The position numbers and the translations under genes were made by a program. 64,000 nt of DNA from Tahibacter soli (lineage in GTDB: Bacteria; Pseudomonadota; Gammaproteobacteria; Xanthomonadales; Rhodanobacteraceae). Location of the stretch: contig NZ_JAOVZO020000018.1 of assembly GCF_025717065.2 (NCBI RefSeq), forward strand, positions 744,001 through 808,000, written 5' to 3'. Positions 1-64,000 of the stretch are shown here, one piece after another (the first letter of the stretch is position 1; each line of letters begins with the position of its first letter). The notes below the pieces were generated by a model, which ran no database searches, was not told the DNA's origin, and worked only from the letters and a program-made list of their open reading frames with translations.

Positions 1-1446
1 CTTGCCGCGTTCGAGCGCCGGAAAGGTCAGGTTCGGAAACGTGTCGACGGCCGGCACGCCCTTGGCGCGATCGACGTCGCTTTTGGTCGTCGTATACGGC
101 GGATACGGATCGACGCGCAGCGTGTAGTCGCCCTTGGCGATCCAGCTGCGTGCCGCGTTCTGCACGTCGGCCGGCGTCGCGGCGTCCAGGCGCGCAAGGC
201 TCTTGCGGAACGCGCCCGGATCGTCGAGATACACCTGGCCTTCGGCCAGTACGGTGGCCTTGCCGGAGCCGCCGACCTTTTCCACGCCGCGTACGAAGCC
301 CGCCTGCGAGGCGAGCTTCACGCGCCGGATTTCTTCTTCGGTCGGACCCTTGTCGAGAAAGCGCTGCCACTCCTCGGCAATCACGGCTTCGACTTTCGCC
401 GGGTCGACGCCGGCTTTCACGTCGACCTGCACCCCGAACAGGCTCGCCAGTTCGAACGGTTCGATGTCGACGTCGACCGAGTCGGCGATCTGGTCCGCGT
501 AGACGAGGCGCTGGTACAGCCGCGACGTCTTGCCGCCGCCGAGCACCGCCGCGGCGAGCTGCAGGTACGTGAGGTCGGCGGTGCCGCGCTGCGGCACGTT
601 CCAGCTCTTGTAGATGCGCGTCTGCGCGACGCGGTCGAGCATCGTTTCGCGCGTCGGCTCGCTGCGCGGGGCGACCCACGCCTTGCGCCGGGCGATCGGC
701 GGGCCGGCATCGATGTCGCCGAAATACTTCTGTACTTTTTCGCGCGCGGTCTTCGCGTCGATGTCGCCGGCGAGCACGATCGTGGTGTTGGCCGCGCCGT
801 AGTAGTCGCGGAACCACTGCTTGACGTCGTCGAGACTCGCGGCGTTGAGATCCTCCATCGAGCCGATCGTGTCCCAGCGATACGGATGGCCTTCCGGGAA
901 GCTCGCACGCTGCCGCAGTTCGTCGACCTTGCCGTAAGGCTGGTTCTCGCCCTGGCGTTTTTCGTTCTGCACCACGCCGCGCTGCTCGTCGAGCACCTTC
1001 TGGTCGATCGCGCCGAGCAGATGCCCCATGCGGTCCGATTCCATCCACAGCGTCATGTCGAGCGCGGTCGTCGGCACGGTTTCGTAGTAGTTCGTGCGGT
1101 CGAGCCAGGTCGTACCGTTCTGGTCGGTCGCACCGACGAGTTCGAACGGACGGAAGAATTCGTCGCGATGGTTTTCGGACGCCTGGAACATCAGGTGTTC
1201 GAACAGGTGCGCGAAACCGGTCTTGCCGACTTTTTCGTCCTTCGAGCCGACGTGGTACCAGATCGACACCGCAACGACCGGCGCCTTGCGGTCTTCGTGC
1301 ACGACGACGGTCAGGCCGTTGGGCAGTACGAAACGCTCGAACGCGATATCGACCGCGGCGGCGGACGGCGACGGCACGGGCGGCGCGGCGACGGCGCCGC
1401 CGCACGCGAGGGCCGCCGCGAGCGCGACGGCGAGGATCTTCTTCAT
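1..1446 (-). CDS. M16 family zinc metalloprotease, 3' end outside window
   Basis: Exported insulinase/pitrilysin-type protease. The visible 482 residues start with a signal peptide (about residues 1-21, basic MKK then an Ala-rich core ending AVAA). The inverted zinc motif HxxEH follows as HLFEH at residues 80-84, and the usual downstream glutamate lies in the segment VVQNEKRQ. This covers one complete peptidase half (active domain plus inactive C-terminal domain). The reading frame is still open at the window edge, so the family's second M16 repeat probably lies outside. It likely degrades peptides in the periplasm. No gene is visible upstream on the same strand, and the neighbour at 1607 diverges from it. 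Function beyond the family is not determinable here. Confidence 0.93.
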   Translation of the reverse strand, partial: MKKILAVALAAALACGGAVAAPPVPSPSAAAVDIAFERFVLPNGLTVVVHEDRKAPVVAVSIWYHVGSKDEKVGKTGFAHLFEHLMFQASENHRDEFFRPFELVGATDQNGTTWLDRTNYYETVPTTALDMTLWMESDRMGHLLGAIDQKVLDEQRGVVQNEKRQGENQPYGKVDELRQRASFPEGHPYRWDTIGSMEDLNAASLDDVKQWFRDYYGAANTTIVLAGDIDAKTAREKVQKYFGDIDAGPPIARRKAWVAPRSEPTRETMLDRVAQTRIYKSWNVPQRGTADLTYLQLAAAVLGGGKTSRLYQRLVYADQIADSVDVDIEPFELASLFGVQVDVKAGVDPAKVEAVIAEEWQRFLDKGPTEEEIRRVKLASQAGFVRGVEKVGGSGKATVLAEGQVYLDDPGAFRKSLARLDAATPADVQNAARSWIAKGDYTLRVDPYPPYTTTKSDVDRAKGVPAVDTFPNLTFPALERGK

Positions 1447-1606
1447 GCGGGCTCCAGGGGAAAAGGCAAGCGACAGGTCCGGCAGGCTAGCCCTGCCGCC
1501 CGCGTCGCGCAATGCGTCGAAATGCACGTCTTGTACAGTTCCGCGCAGGACCGGGCTCGCGGTGGAAAAGTTCCGCTAGACTCGGATACACGACACGGGA
1601 GGTGCC

Positions 1607-2305
1607 ATGAGCCTTGCCATCGTCACCGGCGCGAATCGCGGTCTCGGCCTGGAATTCGTGCATCAGTTGCTCGCGCGCGACTGGCGGGTCATCGCCGGCT
1701 GCCGCAAGCCGGGTCAGGCGCTGAAACTCACCGGCTACGCCGGCGCGCACCCGGGCCGCCTGCACGTGCTCCCGCTCGACGTCGCCAGCGAACGCTCGGT
1801 CGCGGGCTTCGCGCGCGAAGCGGCGATGGTCACCGAGCGCGCCGACCTTCTGATCAACAACGCCGGCGTCCTCGTGTCGGGCGAGCGGTTCGGCAACGTC
1901 GCGGCGAAATCGCTCGCCGACAGCTTCGCCGCGAACGCCAGCGGCCCGCTGCTCCTGACGCAGGCGCTGTCCGGGCTTTTGCTGCAATCGCAACAAGCGC
2001 GCATCGTCAATATTTCCAGCCAGATCGGATCGATCGCCAACACGCAGGCGTTCCGCACCGCGAGCTACGCGATGAGCAAGGCCGCGCTGAACATGGCCAC
2101 GCGCCTGATGGCCGCCGAGCTCGCCGCGCACGGCGCGATCGTCGCGTGCTTTCATCCGGGCTGGGTGCAGACCGACATGGGCGGCGCGAACGCGACGCTG
2201 CCGATCGTCGACTCGGTCGCCGCGCTGCTCGCACGCATCCTCGCGCTGACGCCGGCCGACGCCGGCCGCTTCATCGGCGCCGACGGCAACGACCTGCCGT
2301 GGTAG
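1607..2305 (+). CDS. SDR family NAD(P)-dependent oxidoreductase (C-factor-like)
   Basis: Classical short-chain dehydrogenase of 232 residues, shorter than the usual 250. Visible signatures are the cofactor loop TGANRGLG (residues 7-14), NNAG (84-87), catalytic Ser at 137/138 and the YxxxK pair Tyr154/Lys158. The short length and the lack of an extended substrate loop resemble C-factor/sniffer-type SDRs; substrate unknown. The start is supported by GGGAGGTG just upstream of the ATG. Its stop codon overlaps the GTG of the next gene by 7 bases, so the two are probably translationally coupled. Confidence 0.93.
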   Translation: MSLAIVTGANRGLGLEFVHQLLARDWRVIAGCRKPGQALKLTGYAGAHPGRLHVLPLDVASERSVAGFAREAAMVTERADLLINNAGVLVSGERFGNVAAKSLADSFAANASGPLLLTQALSGLLLQSQQARIVNISSQIGSIANTQAFRTASYAMSKAALNMATRLMAAELAAHGAIVACFHPGWVQTDMGGANATLPIVDSVAALLARILALTPADAGRFIGADGNDLPW

Positions 2306-3054
2306 CCGCGGCGTGGCTCGCCGCGGCGCTGGCGGCGGCGCCGGACGGCGCCGCGTCGGCCTACGAAGGGCTGGCCTACGCACGCCGCGGCGACGTGCTG
2401 CTGTATCGCGAGCAGCACTATCTCTACGACGGCGGCGCGACGCGGCTCGTCGTGTATCGCTGCGCCGACGGCGCCGCGTTCGCGCGCAAGCGCGTGAACG
2501 CCACGGCGTCGCCGACCGCGCCCGACTTCGAACTCGTCGACGCACGGCTGCCGTACCGCGAAGGCGCGACGCGCGCGGGCGCCGGGCGCGAGGTGTTCGT
2601 CGAATGGCGCGGCAAACGCGCGGCGACGCGCGTCGCGGAGCCGGCCGACGGCGTCGTCGACGCCGGCTTCGACCGCTATCTGCGCGAGCACTGGGACGCG
2701 CTCGTCGGCGGCGCGCTGCCGACGATTCCGTTTCTCGTGCCGAGCGAACAGCGCTTCCTGCCGTTTCGCGTGCGACTGCTCGGCCAGGACGCGGCGCGCG
2801 GCGAAACGCGTTTTCGACTGACGCTCTCGGCGTGGTACGGCTTTCTCGCGCCGAGCATGGACGTGACCTACGACACCGCGACGCGGCAGTTGCGCCATTA
2901 CACGGGTCTGACGCCGATACGCGACGCCGACGGCGACAACCTCGACGTGCGCATCGCGTTTCCCGCCGACCGCGTGCGGCGCGACGTCGCCGCGAGCGAG
3001 ATCGACGCCGCGTTGGCCGAGCCGCTGACGGGCCGCTGCGACCTGCGTCAGTGA
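2299..3054 (+). CDS. hypothetical exported protein, coupled to the SDR gene
   Basis: 251-residue protein starting at a GTG inside the end of the SDR gene. The first ~21 residues form an alanine-rich signal peptide, so the product is probably periplasmic. No catalytic motif is recognised. The body is rich in charged and aromatic residues, with two cysteines (one early in the mature part, one near the C-terminus, GRCDL) that could form a disulfide. The 7-base overlap with the dehydrogenase argues for co-translation. Its end overlaps tail-to-tail by 7 bases with the cytochrome c gene on the other strand. Conserved-hypothetical at best; function not assigned. Confidence 0.75.
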   Translation: MVAAAWLAAALAAAPDGAASAYEGLAYARRGDVLLYREQHYLYDGGATRLVVYRCADGAAFARKRVNATASPTAPDFELVDARLPYREGATRAGAGREVFVEWRGKRAATRVAEPADGVVDAGFDRYLREHWDALVGGALPTIPFLVPSEQRFLPFRVRLLGQDAARGETRFRLTLSAWYGFLAPSMDVTYDTATRQLRHYTGLTPIRDADGDNLDVRIAFPADRVRRDVAASEIDAALAEPLTGRCDLRQ

Positions 3055-3551
3055 GCCGCGCTCGCGACGGGTGCCGACGGCGGCGGTGCGGGAAAGCGCA
3101 CGACCGGCCCCTTCGCCTCGACGCCGGGCGGCAACGCGGCCGGCGCGGGCGCTCCGCCCTTGCCTAGCGTTTTCAACATTTTCCAAATTGCGCTCAAATC
3201 GTCGTCGCTCATTTCGTTGAGCACCCAGTACGGCATCGGCGGTCGCGTCCTGAGCGTGCGCGCGAACGCGAGCCACGTCTTCTCGTCCATGTCGGCCACG
3301 CGCAGGCGCAGGTTCGTCGGATACGTGGTGCCCCAGGCGCCGCTCCAGCCGAGCGCGTCGCCGGTGAGCCAGACGGCCTCCGGCGCCTTGCCGCCGTTCA
3401 GCGCATATCCCGGCGTATGGCAGTCGTGGCAGCCGCCGATCGTCGCGAGATAGCGGCCTCGCGCGGCATCGTTCGCCGGCGTATCCGCAGCGAACGCGCC
3501 GCCGCCGAACGACAGGCCCATGACCAGCATCCACATCCGACACGACCGCAT
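3048..3551 (-). CDS. periplasmic c-type cytochrome, single haem
   Basis: Exported monohaem cytochrome of 167 residues. A signal peptide (about 1-22, ending GAFAAD) is followed by the haem-binding CHDCH at residues 41-45. A Met in the later RPPMPYW segment is a candidate sixth haem ligand. The alcohol-dehydrogenase-type and diverse electron-carrier cytochromes share this layout, so the partner is unknown. The start at 3551 is preferred over an in-frame ATG 63 bases upstream because GGAG sits at ribosome-binding distance and the signal peptide then begins properly. The C-terminus is Pro/Ala-rich. It overlaps the convergent gene by 7 bases. Confidence 0.87.
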   Translation of the reverse strand: MRSCRMWMLVMGLSFGGGAFAADTPANDAARGRYLATIGGCHDCHTPGYALNGGKAPEAVWLTGDALGWSGAWGTTYPTNLRLRVADMDEKTWLAFARTLRTRPPMPYWVLNEMSDDDLSAIWKMLKTLGKGGAPAPAALPPGVEAKGPVVRFPAPPPSAPVASAAH

Positions 3552-3731
3552 GACACGCTCCGATTGACGCCGCACTTCGCGGCTGTTGTCACTGAAGACG
3601 ACAACCGGTGCCAATCGCTGTCATCGCGTCGCGCAAATTTTTTCGGTCGGGCACTGAGAGGAACGTCCTGCTCGAATCAGACGTTTGACGCATCGACATT
3701 GCGATGCGAAATCAAACAGGGAGAAGCAACC

Positions 3732-4091
3732 ATGTCCGATATCCTCGGCAACTGGCCCGTCACCGGCAGCATCGATCTGATCAACGGCGCGATCGTCACG
3801 GGCGAATACTTCGGCGTCGTCCCGGCGCAGGAGCCCGACGCGGCGACCGTGTCGTTCTTCGACAGCGAGGCCGCGACGCCGATCACGATCAACGCGAGCG
3901 TCACCGAAGACGGCAAGGCGCTCAACGGCGAAGGCGTCGTCGGCGGCTACCGCTACCTCGTCACCGCGATGGTCGAGACGGTCGGCAGTCCGAGCATGCT
4001 CTATCGCACGATCAGCGGCACCGTGCTGCGCAAGGGCGGCGGCACCGAAGACAGCGGCGGGCAGTGGAACGGCGGTCCGTTGCGCCCGTAG
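3732..4091 (+). CDS. hypothetical protein, 119 aa
   Basis: Small soluble protein without signal peptide or membrane segment. It starts at an ATG preceded by AGGGAG. It has alternating hydrophobic/polar stretches compatible with a beta-rich fold, and a Gly-rich tail (residues ~100-119). I do not recognise a family. A short inverted repeat (GCATCG/CGATGC, 3690-3707) lies just before the ribosome-binding site. The next gene starts 77 bases downstream in the same direction and is also of unknown function, so the two may form an operon. Confidence 0.7.
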   Translation: MSDILGNWPVTGSIDLINGAIVTGEYFGVVPAQEPDAATVSFFDSEAATPITINASVTEDGKALNGEGVVGGYRYLVTAMVETVGSPSMLYRTISGTVLRKGGGTEDSGGQWNGGPLRP

Positions 4092-4168
4092 CAAGCCGGC
4101 AACACCTCGAACGCGCCAGCCGCGCATCCGGTTGAAAGCTCCGGACATCGTACAAACCAGGGGGAACC

Positions 4169-5323
4169 ATGGACACCGTCGGCATACTCATGCTGCTGGA
4201 AGGCGTCGTTGCGCTCGCGACGCCGAGATACCGCCTCGATCGTCTGCAATCGGTCCTGCGCGGCTGGTCGGGCTTCGGCTTTCGCTACGACGTCGACGCC
4301 GTTCGCTACGACGACGCGAACGCGCAGCTCGATGCCGCATTCGACGATCTCGCGCAAGGCAAGTACGCGCAACTGTGGCTGATCGGCACCGGCCAGCGCG
4401 CCGGCGCCGACCTGATCGGCAAGCGTCTGGCCGACGCGCACCGCGCGAGCATCCACGCGTTCATGGCGCGCGGCGGCGGCGTGTTCGCGACCGGCGATCA
4501 CGACGACGTCGGCGCGACGCTGTGCGAATCGATCGCGCGCGTCGGCAAGATGCGCACCTGGTCTTCGCCGCCGTCGGAAGGCGGGCTCGATCGCATCGAT
4601 ACGTGCGTGGCGTCGCCGTGGCCGTATCGGCGCGGCAGGATCGAGCGACAGGGTGGCGGCGCCCCGCCGCCGAACCTGCGCGAAGTGCATCCGCTCGACG
4701 AGGACGAGGCGATCAAGCCCGTGTGGCCGACGCTCGTCGACAACAAGCCGCACCCGCTGATGCAGATACCGGCCGGCGGCGGATGGCCGCCGGCCACGAT
4801 CCGCTGGCTGCCCGATCACGCGCACGAAGGCGCATGCCGCGAAGCGGTCGCGGACGAAGATCTGCACGGCGCGTTCGAATCGGTGCCGCCGACCGTCGTC
4901 GCCTGGAGCGCGGCGACCGGCTACGACGCGAAGCCCGTCGGCAAGCCGCGCATCTACGGCGCGGTCGCGTGCCACGACCCCGTTTCGGGCACGGGCCGCG
5001 TCGTGGTCGACTCGACGTTCCACCACATGACCGACGAGAACACCGAAATGCCGCGCATGACGCCGGCGTGGTATCACGTCGAACAGTATCTGCTGAACGT
5101 CGCGAACTGGCTGACGCGCGACGCCGCGGAGGCGTCGATCCGGCACTTTCTCGCGCAGAACGGCGCGGCGCTCGGCGACAAGGGCATCGGCGCGCAGGCG
5201 ATCATGTCCTCGCCGCCGTATCGCCGGGCGGTCGAACTGGCGGCGCAGGCGCGCATTCCGCGCGACATGCTGCCGGACCTGCTCGATCTGCGGCCTGCGC
5301 TGCCGGCCGCGCGCATCGCGTAG
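4169..5323 (+). CDS. hypothetical protein, possible amidotransferase-like fold
   Basis: 384-residue cytoplasmic protein with no signal peptide, preceded by AGGGGGAA. A mid-protein segment (about 75-130) reads as beta-strand, glycine-rich turn and acidic loop: LWLIGTG, then a helix, then GGGVFATGDHDD. This is reminiscent of class-I glutamine-amidotransferase/ThuA-like alpha/beta folds, but no Cys-His-Glu triad can be assigned. Later there are conserved-looking aromatic and His residues (STFHHMTDEN). It follows an unknown 119-aa gene, and trmL starts 47 bases after it. Function unknown; the fold remark is only a suggestion. Confidence 0.8.
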   Translation: MDTVGILMLLEGVVALATPRYRLDRLQSVLRGWSGFGFRYDVDAVRYDDANAQLDAAFDDLAQGKYAQLWLIGTGQRAGADLIGKRLADAHRASIHAFMARGGGVFATGDHDDVGATLCESIARVGKMRTWSSPPSEGGLDRIDTCVASPWPYRRGRIERQGGGAPPPNLREVHPLDEDEAIKPVWPTLVDNKPHPLMQIPAGGGWPPATIRWLPDHAHEGACREAVADEDLHGAFESVPPTVVAWSAATGYDAKPVGKPRIYGAVACHDPVSGTGRVVVDSTFHHMTDENTEMPRMTPAWYHVEQYLLNVANWLTRDAAEASIRHFLAQNGAALGDKGIGAQAIMSSPPYRRAVELAAQARIPRDMLPDLLDLRPALPAARIA

Positions 5324-5370
5324 GGCATGGGCGCATTGGCGAACCGTCGCGTCGATGCGATAGTTCGCCG

Positions 5371-5835
5371 ATGCTCCATGTCGTCCTGCACCAGCCCGAA
5401 ATTCCGCCGAACACCGGCAACGTGATTCGCCTGTGCGCGAACACCGGCGCGCGCCTGCACCTGATCCGGCCGCTCGGTTTCGACATCGACGACACGCGCC
5501 TGCGCCGCGCCGGACTCGACTACCACGAGTACGCGTCGCTGACCGTGCACGACGACTACGCGGGGTTCCTGGCCAACGTCGGCCCGGCGCGCGTGTTCGC
5601 GCTGTCCACGCGCGGCACGAAACGGCCGACCGACGTTGCGTTCGGCAACGACGACGCCGTGGTGTTCGGGTCGGAGTCGCGCGGGCTCCCGCAGGCGATG
5701 CTCGATGCGCTGCCGCGCGAGCACTGTCTGCGCCTGCCGATGCTGCCGAACAATCGCAGCCTGAATCTTTCCAACGCCGTCGCCGTCGTCGTATTCGAGG
5801 CATGGCGCCAGCGCGGATTCGACGGCGCCGCCTGA
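5371..5835 (+). CDS. trmL: tRNA (cytidine(34)-2'-O)-methyltransferase
   Basis: SPOUT-class methyltransferase of 154 residues, the normal TrmL size. It methylates the 2'-O of the wobble C or cmnm5U in tRNA-Leu isoacceptors using SAM. Diagnostic pieces are the N-terminal VLHQPEIPPNTGN, the knot motif VFGSESRGLP (residues ~91-100) and the C-terminal LPNNRSLNLSNAVAV that forms the trefoil-knot SAM site. The ATG at 5371 aligns with the family start. It sits downstream of two unknown genes and is followed by the Ax21-like gene, which has its own promoter. Confidence 0.96.
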   Translation: MLHVVLHQPEIPPNTGNVIRLCANTGARLHLIRPLGFDIDDTRLRRAGLDYHEYASLTVHDDYAGFLANVGPARVFALSTRGTKRPTDVAFGNDDAVVFGSESRGLPQAMLDALPREHCLRLPMLPNNRSLNLSNAVAVVVFEAWRQRGFDGAA

Positions 5836-5922
5836 ACGAGCGCCGCCCTGCTTCGTGCCGCATGCATGAGCCTGCGCTGAACACAGGCCTGAATTTCCAA
5901 TGAACCCGACGGCCGCCGACAC

Positions 5923-5951
5923 TTGGCAGCGTCGGCGATCGCTACTAGTTT
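5923..5951 (+). promoter_or_regulatory. putative sigma-70 promoter of the Ax21-family gene
   Basis: TTGGCA, 17 bases, TAGTTT, 52 bases before the ATG at 6004. The -35 matches five of six consensus bases; the -10 is weaker. The gene also has a good AAAGGAAG ribosome-binding site. Confidence 0.45.
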
Positions 5952-6003
5952 CTGCAGCCGCGGGCCACCCCACCCGTCACTGTAGAAGTAAAGGAAGTAA
6001 AAA

Positions 6004-6549
6004 ATGAAACGTTCCGCACTCGCCCTCGCCGCGCTCATGGCGCTGCCCTTCGCCTCGCACGCGGCGGACCTCAGCTACTCGTACCTCGAGGCCGACTACG
6101 TGCACGTGAACCCGGACGACTTCGACAACGTCGACGGCTACGCGCTGCGCGGCAGCGGCGCGATCAACGAAAACTTCAACCTGATCGCCGGCTGGACCAA
6201 GATCAACCAGGACGCGCCGTTCCCCGACACCAAGGCGTGGTACCTCGGTTTCGGCTATCACGTGCCGATCGCCGACAAGACCGATCTCTTCGCCGAACTC
6301 GCGTACAACAAGGAAACGACGTTCGACAACGACGGCGCTTCGGCGCGCGTCGGCGTGCGCTCGGCGCTCGCGCAGAATTTCGAAGGCGCGGCGTTCGTCG
6401 CGTACCAGAAGCTCGACCACACCGAGGCGAACCGCGCGCTCGGCGTGTCCGGCCAGTACAAGTTCACGCCGACGTTCGGCATCAACGCGGAAGCGGCGGT
6501 CGGCAACAACGACCGCACGATTCTCGTCGGCCCGCGCCTGAGCTTCTGA
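6004..6549 (+). CDS. Ax21-family outer-membrane beta-barrel protein
   Basis: 181-residue protein with signal peptide (about 1-20, ending SHAAD) and a body of alternating amphipathic beta strands. It ends in Phe (RLSF), the usual signature for insertion by the BAM complex. The N-terminus after cleavage (LSYSYLEADYV) and overall length match the Ax21 family typical of Xanthomonas and relatives. The older idea that Ax21 is a sulfated quorum-sensing or immune elicitor peptide has been withdrawn; a small outer-membrane barrel is the safe description. It has its own promoter and is followed by a strong terminator, so it is a monocistronic unit. Confidence 0.85.
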   Translation: MKRSALALAALMALPFASHAADLSYSYLEADYVHVNPDDFDNVDGYALRGSGAINENFNLIAGWTKINQDAPFPDTKAWYLGFGYHVPIADKTDLFAELAYNKETTFDNDGASARVGVRSALAQNFEGAAFVAYQKLDHTEANRALGVSGQYKFTPTFGINAEAAVGNNDRTILVGPRLSF

Positions 6550-6578
6550 TCGGCGAGCCGGTCCGACGCGTCAACGAA

Positions 6579-6605
6579 AAGCCCGGCAATGCCGGGCTTT
6601 TTCTT
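6579..6605. terminator. intrinsic terminator, bidirectional
   Basis: Stem AAGCCCGGC / GCCGGGCTT with loop AAT, then TTTCTT on the plus strand and a T-run on the minus strand as well. It lies between the convergent Ax21-like gene and gpsA and can serve both. Confidence 0.92.
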
Positions 6606-6641
6606 TGCTTCTTTGCAGCGACCGCGGCGTGCCGCATCGCG

Positions 6642-7658
6642 CTACGGAAAATGCTCGGGGTACTCGGGTTTCTGCTCGCGCGCGAGCAACAGCCGCAGGC
6701 CTTCGGTCGGCGTGATTTCTTCGTGCAGCACGCGCTGCACGTGACGCGCGATCGGCAGCTCGACGCCGTGCCGGTCGGCCAGGCGCATCACCTCGTCTAC
6801 CGTCTGCACGCTTTCGACGACCTGGCCGATGTCGGCGACGGCCTGGCGCAGCGAAACGCCGCGGCCGAGCGCGAGGCCCAGGCGGCGGTTGCGCGACAGG
6901 TCGCCCGTGCACGTCAGCACGAGATCGCCGAGGCCGGCGAGGCCCATCAGCGTTTCGGCGCGCGCGCCGAGCGCGACGCCCAGGCGCAGCATTTCGTTGA
7001 GGCCGCGCGTGATGAGGCCGGCGCGCGCGTTCAGGCCGAGATTCATGCCGTCGGCGACACCGGTGGCGACCGCCAGCACGTTCTTCATCGCGCCGCCGAG
7101 TTCGGCGCCGAGCACGTCGGTGCCGGTGTACGCGCGGAAGGCCGGGCCGTGCAGCGAGTCGGCGACGCGCTGCGCGAACCACGGCGATTCGGAATGCACC
7201 GTCACCGCGGTCGGCAGGCCGTCGACGACTTCGCGCGCGAACGAAGGTCCGGTGACGACCGCACCGGCCTTGCCGGGCAGCGTCTCTTCGACCCGTTCGT
7301 GCAGAAAGCGTCCGGTGCCGGGCTCGAAGCCCTTGGTCGCCCAGGCGATGCCGTCGTAGCGACCGCCGCACGCGGCGATCGCGTCGATGAGCTCGCCGAA
7401 CGCGTGGCTCGGCGTGACGACGAGCAGCCAGTCGGCGTCGCGCACGCAGGCGGCGAGATCGCTGCTGTAGGCGAGTTCCGCCGGCAGCTCGCTATCGGGC
7501 AGATAGCGCCGGTTGCGGCGCGTCTGCGCCATCGCCCGCATCGCCGCGGCGTCGCGCCCCCACAACGTGGTGAGGGCGCCGTGCCGCGCGAGCAGGGCGG
7601 CGAGCGCCGTGCCCCAGGAACCCGCGCCGAGTACCGCTACCCGCGCCTGCGCGGTCAT
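6642..7658 (-). CDS. gpsA: NAD(P)H-dependent glycerol-3-phosphate dehydrogenase
   Basis: Reduces dihydroxyacetone phosphate to sn-glycerol-3-phosphate, the acceptor for PlsB (also in this window). 338 residues, normal length. The Rossmann motif GAGSWG is at residues 11-16. The catalytic-lysine segment [13 protein letters not shown] and the following [12 protein letters not shown] block are characteristic of GpsA. It starts 7 bases after the secB stop, the classical secB-gpsA arrangement of gammaproteobacteria, so the two are probably one operon transcribed from the secB promoter. Confidence 0.98.
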
Positions 7659-7665
7659 TCGACGC

Positions 7666-8154
7666 TCAGGCGTTCAGCGCCGGCGTTTCGGCGTCGCCGC
7701 CTTCGGTGCGGCGGCGCAGCGCTTCGGCGTACAGCGCGTCGAAGTTGATCGGCTGCAGGAAGAAGGGCGGGAAGCCGCCGTTCTGGACCATGTCGGAAAT
7801 CGCCTGGCGCGCGTACGGGAACAGCACGTTCGGGCAGTAGCTGCCGAGCACGCCGTCGCGGCCCGCGTCGTCGAAGCCGGCGACGCCGAAGATGCCGGCC
7901 TGCTGCACTTCGGCGAGATAGGCGGTCTTCTCGCCGATCTTGCACGTGACGGTGACCGTCAGGACGAGCTCGTACACGTCCTGGCCGAGCGTCGTGACGC
8001 CCTGGCCGAGCGACAGCTGGATCTGCGGCTGGCCGTTGTCCTGGAAGATGTGCGGCGCGCCCGGCGCTTCGAACGAAGAATCCTTGATGTAGATCTTCTG
8101 GACGGAAAGCTGCGCCTGCGCGGACGCCTGGCCGTTGGCCTGATTGTCGGTCAT
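7666..8154 (-). CDS. secB: protein-export chaperone SecB
   Basis: Cytoplasmic tetrameric chaperone that keeps preproteins unfolded and hands them to SecA. 162 residues. Family landmarks are visible: [17 protein letters not shown] near the N-terminus, the [11 protein letters not shown] strand, and [32 protein letters not shown], here described in two pieces because it is the longest conserved block. The ATG at 8154 gives the family N-terminus; longer frames upstream lack homology. First gene of the secB-gpsA operon, divergent from rpmBG across a 323-base spacer. Confidence 0.98.
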
Positions 8155-8198
8155 TGGGAGGGTGCTCCGGATAGAATTGGTCGAACGAAGAAGAGCGA

Positions 8199-8228
8199 GT
8201 ATCACATAACTGCGCGACAACCAGCCAA
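8199..8228 (-). promoter_or_regulatory. possible sigma-70 promoter of secB-gpsA
   Basis: Reading on the minus strand: TTGGCT, 18 bases, TGATAC, about 45 bases before the secB ATG. A plausible but unremarkable match. Confidence 0.35.
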
Positions 8229-8271
8229 CGCCTCCGGACGGGTTTCGGTCCGTCGGGAAGGCCGGTCCGGC

Positions 8272-8300
8272 TTGCCCCGCGCGTGCAAGCCTGTTATAAA
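8272..8300 (+). promoter_or_regulatory. sigma-70 promoter of rpmB-rpmG
   Basis: TTGCCC, exactly 17 bases, TATAAA: the best promoter-like sequence in the 323-base gap between secB and rpmB. It implies a leader of about 170 bases before rpmB. Confidence 0.65.
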
Positions 8301-8435
8301 GCGCGGCTCGCTCTGCGGCGCCCGTCATCGACGGGACAGGGATTCCGGCACACGGTACGGCCTCCCCCGCGGTTTTCGAACCGACGCAAGCGCCTGCCAG
8401 CACCGCGTGGCATCGACGATGCCGCTGGGCCGATA

Positions 8436-8454
8436 CCGCCCTGGCCAAGGGCGG
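8436..8454 (+). promoter_or_regulatory. hairpin in the rpmB leader
   Basis: Seven-bp stem CCGCCCT/AGGGCGG with a five-base loop, 23 bases before the rpmB ATG. Ribosomal-protein leaders often carry autoregulatory structures; that role here is inference. Confidence 0.35.
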
Positions 8455-8477
8455 CCCAAGAAACCTACGAGGTACGT

Positions 8478-8714
8478 ATGGCCCGTAAATGCCAAGTCAC
8501 CGGCAAAGGTGCGATGAGCGGCAACAACGTCTCGCACGCCAACAACAAGACCCGCCGCCGCTGGCTGCCGAATCTGCACGAGCGCCGCTTCTGGGTGCCG
8601 AGCGAGAGCCGCTGGATCAAGCTGCGCCTTTCCAACCACGCCCTGCGTACCATCGACAAGAAAGGTATCGAGGTCGTCGTCGCCGAGCTGCGTGCGCGCG
8701 GCGAGAAGATCTGA
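8478..8714 (+). CDS. rpmB: 50S ribosomal protein L28
   Basis: 78-residue basic protein of the large ribosomal subunit. The N-terminus [10 protein letters not shown], the central [11 protein letters not shown] and the downstream [11 protein letters not shown] are canonical for L28. Of the cysteines that bind zinc in some L28 proteins, only Cys5 remains, the usual state of zinc-free gammaproteobacterial copies. First gene of the rpmB-rpmG pair, with a strong upstream promoter and a long leader; rpmG follows after 13 bases. Confidence 0.98.
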
Positions 8715-8727
8715 GGAGGATTGAACC

Positions 8728-8892
8728 ATGGCATCCAAGCGCGACAAGATTCGTCTGGTGTCCTCCGCCGGCACCGGTCATTTCTACACCACCGACAAGA
8801 ACAAGAAGACCACCCCGGACAAGATGGAGATCAAGAAGTACGATCCCGTCGTCCGCAAGCACGTGGCCTACAAGGAAGCGAAGATCAAGTAA
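8728..8892 (+). CDS. rpmG: 50S ribosomal protein L33
   Basis: 54-residue ribosomal protein. The motif [14 protein letters not shown] and the end [18 protein letters not shown] identify L33. It lacks the CxxC pairs of zinc-type L33, so it is the zinc-independent form. AGGAGG overlaps the rpmB stop region and sits at ideal distance from this ATG, giving coupled translation. The operon ends at the hairpin at 8926. Confidence 0.98.
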
Positions 8893-8925
8893 GCGCCTCG
8901 CGCTGCCGGTCTTTCGGATTCCACG

Positions 8926-8955
8926 AAAAACCCGCCGGAAACGGCGGGTTTTTTG
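8926..8955 (+). terminator. intrinsic terminator of rpmB-rpmG
   Basis: Stem CCCGCCG/CGGCGGG flanked by an A-run and followed by TTTTTT, loop GAAA. It begins 34 bases after the rpmG stop. Confidence 0.93.
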
Positions 8956-8991
8956 TTGCCCGATCGCCGGGTTTCGCCCCGGCGATCGCGA

Positions 8992-9354
8992 TCACTCGGC
9001 CGTCTTGTTCTGGCAGGCGAGCAGATCGTCGTCGTCGATGACCCACTTTTCCTTGTCGGCGCACAGCGCGACGTTCTCGACGATGCACTCGTCGCCGTCT
9101 TCGTCGACGACGCGCACGTCGTAGGAGTCGCACGGCACGCCGGTCAGCGTGAACGTTTCGCCGGTGCCGATCGTGTGCTTGCCGAGCTGGTCCTCGCCCC
9201 ACTCGCGCTCTTCGGTCGGCGAGAAGTACAGCTCGTGGATCGCCCAGTGCGAGAGGTTCTTGAGCACGACTTTCGAGTCGCCCGCGGCCGAGGCCGGAAG
9301 CGTGACGAGACCGGCCGCCGCGACGAGCGCGGCGACGCCGAGTTGCTTGATCAT
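8992..9354 (-). CDS. small exported acidic protein, function unknown
   Basis: 120-residue protein with a clear signal peptide (about 1-24, MIKQ start, cleavage near PASAAG). The mature part is very acidic (runs such as DEDGDE and DDDD) and has four Cys (in PCDSYDV, DECIVE, ALCADK and LLACQN), which suggests two disulfides in the periplasm. The start is chosen at the ATG after AGGGGA; a 17-codon longer frame would bury the signal peptide. Similar small periplasmic proteins exist in Lysobacterales, but I know no role. Monocistronic, convergent with rpmBG. Confidence 0.82.
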   Translation of the reverse strand: MIKQLGVAALVAAAGLVTLPASAAGDSKVVLKNLSHWAIHELYFSPTEEREWGEDQLGKHTIGTGETFTLTGVPCDSYDVRVVDEDGDECIVENVALCADKEKWVIDDDDLLACQNKTAE

Positions 9355-9579
9355 GGTTTGTCCCCTGTAGACACCCCGCCGTCCGCGCAGCGGAATGCTG
9401 CACACCCCGACGGCGACGCGATACTAAGCGCAACGGGCCGTTTCCGGCTATCGCCCCCGCGGCGCATTCTTCTCTTTATTTGTCCACTATTCAACTCGGA
9501 CGAGGCGGGGCGCCCGGGCCGTGACGCGCGCGCGGGCGTTGGCCGCGAACCGAGGTTTTCAACGGCCGAGGTCGCGCCC

Positions 9580-9607
9580 AAAAAAAACGCCCGCTTGCGC
9601 GGGCGTT
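9580..9607 (-). terminator. intrinsic terminator of the desaturase gene
   Basis: On the minus strand: stem AACGCCCGC/GCGGGCGTT with a four-base loop, then a run of T. It starts 25 bases downstream of the desaturase stop. Confidence 0.92.
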
Positions 9608-9632
9608 CGATTCACGTGCGACGCGGCGCGAA

Positions 9633-10829
9633 TCAGCGCGCGTGCGCGAGCTGGTAGCCCTTCAGGCGCGAGGCGAACTCGCCGAGCGCGCGAATGCCCG
9701 ATTCCTCGGCTTCGCGGCACCACTGCTTGAGGCCTTCGAGCATCGCCTCGCCGTTGCGGGTTTCCGTGAGTTCATGCAGACGGTTGCGGTATTCCATGAC
9801 CGTGGCCATGACCGGGCGGGCGCTCACCCACTGCGTCAGGCGCTCGCGGCCCTCGTGATCGAGCCAGCGGCCGCCGCTCGACAGCGCGCGGCGCAGACGG
9901 CCCGGCAGGTCCTTGAGATTGTTGCCGGCGCGCATCGCCTCTTCGTGCAGCGTCGGCGCGATGACGACGCGGAAGTAGTCGGTCATGACCTGAAACTTGT
10001 GCGCGATCACGGCCTTGATCGTTTCGCCGTCCGGCAGGTGCACCGCCGGCCGCACGTCGAGCGACGGCGCGACGCGCAGCACCTTGGCCATGCCGACCGC
10101 CTGGAACAGACGGATCGCGGCCCAGCCGATGTCGAACTCCCACTTGCGCAGCGCGAACTTCGACGAGCTCGGGAACGCGTGGTGATTGTTGTGGAGTTCT
10201 TCGCCGCCGATGACGAAGCCCCACGGCGTGAGGTTCGTCGAGGTGTCGTTGCTTTCGAAGTTGCGATAGCCCCACCAGTGGCCCAGACCGTTGACGACGC
10301 CGGCGGCCCAGAACGGAATCCAGATCATCTGGCTCGCCCAGATCACGACACCCCACAGGCCGAACAGCGAGAAGTTCAAGAGCAGCATGAACGTCGGGCC
10401 GAGCTCCGGAAAGCGCGAATAGACGTTGCGCTCGAGCCAGTCGTCCGGCGTGCCGTGGCCGTACTTTTCCATCGCGTCGTCGTCGCGGCGCGCCTTGCGG
10501 TACAGGTCGACGCCGTCGAGCAGCACCTTCTTGATGCCGTAGATCTGCGGGCTGTGCGGATCTTCCTCGGTTTCGCACTTCGCATGATGCTTGCGGTGGA
10601 TGGCGACCCATTCCTTCGTGACCATCGCGGTGGACGCCCACGACCAGAAACGGAAGAAATGTGCCAGAACCGGATGGAAGTCGACGCCGCGGTGCGCCTG
10701 GCTGCGATGCAGATACAGCGTCACGGAGAAGATCGTCAGCTGGGTGACGATGAGGAAATAGACCACATGGGTCGCCCAACCGGCCTGCAGCAGGCCGCCG
10801 GTCAGAAAATCGGCCACGACATCGAACAT
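9633..10829 (-). CDS. membrane fatty-acid desaturase (acyl-CoA/acyl-lipid type)
   Basis: Di-iron integral-membrane desaturase that introduces a cis double bond into acyl chains and so tunes membrane fluidity. The three histidine boxes are present in order: HRSQAH near residue 40, HRKHH near 78 and HNNHH near 212. Hydrophobic membrane spans lie before the first box and between the second and third. 398 residues from the ATG at 10829; an 11-codon longer frame exists but lacks conservation. The C-terminal ~130 residues form a long charged helical tail, as in DesA-like bacterial enzymes. Divergent from the ABC operon; single gene with its own terminator. Confidence 0.93.
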   Translation of the reverse strand: MFDVVADFLTGGLLQAGWATHVVYFLIVTQLTIFSVTLYLHRSQAHRGVDFHPVLAHFFRFWSWASTAMVTKEWVAIHRKHHAKCETEEDPHSPQIYGIKKVLLDGVDLYRKARRDDDAMEKYGHGTPDDWLERNVYSRFPELGPTFMLLLNFSLFGLWGVVIWASQMIWIPFWAAGVVNGLGHWWGYRNFESNDTSTNLTPWGFVIGGEELHNNHHAFPSSSKFALRKWEFDIGWAAIRLFQAVGMAKVLRVAPSLDVRPAVHLPDGETIKAVIAHKFQVMTDYFRVVIAPTLHEEAMRAGNNLKDLPGRLRRALSSGGRWLDHEGRERLTQWVSARPVMATVMEYRNRLHELTETRNGEAMLEGLKQWCREAEESGIRALGEFASRLKGYQLAHAR

Positions 10830-11018
10830 TGGAGTAAACCACCGAGAAAGGCAGAAGCGCACTATACGCGAGCCGCGATGTTGGGACTATGACGCGCAAG
10901 TACAAGTATGCGTTCGGAAATGTTAAATCTCCGACGCGCAGTTGTGGAATGCAAGACGGATGCCGCACGGCACGCCGGCTTGCCGCCGCAACGCCGTAAC
11001 GGCAACAATCCGGCCCCT

Positions 11019-11783
11019 GTGACCGCCCCCGACGACATCGCCGACGCCGCGCCGCTCCTGCAACTGACCGACCTGTCGCGCCGCCTCGCCGGTCGGGAGG
11101 TCGTCCGCGGCGTCAACCTCGCGCTCGCGCGCGGCGAAGTGCTGGGCCTGCTCGGCGTGAACGGTGCCGGCAAATCGACCACCTTGCGCATGATCGCCGG
11201 CGTGCTGGCGCCGACGTCGGGTAGCGTGCGCATCGACGGCGACGATCTCTACGACGATCCGTCGATCGCACGCCGGCGCATCGGCTACCTGCCGGAACGC
11301 GCGCCGCTGCATCCGGAGCTGACCGTCGCCGAATACCTGCGCTTCTGCGCCCGCCTGCGCGGCCTCGCGAACGCCGAAGCGACCACGGCCGTGGCGCGCG
11401 AAATCGAGCGCTGCGACCTCGGCGACGTGCGCCGGCGCCTGATCGGCCAGCTGTCGAAGGGCTATCAGCAGCGCGTCGGCATCGCGCAGGCGCTGCTGCA
11501 TGCGCCGCCGTTGATCGTGCTCGACGAACCGGCGTCGGGCCTCGACCCGGTGCAGGCCATCCGCATGCGCGAACTCGTGCGGAGTCTACGGGCGAACCAC
11601 GCGGTACTGCTGTCGACGCATCTTTTGGCCGAAGCCGAAGCCGGCTGCGACCGCATCGCGATCCTGCACCGCGGCGAACTGCGTCATGCCATGATCGTGC
11701 AGCCCGGCGAGACGGCGCGGCTCGAGCAGCTGTTCCTGCGCATCGCAAGCGACGTCGCGCTGCCGGCGGAGCCGCACGCATGA
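11019..11783 (+). CDS. ABC transporter ATP-binding protein (GldA-like)
   Basis: Nucleotide-binding subunit of an export-type ABC system. In order it shows Walker A GVNGAGKST, signature LSKGYQQRVG, Walker B LIVLDEP and the switch His in LLSTH. The C-terminus is short (about 30 residues after the switch). The start is uncertain: GTG at 11019 is used, but in-frame ATGs at 10908 and 10920 would add 37 or 33 residues without conservation. None has a strong ribosome-binding site. It overlaps the permease gene by 4 bases (ATGA), the first of three such couplings that define a four-gene operon to 14663. Confidence 0.92.
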   Translation: MTAPDDIADAAPLLQLTDLSRRLAGREVVRGVNLALARGEVLGLLGVNGAGKSTTLRMIAGVLAPTSGSVRIDGDDLYDDPSIARRRIGYLPERAPLHPELTVAEYLRFCARLRGLANAEATTAVAREIERCDLGDVRRRLIGQLSKGYQQRVGIAQALLHAPPLIVLDEPASGLDPVQAIRMRELVRSLRANHAVLLSTHLLAEAEAGCDRIAILHRGELRHAMIVQPGETARLEQLFLRIASDVALPAEPHA

Positions 11784-12538
11784 GCGCAAGCCTCGTCATC
11801 GCCCGCCACGAGGTGCGCCGGCTCATCGTGCAGCCGTGGTCGTGGGGGCTCATGGCCGCGGCCGTCGCGCTGCTCGCCTATCAATTCCTGATCGCGCTCG
11901 ACCGGTTCCTGCAGCTCGCACCGAAGCTCGCCGCGGCGCCCGACGGTGCCGGCGCGACCGATATCGTGGCCGCGTCGATGTTCAGCGCGTACGCGAACCT
12001 GCTGTTGTTTCTCGTGCCGCTCCTTTCGATGCGCACGATCGCCGGCGAGCGCCGCCAGCATTCGCTGACGCTGCTGCTCGCTGCCGGCGTCGGCAACGGC
12101 GCGATCGTGTTCGGCAAATGGCTCGGCGTGATGGCGTGGCTCGTGCTGCTGACCGCGCTCGTCGCGCTGATGCCTCTCTCGCTCGTCGCCGGCACCGCGC
12201 TCGATCTCGGCCGCGTCGGCGCCGCGCTGCTCGGCCTCGTGCTCCAAGCGGGCCTCCTGGCCGCGATCGGCGTGATGGCGTCGGCGTGGACCGCGCAGCC
12301 CGCGCTCGCCGCCGCCGTCGCGATCGCGATCAACCTGTTCCTGACGCTGGTGGACGCCGGCGCGCGGCTGCAGGGCGTGTCGAACGGCGCGATCAACTGG
12401 CTCGCCGTCACGAGCCACATCGAACCGCCGTTCCGCGGCATCGTGGCGAGCGTCGACATCGCGTATTTCGTCATCCTCGGCGCCGTCGCGCTCGCGCTCG
12501 CGGCGAACCGGCTCGACGCGCTGCGGAGCGCCGACTGA
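11780..12538 (+). CDS. ABC transporter permease (GldF-like)
   Basis: 252-residue integral membrane protein with about six hydrophobic helices, the ABC-2 permease pattern. Its neighbours are a GldA-like ATPase before it and a GldG-like protein after it, the same order as the gldFG systems of Bacteroidota and related 'Gld' ABC sets found widely in Proteobacteria, where gliding is not involved. Substrate unknown. Its stop shares one base with the next start (TGATG). Confidence 0.93.
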   Translation: MSASLVIARHEVRRLIVQPWSWGLMAAAVALLAYQFLIALDRFLQLAPKLAAAPDGAGATDIVAASMFSAYANLLLFLVPLLSMRTIAGERRQHSLTLLLAAGVGNGAIVFGKWLGVMAWLVLLTALVALMPLSLVAGTALDLGRVGAALLGLVLQAGLLAAIGVMASAWTAQPALAAAVAIAINLFLTLVDAGARLQGVSNGAINWLAVTSHIEPPFRGIVASVDIAYFVILGAVALALAANRLDALRSAD

Positions 12539-13884
12539 TGCGCGCGCGCCTGGGCAGCTTCGCATTCGCGATCGGCGTCGTGATCGCCGCGGCGCTGGCG
12601 GCCTTCCTGTCGACGCGCTACGCGTTTCGCGTCGACGTCAGCGCCGCGCAGCGCGCGTCGCTCGCGCCGCAAAGCCGCGACCTGCTGCACGCGCTGACCG
12701 GCCCCGTCGACGTCGTCTCGTACGCGAGCCGTAGCGGCAATCTGCGCGAGGTGATCGCCAATTTCGTCGCGCGCTACCGGGCCGAGAAGCCGGACATCGC
12801 ATTGCGCTTCGTCGACCCCGAGGCCGACCCCGCCGCGATGCGCGAGCGCGGCGTGCGCGTCGACGGCGAACTGGAGATTTCGTACGGCGGCCGCAGCGAA
12901 CGCCTGAAGTTTCTGAGCGAGCGCGAATTCTCGAACGCGCTGCTGCGCCTGTCGCGCGGACGCACGCACGTCGTCGCCTTCCTCGCCGGCGCCGGCGAGC
13001 GCAAGCCCGACGGCGACGCGAACGCCGACGTCGGCCAGTTCGGCAAGCTCCTGGCCGAACAGGGCGTGCGTGCGGTGCCGCTCGTGCTCGGCACCGGCGC
13101 CGCGGTACCCGACAACACCGACCTCGTCGTCATCGCCAATCCGCGCGTCGCGCTCGACGCCGGCGTCGTCGCGGCGCTCGTCGACTGGATCGACGGCGGC
13201 GGTGCGCTGCTGTGGCTGACCGAACCCGGCGAAAACGCGGGCCTCGAGGCGCTCGCGAACGTGCTGTCGGTGCGCGCGCTGCCCGGCACCGTCGTCGACG
13301 GCGCGGGCGCGGCGATCGGCATCGGCGATCCGAGCTTCGTCGCCATGAGCACGTATCCGCCGCATGCGATCACGCGCGGTTTTCAGCTCACGACGCTGCT
13401 GCCGCAGGCCGCCGCGCTCGCGCAGCTCGGCGCCGCGCGCTGGGATGTCAAACCGATCCTGCGCAGCGGCGCGCAGAGCTGGAGCGAGTCGGGCGCCATT
13501 CCGAAAAGCGGCGAACCGACGACGATCCGCTACGACGAAAACACCGACGAACTGCGCGGCCCGCTCGACCTCGGCTTCGCGCTGTCGCGCCTGTCGCCTC
13601 GGCCGGACCGGCGCGAACAACGCGCCGCAGTGATCGGCGACGGCGATTTTCTGTCGAACAGCTTTCTCGGCAACGGCGGCAATCGCGAATTCGGGCAGCG
13701 CCTGTTCAACTGGCTGCTCGCCGACGATGCCCTGATCGAGGTGCCCGACCGCGGCGCGCCGGACCGCGAAATCGCGCTGTCGCAAGGCGCGCTCGGCGCG
13801 ATCGGCCTCGGTTTTCTGGTCGGTTTGCCGGCGCTGCTCGTCGGCCTCGGCGGCACGATCTGGTGGATCCGGCGGCGGCGATGA
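12538..13884 (+). CDS. GldG-family ABC accessory/substrate-binding protein
   Basis: 448-residue protein anchored at both ends: one transmembrane helix at residues ~8-26 and a second near 420-442, followed by the basic end IRRRR. Between them lies a periplasmic alpha/beta domain with DLVVIANPR and [11 protein letters not shown], typical of the GldG/DUF4350-like 'ABC-type uncharacterised transport system' domain. Length is within the family range. It is coupled to the permease upstream (1-base overlap) and to the DUF4340-like gene downstream (4-base overlap), so the four products probably form one envelope complex. Confidence 0.9.
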
Positions 13885-14663
13885 AGCGGCGCACGCGCAC
13901 CCGGCTGATGCTCGTGCTGCTCGTCGCGCTGCTCGGCGCCGCGGCATACGCCGAACTCCTGCGCGAAGAATGGGCGCAGCCGCGCCCGCTGACGACGGTC
14001 GATACGAGCGCCGCCGCGCGCATCGTCGTGGAATGCCGCACCTGCCGCGGCCGCACATTCGAGCGCACGCCCGCGGGCTGGCGCATGCGCGAGCCGTACG
14101 CGTTCGCGGCGAGCGACGAAGCCGTGGCGCGCCTCCTCGCGATCGCGTCGGCGCCGATGCGCAAGCGCCGCGCGGCGGCCGACGCCGACGCGAAGAAGCT
14201 CGGCCTCGATCCGCCGGTCGCGTCGATCCACATCGACGACCTGCGCATCGACGTCGGCACGACCGACGCGATCAACGGCCTGCGCTACGTGCGGCACGGC
14301 GGCGACATCGCGCTGGTGCACGACAACTACAGCGCGTGGCTGCTCGCGCCGCCGGAGAGCGAGCTCGACCGGCGACTCGCGCCGCCCGATTTCGATCTTG
14401 CGACCGTGCGCGTCGACGGCGACGAGCGGCCGGCGCTCGCCGCCGCCTGGCGCATCGTGACGACGAGCCAGGTCGTCGCGTCGAACACGATCGTCGCCGA
14501 AGGCGAAATCCGGCGCCGGATCGAACTCGCCGCGAAGGACGGCTCGACGCTGCGCTTTACGCTCGTGCGCGGCGACGGCCGCTACGTTGCGCTGCGCGAC
14601 GACCTGCCGCTGGCGTATCCGCTCGAAGAAGCGCAGGTGCAGCACCTGCTGCCGCCGCCGTAG
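13881..14663 (+). CDS. DUF4340-like membrane-anchored protein of the ABC operon
   Basis: 260-residue protein with an N-terminal signal anchor (about 8-26) and a periplasmic domain. The middle pattern of paired beta strands around [10 protein letters not shown], followed by [12 protein letters not shown], resembles DUF4340 proteins, which are repeatedly found after GldFG-type ABC genes. A CxxC (CRTC, ~residues 53-56) is present and could be redox active or structural. Four-base ATGA overlap with the GldG-like gene. mutM starts 8 bases after its stop and may be co-transcribed. Confidence 0.85.
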
Positions 14664-14671
14664 GTGCCGCG

Positions 14672-15481
14672 ATGCCCGAACTGCCCGAAGTCGAAACCAC
14701 GCGCCGGGGCCTCGCGCCGCACCTGATCGGCCGGCGCATTCTCGCCGTGACCGTGCGCAAGGCGCTGCGCTGGCCGGTGCCGGACGAGCTGCGCGAATAC
14801 CTGCCGCAGCAGCGCATCGACGCGATCGAGCGCCGCGCGAAATACCTGCTCGTGCACACGCAGGCCGGCAGCGCGCTCTTGCACCTCGGCATGTCCGGTT
14901 CGCTGCGCGTGCTGCCGCAGGAAACGCCGCCGGGCCTGCACGACCACGTCGACTGGCGGCTCGATTCGGCGCGCATCCTGCGCTACACCGATCCGCGCCG
15001 CTTCGGCTGCCAGCTGTGGCAGCCGAGCGGCGAGACGCATCCGCTGCTGCGCGACCTCGGCCCCGAGCCGCTGTCGGACGATTTCGACGGCGATTATTTG
15101 TGGAAACTGTCGCGCGGTCGGGCGGCGGCCGTGAAGCTGTTCCTGATGGACCAGAAAGTCGTCGTCGGAGTCGGCAACATCTATGCGGCCGAAGCGCTGT
15201 TCGCGGCCGGTATTCATCCGAAACGCGCGGCGGGCCAGGTGTCGCGCGAGCGCTACGCGCGGCTCGCCGGCGAGGTCAGGCGCATTCTCGACTACGCGAT
15301 CGCGCGCGGCGGCACGACGCTGCGCGATTTCATCAGTCCGGACGGCGCGCCGGGCTATTTCGAGCAGGAGCTCTTCGTCTACGGCCGCGCGGGCGAGCCG
15401 TGCAAGACGTGCGGCGCGAAGGTCCGCGCGATTACACTCGGACAGCGCAGTACGTTCTACTGCGCGCACTGCCAGCGATAG
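14672..15481 (+). CDS. mutM: formamidopyrimidine-DNA glycosylase (8-oxoguanine repair)
   Basis: Base-excision repair enzyme that removes 8-oxoG and FapyG and nicks the strand by beta/delta elimination. 269 residues. All key residues are visible: Pro2 and Glu3 in MPELPEVE, Lys57 in RRAKYLLV, the helix-two-turn-helix segment [12 protein letters not shown], and the C-terminal zinc finger CxxC-16-CxxC (CKTC and CAHC). The ATG at 14672 is required because Pro2 is the nucleophile. It lies 8 bases after the ABC operon and 9 bases before an unknown small gene. Confidence 0.98.
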
Positions 15482-15490
15482 AGAACCACG

Positions 15491-15844
15491 ATGACGCGCG
15501 AATACACGCCGGGCACCGGCAACGAACGCTGGCCTTCCGGCAACTACGTCGATCTCGCGGTCATCGCGCTGAGCGAGAAGCGCATGCGCGAGCTGCTCGC
15601 GGCCGAACCGCAGTACGGCGTCGATTCGGGCCTGGGGCCGTGGGTATTGTTCGGCGGCCGGCTCAGCGACGGCACGATGATCGAATTCGTCTACCACGCG
15701 TATGCCCCGGGGCCGCACGGCTTCGATTTTCGCGTCGACGCGAAGGCGAACTACGAAAGCGTGTTCCATCGCGTGCTGCGGCTGTTGCGGGTGGAGCGCA
15801 CGCAGCTGGCGTGGATTTCCGATCTGGTCGTCGACGCGCGCTGA
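15491..15844 (+). CDS. hypothetical protein, 117 aa
   Basis: Soluble cytoplasmic protein with no recognised motif; starts 9 bases after mutM. It contains several aromatic residues in what looks like a beta-sheet core (GPWVLFGGRLSDGTMIEFVY). Position and spacing suggest it rides on the mutM transcript, but nothing ties it to DNA repair beyond that. Confidence 0.75.
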   Translation: MTREYTPGTGNERWPSGNYVDLAVIALSEKRMRELLAAEPQYGVDSGLGPWVLFGGRLSDGTMIEFVYHAYAPGPHGFDFRVDAKANYESVFHRVLRLLRVERTQLAWISDLVVDAR

Positions 15845-15920
15845 ACGCACACGGCCCGGCGTCGCGACGGCGCCGCCGTTCCGGTACCTTACGGATGACC
15901 GCCGCCCGGAGAGGATCTCT

Positions 15921-16433
15921 ATGCGCCCGCTTCCCCTCGCATTCGCGCTGTCGCTGCTCGCGTCCGCCGCGGCCTGCGCCGCGCCCGAGAAGGACGCCGA
16001 TCGCGCCGCGCGCTACGCCGTCGAACTCGAGCGCAAGCCGCTCGCCGCCGAAGCGCCCGACCAGCGCCAATGGCTGCTGCACTGGGTCAACGACACGCCG
16101 GACTACACCGTCACCGTCTGCGACGTGCTGACCGAAGGGCAGAAGGTCGGATCGCCGTATTCGGCCGAGCTCCTGGCGCAGCAGCTGTTCGGCAACGTCG
16201 CGTATCAGATCGCGCATCCGAGCGGCCTCAAGGACGAAATCACGCTGCAGATGGCCGGCATCGAAAGCGCACTGCGCACGTATCAGGCGCTGATCGCACA
16301 CGACCCGACCGCGCACGTGGCCTATCTCGACACGCTGCTCGAGAAGCAGCGCGCCGGCGCGCTCAACGCGTTCATGCGTCCGATCATCGTGCAGCGCTGC
16401 ATGAACCGGCCGGACGATTCCACGAACACGTAG
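15921..16433 (+). CDS. hypothetical exported protein, 170 aa
   Basis: Starts at an ATG preceded by GGAGAGGA. A signal peptide covers about residues 1-20 (ends AACAAPEK; a Cys at 19 is near but does not form a good lipobox). The mature protein is helical and has two further Cys (VTVCDV and QRCMN), which could form a disulfide. No family recognised. Convergent with tdk, stop codons only 4 bases apart. Confidence 0.78.
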   Translation: MRPLPLAFALSLLASAAACAAPEKDADRAARYAVELERKPLAAEAPDQRQWLLHWVNDTPDYTVTVCDVLTEGQKVGSPYSAELLAQQLFGNVAYQIAHPSGLKDEITLQMAGIESALRTYQALIAHDPTAHVAYLDTLLEKQRAGALNAFMRPIIVQRCMNRPDDSTNT

Positions 16434-16437
16434 ACGA

Positions 16438-17061
16438 TCACTCCAGCGGCAGTTCCGCCTGCTTGAGTTCGATGCGGCCGTCGCCCGCGACGATGCGCTT
16501 GAACTCGGCGCGGCTGACCGATACGTAGCGATCGTTGCCGCCGATCTCGACCTGCGGCCCCTGCGTCACCGCGCGGCCGTGCTCGTCGACGCGCACGACC
16601 ATCGTCGCCTTCTTGCCGGTGTGGCAGATCGTCTTGATCTCGGTCAGCGAATCGGCCCAGGCCATCAGATACTGGCTGCCTTCGAACAGCTCGCCGCGAA
16701 AGTCGGTGCGCAGGCCGTACGTGAGCACCGGAATCTTCAGCGCGTCGACGATTTCGGTCAGCTGCCACACCTGCGCCTTCGTCAGAAACTGGGCTTCGTC
16801 GACGAGTACGCAGTGCAGCGCGCCGTTCGCGGCCACGTCGTCGCGGGTGCGGGCCAGGAGATCTTCTTCGCGTTCGAAGATGCGGCCGTAGGCCTTCAGG
16901 CCGATGCGCGACGCGACGATGCCTTCGCCGAAGCGGTCGTCGAGCCGCGGCGTATAGATCAGCGTGCGCATGCCGCGTTCGAGATAGTTGTGCGCGCTCT
17001 GCAGGAGCGTCGTCGTCTTTCCCGCGTTCATCGCCGAGTAGTAGAAGTAGAGTTTGGCCAT
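16438..17061 (-). CDS. tdk: thymidine kinase, type II, with an altered zinc site
   Basis: Phosphorylates thymidine to dTMP in pyrimidine salvage. 207 residues. P-loop MNAGKTT at 11-17, Walker B-like LVDEAQF with catalytic Glu89, and the block [12 protein letters not shown] are diagnostic for bacterial/vaccinia-type TK. The E. coli enzyme binds zinc with Cys-x-Cys and Cys-x-x-His; here the first pair reads CHT (Cys146 retained, second Cys replaced by Thr) and the second reads SRAE, so three of four ligands are gone. The lasso domain must be stabilised in another way. Divergent from rep. Confidence 0.96.
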
Positions 17062-17131
17062 GGCTGCGGTATGCGACGGAGCGGGCGCGGTAGGTTAAAG
17101 TACGAATCGCCTCAGCGCATCTGTAGTGTCC

Positions 17132-19111
17132 ATGCTCAATCCCGCTCAACGCGCCGCCGTCGACTATTGCGACGGTCCCCTGCTCGTGCTCGCCGGCGCA
17201 GGCTCGGGCAAGACGCGCGTGATCACCGAGAAAATCGCGCACCTGATCGGCAAGAAGCACCTCGCCGCGAAGAAGATCGCCGCGATCACGTTCACCAACA
17301 AGGCCGCGCGCGAAATGCGCGAGCGCGTCGGCAAGTTGATTTCGTCGGAAGCCGCGTCCGAACTCCTCGTCTGCACGTTTCACGCGATGGGCCTGAAATT
17401 CCTGCAGATCGAACACGCGAAGCTGGGCCTCAAGCGCGGCTTTTCGGTGCTCGACGCCGACGATACCGAGTCGATCGTCAAAGACCTTCTGCCCAAGGCG
17501 CTGAAGTCGGACCAGCTGTGGGCGCTGCGCAATCTCGTGTCGACCGCGAAAAACAACGGCCTGACGCCGGAACAGGCGCTCGCCGCGGCGAGAAGTCCGC
17601 GCGAACTCGAAGCGGCCGAGCTCTACGCCGGCTACCAGAAGCGCCTCTCGGCGTTCAACGCGGTCGATTTCGACGATCTCATCCGCCTGCCGCTCGCGCT
17701 GCTCGACGAAGACGCCGAAACGCGCAGCGGCTGGCAGGAACGCCTGCGCTATCTGCTGGTCGACGAATACCAGGATACGAACTCGGCGCAGTACCGGCTC
17801 CTGCGCAATCTCGCCGGATCGCGCGGCATGTTCACGGCCGTGGGCGACGACGATCAGTCGATCTACGCGTGGCGCGGCGCCAATCCGGAAAATCTCGACG
17901 AACTCGCGCGCGACTATCCGTCGCTCAAGGTCGTGAAGCTCGAACAGAACTACCGCTGCGCCAAGCGCATCCTGCGCGCGGCGAACCGGCTGATCGCGAA
18001 CAATCCGCACAAGCACCTCAAAACGCTGTGGAGCGACCACGCCGACGGCCCGCCGATCCGCGTGATGGAGTGCAAGGACAACGAGCACGAAGCCGAGCGC
18101 GTCGCGTCCGACCTTGCGCACATCGCCGAGAAGCACAAGGCGGAATGGAACGAGTTCGTCATCCTGTATCGCGGCAACCACCAGTCGCGCGCGCTCGAAA
18201 AAGCGCTGCGCCTGGCGCGCGTGCCGTATCACATCAGCGGCGGCACGTCGTTTCTCGACCGTTCGGAAGTCAAGGACGTGCTCGCGTACCTGCGCCTCAT
18301 CGTCAATCCCGAAGACGATGCCGCCTTCTTGCGTATTGCCAATGTTCCCAAACGCGACATCGGCGCGACGACGCTCGAAAAACTTGGCGAGATGGCCCAG
18401 GCGCGCCACGCGAGTCTCTTGCATGCGTCCGAAAGCGACGCCGTGCTCAAGCAGCTCGCGGCGCGCTCGGCGTCGTCGCTCGCGAGCTTCGGTTCGCTGA
18501 TCCACGGCCTGGCGCGCGACGCGAAGCGGCTCTCCGCGGCCGAGCTCGTCGACGAACTCGTCAAGCGCACGCACTACGCCGAGCACCTGACGGCCGAGAT
18601 CAAGGACCCGACCGCGCGCGCGCGCCGACTGGAAAACCTCACCGAACTCGCCGACTGGTTCCGCGCGATGCAGAAGGACGGCGGCTCGGCCGGCGACCTC
18701 GCCGCGCAGCTCGCGCTGCTGTCGCACGCCGACCGCGACGATCCCGGCAATTCGGTGCGCCTGATGACGCTGCACGGCTCCAAGGGCCTGGAATTCCGCT
18801 ATGTCTTCATCGTCGGTGTCGAAGACGGCCAGCTGCCGCACGAGGGCAGCATCGAGGAGGGCCGCCTCGACGAGGAGCGGCGTCTGATGTACGTCGGCAT
18901 CACGCGCGCGAAGGAGCGGCTGTGCCTGTCGTATTCGGCGCGGTCGCGTCGCTTCGGCGAGGTGTTCAAGAACGATCCGAGCCGTTTTCTCGCCGAACTG
19001 CCGGCCGACGACCTGCACTGGGACGGCCGCGACGCCGAGCAGGACGCGGAGGCGAAAAAGGAAGTCGCCACCTCGCATCTGGCACGGCTGGCCAATCTGC
19101 TCGCGGACTGA
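17132..19111 (+). CDS. rep: ATP-dependent DNA helicase Rep
   Basis: Superfamily-1 3'-5' helicase that clears protein roadblocks ahead of replication forks. 659 residues from the ATG at 17132 (a GTG two codons earlier is possible). Motifs in order: Walker A AGAGSGKT (21-28), Ia TFTNKAAREM, II LLVDEYQDTN, III VGDDDQSIYAWRG, IV QNYRC, V TLHGSKGLEF and VI YVGITRAKE. Similarity is to Rep rather than UvrD: the start LNPAQRAAV and the end QSHLA-like SHLARLANLL. Single gene between tdk and the lipoprotein phosphatase. Confidence 0.97.
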   Translation: MLNPAQRAAVDYCDGPLLVLAGAGSGKTRVITEKIAHLIGKKHLAAKKIAAITFTNKAAREMRERVGKLISSEAASELLVCTFHAMGLKFLQIEHAKLGLKRGFSVLDADDTESIVKDLLPKALKSDQLWALRNLVSTAKNNGLTPEQALAAARSPRELEAAELYAGYQKRLSAFNAVDFDDLIRLPLALLDEDAETRSGWQERLRYLLVDEYQDTNSAQYRLLRNLAGSRGMFTAVGDDDQSIYAWRGANPENLDELARDYPSLKVVKLEQNYRCAKRILRAANRLIANNPHKHLKTLWSDHADGPPIRVMECKDNEHEAERVASDLAHIAEKHKAEWNEFVILYRGNHQSRALEKALRLARVPYHISGGTSFLDRSEVKDVLAYLRLIVNPEDDAAFLRIANVPKRDIGATTLEKLGEMAQARHASLLHASESDAVLKQLAARSASSLASFGSLIHGLARDAKRLSAAELVDELVKRTHYAEHLTAEIKDPTARARRLENLTELADWFRAMQKDGGSAGDLAAQLALLSHADRDDPGNSVRLMTLHGSKGLEFRYVFIVGVEDGQLPHEGSIEEGRLDEERRLMYVGITRAKERLCLSYSARSRRFGEVFKNDPSRFLAELPADDLHWDGRDAEQDAEAKKEVATSHLARLANLLAD

Positions 19112-19164
19112 GCGCGCGCGCTTGCCGCTAAACTAGCGGCCTTTCCGCCTCGCAGGGCTCGTTC

Positions 19165-20049
19165 GTGAAGTACCGATTCCTCGTCCTCCTGCCACTCGCC
19201 CTGGCGGCCGGTTGCGCCAAGCAAGCGGTCAAGCCGGCGCTCCCCGCCGACCCGGGGCCGCCGGCCGCGGCGTCGACCGCCACCGACAATCTCAACGCGA
19301 CGCTGTGGACGCAGCGCTCGCTCGAACACGATCTCGTCTATCGCGAGGTGTATGCGCTCGCGTCGCGCCAGATCGCCGTCGCGCTCGGACAGCCCGAGTG
19401 GGACGCGCTGCCGAAGAACGAGCGCAAGAATCCCGCGAAGGGTCTGCCGCCGGCGGTGATCGTCGACGTCGACGAGACGGTGCTCGACAACTCGCCGTAC
19501 CAGGCGCGGCTGATCCGCGACGGCAAGGAATTCGACGAATTCACCTGGGACGCATGGTGCCGCGAGGAAGCCGCGCGCGCGACGCCGGGCGCGCTCGACT
19601 TCGCGCGGGCCGCCGCCGCGCGCGGCGTGACCGTGTTCTACCTGACGAACCGCGCGCAGCATCTGAACGACGCGACGCTCGCGAATCTCAAGCGCGCCGG
19701 CTTTCCGGTGTCCGAGCGCGAAAACGCGTTTCTGGGCCTCGGCCTCGTCGTGCCGGGCTGCGAAGCGAACGGCTCGGACAAGGGTTGCCGCCGCGAGCTG
19801 ATCGGCCGCACGCACCGCGTGCTGGCGATGGTCGGCGACCAGCTCGGCGATTTCATCGACGTCGAAAACAACACGCCGGCCGCGCGCGAGGCGGCGGCCG
19901 CGCCGTACGCCGGCTGGTTCGGCGAACGCTGGTTCATGCTGCCCAATCCGACCTACGGTTCGTGGGACGGCGCGGTGCTCGGCAACGAGCGCGGCGCGGA
20001 CCCGCAAACCAAACGCCGCCTGCGCCGCGAAGCGCTTCGATACGAGTAA
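19165..20049 (+). CDS. lipoprotein acid phosphatase, e(P4)/class C HAD family
   Basis: 294-residue exported lipoprotein: signal peptide with lipobox LAAGC, lipidated Cys17. The HAD nucleophile motif DVDET holds Asp101/Asp103, motif II is YLTNR and motif III is GDQLGDF with its acidic pair. This is the class C acid phosphatase/5'-nucleotidase family, which includes H. influenzae e(P4) and strips phosphate from nucleotides at the outer membrane so nucleosides can be taken up. Translation starts at GTG (19165), chosen because it gives the intact signal peptide. pyrF begins 4 bases after its stop, a suggestive link to nucleotide metabolism. Confidence 0.92.
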   Translation: MKYRFLVLLPLALAAGCAKQAVKPALPADPGPPAAASTATDNLNATLWTQRSLEHDLVYREVYALASRQIAVALGQPEWDALPKNERKNPAKGLPPAVIVDVDETVLDNSPYQARLIRDGKEFDEFTWDAWCREEAARATPGALDFARAAAARGVTVFYLTNRAQHLNDATLANLKRAGFPVSERENAFLGLGLVVPGCEANGSDKGCRRELIGRTHRVLAMVGDQLGDFIDVENNTPAAREAAAAPYAGWFGERWFMLPNPTYGSWDGAVLGNERGADPQTKRRLRREALRYE

Positions 20050-20053
20050 TCTT

Positions 20054-20773
20054 ATGCACTATGCAGCAAAATCCATTCCGGCGCGCGACCGGCTGATCTT
20101 CGCGCTCGACGTGCCCACGCGCGAAGCGGCCGTCGAGTGGATCGACCGCCTCGGCGACGCCGTGTCGTTCTACAAGATCGGCATGGAGCTTCTGACCAGC
20201 GGCGACTACTTCGCGGTGCTGGCCGAACTCGCCGCGCGCGGCAAGAAGGTATTCGTCGACCTGAAATTCTTCGACGTGCCGGCGACGGTCGCCTCGGCCG
20301 TGAAGGGCCTGACGCGCTATCCGGTGCATTTCTGCACGATCCACGGCAACGACGGCATGATGCGCGCCGCGGCGGCGGTGAAGGGCGACATCAAGATCCT
20401 CGCGGTGACGGCGCTGACGAGCCTCGACCAGCACGATCTCGACGATCTCGGTTTTCAGGTCGACGCCGAAAAGCTCGTGCTGTCGCGCGCGAAGGCCGCC
20501 CTCGCGGCGGGCTGCGACGGCGTCGTGTCGTCGGGGCTCGAAGTCGCGGCGCTGCGTCGCGAGGTCGATCACGCGCTGATCACGGTCTGCCCCGGCATTC
20601 GCCCGATCGGCAACACCGGCGACGACCAGAAGCGGACCCTCGACGTCGCCGAGGCGTTCGCGGCCGGCGCCGACTACATCGTCGTGGGCCGGCCGATCCG
20701 CAACGCGCCCCATCCGCGCGCCGCCGCCGAGGCCATGGTCGCGACGATTCGCGATGTCGTCGGTGATTCTTGA
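20054..20773 (+). CDS. pyrF: orotidine 5'-phosphate decarboxylase
   Basis: Final step of de novo UMP synthesis. 239 residues. The catalytic array DLKFFD (Asp69, Lys71, Asp74) is intact, together with the N-terminal FALDVPTRE, the phosphate-binding region CPGIRP and the C-terminal YIVVGRPI. The ATG at 20054 lies 4 bases after the phosphatase stop, so the two probably share a transcript ending at the hairpin at 20920. Confidence 0.98.
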   Translation: MHYAAKSIPARDRLIFALDVPTREAAVEWIDRLGDAVSFYKIGMELLTSGDYFAVLAELAARGKKVFVDLKFFDVPATVASAVKGLTRYPVHFCTIHGNDGMMRAAAAVKGDIKILAVTALTSLDQHDLDDLGFQVDAEKLVLSRAKAALAAGCDGVVSSGLEVAALRREVDHALITVCPGIRPIGNTGDDQKRTLDVAEAFAAGADYIVVGRPIRNAPHPRAAAEAMVATIRDVVGDS

Positions 20774-20919
20774 TTTAAAACAATACGTTGATGTTGGTAT
20801 TGTGATGTATTGCATGAAGTTGCGGGCGCGAGTACCATCGCCGAAACGATCGCCCGCGGCTACAACAAAAACTCGCCGACAACATTACAAAGCTCCCTCT
20901 CCGGCACTGCCGGATTCGA
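20774..20919 (+). other. AT-richer 3' region after pyrF, possible sRNA
   Basis: Unusually A/T-rich for this window (runs such as TTTAAAAC and TATTGTGATGTATTGC), then a small hairpin CCGGCACTGCCGG leading into the terminator at 20920. It may be only the pyrF 3' UTR, or a separate short RNA of roughly 130 bases. No open frame of note. Confidence 0.3.
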
Positions 20920-20957
20920 CCCGGATGCCTTGAAAAGGCACCGGGTTTTTTCTTTTC
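20920..20957 (+). terminator. intrinsic terminator downstream of pyrF
   Basis: Stem CCCGG-A-TGCCTT / AAGGCA-CCGGG with one bulged A, loop GAA, followed by TTTTTTCTTTT. Confidence 0.9.
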
Positions 20958-20971
20958 GTTGCGCTTCTCGG

Positions 20972-21000
20972 CTGACACGTCTGGGACTATCGGCTAGAGT
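20972..21000 (+). promoter_or_regulatory. sigma-70 promoter of the lipoprotein gene
   Basis: CTGACA, 17 bases, TAGAGT; five of six and four of six consensus bases, 37 bases before the ATG at 21038 and just after the pyrF terminator. Confidence 0.6.
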
Positions 21001-21037
21001 TCGTCGTTGCTTCACCACCACATTCTTGGGGAATGAC

Positions 21038-21967
21038 ATGTCTAAGCTCGCTCGCGTCGCGCTCGTCGCGGCAATGGCTGTCGCTTTCAGCGGCTGCGGC
21101 AACAAGGAAGAAGGCAAGACCACCACCGCCCCGGCAGCAGCGCCGGTCGCCGCGAAGCCGGCCACCCCGGACGCCGCGATCCTCGCCTCGGTGCAGAACC
21201 TCAAGGCCGGCAATATCGACGCGCTGATCCAGAACGCGCTGCCGCCGGAGGAATACGCCAAGGTCAAGGCGAAGTGGGCCGAAGACATCAACAAGGACCC
21301 GATCACCGACGAGGATCGCGCGAAGTTCGCCGAGAACATCGGCAAGCTGACCGCGTCGGACGCCGAAGCCAAGCTGTGGGCCGAACTTGAGCCGAAGCTC
21401 AAGGAAATGGACGCGCAGATGGCCCAGCAGATGCCGATGATGGTCGCGATGGGCAAGGGCATGATCCAGAGCTCGATCCAGCAGAACCAGGAGCTCAACG
21501 ACGCGCAGAAGCAGCAGGCGACGCAGGCCGTCGACGCGTTCGGCAACTGGGTGCAGTCCGCGAAGTTCACCGATCCGGCGCTCGCCAAGCAGGCGATCGG
21601 CGTCGTCGTGAAGACCGCGCGCGACATCAACCTCAAGACCCTCGACGAAGCGCGCGCGCTGTCGTACGAACAGGCGATGGGCAAGATCGGCGTGGGCCTC
21701 AACGGCGTCAAGCAGGTGCTCGCGATCTACGGCTTCTCGATCGACCAGACGCTCGACTCGGTCAAGGCCGAAACGCTGTCGTCCGACGCGAACACCGCGA
21801 AGGTCAAGATCAGCTACACGCTGTTCAACACGCCGCTGACGGCCGAGAGCGACCTGATCAAGGTCGGCGATCGCTGGTACGGCAAGGAAATGATGGAAAA
21901 CCTCAAGAAGAAGGATGCGGAAGCCACCGCGCCGGCCGCCCCGCAGGCGCCGGCCGCCAACGGCTGA
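21038..21967 (+). CDS. putative lipoprotein, helical, function unknown
   Basis: 309 residues. A signal peptide with lipobox-like FSGC (Cys20) is followed by an Ala/Pro/Lys linker. Then come two similar-looking segments of charged helices (about 50-130 and 160-230) containing Met/Gln-rich stretches such as AQMAQQMPMM, and a C-terminal beta part (KVKISYTLFNTPL) with another Ala/Pro tail. No enzyme motif. Related 'lipoprotein of unknown function' genes are common in Lysobacterales. It has its own promoter and a terminator after it, so it is monocistronic. Confidence 0.87.
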   Translation: MSKLARVALVAAMAVAFSGCGNKEEGKTTTAPAAAPVAAKPATPDAAILASVQNLKAGNIDALIQNALPPEEYAKVKAKWAEDINKDPITDEDRAKFAENIGKLTASDAEAKLWAELEPKLKEMDAQMAQQMPMMVAMGKGMIQSSIQQNQELNDAQKQQATQAVDAFGNWVQSAKFTDPALAKQAIGVVVKTARDINLKTLDEARALSYEQAMGKIGVGLNGVKQVLAIYGFSIDQTLDSVKAETLSSDANTAKVKISYTLFNTPLTAESDLIKVGDRWYGKEMMENLKKKDAEATAPAAPQAPAANG

Positions 21968-22006
21968 TGCATCGCTACGCCGGGTTTTAACGCCGGCGTA
22001 ACCACT

Positions 22007-22038
22007 CGAACGCCGCCTCCGGGCGGCGTTCGCTTTTG
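22007..22038 (+). terminator. intrinsic terminator of the lipoprotein gene
   Basis: Eleven-bp stem CGAACGCCGCC/GGCGGCGTTCG, four-base loop, then CTTTT; ends 20 bases before the plsB start. A second short inverted repeat ACGCCGG/CCGGCGT lies just upstream. Confidence 0.85.
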
Positions 22039-22058
22039 GCGCGGTTACAATCACCGGC

Positions 22059-24605
22059 ATGGAAGCTACCGACTCTTCACCGCGTGCCGAAGCCGCGCGA
22101 CCGTCCTGGCGCCTGCGCCTGTTCGGCCAAGTGCTCGAATCCTGGGTTCGCATCAAGCGCGACCCCGCCGACGCCGCCAGCCTGCTGATTCCCGGCGTTC
22201 CGGTCTGCTACGTGATCGAACGCTACGGCCTTTCCGATGCGCTGATCCTCGAACAGGCCTGCCGCGAGGCGGGGCTGCCGTCGGCGCTCGTGCCGTTGCG
22301 CGGCGTCAGCGGCAAGCGCCGCCGTACCAGCTATTTCGCGACGTCGCTGCGCAACAGCCTGTTCTGGAACCCGGCGCGGCGGCGAGCGCCGACCGAGCCG
22401 CTCGCGCAGATCGTCGACGCGCTCGAACTGGCGCCCGACCAGGACGTCCAGCTCGTGCCGGTGTCGATCTTCGTCGGCCGCGCGCCGAACCGCGAGTCGG
22501 GGTGGTTCAGCGTGCTGTTCTCGGAAAACTGGGTCGTCGTCGGCCGCTTCCGCCGCCTGCTCGCGCTAATGCTCAACGGCCGCGATACCCATGTGCAATT
22601 TTCCAAACCGGTCTCGCTGCGCTCGGTGCTCGTGGAGGAGCAGGCCCAGCCGCGCGACCGCACCGTGCGCAAGATCGCGCGCGTGCTGCGCGCGCATTTC
22701 CGTCGCATCCGCTCGGCCGTCATCGGTCCCGACCTGTCGCATAGGCGCACCGTCGTCGACGCGGTCGTCAACGCCGAGCCGGTGCGCGAAGCAACGGCCG
22801 CCACGGCGGTCAAGGAAGCGCTGACGCGCACGCAGGCGCACAAGCGCGCGCACGACTACGCGATGGAAATCGCGGCCGACTATTCGCACCCGGTCGTGCG
22901 TTCGCTGTCGTTCCTCTTGTCGAGTTTCTGGAACAAGATCTACGGCGGCGTGCGCATGAACCACTTCGACCGGCTGCGCGCGGTCGCGCCGGGCCACGAA
23001 GTGATCTACGTGCCGTGCCACCGCAGCCACATCGACTACCTGCTGCTGAGCTGGCTGCTCTACAACAACGGCATCGTGCCGCCGCACATCGCCGCGGGCG
23101 TCAATCTCAACCTGCCGATACTCGGCCCGATACTGCGCCGCGGCGGCGCGTTCTTCCTGCGCCGCAGCTTCAAGTCGAACGCGCTGTATTCGGCCGTGTT
23201 CAGCGAGTACGTGAGCCAGCTGTTCGCGCGCGGCGTATCGCTGGAATACTTCGTCGAGGGCGGGCGCTCGCGCACCGGCCGCCTGCTGCAGCCCAAGGCC
23301 GGCATGCTCGCGATGACGATCCGCGCGTTCCTGCGCGAATCGCGCCGGCCCGTCGTGTTCCAGCCCGTCTACATCGGCTACGAGAAGCTCATGGAGGGCA
23401 AGAGCTACATCGGCGAGCTGTCGGGCCAGCCCAAGGAGAAGGAATCGCTGTTCGGCCTGCTGCGTTCGGTCAAGGTGCTGCGCCAGCACTACGGCCGCGT
23501 CGCGGTGAACTTCGGCGAACCGGTGTTTCTCACCGAACTCCTCGACCGCGAGGCGCCGACCTGGCGCGAGACAGGCGCGGAAGAAAAGCCCGAGTGGTTC
23601 GCGCGCACGGTCGACTCGCTCGCCGAACGCATCCAGGTCAACGTCAACCGCGCCGCCGACGTCAATCCGATCAATCTCATCGCCGTCGCGCTGCTCGCAA
23701 CGCCGAAGCACTCGATGGCCGAGTCGGATCTTCTGACACAGCTGGATTTGTACAGATCGCTACTGACCGAGCTGCCGTACGGCGAGCGCGTGACGATCAC
23801 CGACCAGACGCCGGCACAGATCATCGCCTACGCCGAACAGATGCAGTGGACGCGGCGCGTGCGGCATCCGCTCGGCGACGTGCTGTGCAGCGACGGCAAG
23901 CAGGGCGTGCTGCTCTCGTACTTCCGCAACAACGTGCTGCACCTGTTCGCGGCCGGCGCGTGGATCGCCTGCTGCTTCATCAACAACCGGCGCATGGCGC
24001 GCGCGTCGGTCGTGCGGCTGTCGCGGCTCGTCTATCCGTTCCTGCAGGCCGAGCTGTTCCTGCCGTGGAACGAGGACGGCTTCGTCGAACGCATCCAGGC
24101 GACGATCGATTTCTTCGTGCGCCGCGGCATCTTCACGCTCGACGCCGAAGGCCGCGTGCTCAACCGCGGCGCGGGCCAGGGCGATGCGGCGTTCCAGCTG
24201 CGCACGCTCGCGCACAGCCTGCTGCAGGCGTTCGAGCGCTACTACATCGCGATCGCGGTACTGGTGAAGCACGGCCCGCACACGATCAGCGCGGCCGAAC
24301 TCGAAAACCTGTGCACGCTGACGGCGCAGCGGCTGTCGCTGCTGCACGAACTCAACGCGCCGGAATTCTTCGACAAGGCGCTGTTCAAGGGCTTCATCCA
24401 GCAGCTGCGCGAACGTCGCGTGGTCTGGACCGACGACGCCGGCAAGCTCGACTTCGACACGGCGCTCAACGAAGTCGCCAAGGACGCCAAGGTGATCCTG
24501 AGCCGCGAAATCCGGCACGGCATCCTAAAGCTCGCGCCGGAGCCGAAGCCCGCGGCTGCGCCACCGGCACCGCCGGCGCCGCCCGCGCAGGACGAGGCCG
24601 CGTAA
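22059..24605 (+). CDS. plsB: glycerol-3-phosphate 1-O-acyltransferase
   Basis: Inner-membrane enzyme that acylates sn-1 of glycerol-3-phosphate, the first step of phospholipid synthesis, using the product of gpsA (6642-7658). 848 residues, slightly longer than the E. coli enzyme (807), the excess being an Ala/Pro tail. Four acyltransferase blocks are visible: HRSHID around residues 322-327 (catalytic His and Asp), GGAFFLRRSF, EGGRSRTGR and VFQPVYIGYEK. The ATG at 22059 gives the family N-terminus. Single gene with no close neighbour in the same direction. Confidence 0.97.
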   Translation: MEATDSSPRAEAARPSWRLRLFGQVLESWVRIKRDPADAASLLIPGVPVCYVIERYGLSDALILEQACREAGLPSALVPLRGVSGKRRRTSYFATSLRNSLFWNPARRRAPTEPLAQIVDALELAPDQDVQLVPVSIFVGRAPNRESGWFSVLFSENWVVVGRFRRLLALMLNGRDTHVQFSKPVSLRSVLVEEQAQPRDRTVRKIARVLRAHFRRIRSAVIGPDLSHRRTVVDAVVNAEPVREATAATAVKEALTRTQAHKRAHDYAMEIAADYSHPVVRSLSFLLSSFWNKIYGGVRMNHFDRLRAVAPGHEVIYVPCHRSHIDYLLLSWLLYNNGIVPPHIAAGVNLNLPILGPILRRGGAFFLRRSFKSNALYSAVFSEYVSQLFARGVSLEYFVEGGRSRTGRLLQPKAGMLAMTIRAFLRESRRPVVFQPVYIGYEKLMEGKSYIGELSGQPKEKESLFGLLRSVKVLRQHYGRVAVNFGEPVFLTELLDREAPTWRETGAEEKPEWFARTVDSLAERIQVNVNRAADVNPINLIAVALLATPKHSMAESDLLTQLDLYRSLLTELPYGERVTITDQTPAQIIAYAEQMQWTRRVRHPLGDVLCSDGKQGVLLSYFRNNVLHLFAAGAWIACCFINNRRMARASVVRLSRLVYPFLQAELFLPWNEDGFVERIQATIDFFVRRGIFTLDAEGRVLNRGAGQGDAAFQLRTLAHSLLQAFERYYIAIAVLVKHGPHTISAAELENLCTLTAQRLSLLHELNAPEFFDKALFKGFIQQLRERRVVWTDDAGKLDFDTALNEVAKDAKVILSREIRHGILKLAPEPKPAAAPPAPPAPPAQDEAA

Positions 24606-24714
24606 TTCTCCGACGGCATATGCCGCCGTCCGCCGGCTATTTCCGCGCGGACGGCGGCCCGATTATGCTGCGTCGCAACATGGCGCGTCCGCGCCGGATT
24701 GGAATATCGCCGTC

Positions 24715-26046
24715 ATGAGTTCGCCGATCTCGGCGCGGGCGCTGTTGCCGCTCGCGCTGTTCCTGTTGCTGTTTCTCGGCACGGGCCTGTGGTTCACCGC
24801 GCAGGGCCACGAGATGGCCTTCTACCAGCTGCGCGCGCCGGTCGCGATCCTGCCGGCGATCGCGCTCGCGCTGTGGCTGGGCCGCCGTTCGGCGCCCGTC
24901 GAAACGCTGCTGCGCGGCATGGGCGACGGCAACGTGATGCTGATGTGCCTGATCTTTCTTCTGGCCGGCGCGTTCGCGCAGATCAGCAAGGCGATCGGCG
25001 GCGTCGACGCGGTCGTCTGGCTCACGCTGTCGGCGACGCCGCCGTGGCTCGCGCTGCCGGGCCTGTTTCTCGTGGCCGGTTTCGTCGCGCTCGCGATGGG
25101 CACGTCGATGGGCACGATCGCCGCGGTCGCGCCGATCGCGCTCGGCGTCGCCGAAGCCGCCGGTATCGACAAGGCGCTGGCGCTCGGCGCGGTGCTCTCG
25201 GGCGCGACGTTCGGCGACAACCTTTCGGTGATTTCCGACACCGCGATCGCCGCGTCGCGGCTGCAGGGCGCGACGATGCGCGACAAGTTCCGCGCGAACT
25301 TCTGGCTCGCGCTGCCCGCGGCGATCGCGACGCTCGTCGTGCTCGGCTTCGCCGGCGGCACCGGCGCCGCGCCGACGGTGCCCGAAGCGTCGCCGTGGCT
25401 CGCGCTGCCGTATCTCGTCGTGCTGGCGCTCGCGCTCGCGGGCGTCGACGTGCTGATCGTGCTCGGCGTCGGCATCGTGCTCGCCGGCGCGTTCGGCCTC
25501 GCGTTCGCGGCGGATTACTCGGTGCTGAAGTTCTCCAACGACATCTACGCCGGCTTCGAGGGCATGGTCGAGATCACGCTTCTGTCGATCCTGATCGGCG
25601 GCCTTGCCGCGCTGATGCGCGAGCAGGGCGGTCTTGCGTGGCTCAGTCGCACGATCGCACGGTTTTCCGATCGCCACGGCGGGCGGCGCAGCGGCGAGAT
25701 CTCGATCGCGGCGCTCTCGACGCTGACCGACGCGTTCACCGCGAACAACACCGTGGCGCTTCTGATCGCCGGCAACACCGCACGCGACATCGCGCAGCGC
25801 CACGGCATCAGCCCGGCGCGCAGCGCGAGCCTGCTCGACGTCTACGCCTGCGTGACCCAGAGCGTGCTGCCGTACGGTGCGCAGATTCTCCTGGCCGCGT
25901 CGATCGCGAAGGTGTCGCCGCTCGCTGTCGTCGGCACGGTGCACTACGGCTGGCTGCTGGCGATCGTCGCGACCGCGGCGATTCTCTTCGGCCTGCCGCG
26001 CGCGCATGCCGCGCCGCACACGGCGCCGCAGCCTCAGGCCGGCTGA
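24715..26046 (+). CDS. Na+/H+ antiporter NhaC family
   Basis: 443-residue integral membrane protein with about eleven hydrophobic helices. The signature GATFGDNLSVISDT (around residues 163-176), with its buried Asp, is characteristic of NhaC/ArsB-superfamily ion antiporters. A second re-entrant element with TANNTVALLIAGN occurs in the C-terminal half. It probably exchanges Na+ (or an organic anion plus cation) against protons. Its end overlaps the ydcH-like gene on the other strand by 13 bases. Confidence 0.9.
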   Translation: MSSPISARALLPLALFLLLFLGTGLWFTAQGHEMAFYQLRAPVAILPAIALALWLGRRSAPVETLLRGMGDGNVMLMCLIFLLAGAFAQISKAIGGVDAVVWLTLSATPPWLALPGLFLVAGFVALAMGTSMGTIAAVAPIALGVAEAAGIDKALALGAVLSGATFGDNLSVISDTAIAASRLQGATMRDKFRANFWLALPAAIATLVVLGFAGGTGAAPTVPEASPWLALPYLVVLALALAGVDVLIVLGVGIVLAGAFGLAFAADYSVLKFSNDIYAGFEGMVEITLLSILIGGLAALMREQGGLAWLSRTIARFSDRHGGRRSGEISIAALSTLTDAFTANNTVALLIAGNTARDIAQRHGISPARSASLLDVYACVTQSVLPYGAQILLAASIAKVSPLAVVGTVHYGWLLAIVATAAILFGLPRAHAAPHTAPQPQAG

Positions 26047-26240
26047 TCGGGAATCAGGAGATTTTCGAGGTACGCGATCATGTCCTTGAGCCTGAGCTTG
26101 CGCTTCTTCAGGCGCTTGAGCGCCAGCTCGTCGCTGGCGTTGTCCGCCGATAGCCGGCCGATGGCGGCGTCGAGATCGCGGTGCTCGATGCGCAGTTCGA
26201 TCAGCTGGCGGGTGATTTCGGCGGGATCCTGGCTGAGCAT
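26034..26240 (-). CDS. YdcH-family (DUF465) small protein
   Basis: 68-residue protein of two amphipathic helices forming a helical hairpin. The C-terminal half LKRLKKRKLRLKDMI is the YdcH/DUF465 signature. Function unknown in any organism I can name. The start at 26240 is the first ATG that gives the family length; a 50-codon longer frame would run across the Fur-box region and is rejected. Convergent overlap of 13 bases with the antiporter. Confidence 0.85.
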   Translation of the reverse strand: MLSQDPAEITRQLIELRIEHRDLDAAIGRLSADNASDELALKRLKKRKLRLKDMIAYLENLLIPDQPA

Positions 26241-26336
26241 GGCGATGCGTGTCGAACGATTCGGCGAGTGTAGCCCGCCGCGAGGTCGGTGTGACTGCAG
26301 CGCGAGCTTGCGCGTTCCGGCACTTATCCCTTGTTG

Positions 26337-26353
26337 TTGCGAATAATTCGCAA
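26337..26353. promoter_or_regulatory. Fur box (7-1-7 type)
   Basis: TTGCGAAT-A-ATTCGCAA is a perfect 8-1-8 palindrome. Its core matches the Fur 7-1-7 consensus TGAGAAT-N-ATTCTCA at all but one base per half-site. It sits 40 bases before the TonB-receptor ATG, so iron-bound Fur would repress the receptor and the following PepSY gene. Confidence 0.85.
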
Positions 26354-26392
26354 TAACATTCAAGGTCTTTCGCCTTGCTCCCGGTGTCATCC

Positions 26393-28531
26393 ATGCTCCG
26401 TACGAACCGTCCGCTGTGCCTCGCGATCGCGCTGGCGCTGTCCGCTCCCGCGCTCGCCGAAACCGCGCCCGCGGACGCCGGCGCGGAACCCGCGGAACGG
26501 CTCGAACGCATCACGGTGTCGGCGTCGACCTCGCGCACGCCCGAGTCCGACGCGGCGCTGCCGAACACGATCACGGTGATCACCGCTGAAGACCTGCGTC
26601 AGCAGCTCACCTTCACGAACGACCTGTCGGTCGTGCTGGCGAACCTCGTGCCGGCGTTCGCGCCGGGGCGGCAGAAGATGACGAGCTTCGGCGAGAGCCT
26701 GCGCGGGCGCCAGCCGCTGTATCTCGTCGACGGCGTGCCGCAGTCGACGCCGCTGCGCGACGGTTCGCGCGACGCGCACACGATCGACCCCGCGTTCATC
26801 GACCGCGTCGAAATCATCCACGGCTCGAACGCGCTGCACGGCCTGGGCGGCTCCGGCGGCATCATCAACATCATCACGAAGGCGGCGCCGGGCGAGGACG
26901 GCACGTTCCACGACGTGTCGGTCAACGCGAACACCGCGCTGCCCGACCGCGCCGACGGCAGCGGCTGGCGCGCGGCGTACCTGTTCGGCGCCAGGAGCGG
27001 CGACGTCGACTTCGTCGGCGGCGCCTCGTACGCGCGCCAGGGCATGTACTACGACGCGAACGGCCGCCGCATCGCCGTCAACAACGTGCAGGGCGACCTG
27101 ATGGACGCCGCCGGCAACAACCTCTACGCGAAGCTCGGCTGGAATCTCGCGCCGGGCCAGCGGCTGCAGGCGACGATCAACCGCTACGACCTCGAAGGCG
27201 ACGGCGACTACGTCTCGGTGCCGGGCGACTATCGCGCGGGCAGGCCCGCGACGTCGATCAAGGGTCCGCCGCTCGCGCGGCCGCCGCGCAACCGCAGCGA
27301 TTCGCTCAACCTAGACTACAGCGCGAAGATCGCCGGCGGCGACGCGCTCGCGCAGCTGTTCTTCGTCGACTACAAGGGCCGCTTCGGCGGCACGCTGTAC
27401 CGCAATTTCTTCGGCAACGATCCGAACGCGACGTGGATCGACCAGTCGCAGAACGTGTCGCAGAAGACCGGCGGCAAGTTCTCCTATTCGCGCGGCGACG
27501 TCGGCGGCGTGCCGCTGCGCCTGACGTTCGGGCTCGATCTGATTCGCGACCGCACCTACCAGCGCATGATCGTCAGCGACCTCGACTGGGTGCCGAAGAC
27601 GACGTACGAAAGCGTCTCGCCGCTCGTGCAGGCCGAGTACTGGGTCGGCGAGAACGTCATGATCGCCGGCGGCCTGCGCCACGAAAGCGGCAGGCTCAAG
27701 GTTGGCGACTACGTGACGCTGCCGCAGTACGGCGCGCAGCACGTCGCCGGCGGCGAACCGTCGATGCGCGACACGCTGCCGAACCTCGGCGTCGTGTGGC
27801 ACGTCACCGACGCGCTGAACGTCTACGCGTCGTACGCCGAGGGCTACAACGTGGCCGACGTCGGCCGCATCCTGCGCGCGATCGACCGCCCGGGCCAGCG
27901 CGTCGACGATCTCGTGGATCTCACGCCGGTGGTCTCCGACAACCGCGAAATCGGCATCGAGTACGACGACAGCCGCTGGTTCGGCCAGCTCGCCGCGTAC
28001 TGGTCCGACTCCGATCTCGGCTCGATCCTCGTGTACGACCCCGCAGCGCAGGTCTACAACGTCCAGCGCCAGGCGACGAAGATCAAGGGCCTCGAGGCGA
28101 GCGCGGGCCTGCGCTTCGGCGACGGCCACAAGGTCGGCGTCGCGTACGCGCGCGCCGACGGCCAGTACGCGAGCCTGCCGGACGGCGAACCCGACACCGA
28201 CCTGCAAGGCATCAACATCGCGCCGAATCGCCTCAATGCGTACTGGGAACAGCGCTGGGCCGACGATCTGTCGACGCGCCTGCAGGCCAGCAAGAACTAC
28301 GACCGCGGATTCGACAGCGCGGCCGGCAATCGCATCGCGGCCTTCCGCGGCTATACGACGGTCGACCTGTATGCGCGCTACGCGCTGCCGGTCGGCGCGC
28401 TCAGCGTCGGCGTCGAGAACGTGACGAACCGCCAGTACGTGTCGTACTACTCGCAGACGACGCCGTCGAACGCCGACTATGCGTCGGGCCGCGGCCGCAC
28501 GCTGTCGGTCGGCTGGTCGCATCGCTTCTGA
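26393..28531 (+). CDS. TonB-dependent receptor, iron/siderophore type
   Basis: 712-residue outer-membrane receptor. It has a signal peptide (about 1-23), then a TonB-box-like ERITVSAS, the plug domain (about 45-160, with LYLVDGVPQ and RVEIIHGSNALHG) and a 22-strand barrel ending in WSHRF with a terminal Phe. The start at 26393 is an ATG; a TTG 18 bases upstream is less likely. The Fur palindrome upstream, and the PepSY membrane protein downstream, point to uptake of a ferric siderophore or haem-like chelate. Substrate not determinable. Confidence 0.93.
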   Translation: MLRTNRPLCLAIALALSAPALAETAPADAGAEPAERLERITVSASTSRTPESDAALPNTITVITAEDLRQQLTFTNDLSVVLANLVPAFAPGRQKMTSFGESLRGRQPLYLVDGVPQSTPLRDGSRDAHTIDPAFIDRVEIIHGSNALHGLGGSGGIINIITKAAPGEDGTFHDVSVNANTALPDRADGSGWRAAYLFGARSGDVDFVGGASYARQGMYYDANGRRIAVNNVQGDLMDAAGNNLYAKLGWNLAPGQRLQATINRYDLEGDGDYVSVPGDYRAGRPATSIKGPPLARPPRNRSDSLNLDYSAKIAGGDALAQLFFVDYKGRFGGTLYRNFFGNDPNATWIDQSQNVSQKTGGKFSYSRGDVGGVPLRLTFGLDLIRDRTYQRMIVSDLDWVPKTTYESVSPLVQAEYWVGENVMIAGGLRHESGRLKVGDYVTLPQYGAQHVAGGEPSMRDTLPNLGVVWHVTDALNVYASYAEGYNVADVGRILRAIDRPGQRVDDLVDLTPVVSDNREIGIEYDDSRWFGQLAAYWSDSDLGSILVYDPAAQVYNVQRQATKIKGLEASAGLRFGDGHKVGVAYARADGQYASLPDGEPDTDLQGINIAPNRLNAYWEQRWADDLSTRLQASKNYDRGFDSAAGNRIAAFRGYTTVDLYARYALPVGALSVGVENVTNRQYVSYYSQTTPSNADYASGRGRTLSVGWSHRF

Positions 28532-28567
28532 CGCTGCCCCTGGCCGCCGCAAAGGGAAAACCGAACA

Positions 28568-29638
28568 ATGCGTCGTTTGCTGCAATGGCTGCACCTGTGG
28601 ATCGGGCTCTCGGCCGGTCTGCTGTTCGCCGTGCTCGGCCTGACCGGCACGCTGCTCGCGTACCAGCCGGAAATCCTGCGCGCCACGCAGCCCGCGCTCG
28701 CCGTGCCCGCCGACGCGCCGCGCGACGATGCGCGCGTGCTCGCGCAACTCGCGGCCAGCGGCGAGGCGACCGGCGCCGATCTGCCGCGCGATGCGCTGCC
28801 CGTATGGCAGGCGTTCGCGAAGGAAGGCCGGCGCCTGTACCTGCATCCGACCGACGGGCGCCTGCTCCTCGAACGCTCGTCGGCGAACGATTGGATGCTG
28901 TGGCTGCGCGAACTGCACACGCATCTCCTCGCCGGCAAGACCGGCGAGGAAGTGCTCGGCGTGTTCGGCATCGCGATACTCGTGCTGCTCGTCACCGGCG
29001 TGTGGCTGTGGTGGCCGCGCAGCGGCGCTCTCGTCGAAAGCCTGCGCTGGCACGCGCGACCGCCGCTCAGGCGCTGGTTCAGCTGGCATCGCAGCACCGG
29101 TGCGCTCGCGGTACCGCTCGTGCTCCTGCTCGCGCTGACCGGCGTGGCGATGGTCTACGACGGCGCGGCGCGCGCCGGCCTGCGCTTCGCGTTCGGCGAC
29201 GGTCCCGAGACGAAACCGCCGCAGCCGATCGCGCCGGACCCCGCGCGCACGATCGACTGGAACGCCGTGCTCGACGCCGCGCGCCGCGCCCTGCCCGAGG
29301 CGCAGCTCAGACGCGTGAGTTTTCCGCGCAAGGACAACGCCGTGGTCTCGATCCGCGCGAAGATGCCGGCGGAGTGGCATCCGGTCGGCCGCAGCACGGT
29401 CTGGATCGACCCGTACGATGCGACGGTGCTGCGCGTGCTCGACGCCACGCGCCAGGAAACCGGCATGCGCGCGAACTACGCGATCTATCCGCTGCACATG
29501 GGCGGCGTCGGCGGCGAGGTCTATCGCACGGCGGTGGCGGTCGCGGGGCTCGCGCCGACGTTTCTGCTGGCGACGGGATTTCTGTTCTGGCGACGAAGAA
29601 AAAGGAAAGCTGTCAGCGAATCGGACAAAACGGCGTAA
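28568..29638 (+). CDS. PepSY-associated membrane protein, iron-uptake partner
   Basis: 356-residue inner-membrane protein with four transmembrane helices: ~10-32 (HLWIGLSAGLLF), ~140-160, ~185-205 and ~325-345. His residues in the helices (LHLWIG, LHTHLL, SWHRS) match the PiuB/PepSY-TM family, which is thought to be haem-binding and to reduce ferric siderophores after import. A periplasmic PepSY-like domain lies between helices 3 and 4. It starts 36 bases after the TonB receptor and is probably under the same Fur control. Confidence 0.9.
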   Translation: MRRLLQWLHLWIGLSAGLLFAVLGLTGTLLAYQPEILRATQPALAVPADAPRDDARVLAQLAASGEATGADLPRDALPVWQAFAKEGRRLYLHPTDGRLLLERSSANDWMLWLRELHTHLLAGKTGEEVLGVFGIAILVLLVTGVWLWWPRSGALVESLRWHARPPLRRWFSWHRSTGALAVPLVLLLALTGVAMVYDGAARAGLRFAFGDGPETKPPQPIAPDPARTIDWNAVLDAARRALPEAQLRRVSFPRKDNAVVSIRAKMPAEWHPVGRSTVWIDPYDATVLRVLDATRQETGMRANYAIYPLHMGGVGGEVYRTAVAVAGLAPTFLLATGFLFWRRRKRKAVSESDKTA

Positions 29639-29682
29639 CCGCGGACACAGGCACGCTGTGTGCCGTTGCTGCGAGACCGATC

Positions 29683-29853
29683 ATGCGATTCTTCCAAGCC
29701 GCCGCGTTCGTCGCGGCCCCGTTCTGCGCCAATGCGCACGCCGACGACGCGCCGACCGACTGCGACGGCTGCCGCGACCACGCGCTGCGCGCACGCGGAC
29801 CGATGCACCGGATGACGCAACGGTTGAACCGCGCCGCGCGTCCGGTGTCGTAG
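29683..29853 (+). CDS. small exported CxxC peptide, tentative
   Basis: 56-codon frame: basic start, hydrophobic core and cleavage-like ANAHAD (about residues 1-21), then CDGC and a basic tail. It lies 44 bases after the PepSY gene and 25 bases before the methyltransferase. The signal-peptide pattern supports reality; the size and lack of a clear ribosome-binding site do not. Confidence 0.45.
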   Translation: MRFFQAAAFVAAPFCANAHADDAPTDCDGCRDHALRARGPMHRMTQRLNRAARPVS

Positions 29854-29878
29854 CCTTCGCCCTCAAGGACGATCACAC

Positions 29879-30922
29879 ATGCTCAAGCGAACGCTTCGCA
29901 CCGCCGTCGCCAAGGCGATCGACCTCGCTCCGGCGAGCATCGGCTATCGCCTGCGCGGCGCGCTCGAGAAGTTCGCGTTCAACCGCACGCCGGTCGTCCA
30001 CGATCTTCCGCCCATTTTCCACTATTGGGCAAATGCCTATGTTCGCCCGCGCTTCGAGGCGATCGGCTTTGCGTCGCCCGAAGACTGCTTTTTTCGCGTG
30101 ATCGAAGGCGAGGCGAGGCGCAAGCCATACACGATCCGCTGCCTGTCCGTCGGCGCCGGCCGCTGCGAGGTCGAGATCGCGCTCGTCGAACGCCTGCGCG
30201 GATCGGGCGTCGACAACGTCGTCATGGTCTGCACCGACCTCAATCCGCGGATGCTCGAGGCCGGCCGTAAGCTCGCGCGCGAGGCCGGCGTCATCGACCG
30301 GTTCGCGTTCGATGTCGCCGACATCAACGTCGGACGCGCCGACGCGGGCTACGACGTCGTCATCGCGAACCAGTGCCTGCATCACTTCGTCGAACTCGAA
30401 ACGATCCTCGACAACATCCGCGGCATGCTCGCCGACGACGGCGTGTTCGCGACGTCCGACGTCGTCGGCCGCAACGGCCATCGGCTCTGGCCCGAGGCGC
30501 TGGCGCAGTTCCTGCCGTTCTGGCGCGAACTCGCGCCGAAGTACCGGTACGACCGCGTGCTCAGGCGCGAAGCCGTCGAGTACGTCAACTACAACCACGC
30601 CGACGTCGGATTCGAAGGCATCCGCGCGCAGGACATCCTGCGCCTTCTCGTCGAGCGCTTCGAATTCGAGATCTTCGCGCCGTACGCGTGCATCGCGCTG
30701 CCGCTCGTCGAACGCCGGTTCGGCTGGAACTTCGACGCGAACGATCCGGCCGACATCGCGTTCGTCGACCGGCTCGCGCAGCGCGACCAGGAACTGCTGG
30801 ACGCGGGCCTCGTAAAGCCGACGCAGCTCGTCGCGACGATGCGCAAAGCGCGCCTGCGCCCGCTCGTGTCGACGATGCCGTTCGCGCCGGCCGCCTGCAT
30901 CCGGGACGTCGACCTGCCCTGA
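29879..30922 (+). CDS. class I SAM-dependent methyltransferase
   Basis: 347 residues. The Rossmann motif I is SVGAGRCEVE (around residue 90), followed by the acidic post-I residue in CTDLNPRML and motif IV as VVIANQCLHHF. This is the small-molecule/SAM-binding Methyltransf_11/25 layout. An N-terminal ~80-residue helical extension precedes the fold and a C-terminal ~100-residue segment follows it. Substrate unknown. It is followed after 36 bases by ttcA on the same strand. Confidence 0.85.
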   Translation: MLKRTLRTAVAKAIDLAPASIGYRLRGALEKFAFNRTPVVHDLPPIFHYWANAYVRPRFEAIGFASPEDCFFRVIEGEARRKPYTIRCLSVGAGRCEVEIALVERLRGSGVDNVVMVCTDLNPRMLEAGRKLAREAGVIDRFAFDVADINVGRADAGYDVVIANQCLHHFVELETILDNIRGMLADDGVFATSDVVGRNGHRLWPEALAQFLPFWRELAPKYRYDRVLRREAVEYVNYNHADVGFEGIRAQDILRLLVERFEFEIFAPYACIALPLVERRFGWNFDANDPADIAFVDRLAQRDQELLDAGLVKPTQLVATMRKARLRPLVSTMPFAPAACIRDVDLP

Positions 30923-30958
30923 TACAATCGCCCGGTTCCCGACCGCACCGTCGCGCCC

Positions 30959-31822
30959 ATGAGTCCCGCCGCCGCCCGCAAGCACGAAATCAACGCCGAC
31001 AAGCTCGCCAAGCGGCTGCGGCGCCAGGTCGGCCAGGCGATCGCCGACTACAATATGATCGAAGACGGCGATCGCGTGATGGTGTGCCTGTCCGGCGGCA
31101 AGGATTCGTACACGCTGCTCGATATCCTGCTCAAGCTGCAGGCGAAGGCGCCGGTGCGCTTCTCGCTGCACGCGGTGCACCTGGACCAGAAGCAGCCGGG
31201 CTACGATCCGAACGTGCTGCCGCGCTGGCTCGAATCGATCGGCGTCGAGTACGCGATCCTCGAGCAGGACACCTACAGCGTCGTCAAGCGCGTGATTCCC
31301 GAAGGCCGCACGATGTGCAGCCTGTGCTCGCGACTGCGTCGCGGCAATTTATACGATCATGCATTTGCGCAAGGTTATACGAAGATCGCGCTGGGCCATC
31401 ATCGCGACGACATCGTCGAAACGCTGTTTCTGAACCTGTTCCACCAGGCCAAGCTCAAGGCGATGCCGCCGAAACTGCGCTCGGACGACGGACGCAACGT
31501 CGTCATCCGGCCGCTGGCGTACTGCAAAGAGGACGACATCGCCGACTATGCGGCGCTGCGCGGTTTTCCGATCATGCCGTGCAACCTGTGCGGATCGCAG
31601 GAGAACTTGCAGCGCAAGGCGATCAAGGCGATGCTGGCCGACTGGGATCGGCAGCACCCCGGCCGCGTCGAGAACGTCTTTCGCGCGCTCGGCGATGTAT
31701 CGCCGTCGCAGCTGGCCGACACGAAGCTGTTCGATTTCGCGTCGCTCGGCAGCGCGAGCGACGTGCGGCCGAGCCACACCGACTGGCTGCTCGGCGACGG
31801 CGCAAACGCCGCCGACGCGTAG
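30959..31822 (+). CDS. ttcA: tRNA 2-thiocytidine(32) synthetase
   Basis: ATP-dependent, iron-sulfur-cluster enzyme that thiolates C32 of certain tRNAs. 287 residues. PP-loop SGGKDS (about 44-49) binds ATP; two CxxC pairs (CSLC near residue 120 and CNLC near 208) hold the [4Fe-4S] cluster. [10 protein letters not shown] is another family landmark. The ATG at 30959 fits the family N-terminus. Not obviously coupled to rdgC, which starts 60 bases later. Confidence 0.97.
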
Positions 31823-31882
31823 TTCCCGCAACCCCCGATTCGATTCCTGCCGGCGGGCAAAACCCGCCCCTTGGTGACGTCC

Positions 31883-32797
31883 ATGTTCTTTCGCAATCTG
31901 AGTCTGTTCCGCTTTTCCGAAACCGTTGCCGAAAACCTCGCCGACATCGAAAGCCACCTCGAGGAAAAACGCCTGCGCCCCTGCGGACCGCTGGAGGAAT
32001 CCACGCGCGGTTTCGTCTCGCCGCACGGCCGCAACGGCGAGACTTTGGTCCATAAGGTCGCAGCCTTCACGCTGGTCGCGCTCGGCGGCGAGGACAAACT
32101 GCTGCCCGGCTCGGTCGTCAATGAAGAATTGGCGGCACGTTTGCAGAAGATCACCGAAAATGAAGGCCGGCGCGTCGGCGGCAAAGAACGCAAGCGCATC
32201 AAGGACGACATCTTGACCGAGCTGCTTCCGCGTGCGTTCGTGAAGCCTTACCGGATGTTTTCGTACCTCGATCTGAAGAACGGCTGGTTAGTGGTTGATA
32301 CCTCTAGCCGAAAGTCGGCCGAAGAGGCGCTTTCGGAGCTGCGCGAGGCCGTCGGAACGCTGCCGGCGGCGCCGATGGCGCCGGAAGAAGCGCCGCGCGT
32401 GCTGATGACGGACTGGGTTACGCATGGCAAGCTACCGGCGGGCCTGACTCTGGGCGACGAGTGCGAATTGCGCGACCCGGCCGAGTCGGGCGCCGTCGTC
32501 CGTTGCCGCCACCAGGACCTTGAAACCGACGAGGTGCGCGAGCATCTGAAGACGGGCAAGCAGGTGTTTCAGCTCGGCTTGACCTTCGACGACCGTATCA
32601 GCTTCGTGCTTGGCGAGGATCTCGTCATCCGCAAGCTGCGGTTTCTCGACCAGGTTCTGGACGAACTGGGCGAAACGCAGACCGATTCGGCGGCGGCGGA
32701 ACTCGATGCCCGCATGGCGCTGATGACGCTGGAAGTCGAACGGCTCCTGATCAAGCTCGACGAATGGTTCGGCCTGCCGCGCCCGACCGATCGATAG
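31883..32797 (+). CDS. rdgC: recombination-associated protein RdgC
   Basis: Ring-shaped dimer that encircles duplex DNA and restrains RecA-mediated recombination. 304 residues, essentially the E. coli length. Family landmarks are MFFRNLSLFRF at the start, SPHGRNGETLVH and the RKSAEEAL segment, plus RHQDLETDEVREHL later. The ATG at 31883 matches the family; an upstream GTG would add four residues. Found only in beta- and gammaproteobacteria, which supports the taxonomic call. Confidence 0.97.
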   Translation: MFFRNLSLFRFSETVAENLADIESHLEEKRLRPCGPLEESTRGFVSPHGRNGETLVHKVAAFTLVALGGEDKLLPGSVVNEELAARLQKITENEGRRVGGKERKRIKDDILTELLPRAFVKPYRMFSYLDLKNGWLVVDTSSRKSAEEALSELREAVGTLPAAPMAPEEAPRVLMTDWVTHGKLPAGLTLGDECELRDPAESGAVVRCRHQDLETDEVREHLKTGKQVFQLGLTFDDRISFVLGEDLVIRKLRFLDQVLDELGETQTDSAAAELDARMALMTLEVERLLIKLDEWFGLPRPTDR

Positions 32798-32936
32798 CAA
32801 CAAAGCGCGGCGACACTGCGCGGGCAGGACTGCGCGCAGGCCTCGCCGCTGACGACGGGGCGCAAGCAACGGATTGCCGGATTCGCATACCCGGCCGACC
32901 GCTTCGCGCGGTTCGCCGGCCTGGCAAGGAAAGGGC

Positions 32937-33695
32937 ATGGCTCCGGACGACAACTACCTTGAACTCTCGACGCCGAACGGCGACACGATCAAGGTGCTCA
33001 AGAAAGCGCACCCGCAGGCGCGGCGACTGCGCCTGACGGTGACGTCGAGCGGCGCGCGCCTGTCGTATCCGGAAGGCACGCATCCGGCGCAGGTCTACGC
33101 GTTCCTGCGCAAACACGTTGACTGGCTCGAGCGCAAGCTCGACGAGCTGCAGCTCGACGGCTCCGGTCCGCCGCCGCTCAAGCCGGGCGCGACGACGCTG
33201 ATTCCGCTGCGCGGCGAGACGACGCAGCTGTTCTGGTGCGAAAGCGTCTACCCCGCGATCACGCTGCAGGAAGAAGGCATCGTGCTGCTGCTGCCGAACG
33301 CGCACAGCCAGCGCTCGCTGCCGGCCGCGCGCGGCCTCTTGCGCTCGTTCCTCGAAGCGCAGATCCGCCGCGACGTGTCGCGTCTGATGTCGCGCTACAT
33401 CGGCGACATCGGCCTCGGGCCCAACGGCGTGCGCGTCAAGCCGCTCAAGAGCCTTTGGGGCAGCCTCGATACGCGCGACATCATGACGCTCGATCTCGCG
33501 CTGGCGCTCGCACCGCCCGCGGCGCTCAAGTACGTGGTGATCCACGAGCTGTGCCACCTTCGCATCCGCAACCACTCGCCGCGCTACTGGGCGCTCGTGG
33601 CGAGCCTGTACCCGGACTGGAAGGAACAGCGCGACTGGCTGCGCGAGAAAGGACACGCGCTCAAGGCGGAACTGGCGCGCCTGATCGGCGTGTAA
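32937..33695 (+). CDS. YgjP-type metal-dependent hydrolase (DUF45/M48-like)
   Basis: 252 residues. The metalloprotease motif HELCH (around residue 203) with a downstream NHSPRYWALV helix is the DUF45/YgjP signature: two zinc His plus a third ligand in NHSxxYW. An N-terminal beta domain (about 10-90) precedes it. Cytoplasmic; substrate unknown, although SprT/Wss1-related proteases share the motif. The ATG at 32937 follows AAGGAAAGG at good distance. Confidence 0.9.
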   Translation: MAPDDNYLELSTPNGDTIKVLKKAHPQARRLRLTVTSSGARLSYPEGTHPAQVYAFLRKHVDWLERKLDELQLDGSGPPPLKPGATTLIPLRGETTQLFWCESVYPAITLQEEGIVLLLPNAHSQRSLPAARGLLRSFLEAQIRRDVSRLMSRYIGDIGLGPNGVRVKPLKSLWGSLDTRDIMTLDLALALAPPAALKYVVIHELCHLRIRNHSPRYWALVASLYPDWKEQRDWLREKGHALKAELARLIGV

Positions 33696-33710
33696 TTCCG
33701 CACAAAGCCA

Positions 33711-34565
33711 CTACGCGGCAAACCCGCAGAACCGCAAGATCTCGTCTGCCACCGGGCCGGCGTTCTCCAGATGCAGATGATGGTTGCCGGGCAGATGCGC
33801 GACGCGAATGCCGGGTACGCAGTCCGCGCGCGCCTGCATCCGCGCGCCCGGCAGGTACGACGTCGCCGGCTCGCACAGGATCATCAGCGTGGGCGCCGCG
33901 ATGCCGCGCAGGATCGCCTGGATCTGTTCTTCGGTATAGCGCAGCGGCGAGGCGAGCGTGAGCCGCGGATCGGACGACCACGACCAGCCGCCGTCGACCG
34001 CGCGGACGCCGCGCTCGACCAGCGCGCGCGCCGCCGATGCGGACAATCCGTTCGCGGCCTGACGCGCGGCGACCGCCACTTCCACGTCGGGAAACACGCG
34101 CAGCGTCTTGTTCGCGTAGGCCTCGCGCTCGGCGAGGCCCTTGCGCAACTGTTCGAGCGCGGCTTCCGGCGGCTGCGTCAGGGGGCCGAGCGATTCGATC
34201 AGCAGCAGCCGCTCGATACGCTCCGGATGCGCGGCGGCATAGGCACTCGCGGTCGCGCCGCCCAGCGAGTGACCGAGCAGGCCGTACCGCCGCCATCCGA
34301 GCGCCTCGGCGGCGCCGTGCAGGTCGCCCAGGTAGTCGACGTAGTGATACCAGGCGCCGGCCGGGCGATGCGTCGAGCGGCCGTGACCCGGCAGGTCGAT
34401 CGCGACGACATGAAAGTGCGGCGCGAGCAGCGGCGCCAGCGCCGAGAACGATGCGGCGTTGTCGAGCCAGCCATGCACGGCCAGCAGCGGCGGCAGCGCC
34501 GGATCGCCCCAGGCGACGGCCGCGATCGTCTGATGCGGCAGCTCGAGCGTGATCTCACGCGGCAT
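33711..34565 (-). CDS. alpha/beta-fold hydrolase
   Basis: 284 residues. Oxyanion-hole motif HGWLDNA (about 30), nucleophile elbow GHSLGG (around residue 98) and a late His in GNHHLHLENAG complete the triad with an intervening Asp/Glu. Resembles the MhpC/BioH-like esterase group; substrate unknown. Its ATG lies inside the 3' end of hemH (11-base overlap), so the two are translationally coupled. Confidence 0.93.
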   Translation of the reverse strand: MPREITLELPHQTIAAVAWGDPALPPLLAVHGWLDNAASFSALAPLLAPHFHVVAIDLPGHGRSTHRPAGAWYHYVDYLGDLHGAAEALGWRRYGLLGHSLGGATASAYAAAHPERIERLLLIESLGPLTQPPEAALEQLRKGLAEREAYANKTLRVFPDVEVAVAARQAANGLSASAARALVERGVRAVDGGWSWSSDPRLTLASPLRYTEEQIQAILRGIAAPTLMILCEPATSYLPGARMQARADCVPGIRVAHLPGNHHLHLENAGPVADEILRFCGFAA

Positions 34566-35622
34566 CGCCGCCGCCTTCGCCCGGCGCGAATTCCGCCCAG
34601 CCTTGCGTGTGGCGCCGGACCAGCGCCGCGAGCGCGGCCACCTGCGCGGCCTCGTCGTTGAGCGCGGGGATGTATTCGTACCGCTTGCCGCCGGCCTCGA
34701 GAAACAGCGCGCGGTTCTCCATCGCGATTTCTTCGAGCGTTTCCAGGCAGTCGACCGCGAAACCCGGGCATAGCACCTGCACCGAACCGACGCCGGACGC
34801 GGCGAGGTCGCGCAAGGTCGCATCGGTATAGGGCTTGAGCCATTCCTCGCGCCCGACGCGCGACTGGAACGCAAGGAGGCATTGCTCGCGCGGCAGTTCC
34901 AGCCGCTTTGCCAGCAGGTCGGCGGTCGCGCGGCACTGCGCGAGATACGGATCGCCGGCCTCGACGTAGCTTTGCGGAATGCCGTGAAACGACAGCAGCA
35001 GGCGGTCGGCGCGTCCGTGCCGTTCCCAGTGCGCGAGCACCGACTGCGCGAGCGCGTCGATATGCGCGGGGTCGTCGTGGTAGTCGCCGATCGTGCGCAG
35101 TTCGGGCGGCCAGCGCAGCGTCTTGAGGGCGTCGGCCAGCGCATCGATCGCGGCGCCGGTCGAGGTCGCCGAGTACTGCGGGTACAGCGGCAGCACGACG
35201 AGCCGGCGCACGCCGTCGGCGTTGAGCGCCGCGACGACATCGCGCAGCGCGGGCGCACCGTAGGTCATGGCCAGATGCACCGATACCGGGCCGGCGCAGG
35301 CGCTCTTCAGTTGCCGGTCGAGCGCATCGGTCAACGCCTGGCTCTGCACGAGCAGCGGCGAGCCCTGCGCTGTCCAGATCCGCGCGTAGGCGTGTGCCGA
35401 CCGGCGCGGTCGGATATTGAGGATCACGAGCTTGAGAATCAGCTGCCACAGCCAGCGCGGCTTTTCGATCACACGCGGGTCGGACAGAAATTCGTCGAGA
35501 TAGCGCCGGACGGCGGACGGCGTCGGCGCGTCGGGCGTACCGAGGTTGACGAGCAGGACGGCAGCACGGGCCGGCCTCGCGGAGGCGGCGGAACTGCCGA
35601 GGAATTTTGGCGCGCTGAACAT
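34555..35622 (-). CDS. hemH: ferrochelatase
   Basis: Inserts Fe2+ into protoporphyrin IX, the last step of haem synthesis. 355 residues from the ATG at 35622, which follows TTGGGA; a 20-codon longer frame is not conserved. Landmarks: AVLLVNLGTPDAP near the N-terminus, LPLYPQYSATSTGA, the active-site His in LLSFHGIPQSY and the metal/porphyrin Glu in the block ending GFAVDCLETLEEI. Overlaps the hydrolase gene by 11 bases. Confidence 0.97.
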   Translation of the reverse strand: MFSAPKFLGSSAASARPARAAVLLVNLGTPDAPTPSAVRRYLDEFLSDPRVIEKPRWLWQLILKLVILNIRPRRSAHAYARIWTAQGSPLLVQSQALTDALDRQLKSACAGPVSVHLAMTYGAPALRDVVAALNADGVRRLVVLPLYPQYSATSTGAAIDALADALKTLRWPPELRTIGDYHDDPAHIDALAQSVLAHWERHGRADRLLLSFHGIPQSYVEAGDPYLAQCRATADLLAKRLELPREQCLLAFQSRVGREEWLKPYTDATLRDLAASGVGSVQVLCPGFAVDCLETLEEIAMENRALFLEAGGKRYEYIPALNDEAAQVAALAALVRRHTQGWAEFAPGEGGGDAA

Positions 35623-35805
35623 CTCAATCCCAAGATATTGTGGCTGCGACCCACTCGACCACCTACCGCTAGCGGCGGTCACACGCGCCCGGACGGAAGC
35701 GGCTAAAACCTTGTGGGATATCGAAAAGCTGCTAGACTGGCCCGGCTGCGTCCTCGCCCGGCGCGGCTGACGATTACCAAATACGATAACAAAAGACGGT
35801 GAACA

Positions 35806-36738
35806 ATGAGCCTGCGCGCACTTCTAGCCGCCGCGGCAGTGTTCGTTCTGCTGACCGGTAAGGTCATCGCGGAACCGTTCGCGTTTGTGGCCGCCTACGA
35901 CCAGATCTATCGTATCGACCTCGCCACCCGCCAGGCCAGCCTCGTCGGCGACAACGGCCGTTACGGTTCGCAGCCGATCGTTTTCAAGGGACTCGCCTAC
36001 GCGCCGAACGGTGCGCTGTACGGCGCCTCGGACAACGTCAAGGCACTGTTTCGCCTCGATGCGCCCGGCTCCGTGACGAACTTCGTCGGCTCGCTCGGTT
36101 TGAACGGCCAGGGCGACCAGGCCAATTTCGACGCGCTTGATCTCGGTCTCGCGATCGGCTGCGACAGCCAGCAATGGCTGACGTCGACGTACGCGCAGAA
36201 GCTTTGGAAGGTCGACGCGGCTTCCGGCGCGACCAGCTTCGTCGGCAACCTCGGCGCCAAGATCACCGGCATCGCCGCCAAGGGACGCGAGCTGTACGGT
36301 TTCGGCTCGCGCGGCCACGACGGCTTCTACAAGATCGATACGACGACCGGCGCGGCGACGCTGATCAAGAGCTATCCGTCGTTCGTCGGCAACGCCAGTT
36401 CCATGTGGCCGGCGTTCGACGCGTCGGGCCAGCTGTGGGTCGTCATCACATACATGCCGCCGCCGCTGCCCGGCATGCCGGGCGTGCGCTGGAGCGATCT
36501 GGCGAAAGTCGATATCGCCACGGGCGAAATGACCGTGCTCGGTTCGATCACCGGTCCCGAATCGCTCGAATTCATCGGCCTGCTGGGCGTTGCGATCGCG
36601 CCGCCGGCCGCGTGTCCGACCGGCACCGTCACCCCGCAGCCGATCCCCGCCGGCTCGCCGATCGGCTACGCGCTGCTCGCCGGCCTTCTCGCGCTCGTCA
36701 CCGGATACGGCCTGCGCCGCCGCGCGGTTAAGCCCTGA
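35806..36738 (+). CDS. exported repeat protein with sorting-tail-like C-terminus
   Basis: 310 residues. Signal peptide about 1-22. The mature domain has recurring strand-turn units of the form 'Y-K/R-I-D-x-x-T-G/R-x-A-x-x-V/L-G' (around residues 30, 130, 165 and 225), the pattern of a beta-propeller. The last ~35 residues are a Pro-rich stretch (TPQPIPAGSPIGYA), a transmembrane helix and RRR, which is the architecture of IPTL/PEP-CTERM-type sorting tails although the exact motif differs. No exosortase is visible in the window. Confidence 0.8.
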   Translation: MSLRALLAAAAVFVLLTGKVIAEPFAFVAAYDQIYRIDLATRQASLVGDNGRYGSQPIVFKGLAYAPNGALYGASDNVKALFRLDAPGSVTNFVGSLGLNGQGDQANFDALDLGLAIGCDSQQWLTSTYAQKLWKVDAASGATSFVGNLGAKITGIAAKGRELYGFGSRGHDGFYKIDTTTGAATLIKSYPSFVGNASSMWPAFDASGQLWVVITYMPPPLPGMPGVRWSDLAKVDIATGEMTVLGSITGPESLEFIGLLGVAIAPPAACPTGTVTPQPIPAGSPIGYALLAGLLALVTGYGLRRRAVKP

Positions 36739-36854
36739 TTCGCCAAGCGGTACTCACCATCGCAGCGGCATCGACGCCGCGCGCCGTGTCGCGTCGCAAT
36801 CTTCGCGCCGACGCCGACGCCGATGCCGCTCCCGCCACTTTTCGCGAGGCCACC

Positions 36855-37550
36855 GTGTTCAAACCCATCGCTCGTTTCATCGTCGTCGCCTGCGCGCTCT
36901 GGTCGATCGGCGCACATGCCGGCGAAACCGAAAACAAGCGCGCGCGCGAAGCCACCCGCGTGCTCAACGAAATCATGCAGGCGCCGGACCGGCGCATTCC
37001 CGGCAACCTGCTGCGCGACGCGCACGCGGTCGCGGTGATCCCCGACGTGATCAAGGCCGGCCTCGTGCTCGGCGGCCGCCACGGCAACGGTCTGCTCGCG
37101 GTCAAGGGCGCCGACGGATCGTGGTCGAATCCCGCGTTCGTGAGCATCACCGGCGGCAGCATCGGTTTTCAGGCCGGCGTGCAGTCGACCGACGTCGTGC
37201 TCGTGTTTCGCAGCCAGCGCGGCGTCGATTCGATCGTGCACGGCAAGTTCACGCTCGGCGCCGACGCGTCGGTCGCGGCGGGTCCGGTCGGCCGCAACGC
37301 GCAAGCGTCGACCGACGCGCAGCTCAAGGCCGAAATCCTGTCGTATTCCCGCGCCCGCGGCCTGTTCGCCGGCGTCGCGCTCGACGGCTCCGTGCTGTCG
37401 ATCAATCACGACGCCGATCAGGCGGTCTACGGCGAAGGGGTGACGCCGCGGCGCATTCTCGAAGGCGGCGTCGGTACCGTGCCGGAAGTCGTGGTCGATT
37501 TCCGCGACCGTCTGGAGGAGTACACTGCGCAGCAGGAGCCGGAGCGGTAG
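36855..37550 (+). CDS. SYLF/Ysc84-domain lipid-binding protein
   Basis: 231 residues from a GTG at 36855 preceded by GAGG; this start gives a proper signal peptide (about 1-20, ending AHAGET). The SYLF domain fills the rest: AVAVIPDVIKAGLVLGG, GLLAVKG, SIGFQAGVQSTDVVLVF and a final SRARGLFAGVALDG. In eukaryotes this domain binds phosphoinositides; bacterial exported versions are of unknown role, probably membrane-associated in the periplasm. Upstream of tatA by 147 bases, likely separate. Confidence 0.9.
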   Translation: MFKPIARFIVVACALWSIGAHAGETENKRAREATRVLNEIMQAPDRRIPGNLLRDAHAVAVIPDVIKAGLVLGGRHGNGLLAVKGADGSWSNPAFVSITGGSIGFQAGVQSTDVVLVFRSQRGVDSIVHGKFTLGADASVAAGPVGRNAQASTDAQLKAEILSYSRARGLFAGVALDGSVLSINHDADQAVYGEGVTPRRILEGGVGTVPEVVVDFRDRLEEYTAQQEPER

Positions 37551-37697
37551 CCGCACCGGCACGCGGCGACCCCGATCGGCGCGCCGCCGCGGCGAGTATC
37601 ATCGCCGCCGCACGCGGCGCTTTCATCGGGCCGACGCATACCGGAACAACAATGGCGAGCTGCGCCGCGAGCGCGGCGGCGCCGTCAGGAGTATACG

Positions 37698-37919
37698 ATG
37701 GGTAGTTTTAGTCTTTGGCATTGGTTGATCGTGCTGCTGATCGTCGTTCTGGTGTTCGGCACCAAGCGGCTGCGCAACATGGGCGGCGATCTCGGCACCG
37801 CGCTGCGCGACTTCAAGAAGGGTCTTTCCGGCGACGAGGCCAATCCGCAGCTCAAGGCCGATCCGCCGGCCGAGGGCGACAAGGCCGCCGCCGAAGCCAA
37901 GCGCGAAAAAGCGGAGTAA
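37698..37919 (+). CDS. tatA: Sec-independent translocase subunit TatA
   Basis: 73 residues: short N-tail, one transmembrane helix (about 6-21), the conserved FGTKRLRN hinge with Phe-Gly, and an amphipathic helix ([11 protein letters not shown]), then an acidic/Lys-rich tail. It polymerises to form the Tat conduit for folded proteins. The ATG at 37698 follows AGGAG. First gene of tatABC; tatB starts 12 bases after its stop. Confidence 0.98.
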
Positions 37920-37931
37920 GGCCGCCTCGCG

Positions 37932-38228
37932 ATGTTCGATATCGGTTTTTCCGAGCTGGTGCTGATCGGCATCGTGGCGTTGCTCGTGCTCGGTCCCGAG
38001 CGCCTGCCCGGCGCCGCGCGGACCGTCGGCGCGCTGCTGCGCCGCGCGCGCGCGAGCTGGGCCACCGTGCGCAGCGAAGTCGAGCGCGAACTGGCGGCCG
38101 AGGAACTGAAACGCAGCATGCAAGACACGGTCGCGTCGGTCGATCCGCGCGAAGACATCAAGGCCGCTGCGGACGACATCCAGTCCGCAGCCAGCGAGGT
38201 CGGCAAGAAGCTCGATGAGCGCACCTGA
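37932..38228 (+). CDS. tatB: Sec-independent translocase subunit TatB
   Basis: 98 residues: [26 protein letters not shown] is the TatB start, with the membrane Glu8 and the Gly-Pro hinge; quoted here as the pieces MFDIGFSEL and LVLGPERLP. The long cytoplasmic helix contains the family's alternating charged residues. It forms the receptor complex with TatC. Overlaps tatC by 14 bases. Shorter than the E. coli protein (171). Confidence 0.97.
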
Positions 38229-38970
38229 CGAGGAAGGCGGCGAGGCCTCGTTCTTCTCGCATCTGATCGAACTGCGCGAGCGCCTGCTCAAGGCGCTCGT
38301 CGCCGTCGGCATCGTGCTGCTCGCGCTGCTGCCGTTCGCGAACAAGCTGTACGGCGTTCTCGCCGAACCGCTGCTGCGCAATCTGCCGGCCGGCGGCCAG
38401 CTCGTCGCGATCGAAGTCGCCTCGCCGTTCTTCACGCCGCTCAAGCTCGCGTTCTTCACCGCGCTGGTCGTGGCGATGCCGGCGGTGCTTTATCAACTTT
38501 GGGCTTTTGTCGCACCGGGCCTGTACCGGCACGAAAAACGGCTGGCGATGCCGATTCTGGCGTCGAGCGTGTTCCTGTTCTACCTCGGCTGCGCGTTCGC
38601 GTATTTCCTGGTGCTGCCGACGGTGTTTGCATTTCTCGCGAAAATCACGCCGCAAGGCGTCGCGATGATGACGGATATCAGTAAATACCTCGACTTCGTG
38701 CTGGTCATCTTCTTCGCGTTCGGGCTGTGCTTCGAAGTGCCGGTCGCGGTCGTGATACTCGTCGCGCTGGGCTGGGTCACGCCCAAACAACTGGTCGAAG
38801 CACGCGGTTATGTGATCGTCGGCGCGTTCGTGGTAGCCGCGGTATTGACTCCGCCGGACGTCGTGTCGCAGATTTTGCTCGCCGTACCGATGTGCGTGTT
38901 GTACGAAGTCGGCGTCGTCGCCGCGCGCACCATCACAAAGCGTACACCGCCGAACTCTGTCACCTCGTAA
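38215..38970 (+). CDS. tatC: Sec-independent translocase subunit TatC
   Basis: 251-residue inner-membrane protein with six helices; binds the twin-arginine signal peptide. Landmarks: [14 protein letters not shown] at the cytoplasmic N-terminus, [10 protein letters not shown]-like [15 protein letters not shown] in the first periplasmic-cytoplasmic loop region, and FGLCFEVPV. The start inside tatB is supported by homology at residue ~12 onward. Confidence 0.98.
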
Positions 38971-39005
38971 CGGCTCTCACCAACGACTCAGTTTGTTGCG
39001 AGTAT

Positions 39006-39021
39006 TTACAATTCGTTACAA
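39006..39021 (+). repeat. direct repeat TTACAA, 10-bp spacing
   Basis: TTACAA at 39006-39011 and again at 39016-39021, exactly one helical turn apart, upstream of the ribbon-helix-helix gene. Possible operator half-sites. Confidence 0.4.
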
Positions 39022-39040
39022 GTGGTATGCGCCCAACGCC

Positions 39041-39068
39041 TTCACCCTGCGCTATGCGGTCGTATACT
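39041..39068 (+). promoter_or_regulatory. promoter of the ribbon-helix-helix gene
   Basis: TTCACC, 16 bases, TATACT, 45 bases before the ATG at 39113. The -10 is a five-of-six match. GCGGT and ACCGC flank the -10, a short inverted repeat that could be an operator. Confidence 0.5.
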
Positions 39069-39112
39069 AGTACCGCATTATCGCAATGCCACTTTCCTCT
39101 AGGGTGAATATC

Positions 39113-39331
39113 ATGAAAAAGTCCGCTTCTGCCGCCGCTATCGATGAAGATACCCGCGACGCCAGCCTGCGCGTTTCCAAGCGTATGCGCGACAGCCTCA
39201 AGGCCGCCGCCGCCGTGATGGGCCGCCCGCTGTACGACGTCACCAACGAAGCCATCAACGACTACCTCGGCGGCCTGAAGATCGGCGATCCGCTGCAGGC
39301 GATCCGCAAGGGCGGCAAGGGCCGCAAGTAA
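39113..39331 (+). CDS. small ribbon-helix-helix-like DNA-binding protein
   Basis: 72 residues. The segment DASLRVSKRMRDSLKAAA reads as the beta strand and first helix of a MetJ/Arc/CopG fold, and the following PLYDVTNEAINDYL as the second helix; the ends are Lys-rich. The start at 39113 follows AGGGTGA; an ATG 27 bases earlier is less likely. No toxin gene neighbours it, so it is more probably a small regulator than an antitoxin. Ends at the terminator at 39415. Confidence 0.75.
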   Translation: MKKSASAAAIDEDTRDASLRVSKRMRDSLKAAAAVMGRPLYDVTNEAINDYLGGLKIGDPLQAIRKGGKGRK

Positions 39332-39414
39332 TCCGGTAGTACTCCGCTCTGACGAGCAAAAGTTCTATTCAGGGCACCGATGTCGACGCGCTACGTCGTC
39401 GGCAGGTGAAACGG

Positions 39415-39446
39415 ACGCCGCGCTCTTAGCGCGGCGTTTGTTTTTT
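39415..39446 (+). terminator. intrinsic terminator of the ribbon-helix-helix gene
   Basis: Nine-bp stem ACGCCGCGC/GCGCGGCGT with loop TCTTA, followed by TTGTTTTTT. Confidence 0.92.
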
Positions 39447-39499
39447 GTAGACTTGTGGGCATGTCCCCTAGGGACAAACCTTGCTTTTCGCGCACGAGC

Positions 39500-40249
39500 C
39501 TACTTCAACGCTCTCGCATACTGTGAGAACCGGCACAGAATGCGCCGCGCTCGCGGCGCCGGTCCGCATTCGCGCAGCAGCCCCGACGGATCGATCCGCT
39601 CCTCGCGCAGCCGGTCGGCGCGTCCGCGGATGTAGCCGGCCATCGCGCCGGCGCTGAATTCCGGATGGAACTGCACGCCCCACGCGCGTGCGCCGTAGCG
39701 CAGCGCCTGGTGCGGGTCCTGCGCGGAATGCGCCAGCACGACCGCGCCGCCGGGCGCCGCGACCACGCTTTGCTGGTGCGTGGTATGCGCGCGAAAGCCG
39801 GCCGCGAACGGGCCGAACAATACGTCGCTCGCCGCGTCGGCCGTAGCGGCGATCGCCTTCGTACCCATCTCGCGTCCGCGCGGGTTCCAGTCGACGCGAC
39901 CGCCGAGCGCGTGCGCGATCAGCTGGTGTCCGTAGCACACGCCAAGGAGCGGCGTACGTTCGCGCGCGACGATGTCGCCGAGCCACTCGGCCGTGCGTTC
40001 GCTCCAGTCGAGGCGATCGGTGACCATCGCGCCCGAGCCGGTAACGACGACGCCGGCGTAGTCGTTCGCGTCCGGCAACGCATCGCCGGAGGCCGCGCCG
40101 ACGACGCGCACCTCGTGCGCGGCGAGGCGCAGACCGATCCGGAACCAGTGCGGAAAATCGCCGAGCCGCGAACGCAGCGCCGGCAGCGTCGTTCCGGTCT
40201 GCACGATGAGAAACGGCCGCGCTGCGCGAGCCCTTCGAACCGCGCTCAT
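39500..40249 (-). CDS. class I glutamine amidotransferase (GMP-synthase-like)
   Basis: 249 residues. Nucleophile Cys105 in GVCYGHQL, and the His-Glu of the triad in QFHPEFS near residue 205, define a class I glutaminase domain standing alone. Relatives annotated 'glutamine amidotransferase' often act on gamma-glutamyl compounds, but no partner synthetase is visible here. Its ATG overlaps the gspE-like stop by 4 bases (ATGA), so it is co-translated with that gene, an odd pairing. Confidence 0.92.
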
Positions 40250-41883
40250 TCGACCGGCGGCAGTACGGTCATGACCTCCGCGACCGTCGTCACGCCGCGC
40301 GCGACCTGCGCCGCGGCGGAGATGCGCAACGGCCGCATGCCTTCGGCGAGCGCCGCCTCGCTGAACTTGATCAGGTCGGTGTCGGCCTGGATCAGCGCCC
40401 GCAGCTTCGGCGACAGCCGCATCATTTCGTAGATGCCGGTGCGGCCCAGATACCCGGTGTTGCGGCACTCGAGGCAGCCGACCGGCCCCTGCGTACGCTC
40501 GGGCAGCGCGAGATTCCAGCGATGCGTCAGCGCATCCCACGCGCGCGGATCGACCGCGAGCGCCGTCTTGCAGTGCGGGCACAGCGTGCGCACGAGGCGC
40601 TGCGCGACGATGCCGGTCACGGTCGACTGGATCAGATAGTGCGGGACACCCAGGTCGAGGAGTCGCGTCACCGCGGTCGGCGCGTCGTTCGTGTGCAGCG
40701 TCGACAGCACGAGATGCCCGGTCAGCGACGCCTGCACGGCCATCTGCGCGGTTTCGAGATCGCGGATTTCGCCGACCATGATGATGTCGGGGTCCTGGCG
40801 CAGGAGCGTGCGCACGCCGGCCGCGAAGTCGAGATCGATCGCCGGCTGCACCTGCATCTGGTTGAATTCGGGCGAGACCATTTCAATCGGGTCTTCGACC
40901 GTGCACACGTTGAGATCGGGCGTCGCCAGGTGCTTCAGCGTCGAGTACAGCGTGGTGGTCTTGCCCGAGCCGGTCGGACCGGTCACGAGCACGATGCCGT
41001 GCGGCCGCTCGACCATCGAACGCCACAGCGTTTCCTCGTCGTGCGAGAAGCCGAGCGCGCGGAACTCCTTGACCACGACGTCCGGGTCGAAGATGCGCAT
41101 GACGACCTTCTCGCCGAACGCGGTCGGCATCGTCGACAGGCGCAGTTCGACCTCGCGCCCGCCGGGCGAACGCGTCTTGATGCGGCCGTCCTGCGGGCGG
41201 CGCTTTTCGGCGAGATCCATGCGGCCCAAAATCTTGATGCGCGCGGTCACCGCGGTCATCACGGGCGGCGGAAACTCGAACACCTTGTGCATATTGCCGT
41301 CGATGCGAAACCGGATGTTGCCGGCGTCGCGACGCGGTTCCAGATGGATGTCGGACGCGCGCTGGTCGAGCGCGTACTGCAGCAACCAGTCGACGATGTG
41401 CACGACATGGCGGTCGTCGGCGCCGATGTCGCCACCTTTGCCGAGCTCCAGCAGCTGTTCGAAGTTCAGCAGCGTGCTGGGGTCGTAGCCGCTGTCGCCC
41501 TTGGCGTCCTTCGCGCGCTGGATCGAGCGCTGCACGCCGAAGAATTCGTTGAGATAGCGGTTGACGTCGATCGGGTTGGCGACGACGCGCTCGACGTCGC
41601 GCCGCAGGATGTGCGCCAGATCGGCGGTCCAGCGCGTGTCGAACGGTTCGGCCGACGCGATGACCACTTTGTCGGGCGCCACCGTGACCGGCAGGATGCG
41701 GTAGCGCGTCGCGTACTGGTGCGAAATCACCTGGGTCACCGCGGCGACGTCGATCTTCATCGGGTCGATGCGCAGGTAAGGCAGGCCCGCGCGGGCGGCG
41801 AGCCACTGCGTCAGCATTTCGATGCCGAGAGGCTTGGTCGCGCCTTCGCGCTGGTCTATCGGCTTGACGTTCGCCACGAGCAC
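40246..41883 (-). CDS. GspE/PilB-type secretion ATPase, 5' end unresolved
   Basis: Hexameric traffic ATPase of type II secretion/type IV pilus systems. Visible: Walker [11 protein letters not shown] (about residue 298 of this frame), Asp box VCTVEDPIE, Walker B-region [12 protein letters not shown], His box LSTLHTND, and the tetra-Cys zinc site CPHC...CLEC. 545 residues are given from a GTG at 41883, but in-frame coding sequence with a GspE N-terminal-domain pattern continues to about 42060 without any ATG, GTG or TTG. An ATG at 42077 is one base out of frame. No other secretion or pilus gene lies nearby. Confidence 0.9.
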
Positions 41884-42147
41884 GAGCGGATGCAGCGTCA
41901 GCTTGTCCTTGCCGCTGCGCGCGTCGGCGCGAATGCGGCGCGCGTCTTCCGCGGAAAGCAGGCCGTCGTGGACGAGCGCGGCGAGCGTTTCGTCGAGTTC
42001 GAGACGGCCGTGCAGGCCCAGCCGCGACGGCGACGCCGCAGGCTTGACCAGGACGGGACGCGGGGGCTGGTGGACATCGGCGTTCCTGTGCTGCGTGCTA
42101 GCCTCGCTATACTAGCGCGCTTCGCAGCGCCTTCCGTGAGCCATTCC

Positions 42148-43053
42148 ATGTCCACGCCCACCTTCCAGGACGTGATCCTGACCTTGAACCGCTATTGGGC
42201 GGAGCAAGGCTGCGTCCTGATCCAGCCGCTCGACACCGAAGTCGGCGCCGGCACCTTCCATCCGGCCACCTTTTTGCGCGCGCTGGGCCCCGAACCCTGG
42301 GCCGCCGCGTACGTGCAGCCGTCGCGCCGGCCGACCGACGGGCGCTACGGCGAAAACCCGAACCGCCTGCAGCACTACTACCAGTACCAGGTGGTGCTCA
42401 AGCCGAATCCCGACAATATTCTCGATTTATACATCGGCTCGCTCAAGGCGCTCGGCATCGATCCGCTCGTGCACGACCTGCGCTTCGTCGAGGACAACTG
42501 GGAATCGCCGACGCTCGGCGCGTGGGGTCTCGGCTGGGAAGTGTGGCTCAACGGCATGGAAGTGACGCAGTTCACCTACTTCCAGCAGGCCGGCGGCCTC
42601 GAATGCCGCCCGGTCACCGGCGAGATCACGTACGGCCTCGAGCGCCTGACGATGTATCTGCAAAACGTGGACAACGTCTACGACCTCGTCTGGACGCACG
42701 CGCCGCACGGCGTCGTAACCTACGGCGACGTGTTCCTGCAGAACGAAGTCGAGCAGTCGACGTACAACTTCGAGCACGCGAACGTCGCCGAGCTGCTCCA
42801 CTGGTTCGACGTCTGCGAGGGCGAGGCGAAAAAGCTCGTCGAAGCGGGTCTGCCGCTGCCGGCGTACGAACAGGTGTGCAAGGCGTCGCACAGCTTCAAC
42901 CTGCTCGACGCGCGCCGTGCGATCAGCGTGACCGAACGCCAGCGCTACATCCTGCGCGTGCGCACGCTCGCGCGCGCCGTCGCCGAGGCGTACTACGCCC
43001 AGCGCGAAAAGCTCGGCTTTCCGGGCCTCAAGAATCGCAAGGAAGCGGCGTGA
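42148..43053 (+). CDS. glyQ: glycine--tRNA ligase alpha subunit
   Basis: Catalytic subunit of the alpha2beta2 bacterial enzyme. 301 residues (E. coli 303). Class II motif 2 region ([14 protein letters not shown]) and the start [18 protein letters not shown] are diagnostic. The ATG at 42148 is the family start. Its stop shares a base with the glyS ATG. Confidence 0.98.
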
Positions 43054-45200
43054 TGACCGACAACGCGAACAAGCCCCTCCTGATCGAACTCGGCACCGAG
43101 GAGCTGCCGCCCAAGGCGCTCGACGAACTGGCGAAGGATTTCGCGCTCGGCGTCCGCGACGGCCTCGCCAGACGAGGTCTGATCGATCCCGCGCTCGACG
43201 TGAAAACCTACGCGTCGCCGCGCCGCCTCGCCGTGCTGGTGCCCGGCGTCGCCGCGCAGCAGCCGCCGCAGAAATCCGAAGTACTCGGCCCCTATCTCAA
43301 TATCGGCCTCGACCCGAACGGCAACCCGACGCCGGCGCTGGCCGGCTTCGCCGCGAAGAACGGCGTCGCCGTCGAAGCGCTGCAGCGCACGACCGACGCC
43401 AAGGGCGAACGCTTCGTCGCGCGCAGCGAAAAGCCGGGGCAGGCGACCGCCGCGCTGATTCCCGACATCGTCGCCGAAGCGCTCAAGGCGCTGCCGATCC
43501 CCAAGCCGATGCGCTGGGGCGATCGCGACTATTCGTTCGTGCGGCCGGCGCACTGGCTGGTCATGCTGCACGGCGCCGACATCGTCGACGGTGCGGTCCT
43601 GGGCGTGCCGTCGGGCCGCATCTCGCGCGGTCATCGCTTCCATCATCCGGCGCCGGTTCACGTCACCGACGCCGATGCCTGGCTCGACAGCCTGCGCGCG
43701 GCCAAGGTGCTGGCCGATCCGGCGGAGCGCCGCGCCCGCGTGCGCGCCGAGGTCGAACGCGCCGGCCGCGAAACCGGCGGGTCCCCGCGCCTTTCCGATG
43801 CGCTCTGCGACGAAATCGCGAACTTGACCGAATGGCCCGTCGCGATCGCGTGCACGTTCGAGCGCGACTTTCTGCGCGTGCCGTCCGAAGCGCTGATCAC
43901 GACGATGGAGACGAACCAGAAGTTCGTGCCGGTGTTCGACGCGGCCGGCAAGCTGAGCGAGCACTTCATCGGCGTCGCGAACATCGAGAGCCGCGACCCG
44001 GCCGAGATCCGCAAGGGCTACGAGCGCGTGATCCGCCCGCGTTTCGCCGACGCGCGATTCTTCTACGACGAAGACTTGAAGGCGCCGCTGTCGGCGCAGT
44101 TCGAATCGCTCAAGAACGTCACATACCAGCAGTCGCTCGGCTCGGTCTGGGACAAGACCGTGCGTGTCGCGGAACTCGCGCGCGTGATCGCCAACCGCGT
44201 CGGCGTCGACGCGGCGCTTGCCACGCGCGCCGCGGCGCTCGCCAAATGCGACCTCATGACGCGCATGGTCGGCGAGTTCCCCGAGCTGCAGGGCGTCATG
44301 GGCCGCTACTACGCGACCGCGAACGGCGAGCCGGCCGACGTGGCCGACGCGCTCGACGCGTTCTACCAGCCGCGCTACGCCGGCGACGGCATCGCGGCGG
44401 GCGGCGTCGGCCGCGTGCTCGCGGTCGCCGAGCGTGTCGATACGCTCGCGGGCATCTTCGCCGTCGGCATGAAGCCGAGCGGCAACAAGGATCCGTTCGC
44501 GCTGCGCCGCGCCGCGCTCGGCCTCGCGCGCACGCTGATCGAAGGCGATCTGGCGCTCGACCTGCCCGCGCTCGTCGCCGAGGCGCTCGCGCAACTGCCG
44601 GAAACCGCGCTGATCGCCGGCCTGCCCAAGGCCAAGGACGGCAAGGCGCCGCCGCTCGAACCGGGCAGGCGCCGCGCCGAACTCGGCGCCGAGATCGTCG
44701 AGTTCGTGATCGACCGTCTGCGCGGCTACTACGCCGACGCCGGCATCGCCGCCGAGCAGTTCGAAGCGGTGCGCGCGCTCGCGCCGACCGATCTGTCCGA
44801 CTTCGACGCGCGCCTGCGCGCCGTCGCCGCTTTCGCGCGGCTGCCGCAGGCGCAGGCGCTCGCCGCGGCGAACAAGCGCATCGCCAACATCCTGCGGCAG
44901 GCCGACGGCAGCGCCGCAGCCACGATCGATGCCGCGCTGATCGGTGCCGGTGCCGAAGCCGGCCTGCACGGCGCGCTCGTCTACGCGCAGTCGGCCACCG
45001 CGCCGCTCGTCGCCGCGCGCGACTACGTGGAATTGTTGAAGCGTCTCGCGCAACTGCGCGAACCGGTCGATGCGTTCTTCACCGACGTCATGGTGATGGC
45101 CGACGATCCGGCCGTGCGCGCCAACCGCCTCGCGCTGCTCGCGCAGCTGCGCCGGCTGTTCCTCAACGTCGCCGACGTGTCGCTGCTGCCGTCCGCGTAA
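43053..45200 (+). CDS. glyS: glycine--tRNA ligase beta subunit
   Basis: tRNA-binding subunit, 715 residues, normal length. Landmarks: LLIELGTEELPPKAL at the N-terminus, FVRPAHWLVMLHG, ETNQKFVPVFD, and the HD-like and anticodon-binding C-terminal regions. Coupled to glyQ by a 1-base overlap. Followed 8 bases later by a 13-bp hairpin without a T tract. Confidence 0.98.
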   Translation: MTDNANKPLLIELGTEELPPKALDELAKDFALGVRDGLARRGLIDPALDVKTYASPRRLAVLVPGVAAQQPPQKSEVLGPYLNIGLDPNGNPTPALAGFAAKNGVAVEALQRTTDAKGERFVARSEKPGQATAALIPDIVAEALKALPIPKPMRWGDRDYSFVRPAHWLVMLHGADIVDGAVLGVPSGRISRGHRFHHPAPVHVTDADAWLDSLRAAKVLADPAERRARVRAEVERAGRETGGSPRLSDALCDEIANLTEWPVAIACTFERDFLRVPSEALITTMETNQKFVPVFDAAGKLSEHFIGVANIESRDPAEIRKGYERVIRPRFADARFFYDEDLKAPLSAQFESLKNVTYQQSLGSVWDKTVRVAELARVIANRVGVDAALATRAAALAKCDLMTRMVGEFPELQGVMGRYYATANGEPADVADALDAFYQPRYAGDGIAAGGVGRVLAVAERVDTLAGIFAVGMKPSGNKDPFALRRAALGLARTLIEGDLALDLPALVAEALAQLPETALIAGLPKAKDGKAPPLEPGRRRAELGAEIVEFVIDRLRGYYADAGIAAEQFEAVRALAPTDLSDFDARLRAVAAFARLPQAQALAAANKRIANILRQADGSAAATIDAALIGAGAEAGLHGALVYAQSATAPLVAARDYVELLKRLAQLREPVDAFFTDVMVMADDPAVRANRLALLAQLRRLFLNVADVSLLPSA

Positions 45201-45207
45201 CCGCCTC

Positions 45208-45236
45208 GCGACCGCCGGCCGAGCCGGCGGTCGCGC
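45208..45236. terminator. GC hairpin after glyS, no T tract
   Basis: Thirteen-bp perfect stem (CGCGACCGCCGGC and complement), loop CGA, starting 8 bases after the glyS stop. No T-run follows, so it may stabilise a 3' end or act with Rho rather than as a classical terminator. Confidence 0.55.
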
Positions 45237-45318
45237 TCCCGGACTAACCATACTTTTACGTCACTTGGGCTGGTTCCCTGCGCCTCGCGGCGTTTTTCGC
45301 ATAAATCGCAACGTCGCA

Positions 45319-45347
45319 TTGACTGCGTATGACGATTTCTTTACGTT
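45319..45347 (+). promoter_or_regulatory. possible promoter of the Oar-like receptor
   Basis: TTGACT, 17 bases, TACGTT, in an A/T-richer part of the gap. It would give a leader of about 260 bases. The -10 is weak. Confidence 0.4.
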
Positions 45348-45469
45348 CGACCGTCGGGAGGTCCTTGCGTACCAGTGGGTTTCTTGGCACGCACGGCGGT
45401 GGCGTTTCGGAGGGGTCCGAAACCCGCAGCAGGAGTCGAACGTACGCGTAGGGGTGCATGGGGAAGCGG

Positions 45470-45492
45470 CGGCGGTTCGCAACGAACCGCCG
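45470..45492 (+). promoter_or_regulatory. leader hairpin 1 of the Oar-like receptor
   Basis: Perfect 10-bp stem CGGCGGTTCG/CGAACCGCCG with a three-base loop, about 125 bases before the start codon. Confidence 0.55.
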
Positions 45493-45574
45493 TTCTCGCC
45501 GTTGCGCGTCGCGCGCTCTCGAAGCTTTGCCTCTCGATGTTCCGCGCCGCGCTGCGGCGGGGGGTTTTGGGGCT

Positions 45575-45594
45575 CACGGCGCCACGGCGCCGTG
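45575..45594 (+). promoter_or_regulatory. leader hairpin 2, next to the ribosome-binding site
   Basis: Inverted repeat CACGGCGCC/GGCGCCGTG with a 2-base centre, ending 22 bases before the ATG at 45617 and just upstream of GGGAG. Well placed to modulate translation. The remainder of the 416-base gap 45201-45616 holds no convincing gene. Confidence 0.5.
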
Positions 45595-45616
45595 CTTGAC
45601 GCTTTGGGAGAAGCAC

Positions 45617-48600
45617 ATGCACGCAACCACTCTGCGCCGGCGACCGGCGCGGCTGCAGCGGTCCGCGCTCGTTCTCGCGCTCGGCGCGATCATCGCGGGC
45701 GGCCAGGTCCACGCACAGAAGGCGACCGGCGAAATCTTCGGCCACGCGGCGGCAAACAGCACGATCACGATCGAAAGCACCGAAACCGGCCTCAAGCGCG
45801 AAATCACCGCCGACGGCAACGGCCGCTTCTCGTTCAACCAGTTGCCGACGGGCAAGTACAAGGTCTCGACCGGCGCGGACGCGCGCGACGTGACGGTGCG
45901 CGTGGGCACCGGCAGCGAGGTCAATTTCACGACCGCGTCGCAGTCGCTCGAGACGATCGAGGTCACCGGCGCGGCGATCAATCCGATCGACGTGTCGTCG
46001 GTCGAGTCGGCGACGGTGTTCACCGCCGAGCAGATCGCGGCGCTGCCGGTGGCGCGTGACGTGTCGAGCGTCGCGCTGCTCGCGCCGGGTACCGTCAAGG
46101 GCGACGGCGGCCTCGGTCGCACCGGCAGCACGCTCGCGTCGTTCGGCGGTGCGTCGGTCGCCGAGAACGGCTACTACATCAACGGCTTCGACGTCACCAA
46201 CATCCGCAACTTCACCTCGTTCGCGACGCTGCCGTTCGAAGCGATCGGCCAGCAGCAGGTCAAGACCGGCGGCTACGGCGCCGAGTTCGGCCGTTCGCTC
46301 GGCGGCGTGATCAACATCGTGACGAAGCGCGGCACGAACGAGTTCAAGGCCGGCGCGGCGGTGTACTGGGAACCTCGCTCGCTGCAGGAACATGCGCCGA
46401 ACGTGCGCAGCATCCAGGATCCCGAGAAGTACTACAAATTCAACGATGCCGACGAAGACTCGAAGCTCAGCTACGACGTATACGGATCAGGCCCGATCGT
46501 GCGCGACCGCTTGTTCTTCTTCGCGATGGCCGAAGGCCGCGACAACGTGCGGGAGAATTTTCTGGAAGACAGCAGCAACCGCATCCAGGACACAAAACCG
46601 CACGGCCTGATCAAGCTCGATTGGAACATCAGCGACAATCACATCGTCGAGTTTACGGGCATCACGAACCGCGACTATGAAGAGTACCGCAACTACACCA
46701 ACAACCTGGACGGCGACGGCAGCAACGGCATCGAAGATCCGTTCTCGTCTCGACACAACGTCGGCACTCCCGGTTTTACGCGGAAATACGGCGGTGAAGT
46801 ATACATTGGAAAATATACGGGGTACCTGACCGACAATCTCACGATTTCGGCGCAGTACGGGGAGCTCGAGGCGCTCAACGGCGTGCAGACGCCGCGCAAC
46901 TTGCCGGGCGCCGAGTGCCCGGCCGTGTACGACAGCCGCGCGAATCCGGCCAATACCGACTATCTGGGTTGCTGGGACGTAAACCAGTTCACCATCTCCG
47001 ACCCGAACGCACCGGACGAGCGTGACCGTCGCCGCGCCGGCCGCGTAGATCTCGACTGGAAACTCGGCAGCCATTCCGTCCGCGCCGGCTACGACGGCGA
47101 GAAATTCGATTCGACCAATGTCGGCGCGACGATGTCCGGCGGCAAGTACTATCGCTACTACCGCACGCCGGCCGCCGGCGCGCGCGTCAACGGCGTCAAC
47201 CTGCCGGGCAACACCGAATACGTCCGCGTGCGCGACTACCAGACGCAGAGCGGCTCGTACGAAGTGGAAAACACCGCGTTCTACGTCGAGGACAACTGGC
47301 AGATCACCGATCGCTTCCTCGCGTATCTGGGCGTGCGTTCGGAAAGCTTCGACAACAAGAACGGCGCGGGTGTCAGCTTCGCCAAGTCGGACAACCTGTA
47401 CGCGCCGCGCGTCGGTTTCTCGTGGGATCTGGAAGGCGACGCGAGCACGAAGATCTTCGGCAGCGGGGGCCGCTACTACATTCCGATCGCGTCGAACACG
47501 AACATCCGCGCGTCGGCCGCCGAGCTTTACGTGCACAGGTTCTACCGCTTCACCGGCATCGACCCGGTCACCGCCGCACCGGTCGCGCTCGGCGACCAGA
47601 TCGGCGCACCGGTCGTCCTCAGCCCCGGTATCGTGCCGGTCCCCGACACCGTCACCGCGGGCAATTTGAAGCCGATGTACCAGGACGAGATCATCCTGGG
47701 CTTCCAGCACGCGTTCGACAACGGCTGGACCGGCGGCGTGCGCGGTGTGTGGCGCAAGGTCAAGAACGGCATGGACGACTACTGCTACCACGGCGCGTTC
47801 GAGCGCTGGGCGCAGGACAACGGCCACGACGATTTCGATTCGTCGACCGTACCCGAGTGCGTAATCCTCAATCCCGGCAACGACGCGGAGTTCGCGCTCG
47901 ACCTCGACGGCACCGGCGACCTCACGCGCGTGACGATTCCGGCGCGCTACTTCGACATTCCGAAGTACCGCCGCAAGTACAACGCGTTCGAGTTCTTCTG
48001 GGAACGCCCGTGGGACGGCAAATGGTCGGTGCAGGGCTCGTACACGTGGGCGCACAGCCGCGGCAACGCCGAAGGCTACGTCAACTCGTCGATCGAGCAA
48101 GGCGACGCCGGCATCACGCAGGATTTCGACTTCCCGTCGTTCATGGACGGCGCCGACGGCAAGCTGCCGAACAACCGCCGCCATACGATCAAGGTCTTCG
48201 GCGTCGCGCAGATCGCCGAGGAATGGCGTGTATCGACGAACTGGCTGATCCAGTCGGGCCGCCCGGTCAACTGCCTCGGCTTCGTGCCCGAAAGCGCGCG
48301 CGACTTCGATGGTTCGGGCACCTACACGTCTCCGTCGAGCTTCTACTGCGTCGACCACATCGAGATCGGCGCGGACGGCACGCCGCACCCGGTGCATGTG
48401 TTGCGTCCGCGCGGCAGCGTCGGCGAAACGCCGTGGGTCACGTCGATCGACGTGTCGCTCGCGTGGATTCCGAAGTTCGCCAACAACAACCTGACGCTCA
48501 AGGTCGACGTGTTCAACGTGTTCAACGCCAAGCGCGCGCTGCAGTACAACGAGACGGGCGATCTCAATCGCGGCTCGCCGGTGCCGAACGGCGACTTCCG

Positions 48601-48667
48601 TCTGATCGACACGTACCAGTCGCCGCGCGCGGTGCGCTTCACCGCCCGCTACGACTTCTCGCTGTAA
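45617..48667 (+). CDS. Oar-like TonB-dependent receptor with carboxypeptidase-regulatory domain
   Basis: 1016-residue outer-membrane protein. Signal peptide about 1-33 (ends VHAQK); then a carboxypeptidase-regulatory-like beta domain (about 35-105: GEIFGHAAANSTITIES, DGNGRFSFNQLPTGKY). Next come a TonB box-like ETIEVTGA, a plug (GYYINGFDVTNIRNF, FGRSLGGVINIVTKRGTNEF) and a large barrel ending RYDFSL. This Oar/RagA-like architecture is abundant in Lysobacterales and Myxococcota and is linked to import of larger substrates or vesicle/adhesion roles. No SusD or substrate-processing partner is adjacent, so the ligand is unknown. Good GGGAG ribosome site. Confidence 0.93.
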   Translation: MHATTLRRRPARLQRSALVLALGAIIAGGQVHAQKATGEIFGHAAANSTITIESTETGLKREITADGNGRFSFNQLPTGKYKVSTGADARDVTVRVGTGSEVNFTTASQSLETIEVTGAAINPIDVSSVESATVFTAEQIAALPVARDVSSVALLAPGTVKGDGGLGRTGSTLASFGGASVAENGYYINGFDVTNIRNFTSFATLPFEAIGQQQVKTGGYGAEFGRSLGGVINIVTKRGTNEFKAGAAVYWEPRSLQEHAPNVRSIQDPEKYYKFNDADEDSKLSYDVYGSGPIVRDRLFFFAMAEGRDNVRENFLEDSSNRIQDTKPHGLIKLDWNISDNHIVEFTGITNRDYEEYRNYTNNLDGDGSNGIEDPFSSRHNVGTPGFTRKYGGEVYIGKYTGYLTDNLTISAQYGELEALNGVQTPRNLPGAECPAVYDSRANPANTDYLGCWDVNQFTISDPNAPDERDRRRAGRVDLDWKLGSHSVRAGYDGEKFDSTNVGATMSGGKYYRYYRTPAAGARVNGVNLPGNTEYVRVRDYQTQSGSYEVENTAFYVEDNWQITDRFLAYLGVRSESFDNKNGAGVSFAKSDNLYAPRVGFSWDLEGDASTKIFGSGGRYYIPIASNTNIRASAAELYVHRFYRFTGIDPVTAAPVALGDQIGAPVVLSPGIVPVPDTVTAGNLKPMYQDEIILGFQHAFDNGWTGGVRGVWRKVKNGMDDYCYHGAFERWAQDNGHDDFDSSTVPECVILNPGNDAEFALDLDGTGDLTRVTIPARYFDIPKYRRKYNAFEFFWERPWDGKWSVQGSYTWAHSRGNAEGYVNSSIEQGDAGITQDFDFPSFMDGADGKLPNNRRHTIKVFGVAQIAEEWRVSTNWLIQSGRPVNCLGFVPESARDFDGSGTYTSPSSFYCVDHIEIGADGTPHPVHVLRPRGSVGETPWVTSIDVSLAWIPKFANNNLTLKVDVFNVFNAKRALQYNETGDLNRGSPVPNGDFRLIDTYQSPRAVRFTARYDFSL

Positions 48668-48726
48668 TTCCAAGAACCGGCGCCGCGAGCTCGCCGCGGC
48701 GCCGCAAAAAGCACGCTCCAACATTG

Positions 48727-48757
48727 AGCCGCCGGCGGGAATGCCGGCGGCTTTTTT
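48727..48757 (+). terminator. intrinsic terminator of the Oar-like receptor gene
   Basis: Ten-bp stem AGCCGCCGGC/GCCGGCGGCT, six-base loop, followed by TTTTT. Confidence 0.93.
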
Positions 48758-48833
48758 ACGGACTCGCGCCGGCGTCTCATGCGACGAGACGGCAACCGCT
48801 ACACTGCGCGCCAGATTCCGCACGTGCCGCGCA

Positions 48834-50285
48834 ATGTCCCTGACCGAAATCCTGCTGATCGTCGCCGTCGTCCTGCTCGTGGCGCTGCTCGCGCTCGTGA
48901 TCGTGCTCGTCGCGCGCAGCCGCGGCGACGCGTTCGCCGACCTGCGCAACCTCCTGACCGGGATGCGCGACGACGGCGAGCGGCTCGAACGCGGTCTGCG
49001 CGACGAAGCGCGCGCCGCACGCGGCGAACAGGCCGGCAGCATGGAACAGCTGCGCGACAGCGTGCAGGGCCAGTTCGCGCAGCTCGCGCAGGCGCAGCAC
49101 GTGCGCATCGAAGGCTTCGGCCAGCGCCTGGACCAGCTTACGCAGCGCACCGACCTGCGTCTGGATACGCTGCGCCAGGCGCTGCTCGACGACGCTCGCA
49201 AGGCGCGCGACGAAGGCGCGCAGTCGCAGCTTGCGCTGCGCAGCCTCATCGAAGCGCGCCTGACCCAGCTCGGCGAAAACAGCCAGCAGCGCCTCGCCGA
49301 AGTGCGCGCGACGCTCGAGGCGAAGCTCAGGGAACTGCAGGTCGACAACGCAAAGCAGCTCGACGCGATGCGCGTCACCGTCGACGAAAAACTGCACGCG
49401 ACGCTCGAAACGCGGCTCGGCGAATCGTTCAAGCTCGTGTCCGAGCGGCTCGAACAGGTGCATCGCGGCCTCGGCGAAATGCAGGGCCTCGCGGCCGGCG
49501 TGGGCGACTTGAAGCGCGTGCTGTCGAACGTGCGATCGCGCGGCCTGCTCGGCGAAGTGCAGCTCGCGGCGTTGCTCGAACAATTGCTCACGTCCGACCA
49601 GTACGCGAGCAACGTCGCGACCGTACCGGGTTCGAACGAGCGCGTGGAGTTCGCGATCCGCCTGCCGGGCCGCGAGGCAAACGCGCCGGTGTGGCTGCCG
49701 ATCGACGCCAAGTTTCCGCGCGAGGATTACGAGCGGCTGCTCGACGCGCAGGAGCGCGCCGACGTCGAAGCGGCGGCCCTCGCCGGGCTCGCGCTCGAAC
49801 GCCGCATGCGCGAGGAAGCGCGCAGCATTCGCGACAAATACATTTCCGTACCCGCGACGACCGATTTCGCGATTCTGTTCGTGCCGACCGAAGGCCTGTT
49901 CGCCGAAGTGATCCGCCGGCCCGGACTGTTCGAATCGCTGCAGCGCGACTATCGCGTGGTCGTCACCGGCCCGACCACGCTCAGCGCGACGTTGAACAGC
50001 TTGCAGATGGGCTTTCGCACGCTCGCGATCGAAAAGCGTTCGAGCGAGGTGTGGCTGCTGCTCGGCGCGGTCAAGACCGAGTTCGGCAAGTTCGGCACGG
50101 TGCTCGAAAAAACGCGCAACCAGCTCGACAGCGTCCGCAACAGCATCGACGCCGCCGGCGTGCGCACGCGCGCGATCGAGCGCAAACTGCGCAGCGTCGA
50201 ATCGCTGTCGGGCGATCAGAGCCAGTCGCTGCTCGGCGACGCGGCGCTGCCCGACGCCGACGAGACCGACAACGGGATCGGCTAA
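48834..50285 (+). CDS. rmuC: DNA recombination protein RmuC
   Basis: 483 residues: N-terminal membrane anchor (about 5-27), a long coiled coil (about 30-220, rich in Gln/Glu/Arg heptads) and the C-terminal nuclease-like RmuC domain with LGEVQLAALLEQ, LPIDAKFPREDY and ILFVPTEGLFAE (PD-(D/E)xK-like core). Proposed to limit inversions at short repeats. The ATG at 48834 gives a proper anchor; the frame runs 31 codons further upstream without support. Confidence 0.96.
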   Translation: MSLTEILLIVAVVLLVALLALVIVLVARSRGDAFADLRNLLTGMRDDGERLERGLRDEARAARGEQAGSMEQLRDSVQGQFAQLAQAQHVRIEGFGQRLDQLTQRTDLRLDTLRQALLDDARKARDEGAQSQLALRSLIEARLTQLGENSQQRLAEVRATLEAKLRELQVDNAKQLDAMRVTVDEKLHATLETRLGESFKLVSERLEQVHRGLGEMQGLAAGVGDLKRVLSNVRSRGLLGEVQLAALLEQLLTSDQYASNVATVPGSNERVEFAIRLPGREANAPVWLPIDAKFPREDYERLLDAQERADVEAAALAGLALERRMREEARSIRDKYISVPATTDFAILFVPTEGLFAEVIRRPGLFESLQRDYRVVVTGPTTLSATLNSLQMGFRTLAIEKRSSEVWLLLGAVKTEFGKFGTVLEKTRNQLDSVRNSIDAAGVRTRAIERKLRSVESLSGDQSQSLLGDAALPDADETDNGIG

Positions 50286-50398
50286 GCTCAGGCCGTCGCA
50301 CGACGGATGAACGGCAGCGATATCGAGCGGCGGCGACGCAACCCTGGCGTCGCGCGTCCCTCGTTCGATTCGCGCCACCGAACCCCTGGAGCCGCACC

Positions 50399-51898
50399 AT
50401 GCGCAACCTTCTGAGCCTCGCGATAACCGCCGCCATGACCACGACCGCCGCACTCGCCGCCGAAACACCGAATTACTCGCTGACGATCTACAGCTCGGCC
50501 GCGCCGGGTTCGATCAGCACCGACACGCTCGTCAACTACGGCGGCGCGCTGCCGGGCTACGCGCTCGTGCGCGACGGCCGCAAGATGGACCTCAAGGCCG
50601 GCAACGGCGTGCTGCGCTTCACCGACGTCGCCAAGCGCATCGACCCGACCACCGTCGCGTTCGAATCGGTGACCGATCCCGCCGGTACGCGTGTGGTCGA
50701 ACAGAACTACCAGTTCGACCTCGTCAACCGCGACAAGCTGCTCGAACGCTACGTCGGCGAGACGATCACGGTCGAACAGCAGCGCGGCGACGCGCTCGAA
50801 CGCATGGTCGGCAAGCTGCTCTCGTCGGCCGACGGATCGCTGATCCTCGAACGTCCGAACGGCGAAGTCGTCACGATCGGCAGCTATTCGAACGTGCTGT
50901 TCCCGAGCCTGCCGGGCGGCCTGATCACGCGGCCGACGCTCGTGTGGCTCGTCAACGCCAAGCAGGGCGGGCAGCACGATACGCGGGTGAGCTACCAGAC
51001 GCAGGGCATGACGTGGTGGACCGACTACAACGTCACGCTGCGCGAGGCGGGCGACGCCTGCGACATGGATCTCTCGGCGTGGGTCACGATCGTGAACCAG
51101 TCCGGCGGCAGCTATCCCGAGGCGCAGTTGAAGCTCGTCGCCGGCGAGGTCAACCGCGCGCCGGCCGCGCCGCCGCCGCGGGCGAAGATGATGCGCAACG
51201 AACTCGCCGCGGCGTCGGTCGGGCAGGACGCGGGTTTCCAGGAATCGCAATTGTTCGAATATCACTTGTACACACTGGGCCGCAAGAGCGACCTGCCGGA
51301 CAATTCGACCAAGCAGCTCGAGCTCTTTCCGACCGCCTCGCGCGTGGGTTGCAAGAAGCAGCTCGTATTCACCGCGGCGCCGCAGCCGTGGACGTACTGG
51401 GCGCAGCCGATCGCCGACCAGGGCTACGGCGCGACGACGCAGGGCACGGTCGGCGCGTTCCTCGAATTCGACAACAAGGAAGCGAACAAGCTCGGCATGC
51501 CGATGCCGGCCGGCCGCGTGCGCGTGAACCAGGCGTCGGCCGACGGCAGCCTCGAATTCATCGGCGAGGACGTGATCAAGCACACGCCGCGCAACGAAAC
51601 GCTGCGCATCAAGCTCGGCAATGCGTTCGACGTCGTCGGCGAGCGCAAGCAGACGAATTTCAACATCGACACGTCGGCCAAGACGATCGTCGAGACGTTC
51701 GAGATCAGCGTGCGCAACCGCAAGAAGACCGCGGCGAAGGTCGTCGTGCGCGAATACCTGTATCGCTGGAGCCAGTGGAACGTCACGGCCAAGAGCCACG
51801 AATTCGTCAAGCGCGACGCGCAGACGATCGACTTCCCGGTCGAGATCCCGGCCGACGGCGAGGCGAAGGTGACCTACAGCGTGCGCTACACCTGGTAA
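50399..51898 (+). CDS. exported DUF4139-domain protein
   Basis: 499 residues. Signal peptide about 1-20 (ends LAAET). The rest is beta-rich, with paired Cys (DACDMD around 220 and VGCKKQL around 315). The arrangement, an early RDGRKMDLKAGNG block, a middle TWWTDYNVTL and a final KTAAKVVVREYLYRW, matches DUF4139 proteins, which are secreted and of unknown function. Monocistronic, with a 15-bp hairpin just after it. Confidence 0.85.
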   Translation: MRNLLSLAITAAMTTTAALAAETPNYSLTIYSSAAPGSISTDTLVNYGGALPGYALVRDGRKMDLKAGNGVLRFTDVAKRIDPTTVAFESVTDPAGTRVVEQNYQFDLVNRDKLLERYVGETITVEQQRGDALERMVGKLLSSADGSLILERPNGEVVTIGSYSNVLFPSLPGGLITRPTLVWLVNAKQGGQHDTRVSYQTQGMTWWTDYNVTLREAGDACDMDLSAWVTIVNQSGGSYPEAQLKLVAGEVNRAPAAPPPRAKMMRNELAAASVGQDAGFQESQLFEYHLYTLGRKSDLPDNSTKQLELFPTASRVGCKKQLVFTAAPQPWTYWAQPIADQGYGATTQGTVGAFLEFDNKEANKLGMPMPAGRVRVNQASADGSLEFIGEDVIKHTPRNETLRIKLGNAFDVVGERKQTNFNIDTSAKTIVETFEISVRNRKKTAAKVVVREYLYRWSQWNVTAKSHEFVKRDAQTIDFPVEIPADGEAKVTYSVRYTW

Positions 51899-51904
51899 GC
51901 CCGA

Positions 51905-51939
51905 GCGCCGGCCGGACCCCGCGCGGGTCCGGCCGGCGC
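51905..51939. terminator. 15-bp GC hairpin between convergent genes, no T tract
   Basis: Stem GCGCCGGCCGGACCC and its exact complement with loop CGCGC. It ends 7 bases before the stop of the convergent gene, so both transcripts run into it. Confidence 0.65.
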
Positions 51940-51946
51940 CGCGCCG

Positions 51947-53665
51947 CTAGCGGCGGCGCAATTCGAACGCATCGACGACAGGCCCGTTGCCGACGACCGT
52001 CAGCGCCGACCACCCGGCGTAGTTCGTCACCGGCGTGTAGCCCGCCGGCAGCGTCGTCGCCGGCAGCATCACGTAGCCGTTGACGCGCAGCGCGACGGTG
52101 CGCGCGGTCTTGTCGTAGAACAGTTCCACGCGATTGAGCGCGCCGGGCTTGATGCGCGCGTCGAAGCGCTCGCCGCCGGTCAGGCTGATCGCGGTGCCGT
52201 TCGCGAGCACGTTGTAGCGTCCGGAATTCTTGAGGTAAATCCACAACTGTCCGTCGCCGAACCAGCCGTGGTTCGCGAAGCCCGACAGGCCGATCGCGGT
52301 CCATTCCGAATCCTGCGGATTGATGTCGGCCGTCACGGTCAGCGGCCGGTTGTTCGCGCCGACGACCGGTACCACGGCCATCGGATTCGTTCCGGCCGCG
52401 CCGCCCGCGTAGCCGCCGCCGTAGGGGTCGCCGACGCCGGGCCCGCGCGCGCCGGCGAACCGGATGCTCGCGTTCGACGCGATCCAGCTGACGCCGCCGA
52501 CCTCGGCGGCCCGGTTGTTGAGCGTCGCCCCGGGCAGCGCCGTGCCCGCGAACGACATCGTGAACGCATCGGCCGCCAGCAGCGTATCGGGCACCGCACA
52601 GACACCGGCGCTGAAGTTCGCGTGCGTGTCGCGCACGATCTGCGGCATTTCGGCGAACGACTCGAACTCGTAGTCGGCGGGACTCGCGCCGTAGGTGAAC
52701 ACCAGCGCGCCGCTGACGAGCGGCTCGTTGCGCAGCCAGTTGCACCAGTTCGCCGCGAGCCGCGCGTGGTCGCGCCCGAGCAGCCAGTGCAGCGGCGCGC
52801 CGTGGCGCTGGTTGATGTAGTGGCCGTCGACGACGAAGTCGATCGTCTGCCACGCGCGCAGCTTCGACTTGAGCACGGTGTAGTTGCGCGAGAACGTCGA
52901 GTTCGGCCACGCCATGCTGCGCGCGTTCAGCGGATCGTTGTCGTTCGCCGGATTCATCACGCCGTACGACCAGGTGATGATGCGATCGATGTTGGTCGCG
53001 AACTTGCCGATGTGGTTGACGCCGTTGGCGATGTGTTCCTCCGGCCGCGCATCGACCGAGATCTCGTAGCCGGCCGCCACTTTCGCGGTCGGCAGCGCGG
53101 CCTTGACCGCGGCGGCGGCGGCGTTGATGTCGGCCGCCGGCACGCAGCCGGATTCCGGATTGACCGAAATGAACTCGAAGTTCGCGGCCGTGACGCCGGC
53201 GGGCAGGCGATTCTTGAAGTCGGTCATGCGCGCCTGATGGTTCGCGCGCAGGTCGGCGCGAAACGTGACGTTCGGGTTCGGCATGCCGAACGCGGCCTGG
53301 TAGCCGAGGCACGGCACGCCGCCCGGATAGGAGTTCCCCTGGAAGAACACGTTGAACAGGTCGATCGCGACCTTGCGCTGGCCGGTGCGCGCCTGCGCCT
53401 CGTTGAGGAGGTCGTTCATCGCCATCGCGAGCAGCTGGTAGCCGTGGAACGGCTGGCCCGGAGCGGCGTCGGGTCCGTCGGTCGCGACGAGCAGCGTCGG
53501 CACGATGCCGTAGCGGTTCATCTCGGGCAGGAAGCTGTCGTAGACGGCCTTGTTCAGACCCGCGTCGTAACGCAGGTTGGCGATCATGCCGGTGGTCGAG
53601 TAGTACTGGACGGCCGACGCCGGCAGCGACGCTGCCGCGGCGGCCAGGGCGAACACGATACGCAT
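51947..53665 (-). CDS. large secreted protein, function unknown
   Basis: 572 residues. Signal peptide about 1-18 (ending PASAVQ). The N-terminal ~370 residues look alpha/beta, with buried aromatic strands (FHGYQLLAMAMND, IDFVVDGHYINQRHG), as in glycoside-hydrolase barrels, but no catalytic pair can be named. Three or more Cys (VPCLGY, SGCVPA, NWCNW, GVCAVP) suggest disulfides. The C-terminal ~190 residues form a beta sandwich with IYLKNSGRYNVLANG and VELFYDKTARTVALRVNGYV, resembling LamG/concanavalin-type binding modules. I do not recognise the whole. Preceded on its strand by a 229-base gap. Confidence 0.82.
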   Translation of the reverse strand: MRIVFALAAAAASLPASAVQYYSTTGMIANLRYDAGLNKAVYDSFLPEMNRYGIVPTLLVATDGPDAAPGQPFHGYQLLAMAMNDLLNEAQARTGQRKVAIDLFNVFFQGNSYPGGVPCLGYQAAFGMPNPNVTFRADLRANHQARMTDFKNRLPAGVTAANFEFISVNPESGCVPAADINAAAAAVKAALPTAKVAAGYEISVDARPEEHIANGVNHIGKFATNIDRIITWSYGVMNPANDNDPLNARSMAWPNSTFSRNYTVLKSKLRAWQTIDFVVDGHYINQRHGAPLHWLLGRDHARLAANWCNWLRNEPLVSGALVFTYGASPADYEFESFAEMPQIVRDTHANFSAGVCAVPDTLLAADAFTMSFAGTALPGATLNNRAAEVGGVSWIASNASIRFAGARGPGVGDPYGGGYAGGAAGTNPMAVVPVVGANNRPLTVTADINPQDSEWTAIGLSGFANHGWFGDGQLWIYLKNSGRYNVLANGTAISLTGGERFDARIKPGALNRVELFYDKTARTVALRVNGYVMLPATTLPAGYTPVTNYAGWSALTVVGNGPVVDAFELRRR

Positions 53666-53856
53666 GGTCCTTCTCCGGTCGGGTCGCGATGTTGCGACGC
53701 GCCGACGCTAGGCATCTGCGTTGCGTGCCTTGTGACGAATCCTGTTGTTTACGAATCCACTATGCGACGCCGCCGTTCGTGCAACGACGGACGCGCCCGG
53801 GCGGGCATGGACCGGCGCGGGCGGGCGCGCACGGGTCGATAGCGACGCGTCGGTGA

Positions 53857-53888
53857 CGCGCTCCCCGCGCCGTTGCGCGGGGAGCGCG
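53857..53888 (-). terminator. 14-bp GC hairpin after the thioredoxin-like gene
   Basis: Stem CGCGCTCCCCGCGC with its complement and loop CGTT, 6 bases after the stop at 53895. No T tract. Confidence 0.6.
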
Positions 53889-53894
53889 CGGCGG

Positions 53895-54509
53895 TCACGT
53901 GCCGTATTTCACCGAGCAGCCGTACGGCTGCGACGTCGACACGCTGACGGCCTTGCCGCCCTTGAGTTCGGTCAGCGCCTGGCGCACGTACTGCGTCGCC
54001 TTCGGGATGTCGGCCTGGTCGGCGCTCTGGATCGAGTCGATGCCGCCCATGTAGCGCAGCTTGCCTTCGCCGTCGATGACGTACATATGCGGCGTCGTCT
54101 TGGCGCCGTATTCGTGGCCGACCTTGCCGTCCGGATCGAGCAGGTACGCGGTCTGGCCGCCGCCGCTCGTCTTGATCACGGCGTTGGCGCCGGCGCCGTC
54201 GACGGCGCCCTGCTTGCCCGGCGCGCCGGAATTGATCGTCAGCCACACCACGCCTTCGCCGGTGGCTTCCTTCTGCTGCGCCTGCATGTTGCCGGAGCCG
54301 TAGTGCTTCTTCACGAACGGGCATTCGGCGTTCGTCCATTCGAGGACGACGGTCTTGCCCTTGAACTCGGCGAGCGAGCGCGCCTTGCCGTTGCTGTCGG
54401 TCAGCGTGAAGCCCGGGGCGGCGTCGCCGACGACGGCTTTCGCGAAAACGGGGCCGCTGGCGACGAGCGACAGCGCGGCGGTGGCGAGGATGGTGCGCAG
54501 GGTGATCAT
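53895..54509 (-). CDS. exported thioredoxin-like (redoxin) protein
   Basis: 204 residues. Signal peptide about 1-23. The domain starts as in AhpC/TSA-Redoxin proteins (VGDAAPGFTLTDSNGK) and has a single active-site Cys63 in ECPFVKKHY. The usual CxxC second Cys is Val, as in the 'redoxin with CPxV' group found beside DsbD-like genes. A late Cys (QPYGCSV) could be a resolving residue. The ATG at 54509 follows AGGAG and overlaps the dsbD stop by 4 bases, so it is probably reduced by the DsbD-type protein encoded upstream. Confidence 0.92.
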   Translation of the reverse strand: MITLRTILATAALSLVASGPVFAKAVVGDAAPGFTLTDSNGKARSLAEFKGKTVVLEWTNAECPFVKKHYGSGNMQAQQKEATGEGVVWLTINSGAPGKQGAVDGAGANAVIKTSGGGQTAYLLDPDGKVGHEYGAKTTPHMYVIDGEGKLRYMGGIDSIQSADQADIPKATQYVRQALTELKGGKAVSVSTSQPYGCSVKYGT

Positions 54510-56637
54510 GGCGAACTCCTGGTGGCGGGGGTGGCAGGCCCCGCCGCCGCACGCGCGAGCGCGTCGGCGACGAGGCCGGGGGTAAGAATCTGCGGCAGCA
54601 CTTCGGGCGCGCCGCCGCCGCGCGGATACAGCACGTACAGCGGCACGCCGCTGCGTCCGAAGCCGGCGAGATAGGTCGTGATCGCGGCGTCCTGGTTCGT
54701 CCAGTCGCCCTTGAGATAGCGCGTGCCGGTGTTCCTGAGCGCTTCGCGGAACGTGTCCGACGACAGCGCGACGCGCTCGTTCGCCAGGCACGTGATGCAC
54801 CAGGCGGCGGTCATGTTCACCAGCACCGGCGCACCTTCCTGGCGCAGCGCGTCGAGTTTGCCGGCGTCCCAGGGCTGCCATGCCGCGTCGGCGCCGGCAT
54901 GCGTCGCCGCCTGCGGCTTCAAGTCCGCGAGCGGCACGACCGCGACGAGCACGAGCGCGGCGATCGCCAGGCGCCGCAGCACGCGCGGCGCCGCGAACTG
55001 CGCGCGGCCGTGCCACACGAGCGCGCCGACGAGCACGACCGCGCCGGCGAGCACGAGCGCCGAAGCGTCCGCGCCGACCTGGCGCATCAGCACCCAGAAC
55101 AGCCACACGGCGGTGAGATACAGTGGAAACGCGAGCACCTGCTTCAACGTTTCCATCCACGCGCCGGGCCGCGGCAGCCAGCGCGCGAGCAGCGGCACGA
55201 ACCCGAGCGCGACGATCGGCAGCGCAAGACCCGCGCCGAGCGCCGCGAACACCGCGAGCGCGGCCCACGCGGGCTGCGTCAGCGCATAGCCGAGCGCCGG
55301 TCCCATGAACGGCGCCGTGCAAGGACTGGCGACCAAGCACGCGAGCACGCCGGTGAAGAACGCCGCGCGCACGCCGCCGCCTTCGGTCAGCCGCTGTCCG
55401 GTGCCGCTCCAGCGCGCGCCGACGACGTAGACGCCGGACAGGCTCAGGCCCATCGCGAGCATCAGGTACATGAGCGCCGCGACGAGCGTCGGCGACTGCA
55501 GCTGAAAACCCCAGCCGAGACTTTGACCGGCACCGCGCAGCGCGAGCAGCACGCCGGCGAGCGCGACGAAACCGGCCACGGTGCCGGCGAGGTACGCCAG
55601 GCCGCCGCGCCGCGCCGCACCCGGCGCATGCGCGCCCTCGGCGAGGCCGAGCGCCTTGAGCGACAGCACCGGGAACACGCACGGCATCAGGTTCAGGAGC
55701 ACGCCGCCGAGCAGTGCGAACGCGAGCGCGAACGCCAGACCGCCTTCGTGCGGCGCGACGGGTGCGGGGGCGCCGAGGCCGCGGCGGCTGTCTGTTCGAC
55801 CTCGCGCCACGCCACGCGCGTACGCCAGGCGCGCACGCCCTCGGCCCGCGAGACGACGACGAGGTCGAGCGTCTGCGGCATTTTCGACTTGTCGAAATAT
55901 TCGCTGCGCGCCGCGGTCGCGACCAGCGCGTCGCCGTCGCGCGCAAACGTCATCGCGGTGTTCGCCAGTACCTGCTCGGGCACGGCAAACGCGTCGAGCG
56001 CCTCGAGCGGCGGCAGGTTCGCGCCGGTCAGGCGGATCTCGACCGCGTCGCCGTGCGCGGTCGCCGCGCCGGTCCAGTCGACCGCCTGCGGCTGCGCCGC
56101 GTGCGCCGCCGCGAACAGCGCCTGCCAGCGCGGATCGGGCGCAGGCGCCGCGGCGATCGGCAGGTCGAGCGACAACGTCGCCTTGCCCGGAATGCATTCT
56201 TCTTCGCAGACGAGCCAGTTCGCATCGAGCGCGAACGACGCGCGTTCGCCGGGCTGCGCGCCGGCCGGCACGGTGACGCGCACCGGCAGCAGCATTTCGC
56301 CGTCGTAGCCGAAATTGTGCAATTCGCCGACGCGCAGGCGCTGCGGCGCCGGCCACGCGATCTCGTCGACCGCATAGCCCGGCGGTACGCGCCACGCAAG
56401 CTTCGTCGGCAGGCCCGAATCGCCCGGGTTGATCCAGTACGTGTGCCAGTGCGGATCGTGCTTCAGGCGCAGGCCGAGCCACGCGGAACCGCCCGGCGCG
56501 AGCGCCGTCGACTCGGCGACGAGCTCGACGGTCAGATGTTCGGCGTCGACCGGTGCGGCGTTCCCCGCCGAGAACGGCAGCAGCGACAGCAGCGCCGCCA
56601 TCGCCCGTTTCCACCCGCGTTTGCGCGTCTCGCCCAT
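54506..56637 (-). pseudogene. dsbD: DsbD-type protein-disulfide reductase, frameshifted
   Basis: Moves electrons from cytoplasmic thioredoxin to periplasmic thiols. The N-terminal part (56637 down to ~55770) has a signal peptide and a DsbD-alpha/ScsB-like domain with CEEEC. The remainder (~55770-54506, another frame) encodes the membrane domain with its Cys pair (LMPCVFP and ASPCTAPFMG), eight helices and a C-terminal thioredoxin domain with WCITC. The frame changes in a C5 run at 55766-55770 (minus strand). One extra C joins both parts into an intact ~710-residue protein, so this is probably an assembly error rather than a dead gene. Co-translated with the redoxin downstream. Confidence 0.88.
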
Positions 56638-56842
56638 GCCGATGCCCGTTGCGCCGAAACCGTAGTCTCGGAGAATGACCGTTATCCGTGCGTTTCGACA
56701 CCGCGCGGTTCGGCGAAGCGAAGCGATTGTGCGCCGGACCGTGACGGCCGGGAACGGCCCCGGAAAGGCCTGTCCCGCGCGTCAATCAGGGCGGGACATG
56801 ACCGTTTGCCGCGAGTAGACTGCGCGCGCCTCGTCCAACGGA
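56638..56842. other. intergenic region, no feature seen
   Basis: 205-base spacer between divergent dsbD and the MFS gene. No strong promoter or repeat recognised on either strand. Confidence 0.5.
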
Positions 56843-58105
56843 ATGCCCGTGGAATCGCCAGCCGCAGCTACCCCCGCCCGCCGCGCCGCCTTCATTTTCA
56901 TCTTCGTCACCGTCGCGCTCGACATCCTCGCGTTCGGCATCGTCATTCCGGTGCTGCCGCGCCTGATCCGCGAGATGTCGGGCGGCGATTTCGTGTCGGC
57001 GGCCGACTGGGTCGGCATCATCAGCACGGTCTACGCGGTCGTGCAGTTCTTCTCGACGCCGGTGCTCGGCGCGCTGTCCGACCGCTACGGTCGGCGGCCC
57101 GTGATTCTGCTGTCGAACCTCGGTCTCGGTCTCGATTTCATCCTGCTCGCGGTCGTCAATTCGCTGCCGTGGTTCATCGTCGCGCGCATCGTTTCGGGCA
57201 TGACCGCGGCGAGCTTCAGCTGCGCCAACGCGTACATCGCCGACGTCACGCCGGCGGACCGGCGCGCCGAAACCTTCGGCAAGCTCGGCGCCGCGTTCGG
57301 CATCGGCTTCGTCGTCGGCCCCGCGCTCGGCGGCATGCTCGGCGAAATCGACATCCGCCTGCCGTTCTGGGTGGCCGCCGGTCTCGCGCTCGCGAATTTC
57401 TGCTACGGCTGGTTCGTGCTGCCCGAATCGCTGCCGCCGGAGCGCCGCACGCCGACGCTCGACTGGTCGCACGTCAAGCCGTTCGGCGGGCTGCAGCGTC
57501 TGCGCCGCTATCCGCAGGTGTTCGGCCTCGCGGTCGTCGTGTTCCTGTCGAGCCTTGCGCACTATGTGCTCAATACCACGTTTGTACTTTATGCGGACTA
57601 TCGCTACGACTGGGGTCCGCGCGCGGTCGGCTACACGCTGGGACTCGTCGGCGTGTGCAACGGCATCGTGCAGGCGCTGCTCGTCGGCAAGTTCGTGCGG
57701 CGCTTCGGCGAGCGCCGCATGCTGTACGCGGGACTCGCGTTCGGCGCGATCGGCTTCGCCTGGCAGGGACTCGCGCCGACCGGCTGGCTGTCGCTGATCG
57801 CGATCCCGATGCTCGCGCTGTGGGGCGTCGCCAATCCCGCGGTGCAGGCGCTGATGACGCGGCAGGTCGATCCGCACGAGCAGGGCCGCCTGCAAGGTGC
57901 GGTCGCGGGCCTCGCGAGTCTCGCCGGCATTTTCGGCCCGGGCCTGTATACGCAGACGTTCGCGTGGGGCATCTCGCCGAACAATCCGTGGCACGTGCCG
58001 GGCGCGGCGTTCCTGCTCGCGGCGCTGCTGCTCGTCGTCGCGATCGTCATGACGATGCGTGCATTGGCGCATGCGACGGTGCCCGCCACGTCGACGGAAT
58101 CGTAG
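56843..58105 (+). CDS. MFS transporter, TetA-like drug/H+ antiporter group
   Basis: 420 residues with twelve predicted helices. Motif A-like [12 protein letters not shown] after helix 2, the helix-5 motif C-like [12 protein letters not shown] (DHA1 antiporter signature) and a mid-protein loop place it in the TCR/TetA branch. True tetracycline specificity cannot be inferred; related chromosomal genes export varied compounds. The ATG at 56843 lacks a strong ribosome-binding site. No TetR-type regulator is adjacent. Confidence 0.93.
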
Positions 58106-58129
58106 CCAACAATTTTTTTACAAACCCCC

Positions 58130-58158
58130 TTGAAACCGTCGAACGATGCGAGTAACTT
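58130..58158 (+). promoter_or_regulatory. possible promoter of the 58.2-58.4 kb transcript
   Basis: TTGAAA, 17 bases, TAACTT, followed by a GC-rich discriminator; 25 bases after the MFS stop. Confidence 0.4.
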
Positions 58159-58164
58159 GCGCAC

Positions 58165-58414
58165 GCTTCGCGCGGCATTCCGCGCACTCTTGAGTTTTAT
58201 ACGAATGAGACAGCCGATTCTCCATCGCAATCCGAACGCGCTGCGCAGCGACAGCTGGCGCGGATCGCGTGCGCTTGCGCGCGGCGAACGACTGTATCGC
58301 GGACCGATTCCGCACCCGGCCTGACCTCTTGAACAGAGGAAGGTCGGTTCAACACCGACCTTCCGAGGCAACGCGAACGCCCCCGGAAGGCCATGCCCCG
58401 GGGGCGTTTTTTTT
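58165..58414 (+). ncRNA. candidate structured small RNA ending at a terminator
   Basis: About 250 bases with an early hairpin (GCGCGG/CCGCGC, 58170-58185), a very strong 11-bp hairpin GGAAGGTCGGT/ACCGACCTTCC (58338-58364) and the terminator at 58377. A 39-codon Arg-rich frame (58205-58324, ATG without a good ribosome-binding site) lies inside; whether it is translated is unclear. No similarity to a known RNA family recognised. Confidence 0.4.
58377..58414 (+). terminator. strong intrinsic terminator
   Basis: Ten-bp stem ACGCCCCCGG/CCGGGGGCGT with an 11-base loop, then TTTTTTT. It isolates the upstream transcript from the sigma-54-like unit that follows. Confidence 0.9.
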
Positions 58415-58533
58415 GGCGTTCGCAGGTTGGATACACACGGAATTCGGCGCCGTTCCGCGGCGCCAAAACGCGCATTGTGGTCACTCATCGCAACGAATCA
58501 CAGCGGCATGGCTTTGCTGCCATCCGGTGCGCG

Positions 58534-58549
58534 CGGCGCTGCCGTTGCG
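58534..58549 (+). promoter_or_regulatory. candidate sigma-54 (-24/-12) promoter
   Basis: CGGCGC, 5 bases, TTGCG. GG and GC are exactly 10 bases apart, as RpoN requires, against the consensus TGGCAC-N5-TTGCA. Transcription would start near 58560, just before the tRNA-like elements. An inverted repeat GGCGCC-N7-GGCGCC at 58446-58464, about 100 bases upstream of that start, is a possible enhancer site. Confidence 0.45.
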
Positions 58550-58586
58550 TATGCCGTGGTTCCTGCGGGCCATGACGCTCCGGTAA

Positions 58587-58616
58587 CCCCGCAAGGGGCA
58601 CAGGTTCGAATCCTGT
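58587..58616 (+). ncRNA. isolated tRNA T-arm with GNRA hairpin
   Basis: CCCC-GCAA-GGGG hairpin (58587-58598) followed by a perfect T-arm: stem ACAGG/CCTGT around TTCGAAT (58600-58616). This is what the 3' half of a long-variable-arm tRNA looks like, but no matching 5' half is found upstream, and it ends 2 bases before the next tRNA-like element. Confidence 0.6.
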
Positions 58617-58618
58617 CT

Positions 58619-58694
58619 TTGAAGCTAGCTCATTCGGGTAGAGCAACGAACTAGTCATTCGTGGGTAGCGGGTTCGAGTCCCGCGCTTCCTCCA
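58619..58694 (+). ncRNA. tRNA-like RNA with defective acceptor tip and encoded CCA
   Basis: 76 bases folding as a cloverleaf. D-stem GCTC/GAGC; anticodon stem ACGAA/TTCGT with 7-base loop CTAGTCA; 5-base variable loop; T-arm GCGGG-TTCGAGT-CCCGC; 3' CCA. The acceptor pairs at positions 3-7 (GAAGC/GCTTC), but positions 1 and 2 face T and C (T-T and T-C mismatches). The nominal anticodon AGT (Thr) with C at position 37 is abnormal. A working tRNA is therefore unlikely; a tRNA mimic or decaying tRNA fits better. Confidence 0.7.
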
Positions 58695-58720
58695 GAGCAA
58701 CACCCGGGACGCAAGTCCCA

Positions 58721-58931
58721 GGAAACATCCCGCGCGGCGGCGTTGAATGGTACGCATTGCATTCAACGCCGGCCGCAGCGGTCGCGCCGCCGGCCTCGCG
58801 CCGGCGCCGCGCACGAGCGGCAGCGCTCGGCGATCGCGTTCGGCGTGAAGCACTGCGCCGCACGATCGCAACGCCTGCCGCGACTGCGCCGCGCTCGCGC
58901 CGGGTTCGCGTCGCGCCGTCGGGATGTTTCC
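58721..58931 (+). ncRNA. candidate 211-nt structured RNA element
   Basis: Closed by a 12-bp perfect helix GGAAACATCCCG (58721-58732) / CGGGATGTTTCC (58920-58931). Inside: a 12-bp helix CGGCGTTGAATG/CATTCAACGCCG (58738-58771), hairpins at 58788-58806 (7 bp) and 58814-58829 (6 bp), a two-part stem GCGATCG..CGGCG / CGCCG..CGATCGC (58830-58869), and CGCGAC/GTCGCG (58879-58915). A GCAA-loop hairpin GGGAC/GTCCC (58706-58719) precedes it. The A/T-containing long helices are unlikely to be chance even at this GC content. Not a known family to me. Confidence 0.5.
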
Positions 58932-59049
58932 GCCACTCATTCTTTCGCCCGCGTCGTCGACGCGGGCTCGCAAGCCCCGCGCGGCGTCGGCAACACGCGC
59001 GCAAGGTTCTCGCCACCAGCGTTGCCGCAACACGACTAGGATTATAAAA

Positions 59050-60183
59050 ATGGCTGTTTTATGGAAAACGGTCGTGATCGGCGACAACGAGCGCGGCCTG
59101 GAATTTCGCGACAAGCGCTTCGAACGCGTGCTGACGCCGGGCGTGTACCGCATCGCGCGCGGCTTCGCGCAGCGCGAGGTGCGCGTGTTCGATCTCGGTT
59201 CGATCGAATACGCGAGCAAGGACGTCGACACGCTGATCGAACGTCTCGGCACGCGTCTGGAGGAACACTTCGTGCTCGCCGACGTCGGCGTGGACGAGGC
59301 CGGTCTCGTCATGCACAACGGCAAGCTCGTCGACGTGCTCGCGCCGGGTACGCGCAAGCTGTACTGGCGCCGCGCGAACGGCATCGCGGTCGAACGCGTC
59401 GCTCTGGGCGAAGGCCTGGAAGTGCCGGTCGCGGTCGCCAAGCGTCTGCGTCAACTCGGCTCGCTCGCGAAGGTCGCGCTCGGCATCGACGTGCCGGCCG
59501 AAAGCGTCGGTCTCGTGTTCGTCGACGGCAAGCTTGCACGCACGTTGCCGCCCGGCGCGTACGCGTTCTGGAACTTCGGCCGCAACGTCGGCGCGGAAGT
59601 CGTCGAGCTGCGCGTGCAGAGCGTCGAGGTGTCGGGCCAGGAGCTGTTGACGCGCGACAAGGTGACGTTGCGCGTGAACCTCGCCGCGAGTTTCCGCGTC
59701 GCCGACGCGGTGACGATGCGTACGCGCGTGGCGAAGTTCACCGACTTCTTCTACCGCGAACTGCAGTTCGGCCTGCGCAAGGCCGTCGCGGCGAAGACGC
59801 TGGACGAACTCCTCGGCGACAAGGCGTCGCTCGACGGCGACATCTTCGCGTACGTGCACGAGCGCATCGGCAGCCTCGGCGTCGAAGTGCTCGGCGTCGG
59901 CGTGAAAGACGTGATCCTGCCGGGCGAGATGCGCGAGATCCTGAACAGCGTGGTGCAGGCCGAAAAGGCCGCGCAGGCGAACGTGATCCGCCGGCGCGAA
60001 GAGGCGAACGCGACGCGTTCGGCGCTCAACACCGCCAAGCTGATCGAGGAAAGCCCGACGCTGATGCGTCTGAAGGAGCTGGAGACCTTGGAAAAGGTCA
60101 CCGAGAAGATCGACAAGCTGACCGTGTTCGGCGGCCTGGACGGTGTGCTCAACCAGCTCGTCAAGCTCAAGGCAGGCGCGTAA
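59050..60183 (+). CDS. slipin family protein (SPFH domain)
   Basis: 377 residues. An N-terminal ~150-residue duplicated beta-domain precedes the SPFH/band-7 core (about 155-310: LLTRDKVTLRVNLAASFRV, DIFAYVHERIGSLGVEVLGVGVKDVILP). The characteristic helical tail follows (AEKAAQANVIRRREEANATRS, given as two parts AEKAAQAN and IRRREEANATRS). No clear transmembrane start, so membrane attachment, if any, is peripheral. This slipin subtype is one I associate with RtcR/sigma-54-controlled RNA-repair operons in other proteobacteria. The ATG follows AGGATTATAAAA. Ends at the terminator at 60215. Confidence 0.88.
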   Translation: MAVLWKTVVIGDNERGLEFRDKRFERVLTPGVYRIARGFAQREVRVFDLGSIEYASKDVDTLIERLGTRLEEHFVLADVGVDEAGLVMHNGKLVDVLAPGTRKLYWRRANGIAVERVALGEGLEVPVAVAKRLRQLGSLAKVALGIDVPAESVGLVFVDGKLARTLPPGAYAFWNFGRNVGAEVVELRVQSVEVSGQELLTRDKVTLRVNLAASFRVADAVTMRTRVAKFTDFFYRELQFGLRKAVAAKTLDELLGDKASLDGDIFAYVHERIGSLGVEVLGVGVKDVILPGEMREILNSVVQAEKAAQANVIRRREEANATRSALNTAKLIEESPTLMRLKELETLEKVTEKIDKLTVFGGLDGVLNQLVKLKAGA

Positions 60184-60214
60184 GGGAGCGGGACGACCGC
60201 TCCGGCGCGAAGAG

Positions 60215-60247
60215 AAAGCGGCCGCCGTAAGGCGGCCGCTTTTCTTT
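60215..60247. terminator. intrinsic terminator between slipin and kinase genes
   Basis: Twelve-bp stem AAAGCGGCCGCC/GGCGGCCGCTTT, loop GTAA, then CTTT; the A-rich left flank lets it work for the convergent kinase gene too. Confidence 0.93.
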
Positions 60248-60274
60248 GGCGAGCCTGATGACATCCGGCAGGTG

Positions 60275-62698
60275 TCAGGCGTTCGGGATCGAATCGTCCC
60301 GCTTCGCCCATTCCTTCAACGTATCGAACGCCTCTGCCAGCGCATCGACTTGCGCCTTCATTTCCTTCTCGCCGCCCCGCGCGCAACGTTCGAGCGCGTC
60401 GGCCGCGTCGCCCAGCGCCAGCGCTCCGACGAGCCGCGCCGCCCCCTTGATGCGATGCGCGTCGCGCGCGACCGCCTCGGCGTCGCCGCCGCCGTACGCC
60501 GCGACGACCGCCGCGACGTCGCGCTCGGTCGACTCGACGAAATCGCGCAGCAGATTCGCGACGACACCGGCGTCGCCGCCGGCGATGTCCGTGAGCGCGG
60601 CGAGATTGACCGGTGCCTGCTCGCCCGAGGCGAGCGACGGCACCGATGCGGCGAGAGCGCTCTCTTGTGCCGGAAACGCCACGTGCGGCAGCCATTGCCG
60701 CAGCTTGCGCGCCAGCTGCACGATGCTGACCGGCTTGCCGAGGAAATCGTCCATGCCGGCCGCAACGCAGCGCTCGGCTTCGCCCTTCGTCACGTTCGCG
60801 GTCAGCGCGACGATCGGCGTGCGCGCCAGCCCCTCGCGCCGCTCGTGCGCGCGCACGGCCGCGGTCAGCGCATAGCCGTCCATGCGCGGCATGTGGATGT
60901 CGGCGAGCACCAGCGCGAAACGTCCGCTTTTCCACACTTCCAGCGCTTCGGCGCCGTCGGCCGCGCCGATCGACGCGTAGCCCGCGCGTTCGAGCTGGCG
61001 CGCCACCACTTCGCGATTCGTCGGATGATCGTCGACCACCAGCACGAGGCTGCGTTCGCGCTCGGCCTCGGCGACCGTCGGCGCCGCGCGCTGCGGCAGG
61101 TCGCCGGCGGCGCCGTTGCGGCGCGGCGCGATCGCTTCGGCCGTCGCTTTCGGCAACGGCAGCACGAGCGTGACCGTCGTGCCTTCGCCGAGCTGGCTGC
61201 GCAGGCCCAGGTCGCCGCCGAGCAGGCGCGCGAGCCGCAGGCAGATCGCAAGGCCGAGACCCGTGCCGCCGTAAGCGCGCGCGGTGCCGCCGTCGGCCTG
61301 CGCGAACGGCGTGAACAGACGGTCCTGGTGGGCCTGGTCGATGCCGATGCCCGTGTCCTGCACGCGCAGCGCAAGGGTCTGCGACTGATCGTCCTGCATC
61401 AGCATTTCGAGTTCGATCGCAACGCCGCCCTTGTGCGTGAACTTGAGCGCGTTCGATACGAGGTTGGACAGGATCTGCCGCAGTCGCAGCGGATCGACGC
61501 GGTGCGCGGGCGCCACGTTCGCGTCGACCGTCAGCGTCAGGTACAGCCCGCGCGACGACGCCACGCCGAGAAAGTTGTTGACGGTCGCCTCGACCAGCCG
61601 GCGCAGGTCGGTCGGTTCGGGCGCGAGGTCGAGCCGGTCGGCCTCGATTTTAGAAAAATCCAGAATGTCGCCGATGATCTGCAGGAGCGCCTGCGTCGAG
61701 GTTTCGATGACGGTGACGCAGCGGCGCTGCTCGGCGTCGAGGTCGGTGTGCGACAGCAGTTCGAGCATGCCGGTGACGCCGATCATCGGCGTGCGGATTT
61801 CGTGGCTCATCGCGGCGAGAAACGCGCTCTTGGCGCGGTTCGCGTCCTGCGCGTGCGCTTCGCTTTCGCGCAGCTCGACCTCGTTGCGCGCGAGCGTGTC
61901 GCGCATGCTGAGGAACGCCTCGGCGACGACGCCGAGCTCGCCGCGCGGCAGGCGGCCGACCGGCGCGTCGTAGTCGCCGCGCTGCGTCGCGCGCGCGAGC
62001 TTCACGAGTTTTTCGACGCCGCGGTAGATGTGGCGCAGGATCTGCCGGCCGACCACGAGCACGATGAGAAGCGTTGCGACCGACAGTCCGATGCGCCACC
62101 AGTTCACACGCCACGCGCGGGCGACGTCGGCCGCGAGATTTTCGTTCGCGGTAACCATCTTGAGATCGGACAGGAAGGCCAGGCGCATCGTGACCGGATC
62201 GATCGCCGGATACAGCTCGGTGTCGGCGAACTTGCCGAGCGCGGGCAGGTCGCGGCTGACCAGAATCGCGCGCAGCTTCGCCGCGGCGCGGTCGGCGCTT
62301 TCGCGATGGCGCGCGATCTCGTCGACGAGGCTCTTCTGCTCGGGCGTCAGGCGCGTGCCGTTGAGCGCCTCCCAATGCCGCTGCACGCGCGTTGCCGCGC
62401 GATCGAGCACTTCGACGCCCTGCTCCCAGCCCATGAGGTTGTTGCGCACGCGAAACGTCGTGTCGACGACGTCGAAGCCGTAGGCATCGGAAATGCCCTT
62501 GACGTAGTTGAGGCCGCCGAGCGAGTCGTCGCGCACGCCTTGCATCGTGCGCACGGTCGCCTGCTGGCTCAGCGTGTCGAGCACGAGCACGGTCGCGCCG
62601 GTCGCCAGCATCAGTCCGAACAGCGACAGCAGCTGCTGGCGTATCGACAGGCGCGACGGGCGCCAGCCGAACGACGGTTCGCGCGGCGGCGCGTCCAC
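60275..62698 (-). CDS. hybrid sensor histidine kinase with receiver and HPt domains
   Basis: 807 residues from a GTG at 62698 that shares one base with the stop of the preceding gene (TAGTG). Order: transmembrane helix ~20-40, periplasmic helical sensor (~45-190), second transmembrane helix, HAMP-like linker, HisKA with [10 protein letters not shown] (phospho-His ~296), HATPase with NLVSNALKF and DTGIGI and [10 protein letters not shown] receiver follows ([12 protein letters not shown], Asp ~597), then an HPt with DAHRIKGAA (His ~748). A complete phosphorelay in one chain; probable output is the Rec-EAL protein encoded just upstream. Signal unknown. Confidence 0.95.
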
Positions 62699-63909
62699 TA
62701 GGCGCCGACGATGCCGGCAGGCGGCCGCCAGTGCTGAACCTGGTCGATCAGCGCGTGGCCGGCGACGGCCGCGCCGATCAGAAAGCCCTGCGCGTGCTGG
62801 CAGCCGAGCTCGGCCAGCATCTGCCAGTCTTCGACCGTCTCGACGCCTTCGGCGATCGTGCCGAGATCGAGCTTGCGCGCCAGCTCCAGGCTCGTTTCGA
62901 CGACCGCGCGCTTGCGCGGCTGCCGCGCCGAGCCCGTGACGAAGCCCTGGTCGATCTTCAGTTCGGTAAAAGGAATCTGCGACAGCTGCGCGAGCGACGA
63001 ATAGCCGGTGCCGAAGTCGTCGATCGCGAGCCCGAAACCTTTGAGGCGCAGCCGTGCCAGCACGTTGAGCGCGTTCGCCGCCTCGCCCATGACCGAGCTT
63101 TCGGTGACCTCGAACACCACGTCGCGCGGTTTCACGCCCGCCTGCTGCACGGTCTGCTGGTAGCGGTCGGCGGTGTCCACCTTGGCGAGGTTCAACATCG
63201 AGACGTTGACCGACAACCGCAATTCCAGGCCCGACGCGGCCCAGCGCGTGCGCCAGCGGCACGCCTTGGCGAGCATGCGGTCGGTGAACGCGTCGATGAG
63301 CCCTTCGCGTTCGAGCAGGTGGACGAACTGCGCCGGCATGACCACGCCGTCGTCGCGTATCCAGCGCGCGAGCGCCTCGACGCCGACGACATGGCCGCTC
63401 GCGATCGCGACCTGCGGCTGGAACCACGGTTCGAACTCGTCGGCATCGAGCGCATCGACCAGCGCGCGGCGGTCGAGATCGAGCGGCGCGTCGTCGCGGT
63501 CTTCTTCGTGTTCCTGATGAAAATGCAGCAGCACGTCGTGCAGCTTTTGCGCCGTCAGCGGCTTTTCGACCGTGCCGAGCACGCGCAGGCCCGACGCGCG
63601 CGCCATCGTCTGCACCGTGTTGAGCAGCGACGGATCCAGGGCCGACAGTACGACGATCGCGCGCGCCAGACGACGGCCGGCAACGTGACCGATCAGCTCG
63701 ATGCCGTCCATTTCCGGCAGGTCGAGATCGACGACGACGACGTCGGGCGGTTCGGCCATCGCGCCGAGGCGGTCAAGCGCCTCGCGCCCGTTCGCGGCCT
63801 CGTACGCGCGCTCGACGCCGAGGCCCGCGAGCAGGCGCAACGCGATGCTGCGCTGGAAGCCGTGATCCTCGACCACCATCACCGACAGCGGGGCGAACCG
63901 TGACGTCAT
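62698..63909 (-). CDS. response regulator with EAL c-di-GMP phosphodiesterase
   Basis: 403 residues. Receiver domain with phospho-Asp61 in [12 protein letters not shown], then an EAL domain whose catalytic residues are all present: EAL in GVEALARW (~178), NVS, EVTES, the DDFGTGYSS loop, KIDQGF and EGVET. It should hydrolyse c-di-GMP when its state allows, controlling biofilm/motility behaviour. RocR-like layout. The ATG at 63909 follows GAGGGA. The 91 bases beyond it to the window end show nothing further. Confidence 0.95.
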
Positions 63910-64000
63910 AAGCGATCCCTCGGGCCCGCTCGCAATGTAACCCAGGATGGCCGCATGGACGTCGAGACGTCGATACAAAAAACGGCAGTGTGGTGCGTCC

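Follow-up and report, generated by a model that had tools for sequence, protein, structure and literature searches.

A candidate translation-controlled attenuator ahead of a tRNA-like RNA and an RNA-repair-type slipin gene in Tahibacter soli

SPFH proteins in RNA repair loci

Proteins of the SPFH/Band-7 group were reportedly associated with RtcB and tRNA-like RNA by Burroughs and Aravind in 2016. Such a repair module would consist of an SPFH protein, an adjoining tRNA-like RNA, and an rtcB gene in the same cluster, with a presumed role in RNA repair. In Pseudomonas aeruginosa PA14, the SPFH gene PaFlo8 is described as embedded in the rtc locus together with rtcA, rtcB, and rtcR (PMC13086221); the searchable text of that paper does not mention tRNA. 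In the rsr-yrlBA-rtcBA system, which is induced by broken tRNAs, the RNA repair genes are described as accompanied by small RNAs containing a tRNA-like domain (Hughes et al. 2020, PMC7790460). The RtcB-like gene armZ lies behind the leader peptide PA5471.1, where attenuation by stalled ribosomes has been proposed (PMC12057347). In Anabaena, the TrcR regulon is reported to include a slipin gene, rtcB, and the trn tRNA operon, which are induced together under translational stress (PMC10272220; also PMC9938897).

We analyzed a 64,000-nucleotide stretch of the Tahibacter soli genome, referred to here as the window, in which a slipin gene occupies positions 59050 to 60183 of the forward strand; the other features of the locus lie on the same strand. 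The 377-amino-acid product contains a Band-7/SPFH domain (Pfam PF01145, E value of 3.7e-29) and is 67 to 73% identical to the slipins of 18 relatives from the same family. Its highest hydropathy over 19 residues is 1.43, below the usual cutoff of 1.6 for a membrane segment, and no membrane segment stands out. The protein matched no known defense protein in PADLOC, and its matches in NCBIfam all fell under the curated cutoffs (hflK, 37.7 versus 159.4 bits). The AlphaFold model (pLDDT of 78.5, pTM of 0.56) predicts three five-stranded beta units, the SPFH domain, and long C-terminal helices. Foldseek searches using the full model placed stomatin and HflK/C at the top, whereas the human vault came in at rank 22 with an E value of 2.4e-9. 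When the N-terminal part was modeled by itself, confidence was low (pLDDT of 64.8), and there was no match at an E value of 0.001. The predicted fold is only suggestive of a vault-like (MVP-type) particle.

The window contains an SPFH/Band-7 subfamily protein and an adjoining tRNA-like RNA. No rtcB was found beside the slipin gene (positions 46001 to 64000), and RtcB matches occur elsewhere in the genome. Among the best 80 of 301 relatives found by scanning named genomes, which were mostly Lysobacterales (such as Xanthomonas, Lysobacter, Luteimonas, Pseudoxanthomonas, Dyella, Rhodanobacter, and Rudaea), rtcB starts no more than 300 nucleotides (nt) 3' of the slipin gene in 62 and 300 to 1,100 nt 3' of it in 11, so that 73 of the 80 have rtcB within 1.1 kb; no rtcB was seen in the remaining 7, and in two of these the downstream sequence is shorter than 200 nt. 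The gene also adjoins the slipin gene in 16 of the 18 family relatives. An earlier, sequence-only reading of this DNA had tentatively placed the locus among the RNA repair loci that carry a slipin, as a minimal or split version. The first suggestion is borne out, and the lack of rtcB beside this slipin gene, when most family relatives have it there, fits the second.

Relative to the module of Burroughs and Aravind, as it is said to be constituted, the locus has in common the SPFH protein, the neighboring tRNA-like RNA, and, in most relatives, an adjacent rtcB; it differs in that the window lacks the adjacent rtcB and in the two tRNA-like units, the element E, the 3' domain, and the attenuator described here. 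It shares an SPFH gene with the PaFlo8 locus, but the PA14 locus is described as having rtcR, which the window locus does not have (PMC13086221). The rsr-yrlBA-rtcBA system is described with Ro60/Y RNA and RtcR/sigma-54, in contrast to the SPFH protein, the E/tRNA-like RNA, and the predicted attenuator found here (PMC7790460). PA5471.1-armZ is alike in its leader peptide, in the proposed attenuation by stalled ribosomes, and in the link to RtcB, whereas a slipin or tRNA-like RNA is not part of what that account reports (PMC12057347). The Anabaena system differs in being described with a protein repressor, separate loci, and genuine tRNA genes (PMC10272220).

An operon of the rsr-rtcBA type is also present separately in the T. 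soli genome. It belongs to an rtcR-rsr-rtcB-rtcA cluster on the same contig, approximately 363 kb from the window, in which rtcR and a divergent TTGGCACG-N4-TTGC site are followed by rsr (encoding a product with TROVE and Ro60 vWA domains), a spacer RNA bearing a T-arm, rtcB, and rtcA. The genome as a whole gave one match to RtcR and three to four to RtcB. All of these lie outside the window, from which the sequence-only reading had likewise reported both genes, along with rtcA and rsr, to be absent.

The structured RNA and its tRNA-like units

That reading had also listed a T-arm, a tRNA-like cloverleaf, a large structured element, and a slipin gene on one strand, all of which were recovered by ARAGORN, Rfam, folding, and Pfam. 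The region from 58500 to 58935 has a fold z-score of -4.66 and is more stable than all 100 shuffled versions. It begins with RNA element E (58502 to 58558), which consists of two conserved hairpins and was represented by model R1; the model matches its own genome at an E value of 4e-10. There follow a degenerate unit, tRNA-like 1 (58587 to 58616), with a GCAA-tetraloop arm and a T-arm (58600 to 58616) and in which a D-arm was not recognized, and a cloverleaf, tRNA-like 2 (58619 to 58693), with an anticodon-like AGT. The hairpin GGGAC-GCAA-GTCCC (58706 to 58719) is kept in the alignment and also appears in the computed fold. The 3' structured domain (58721 to 58931) is closed by a helix of 12 bp (58721 to 58732 with 58920 to 58931); this closing helix reaches at least 9 bp in 68 of 83 loci, in several compensatory versions, compared with 12 of 415 shuffles. 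The Y RNA (YrlA) family had no Rfam match, and tRNA was the sole Rfam family to exceed its gathering score in the window.

For comparison we assembled 89 distinct loci: the window itself, the 18 relatives from its family, and the best 80 of the 301 relatives, less 10 duplicates. Paired T-arms lie 5' of the slipin gene in 83 of them. In the remaining six, either the available upstream sequence is short (231 to 360 nt in L060 and L101) or a single T-arm is present (L077, L096, L097, and L109).

ARAGORN calls positions 58619 to 58693 a tRNA-Thr(agt), and Rfam likewise scores them as tRNA (41.8 bits against a cutoff of 29), which could mean that both units are tRNA genes, either functional or in decay, whose position 5' of a slipin gene is accidental. 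We regard this as most improbable. The acceptor stems are approximately 5 bp in the alignment, rather than the seven bp of a functional tRNA gene, and the anticodon arm of tRNA-like 1 is canonical in just 19 of the 83 loci and in many others is a tetraloop, as is the GCAA of the window. The pair is moreover fixed in front of the slipin gene in the 83 loci and persists where slipin identity has fallen to between 37 and 49%. The anticodon arm of tRNA-like 2 is canonical in 72 of the 83 loci, with U33 in 57 and A37 in 62 of these 72. Positions 34 to 36 are the most variable of its loop (entropies of 1.96, 1.79, and 1.41 bits, compared with 0.70 to 1.28 bits for the remaining positions), and the 72 loci have 27 different anticodons.

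The slipin gene was found in 19 of 117 genomes of the same family, and element E was found by R1 in the identical 19, with one extra weak second match. Some of the 117 genomes contributed training loci to R1, and so the 98 negative genomes are the independent part of this co-occurrence. The slipin/RNA unit occurs in only one of eight genomes of the window's own genus. Five other genomes have both flanks of the locus (G014, G036, G065, G091, and G103), and since these flanks are never adjacent to each other, the genus offers no clean empty site. At the level of the class, 21 of 369 genomes encode the slipin (E value of 1e-60 or better). The 20 class loci besides the window all have at least one T-arm within 1,500 nt upstream, and 17 have two or more, in a count made without a shuffle control and in which the T-arms of L133 are more than 1,300 nt away. 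At the level of the phylum, the slipin occurs in 23 of 398 genomes (E value of 1e-50 or better); a different class, which we take to be Alphaproteobacteria, accounts for 8 of the 23. Of 18 phylum loci read, L165 has only 88 nt of upstream sequence; the other 17 all have at least one T-arm within 700 nt, and 16 have two, whereas shuffled sequences yield 0.03 T-arms per 700 nt. The tRNA-like RNAs are thus conserved upstream of slipin orthologs, as the sequence-only reading would lead one to expect. With regard to a phage or plasmid origin, the viral_contigs collection gave 12 pattern matches, with no relative among them.

The leader ORF, the competing helices, and the terminator

Upstream of the structured RNA we find what appears from the sequence to be the control region of the operon: a putative sigma-70-type promoter, a leader open reading frame (ORF), four segments capable of pairing, and an intrinsic terminator, followed by the RNA and the slipin gene. 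The promoter motif (58130 to 58158, TTGAAA-N17-TAACTT) ends 46 nt 5' of the leader ATG. The leader ORF (58205 to 58324) has 39 codons, encodes MRQPILHRNPNALRSDSWRGSRALARGERLYRGPIPHPA, and stops at TGA. Segment 1 (58316 to 58326) includes this stop codon and could pair with segment 2 (58338 to 58348), which could instead pair with segment 3 (58354 to 58365). Segment 3 could alternatively pair, through CCTTCCG, with segment 4 (58384 to 58390, CGGAAGG), its antiterminator partner, which lies within the 5' arm and loop of the terminator. The terminator itself (58376 to 58414) has the arms AACGCCCCCGG and CCGGGGGCGTT, eight T residues, and a covarying helix.

The same kind of GC-rich terminator lies 5' of the RNA in 86 of the 89 loci (85 found by scanning and one further by pattern); the three without it have merely 231 to 783 nt of upstream sequence. 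A leader ORF of 27 to 49 codons is present in all 86, ends 42 to 57 nt 5' of the terminator, and in each case has its stop codon (TGA in 74, TAA in 8, and TAG in 4) in the first pairing segment. The distance from the end of the stop codon to segment 2 is 8 to 21 nt, with a median of 13, which is also the value in the window. The motif TTG[CA]NN-N16-18-TANNNT precedes the leader in 84 of the 86 loci, compared with 2.4 expected from shuffles. A first, looser promoter score barely exceeded shuffles, and a scan with the stricter sigma-70 consensus gave no promoter at 58130 to 58158.

Covariation among 55 sequences supports the pairings to different degrees. For helices 2:3 and 4:5, pairing stands at 98.2%; there are 29 double-change cells, where shuffled alignments give 5.6, and 8 pairs in which both sides have changed, where they give 2.8. 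For helix 1:2, pairing stands at 90.2% and there are 13 double-change cells, where shuffles give 4.7, but both sides have changed in only 3 pairs, where shuffles give 2.2 and 169 of 500 of them reach 3. The 3:4 antiterminator forms a 7-bp run in 84 of the 86 loci, in versions that include CCCGAGG/CCTCGGG, TCCGAGG/CCTCGGA, and CCTCCCG/CGGGAGG alongside the CCTTCCG/CGGAAGG of the window. When segment 4 was swapped between types, the mean 3:4 run dropped just from 6.97 to 6.30. In a test on single loci, in which hairpins were mis-assigned in about a dozen loci, shuffles also reached the observed run lengths of 1:2 and 3:4 (mean fractions of 0.22 and 0.16). Taken together, the sequences argue for mutually exclusive hairpins coupled to an intrinsic terminator, with moderate support for helix 1:2.

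The sequence-only reading had treated the terminator near 58377 as the upstream border of the locus and a second one at 60215 as its downstream border. The first would close the transcript of an upstream MFS gene, the short ORF would be a product of chance, and the RNA and slipin gene would be transcribed from an unrecognized promoter after 58415; the poor conservation of the leader protein and the failure of the strict sigma-70 scan are both compatible with this. However, the terminator, the competing helices, the stop-codon position, and the promoter motif recur together in 86 loci whose upstream genes differ, and we consider the alternative unlikely. The terminator at 58376 to 58414 is, from its sequence context, part of the slipin operon's own predicted attenuator and not an outer border. 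The second site (60215 to 60245, with a stem at 60224 to 60236 followed by T residues) was indeed listed by a simple terminator scan, but as the scan listed 3 sites where shuffles give 3.0, it is a weak candidate. Full-text literature searches, covering mostly open-access papers, returned no report of an attenuator of this kind. The association of SPFH protein, RtcB, and tRNA-like RNA was reportedly described in 2016; the attenuator looks new.

The leaders are unusual in the number of different amino acids that they contain, with a mean of 16.86 over the 86. Windows of natural proteins gave 13.53 (standard deviation [SD] of the group mean, 0.26), N-terminal windows gave 14.20, and frames +1 and +2 of the leaders gave 13.23 and 13.52. 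Reshuffling of the pooled residues gave 15.53 (SD, 0.13; maximum of 15.86 in 300), and nucleotide-shuffled ORFs gave 15.04 (SD, 0.16). The background proteins were taken from the two longest ORFs of each locus, some of which may not be genuine, and the composition-matched controls therefore weigh more. The result was alike with 59 clusters; 75 of the 86 leaders exceed their own shuffled mean, and 59 have at least 17 different residues. Trp is absent from 75 leaders, Tyr from 40, Gln from 30, and Val from 28. The window leader has 15 different residues (it lacks C, F, K, T, and V), which do not exceed the controls, so that the effect is not visible in this leader alone. Substitutions in the leaders are spread almost evenly over the codon positions (368, 372, and 394), and the synonymous share is slightly higher in the reading frame than in the other frames; conservation at the protein level is weak.

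Proposed control by translation and the place of RtcR

The GG-N10-GC sequence CGGCGCTGCCGTTGCG at 58534 to 58549 had been read as a sigma-54-like promoter with transcription starting near 58560. We rejected this candidate. It sits inside a conserved hairpin of element E, and the GG-to-GC distance, which was readable in 67 of the 89 loci, is 10 in 49, 11 in 16, and 12 in 2, so that the fixed GG-N10-GC (-24/-12) spacing of an RtcR/sigma-54 operon is not found at this locus. The conserved promoter motif lies instead before the leader ORF. RtcR encoded elsewhere might nonetheless bind upstream and activate transcription from 58534 to 58549, as the genome does encode RtcR and has the TTGGCACG-N4-TTGC site in front of its rsr operon. 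We think this very unlikely, given the variable spacing within an RNA hairpin, the sigma-70-type motif farther upstream in 84 of 86 loci, and the distribution of RtcR. No rtcR adjoins the window locus; RtcR occurs in 18 of the 117 family genomes, coincides with the slipin in 4 of 19, and was not found in the other 15 slipin-bearing genomes of the family.

Among distant relatives the situation can be different. Wider flanks were read for 37 distant slipin loci, of which 9 have rtcR as a neighbor (51 to 65% identity); matches below 35% identity were left out of the main list, and the 33% match at L097 covers the AAA+ part only. Five of these nine have a 10-of-11 match to the sigma-54 consensus 5' of the RNA. 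Some distant loci are therefore of the RtcR/sigma-54 type that the sequence-only reading had envisaged, a point in favor of that rival reading. In eight others of the 37, a GC-rich terminator is clearly present and rtcR is absent from the vicinity (the terminator of L168 was identified by eye and not by the script). The exceptions are L193, which has rtcR together with a weak terminator, and L186, which has a 9-of-11 sigma-54 match without a nearby rtcR. This pattern suggests that slipin loci have two alternative front ends, either an attenuator or rtcR/sigma-54. Four distant loci that combine a leader with a terminator reach 19 (L174) or 18 (L168, L173, and L175) different residues in leaders of 47 to 65 codons, in counts made without a control.

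On balance, we favor a reading in which the RNA-repair-type slipin and the two-unit tRNA-like RNA of T. soli stand under a translation-controlled attenuator instead of under RtcR and sigma-54. A ribosome that completes the leader would mask segment 1, allowing segments 2 and 3 to pair and the terminator to form (the OFF state). If the ribosome stalled early, because an intact charged tRNA was lacking or because of some other elongation fault, segment 1 would be left free to pair with segment 2, segment 3 would capture the terminator arm, and RNA polymerase would continue into the tRNA-like RNAs and the slipin gene (the ON state). The computed equilibrium fold of the free leader RNA of the window favors 2:3 plus the terminator, and the ON state must therefore be kinetic. 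The slipin may then serve as an oligomeric scaffold for tRNA repair, with RtcB assumed to be supplied in trans by genes at other sites in the genome. The tRNA-like RNAs, for which the sequence-only reading had suggested roles as decoys, repair substrates, or sensors of damaged tRNA, may occupy or sense factors directed at tRNA.

The same switch could serve a more general purpose. As proposed for PA5471.1-armZ, the leader may sense ribosome-targeting drugs or stalled ribosomes generally, and not tRNA damage, in which case its diversity would merely avoid bias. Attenuator logic answers any failure to reach the stop codon, and the accounts of armZ (PMC12057347) and of Anabaena TrcR (PMC10272220) both concern translation inhibitors. 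Against this, the excess of leader diversity over composition-matched controls and the tRNA-like RNAs downstream point, if indirectly, to tRNA. We take this to be a serious possibility, if not the outcome that we would expect. Within the attenuator reading that we favor, we also put forward, tentatively and with some doubt, a whole-alphabet attenuator as an alternative to RtcR, in which the variety of residues in the leader would be maintained so that the loss of almost any tRNA stalls the ribosome and turns the operon on; the tRNA mimics, with their ever-changing anticodon loops, would act as bait for anticodon nucleases and would be held, together with RtcB, on a scaffold of slipin.

If translation-controlled attenuation is correct for this locus, RNA repair operons would have two interchangeable damage sensors, namely RtcR, which binds broken tRNA ends, and a switch made of RNA that responds when translation itself fails. 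A leader drawing on so broad an alphabet would be uncommon among attenuators, and SPFH proteins would gain, in the conserved tRNA-mimic RNA, a concrete candidate for a partner in RNA repair.

RNA-repair genes of the T. soli genome

The genome that carries the window slipin (G000) also encodes rtcR, rsr, an RNA spacer, rtcB and rtcA at L002:8895-15228 (G000:C18, ~380-386 kb). The sigma-54 site of this locus is strong and its spacer contains several T-arm-like RNAs; ARAGORN identified no tRNA within L002:8895-15228. Besides the rtcB of the rsr operon, the genome contains two additional RtcB-family places, at G000:C1:84379-85575 and G000:C20:851198-852229.

Gene neighborhoods of slipins

The thioredoxin/DsbD-like genes near the window slipin (53895-56785) resemble by eye those near the Rudaea slipin (L045:6539-8039), which hints that the two slipins have common surroundings. 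At L057, a slipin locus of another relative, a gene encoding a 271-amino-acid protein (L057:5225-6040) is located between slipin and rtcB, and this protein had no match in Pfam, PADLOC or NCBIfam. A slipin-rtcB gap similar to that of L057 in size was present in 11 of the best 80 of 301 slipin relatives.

Control of distant slipin loci

Many distant slipin loci, such as L126, L135 and L137, have tRNA-like units and yet neither a recognized attenuator nor a nearby rtcR. Additional kinds of control may therefore exist among them.
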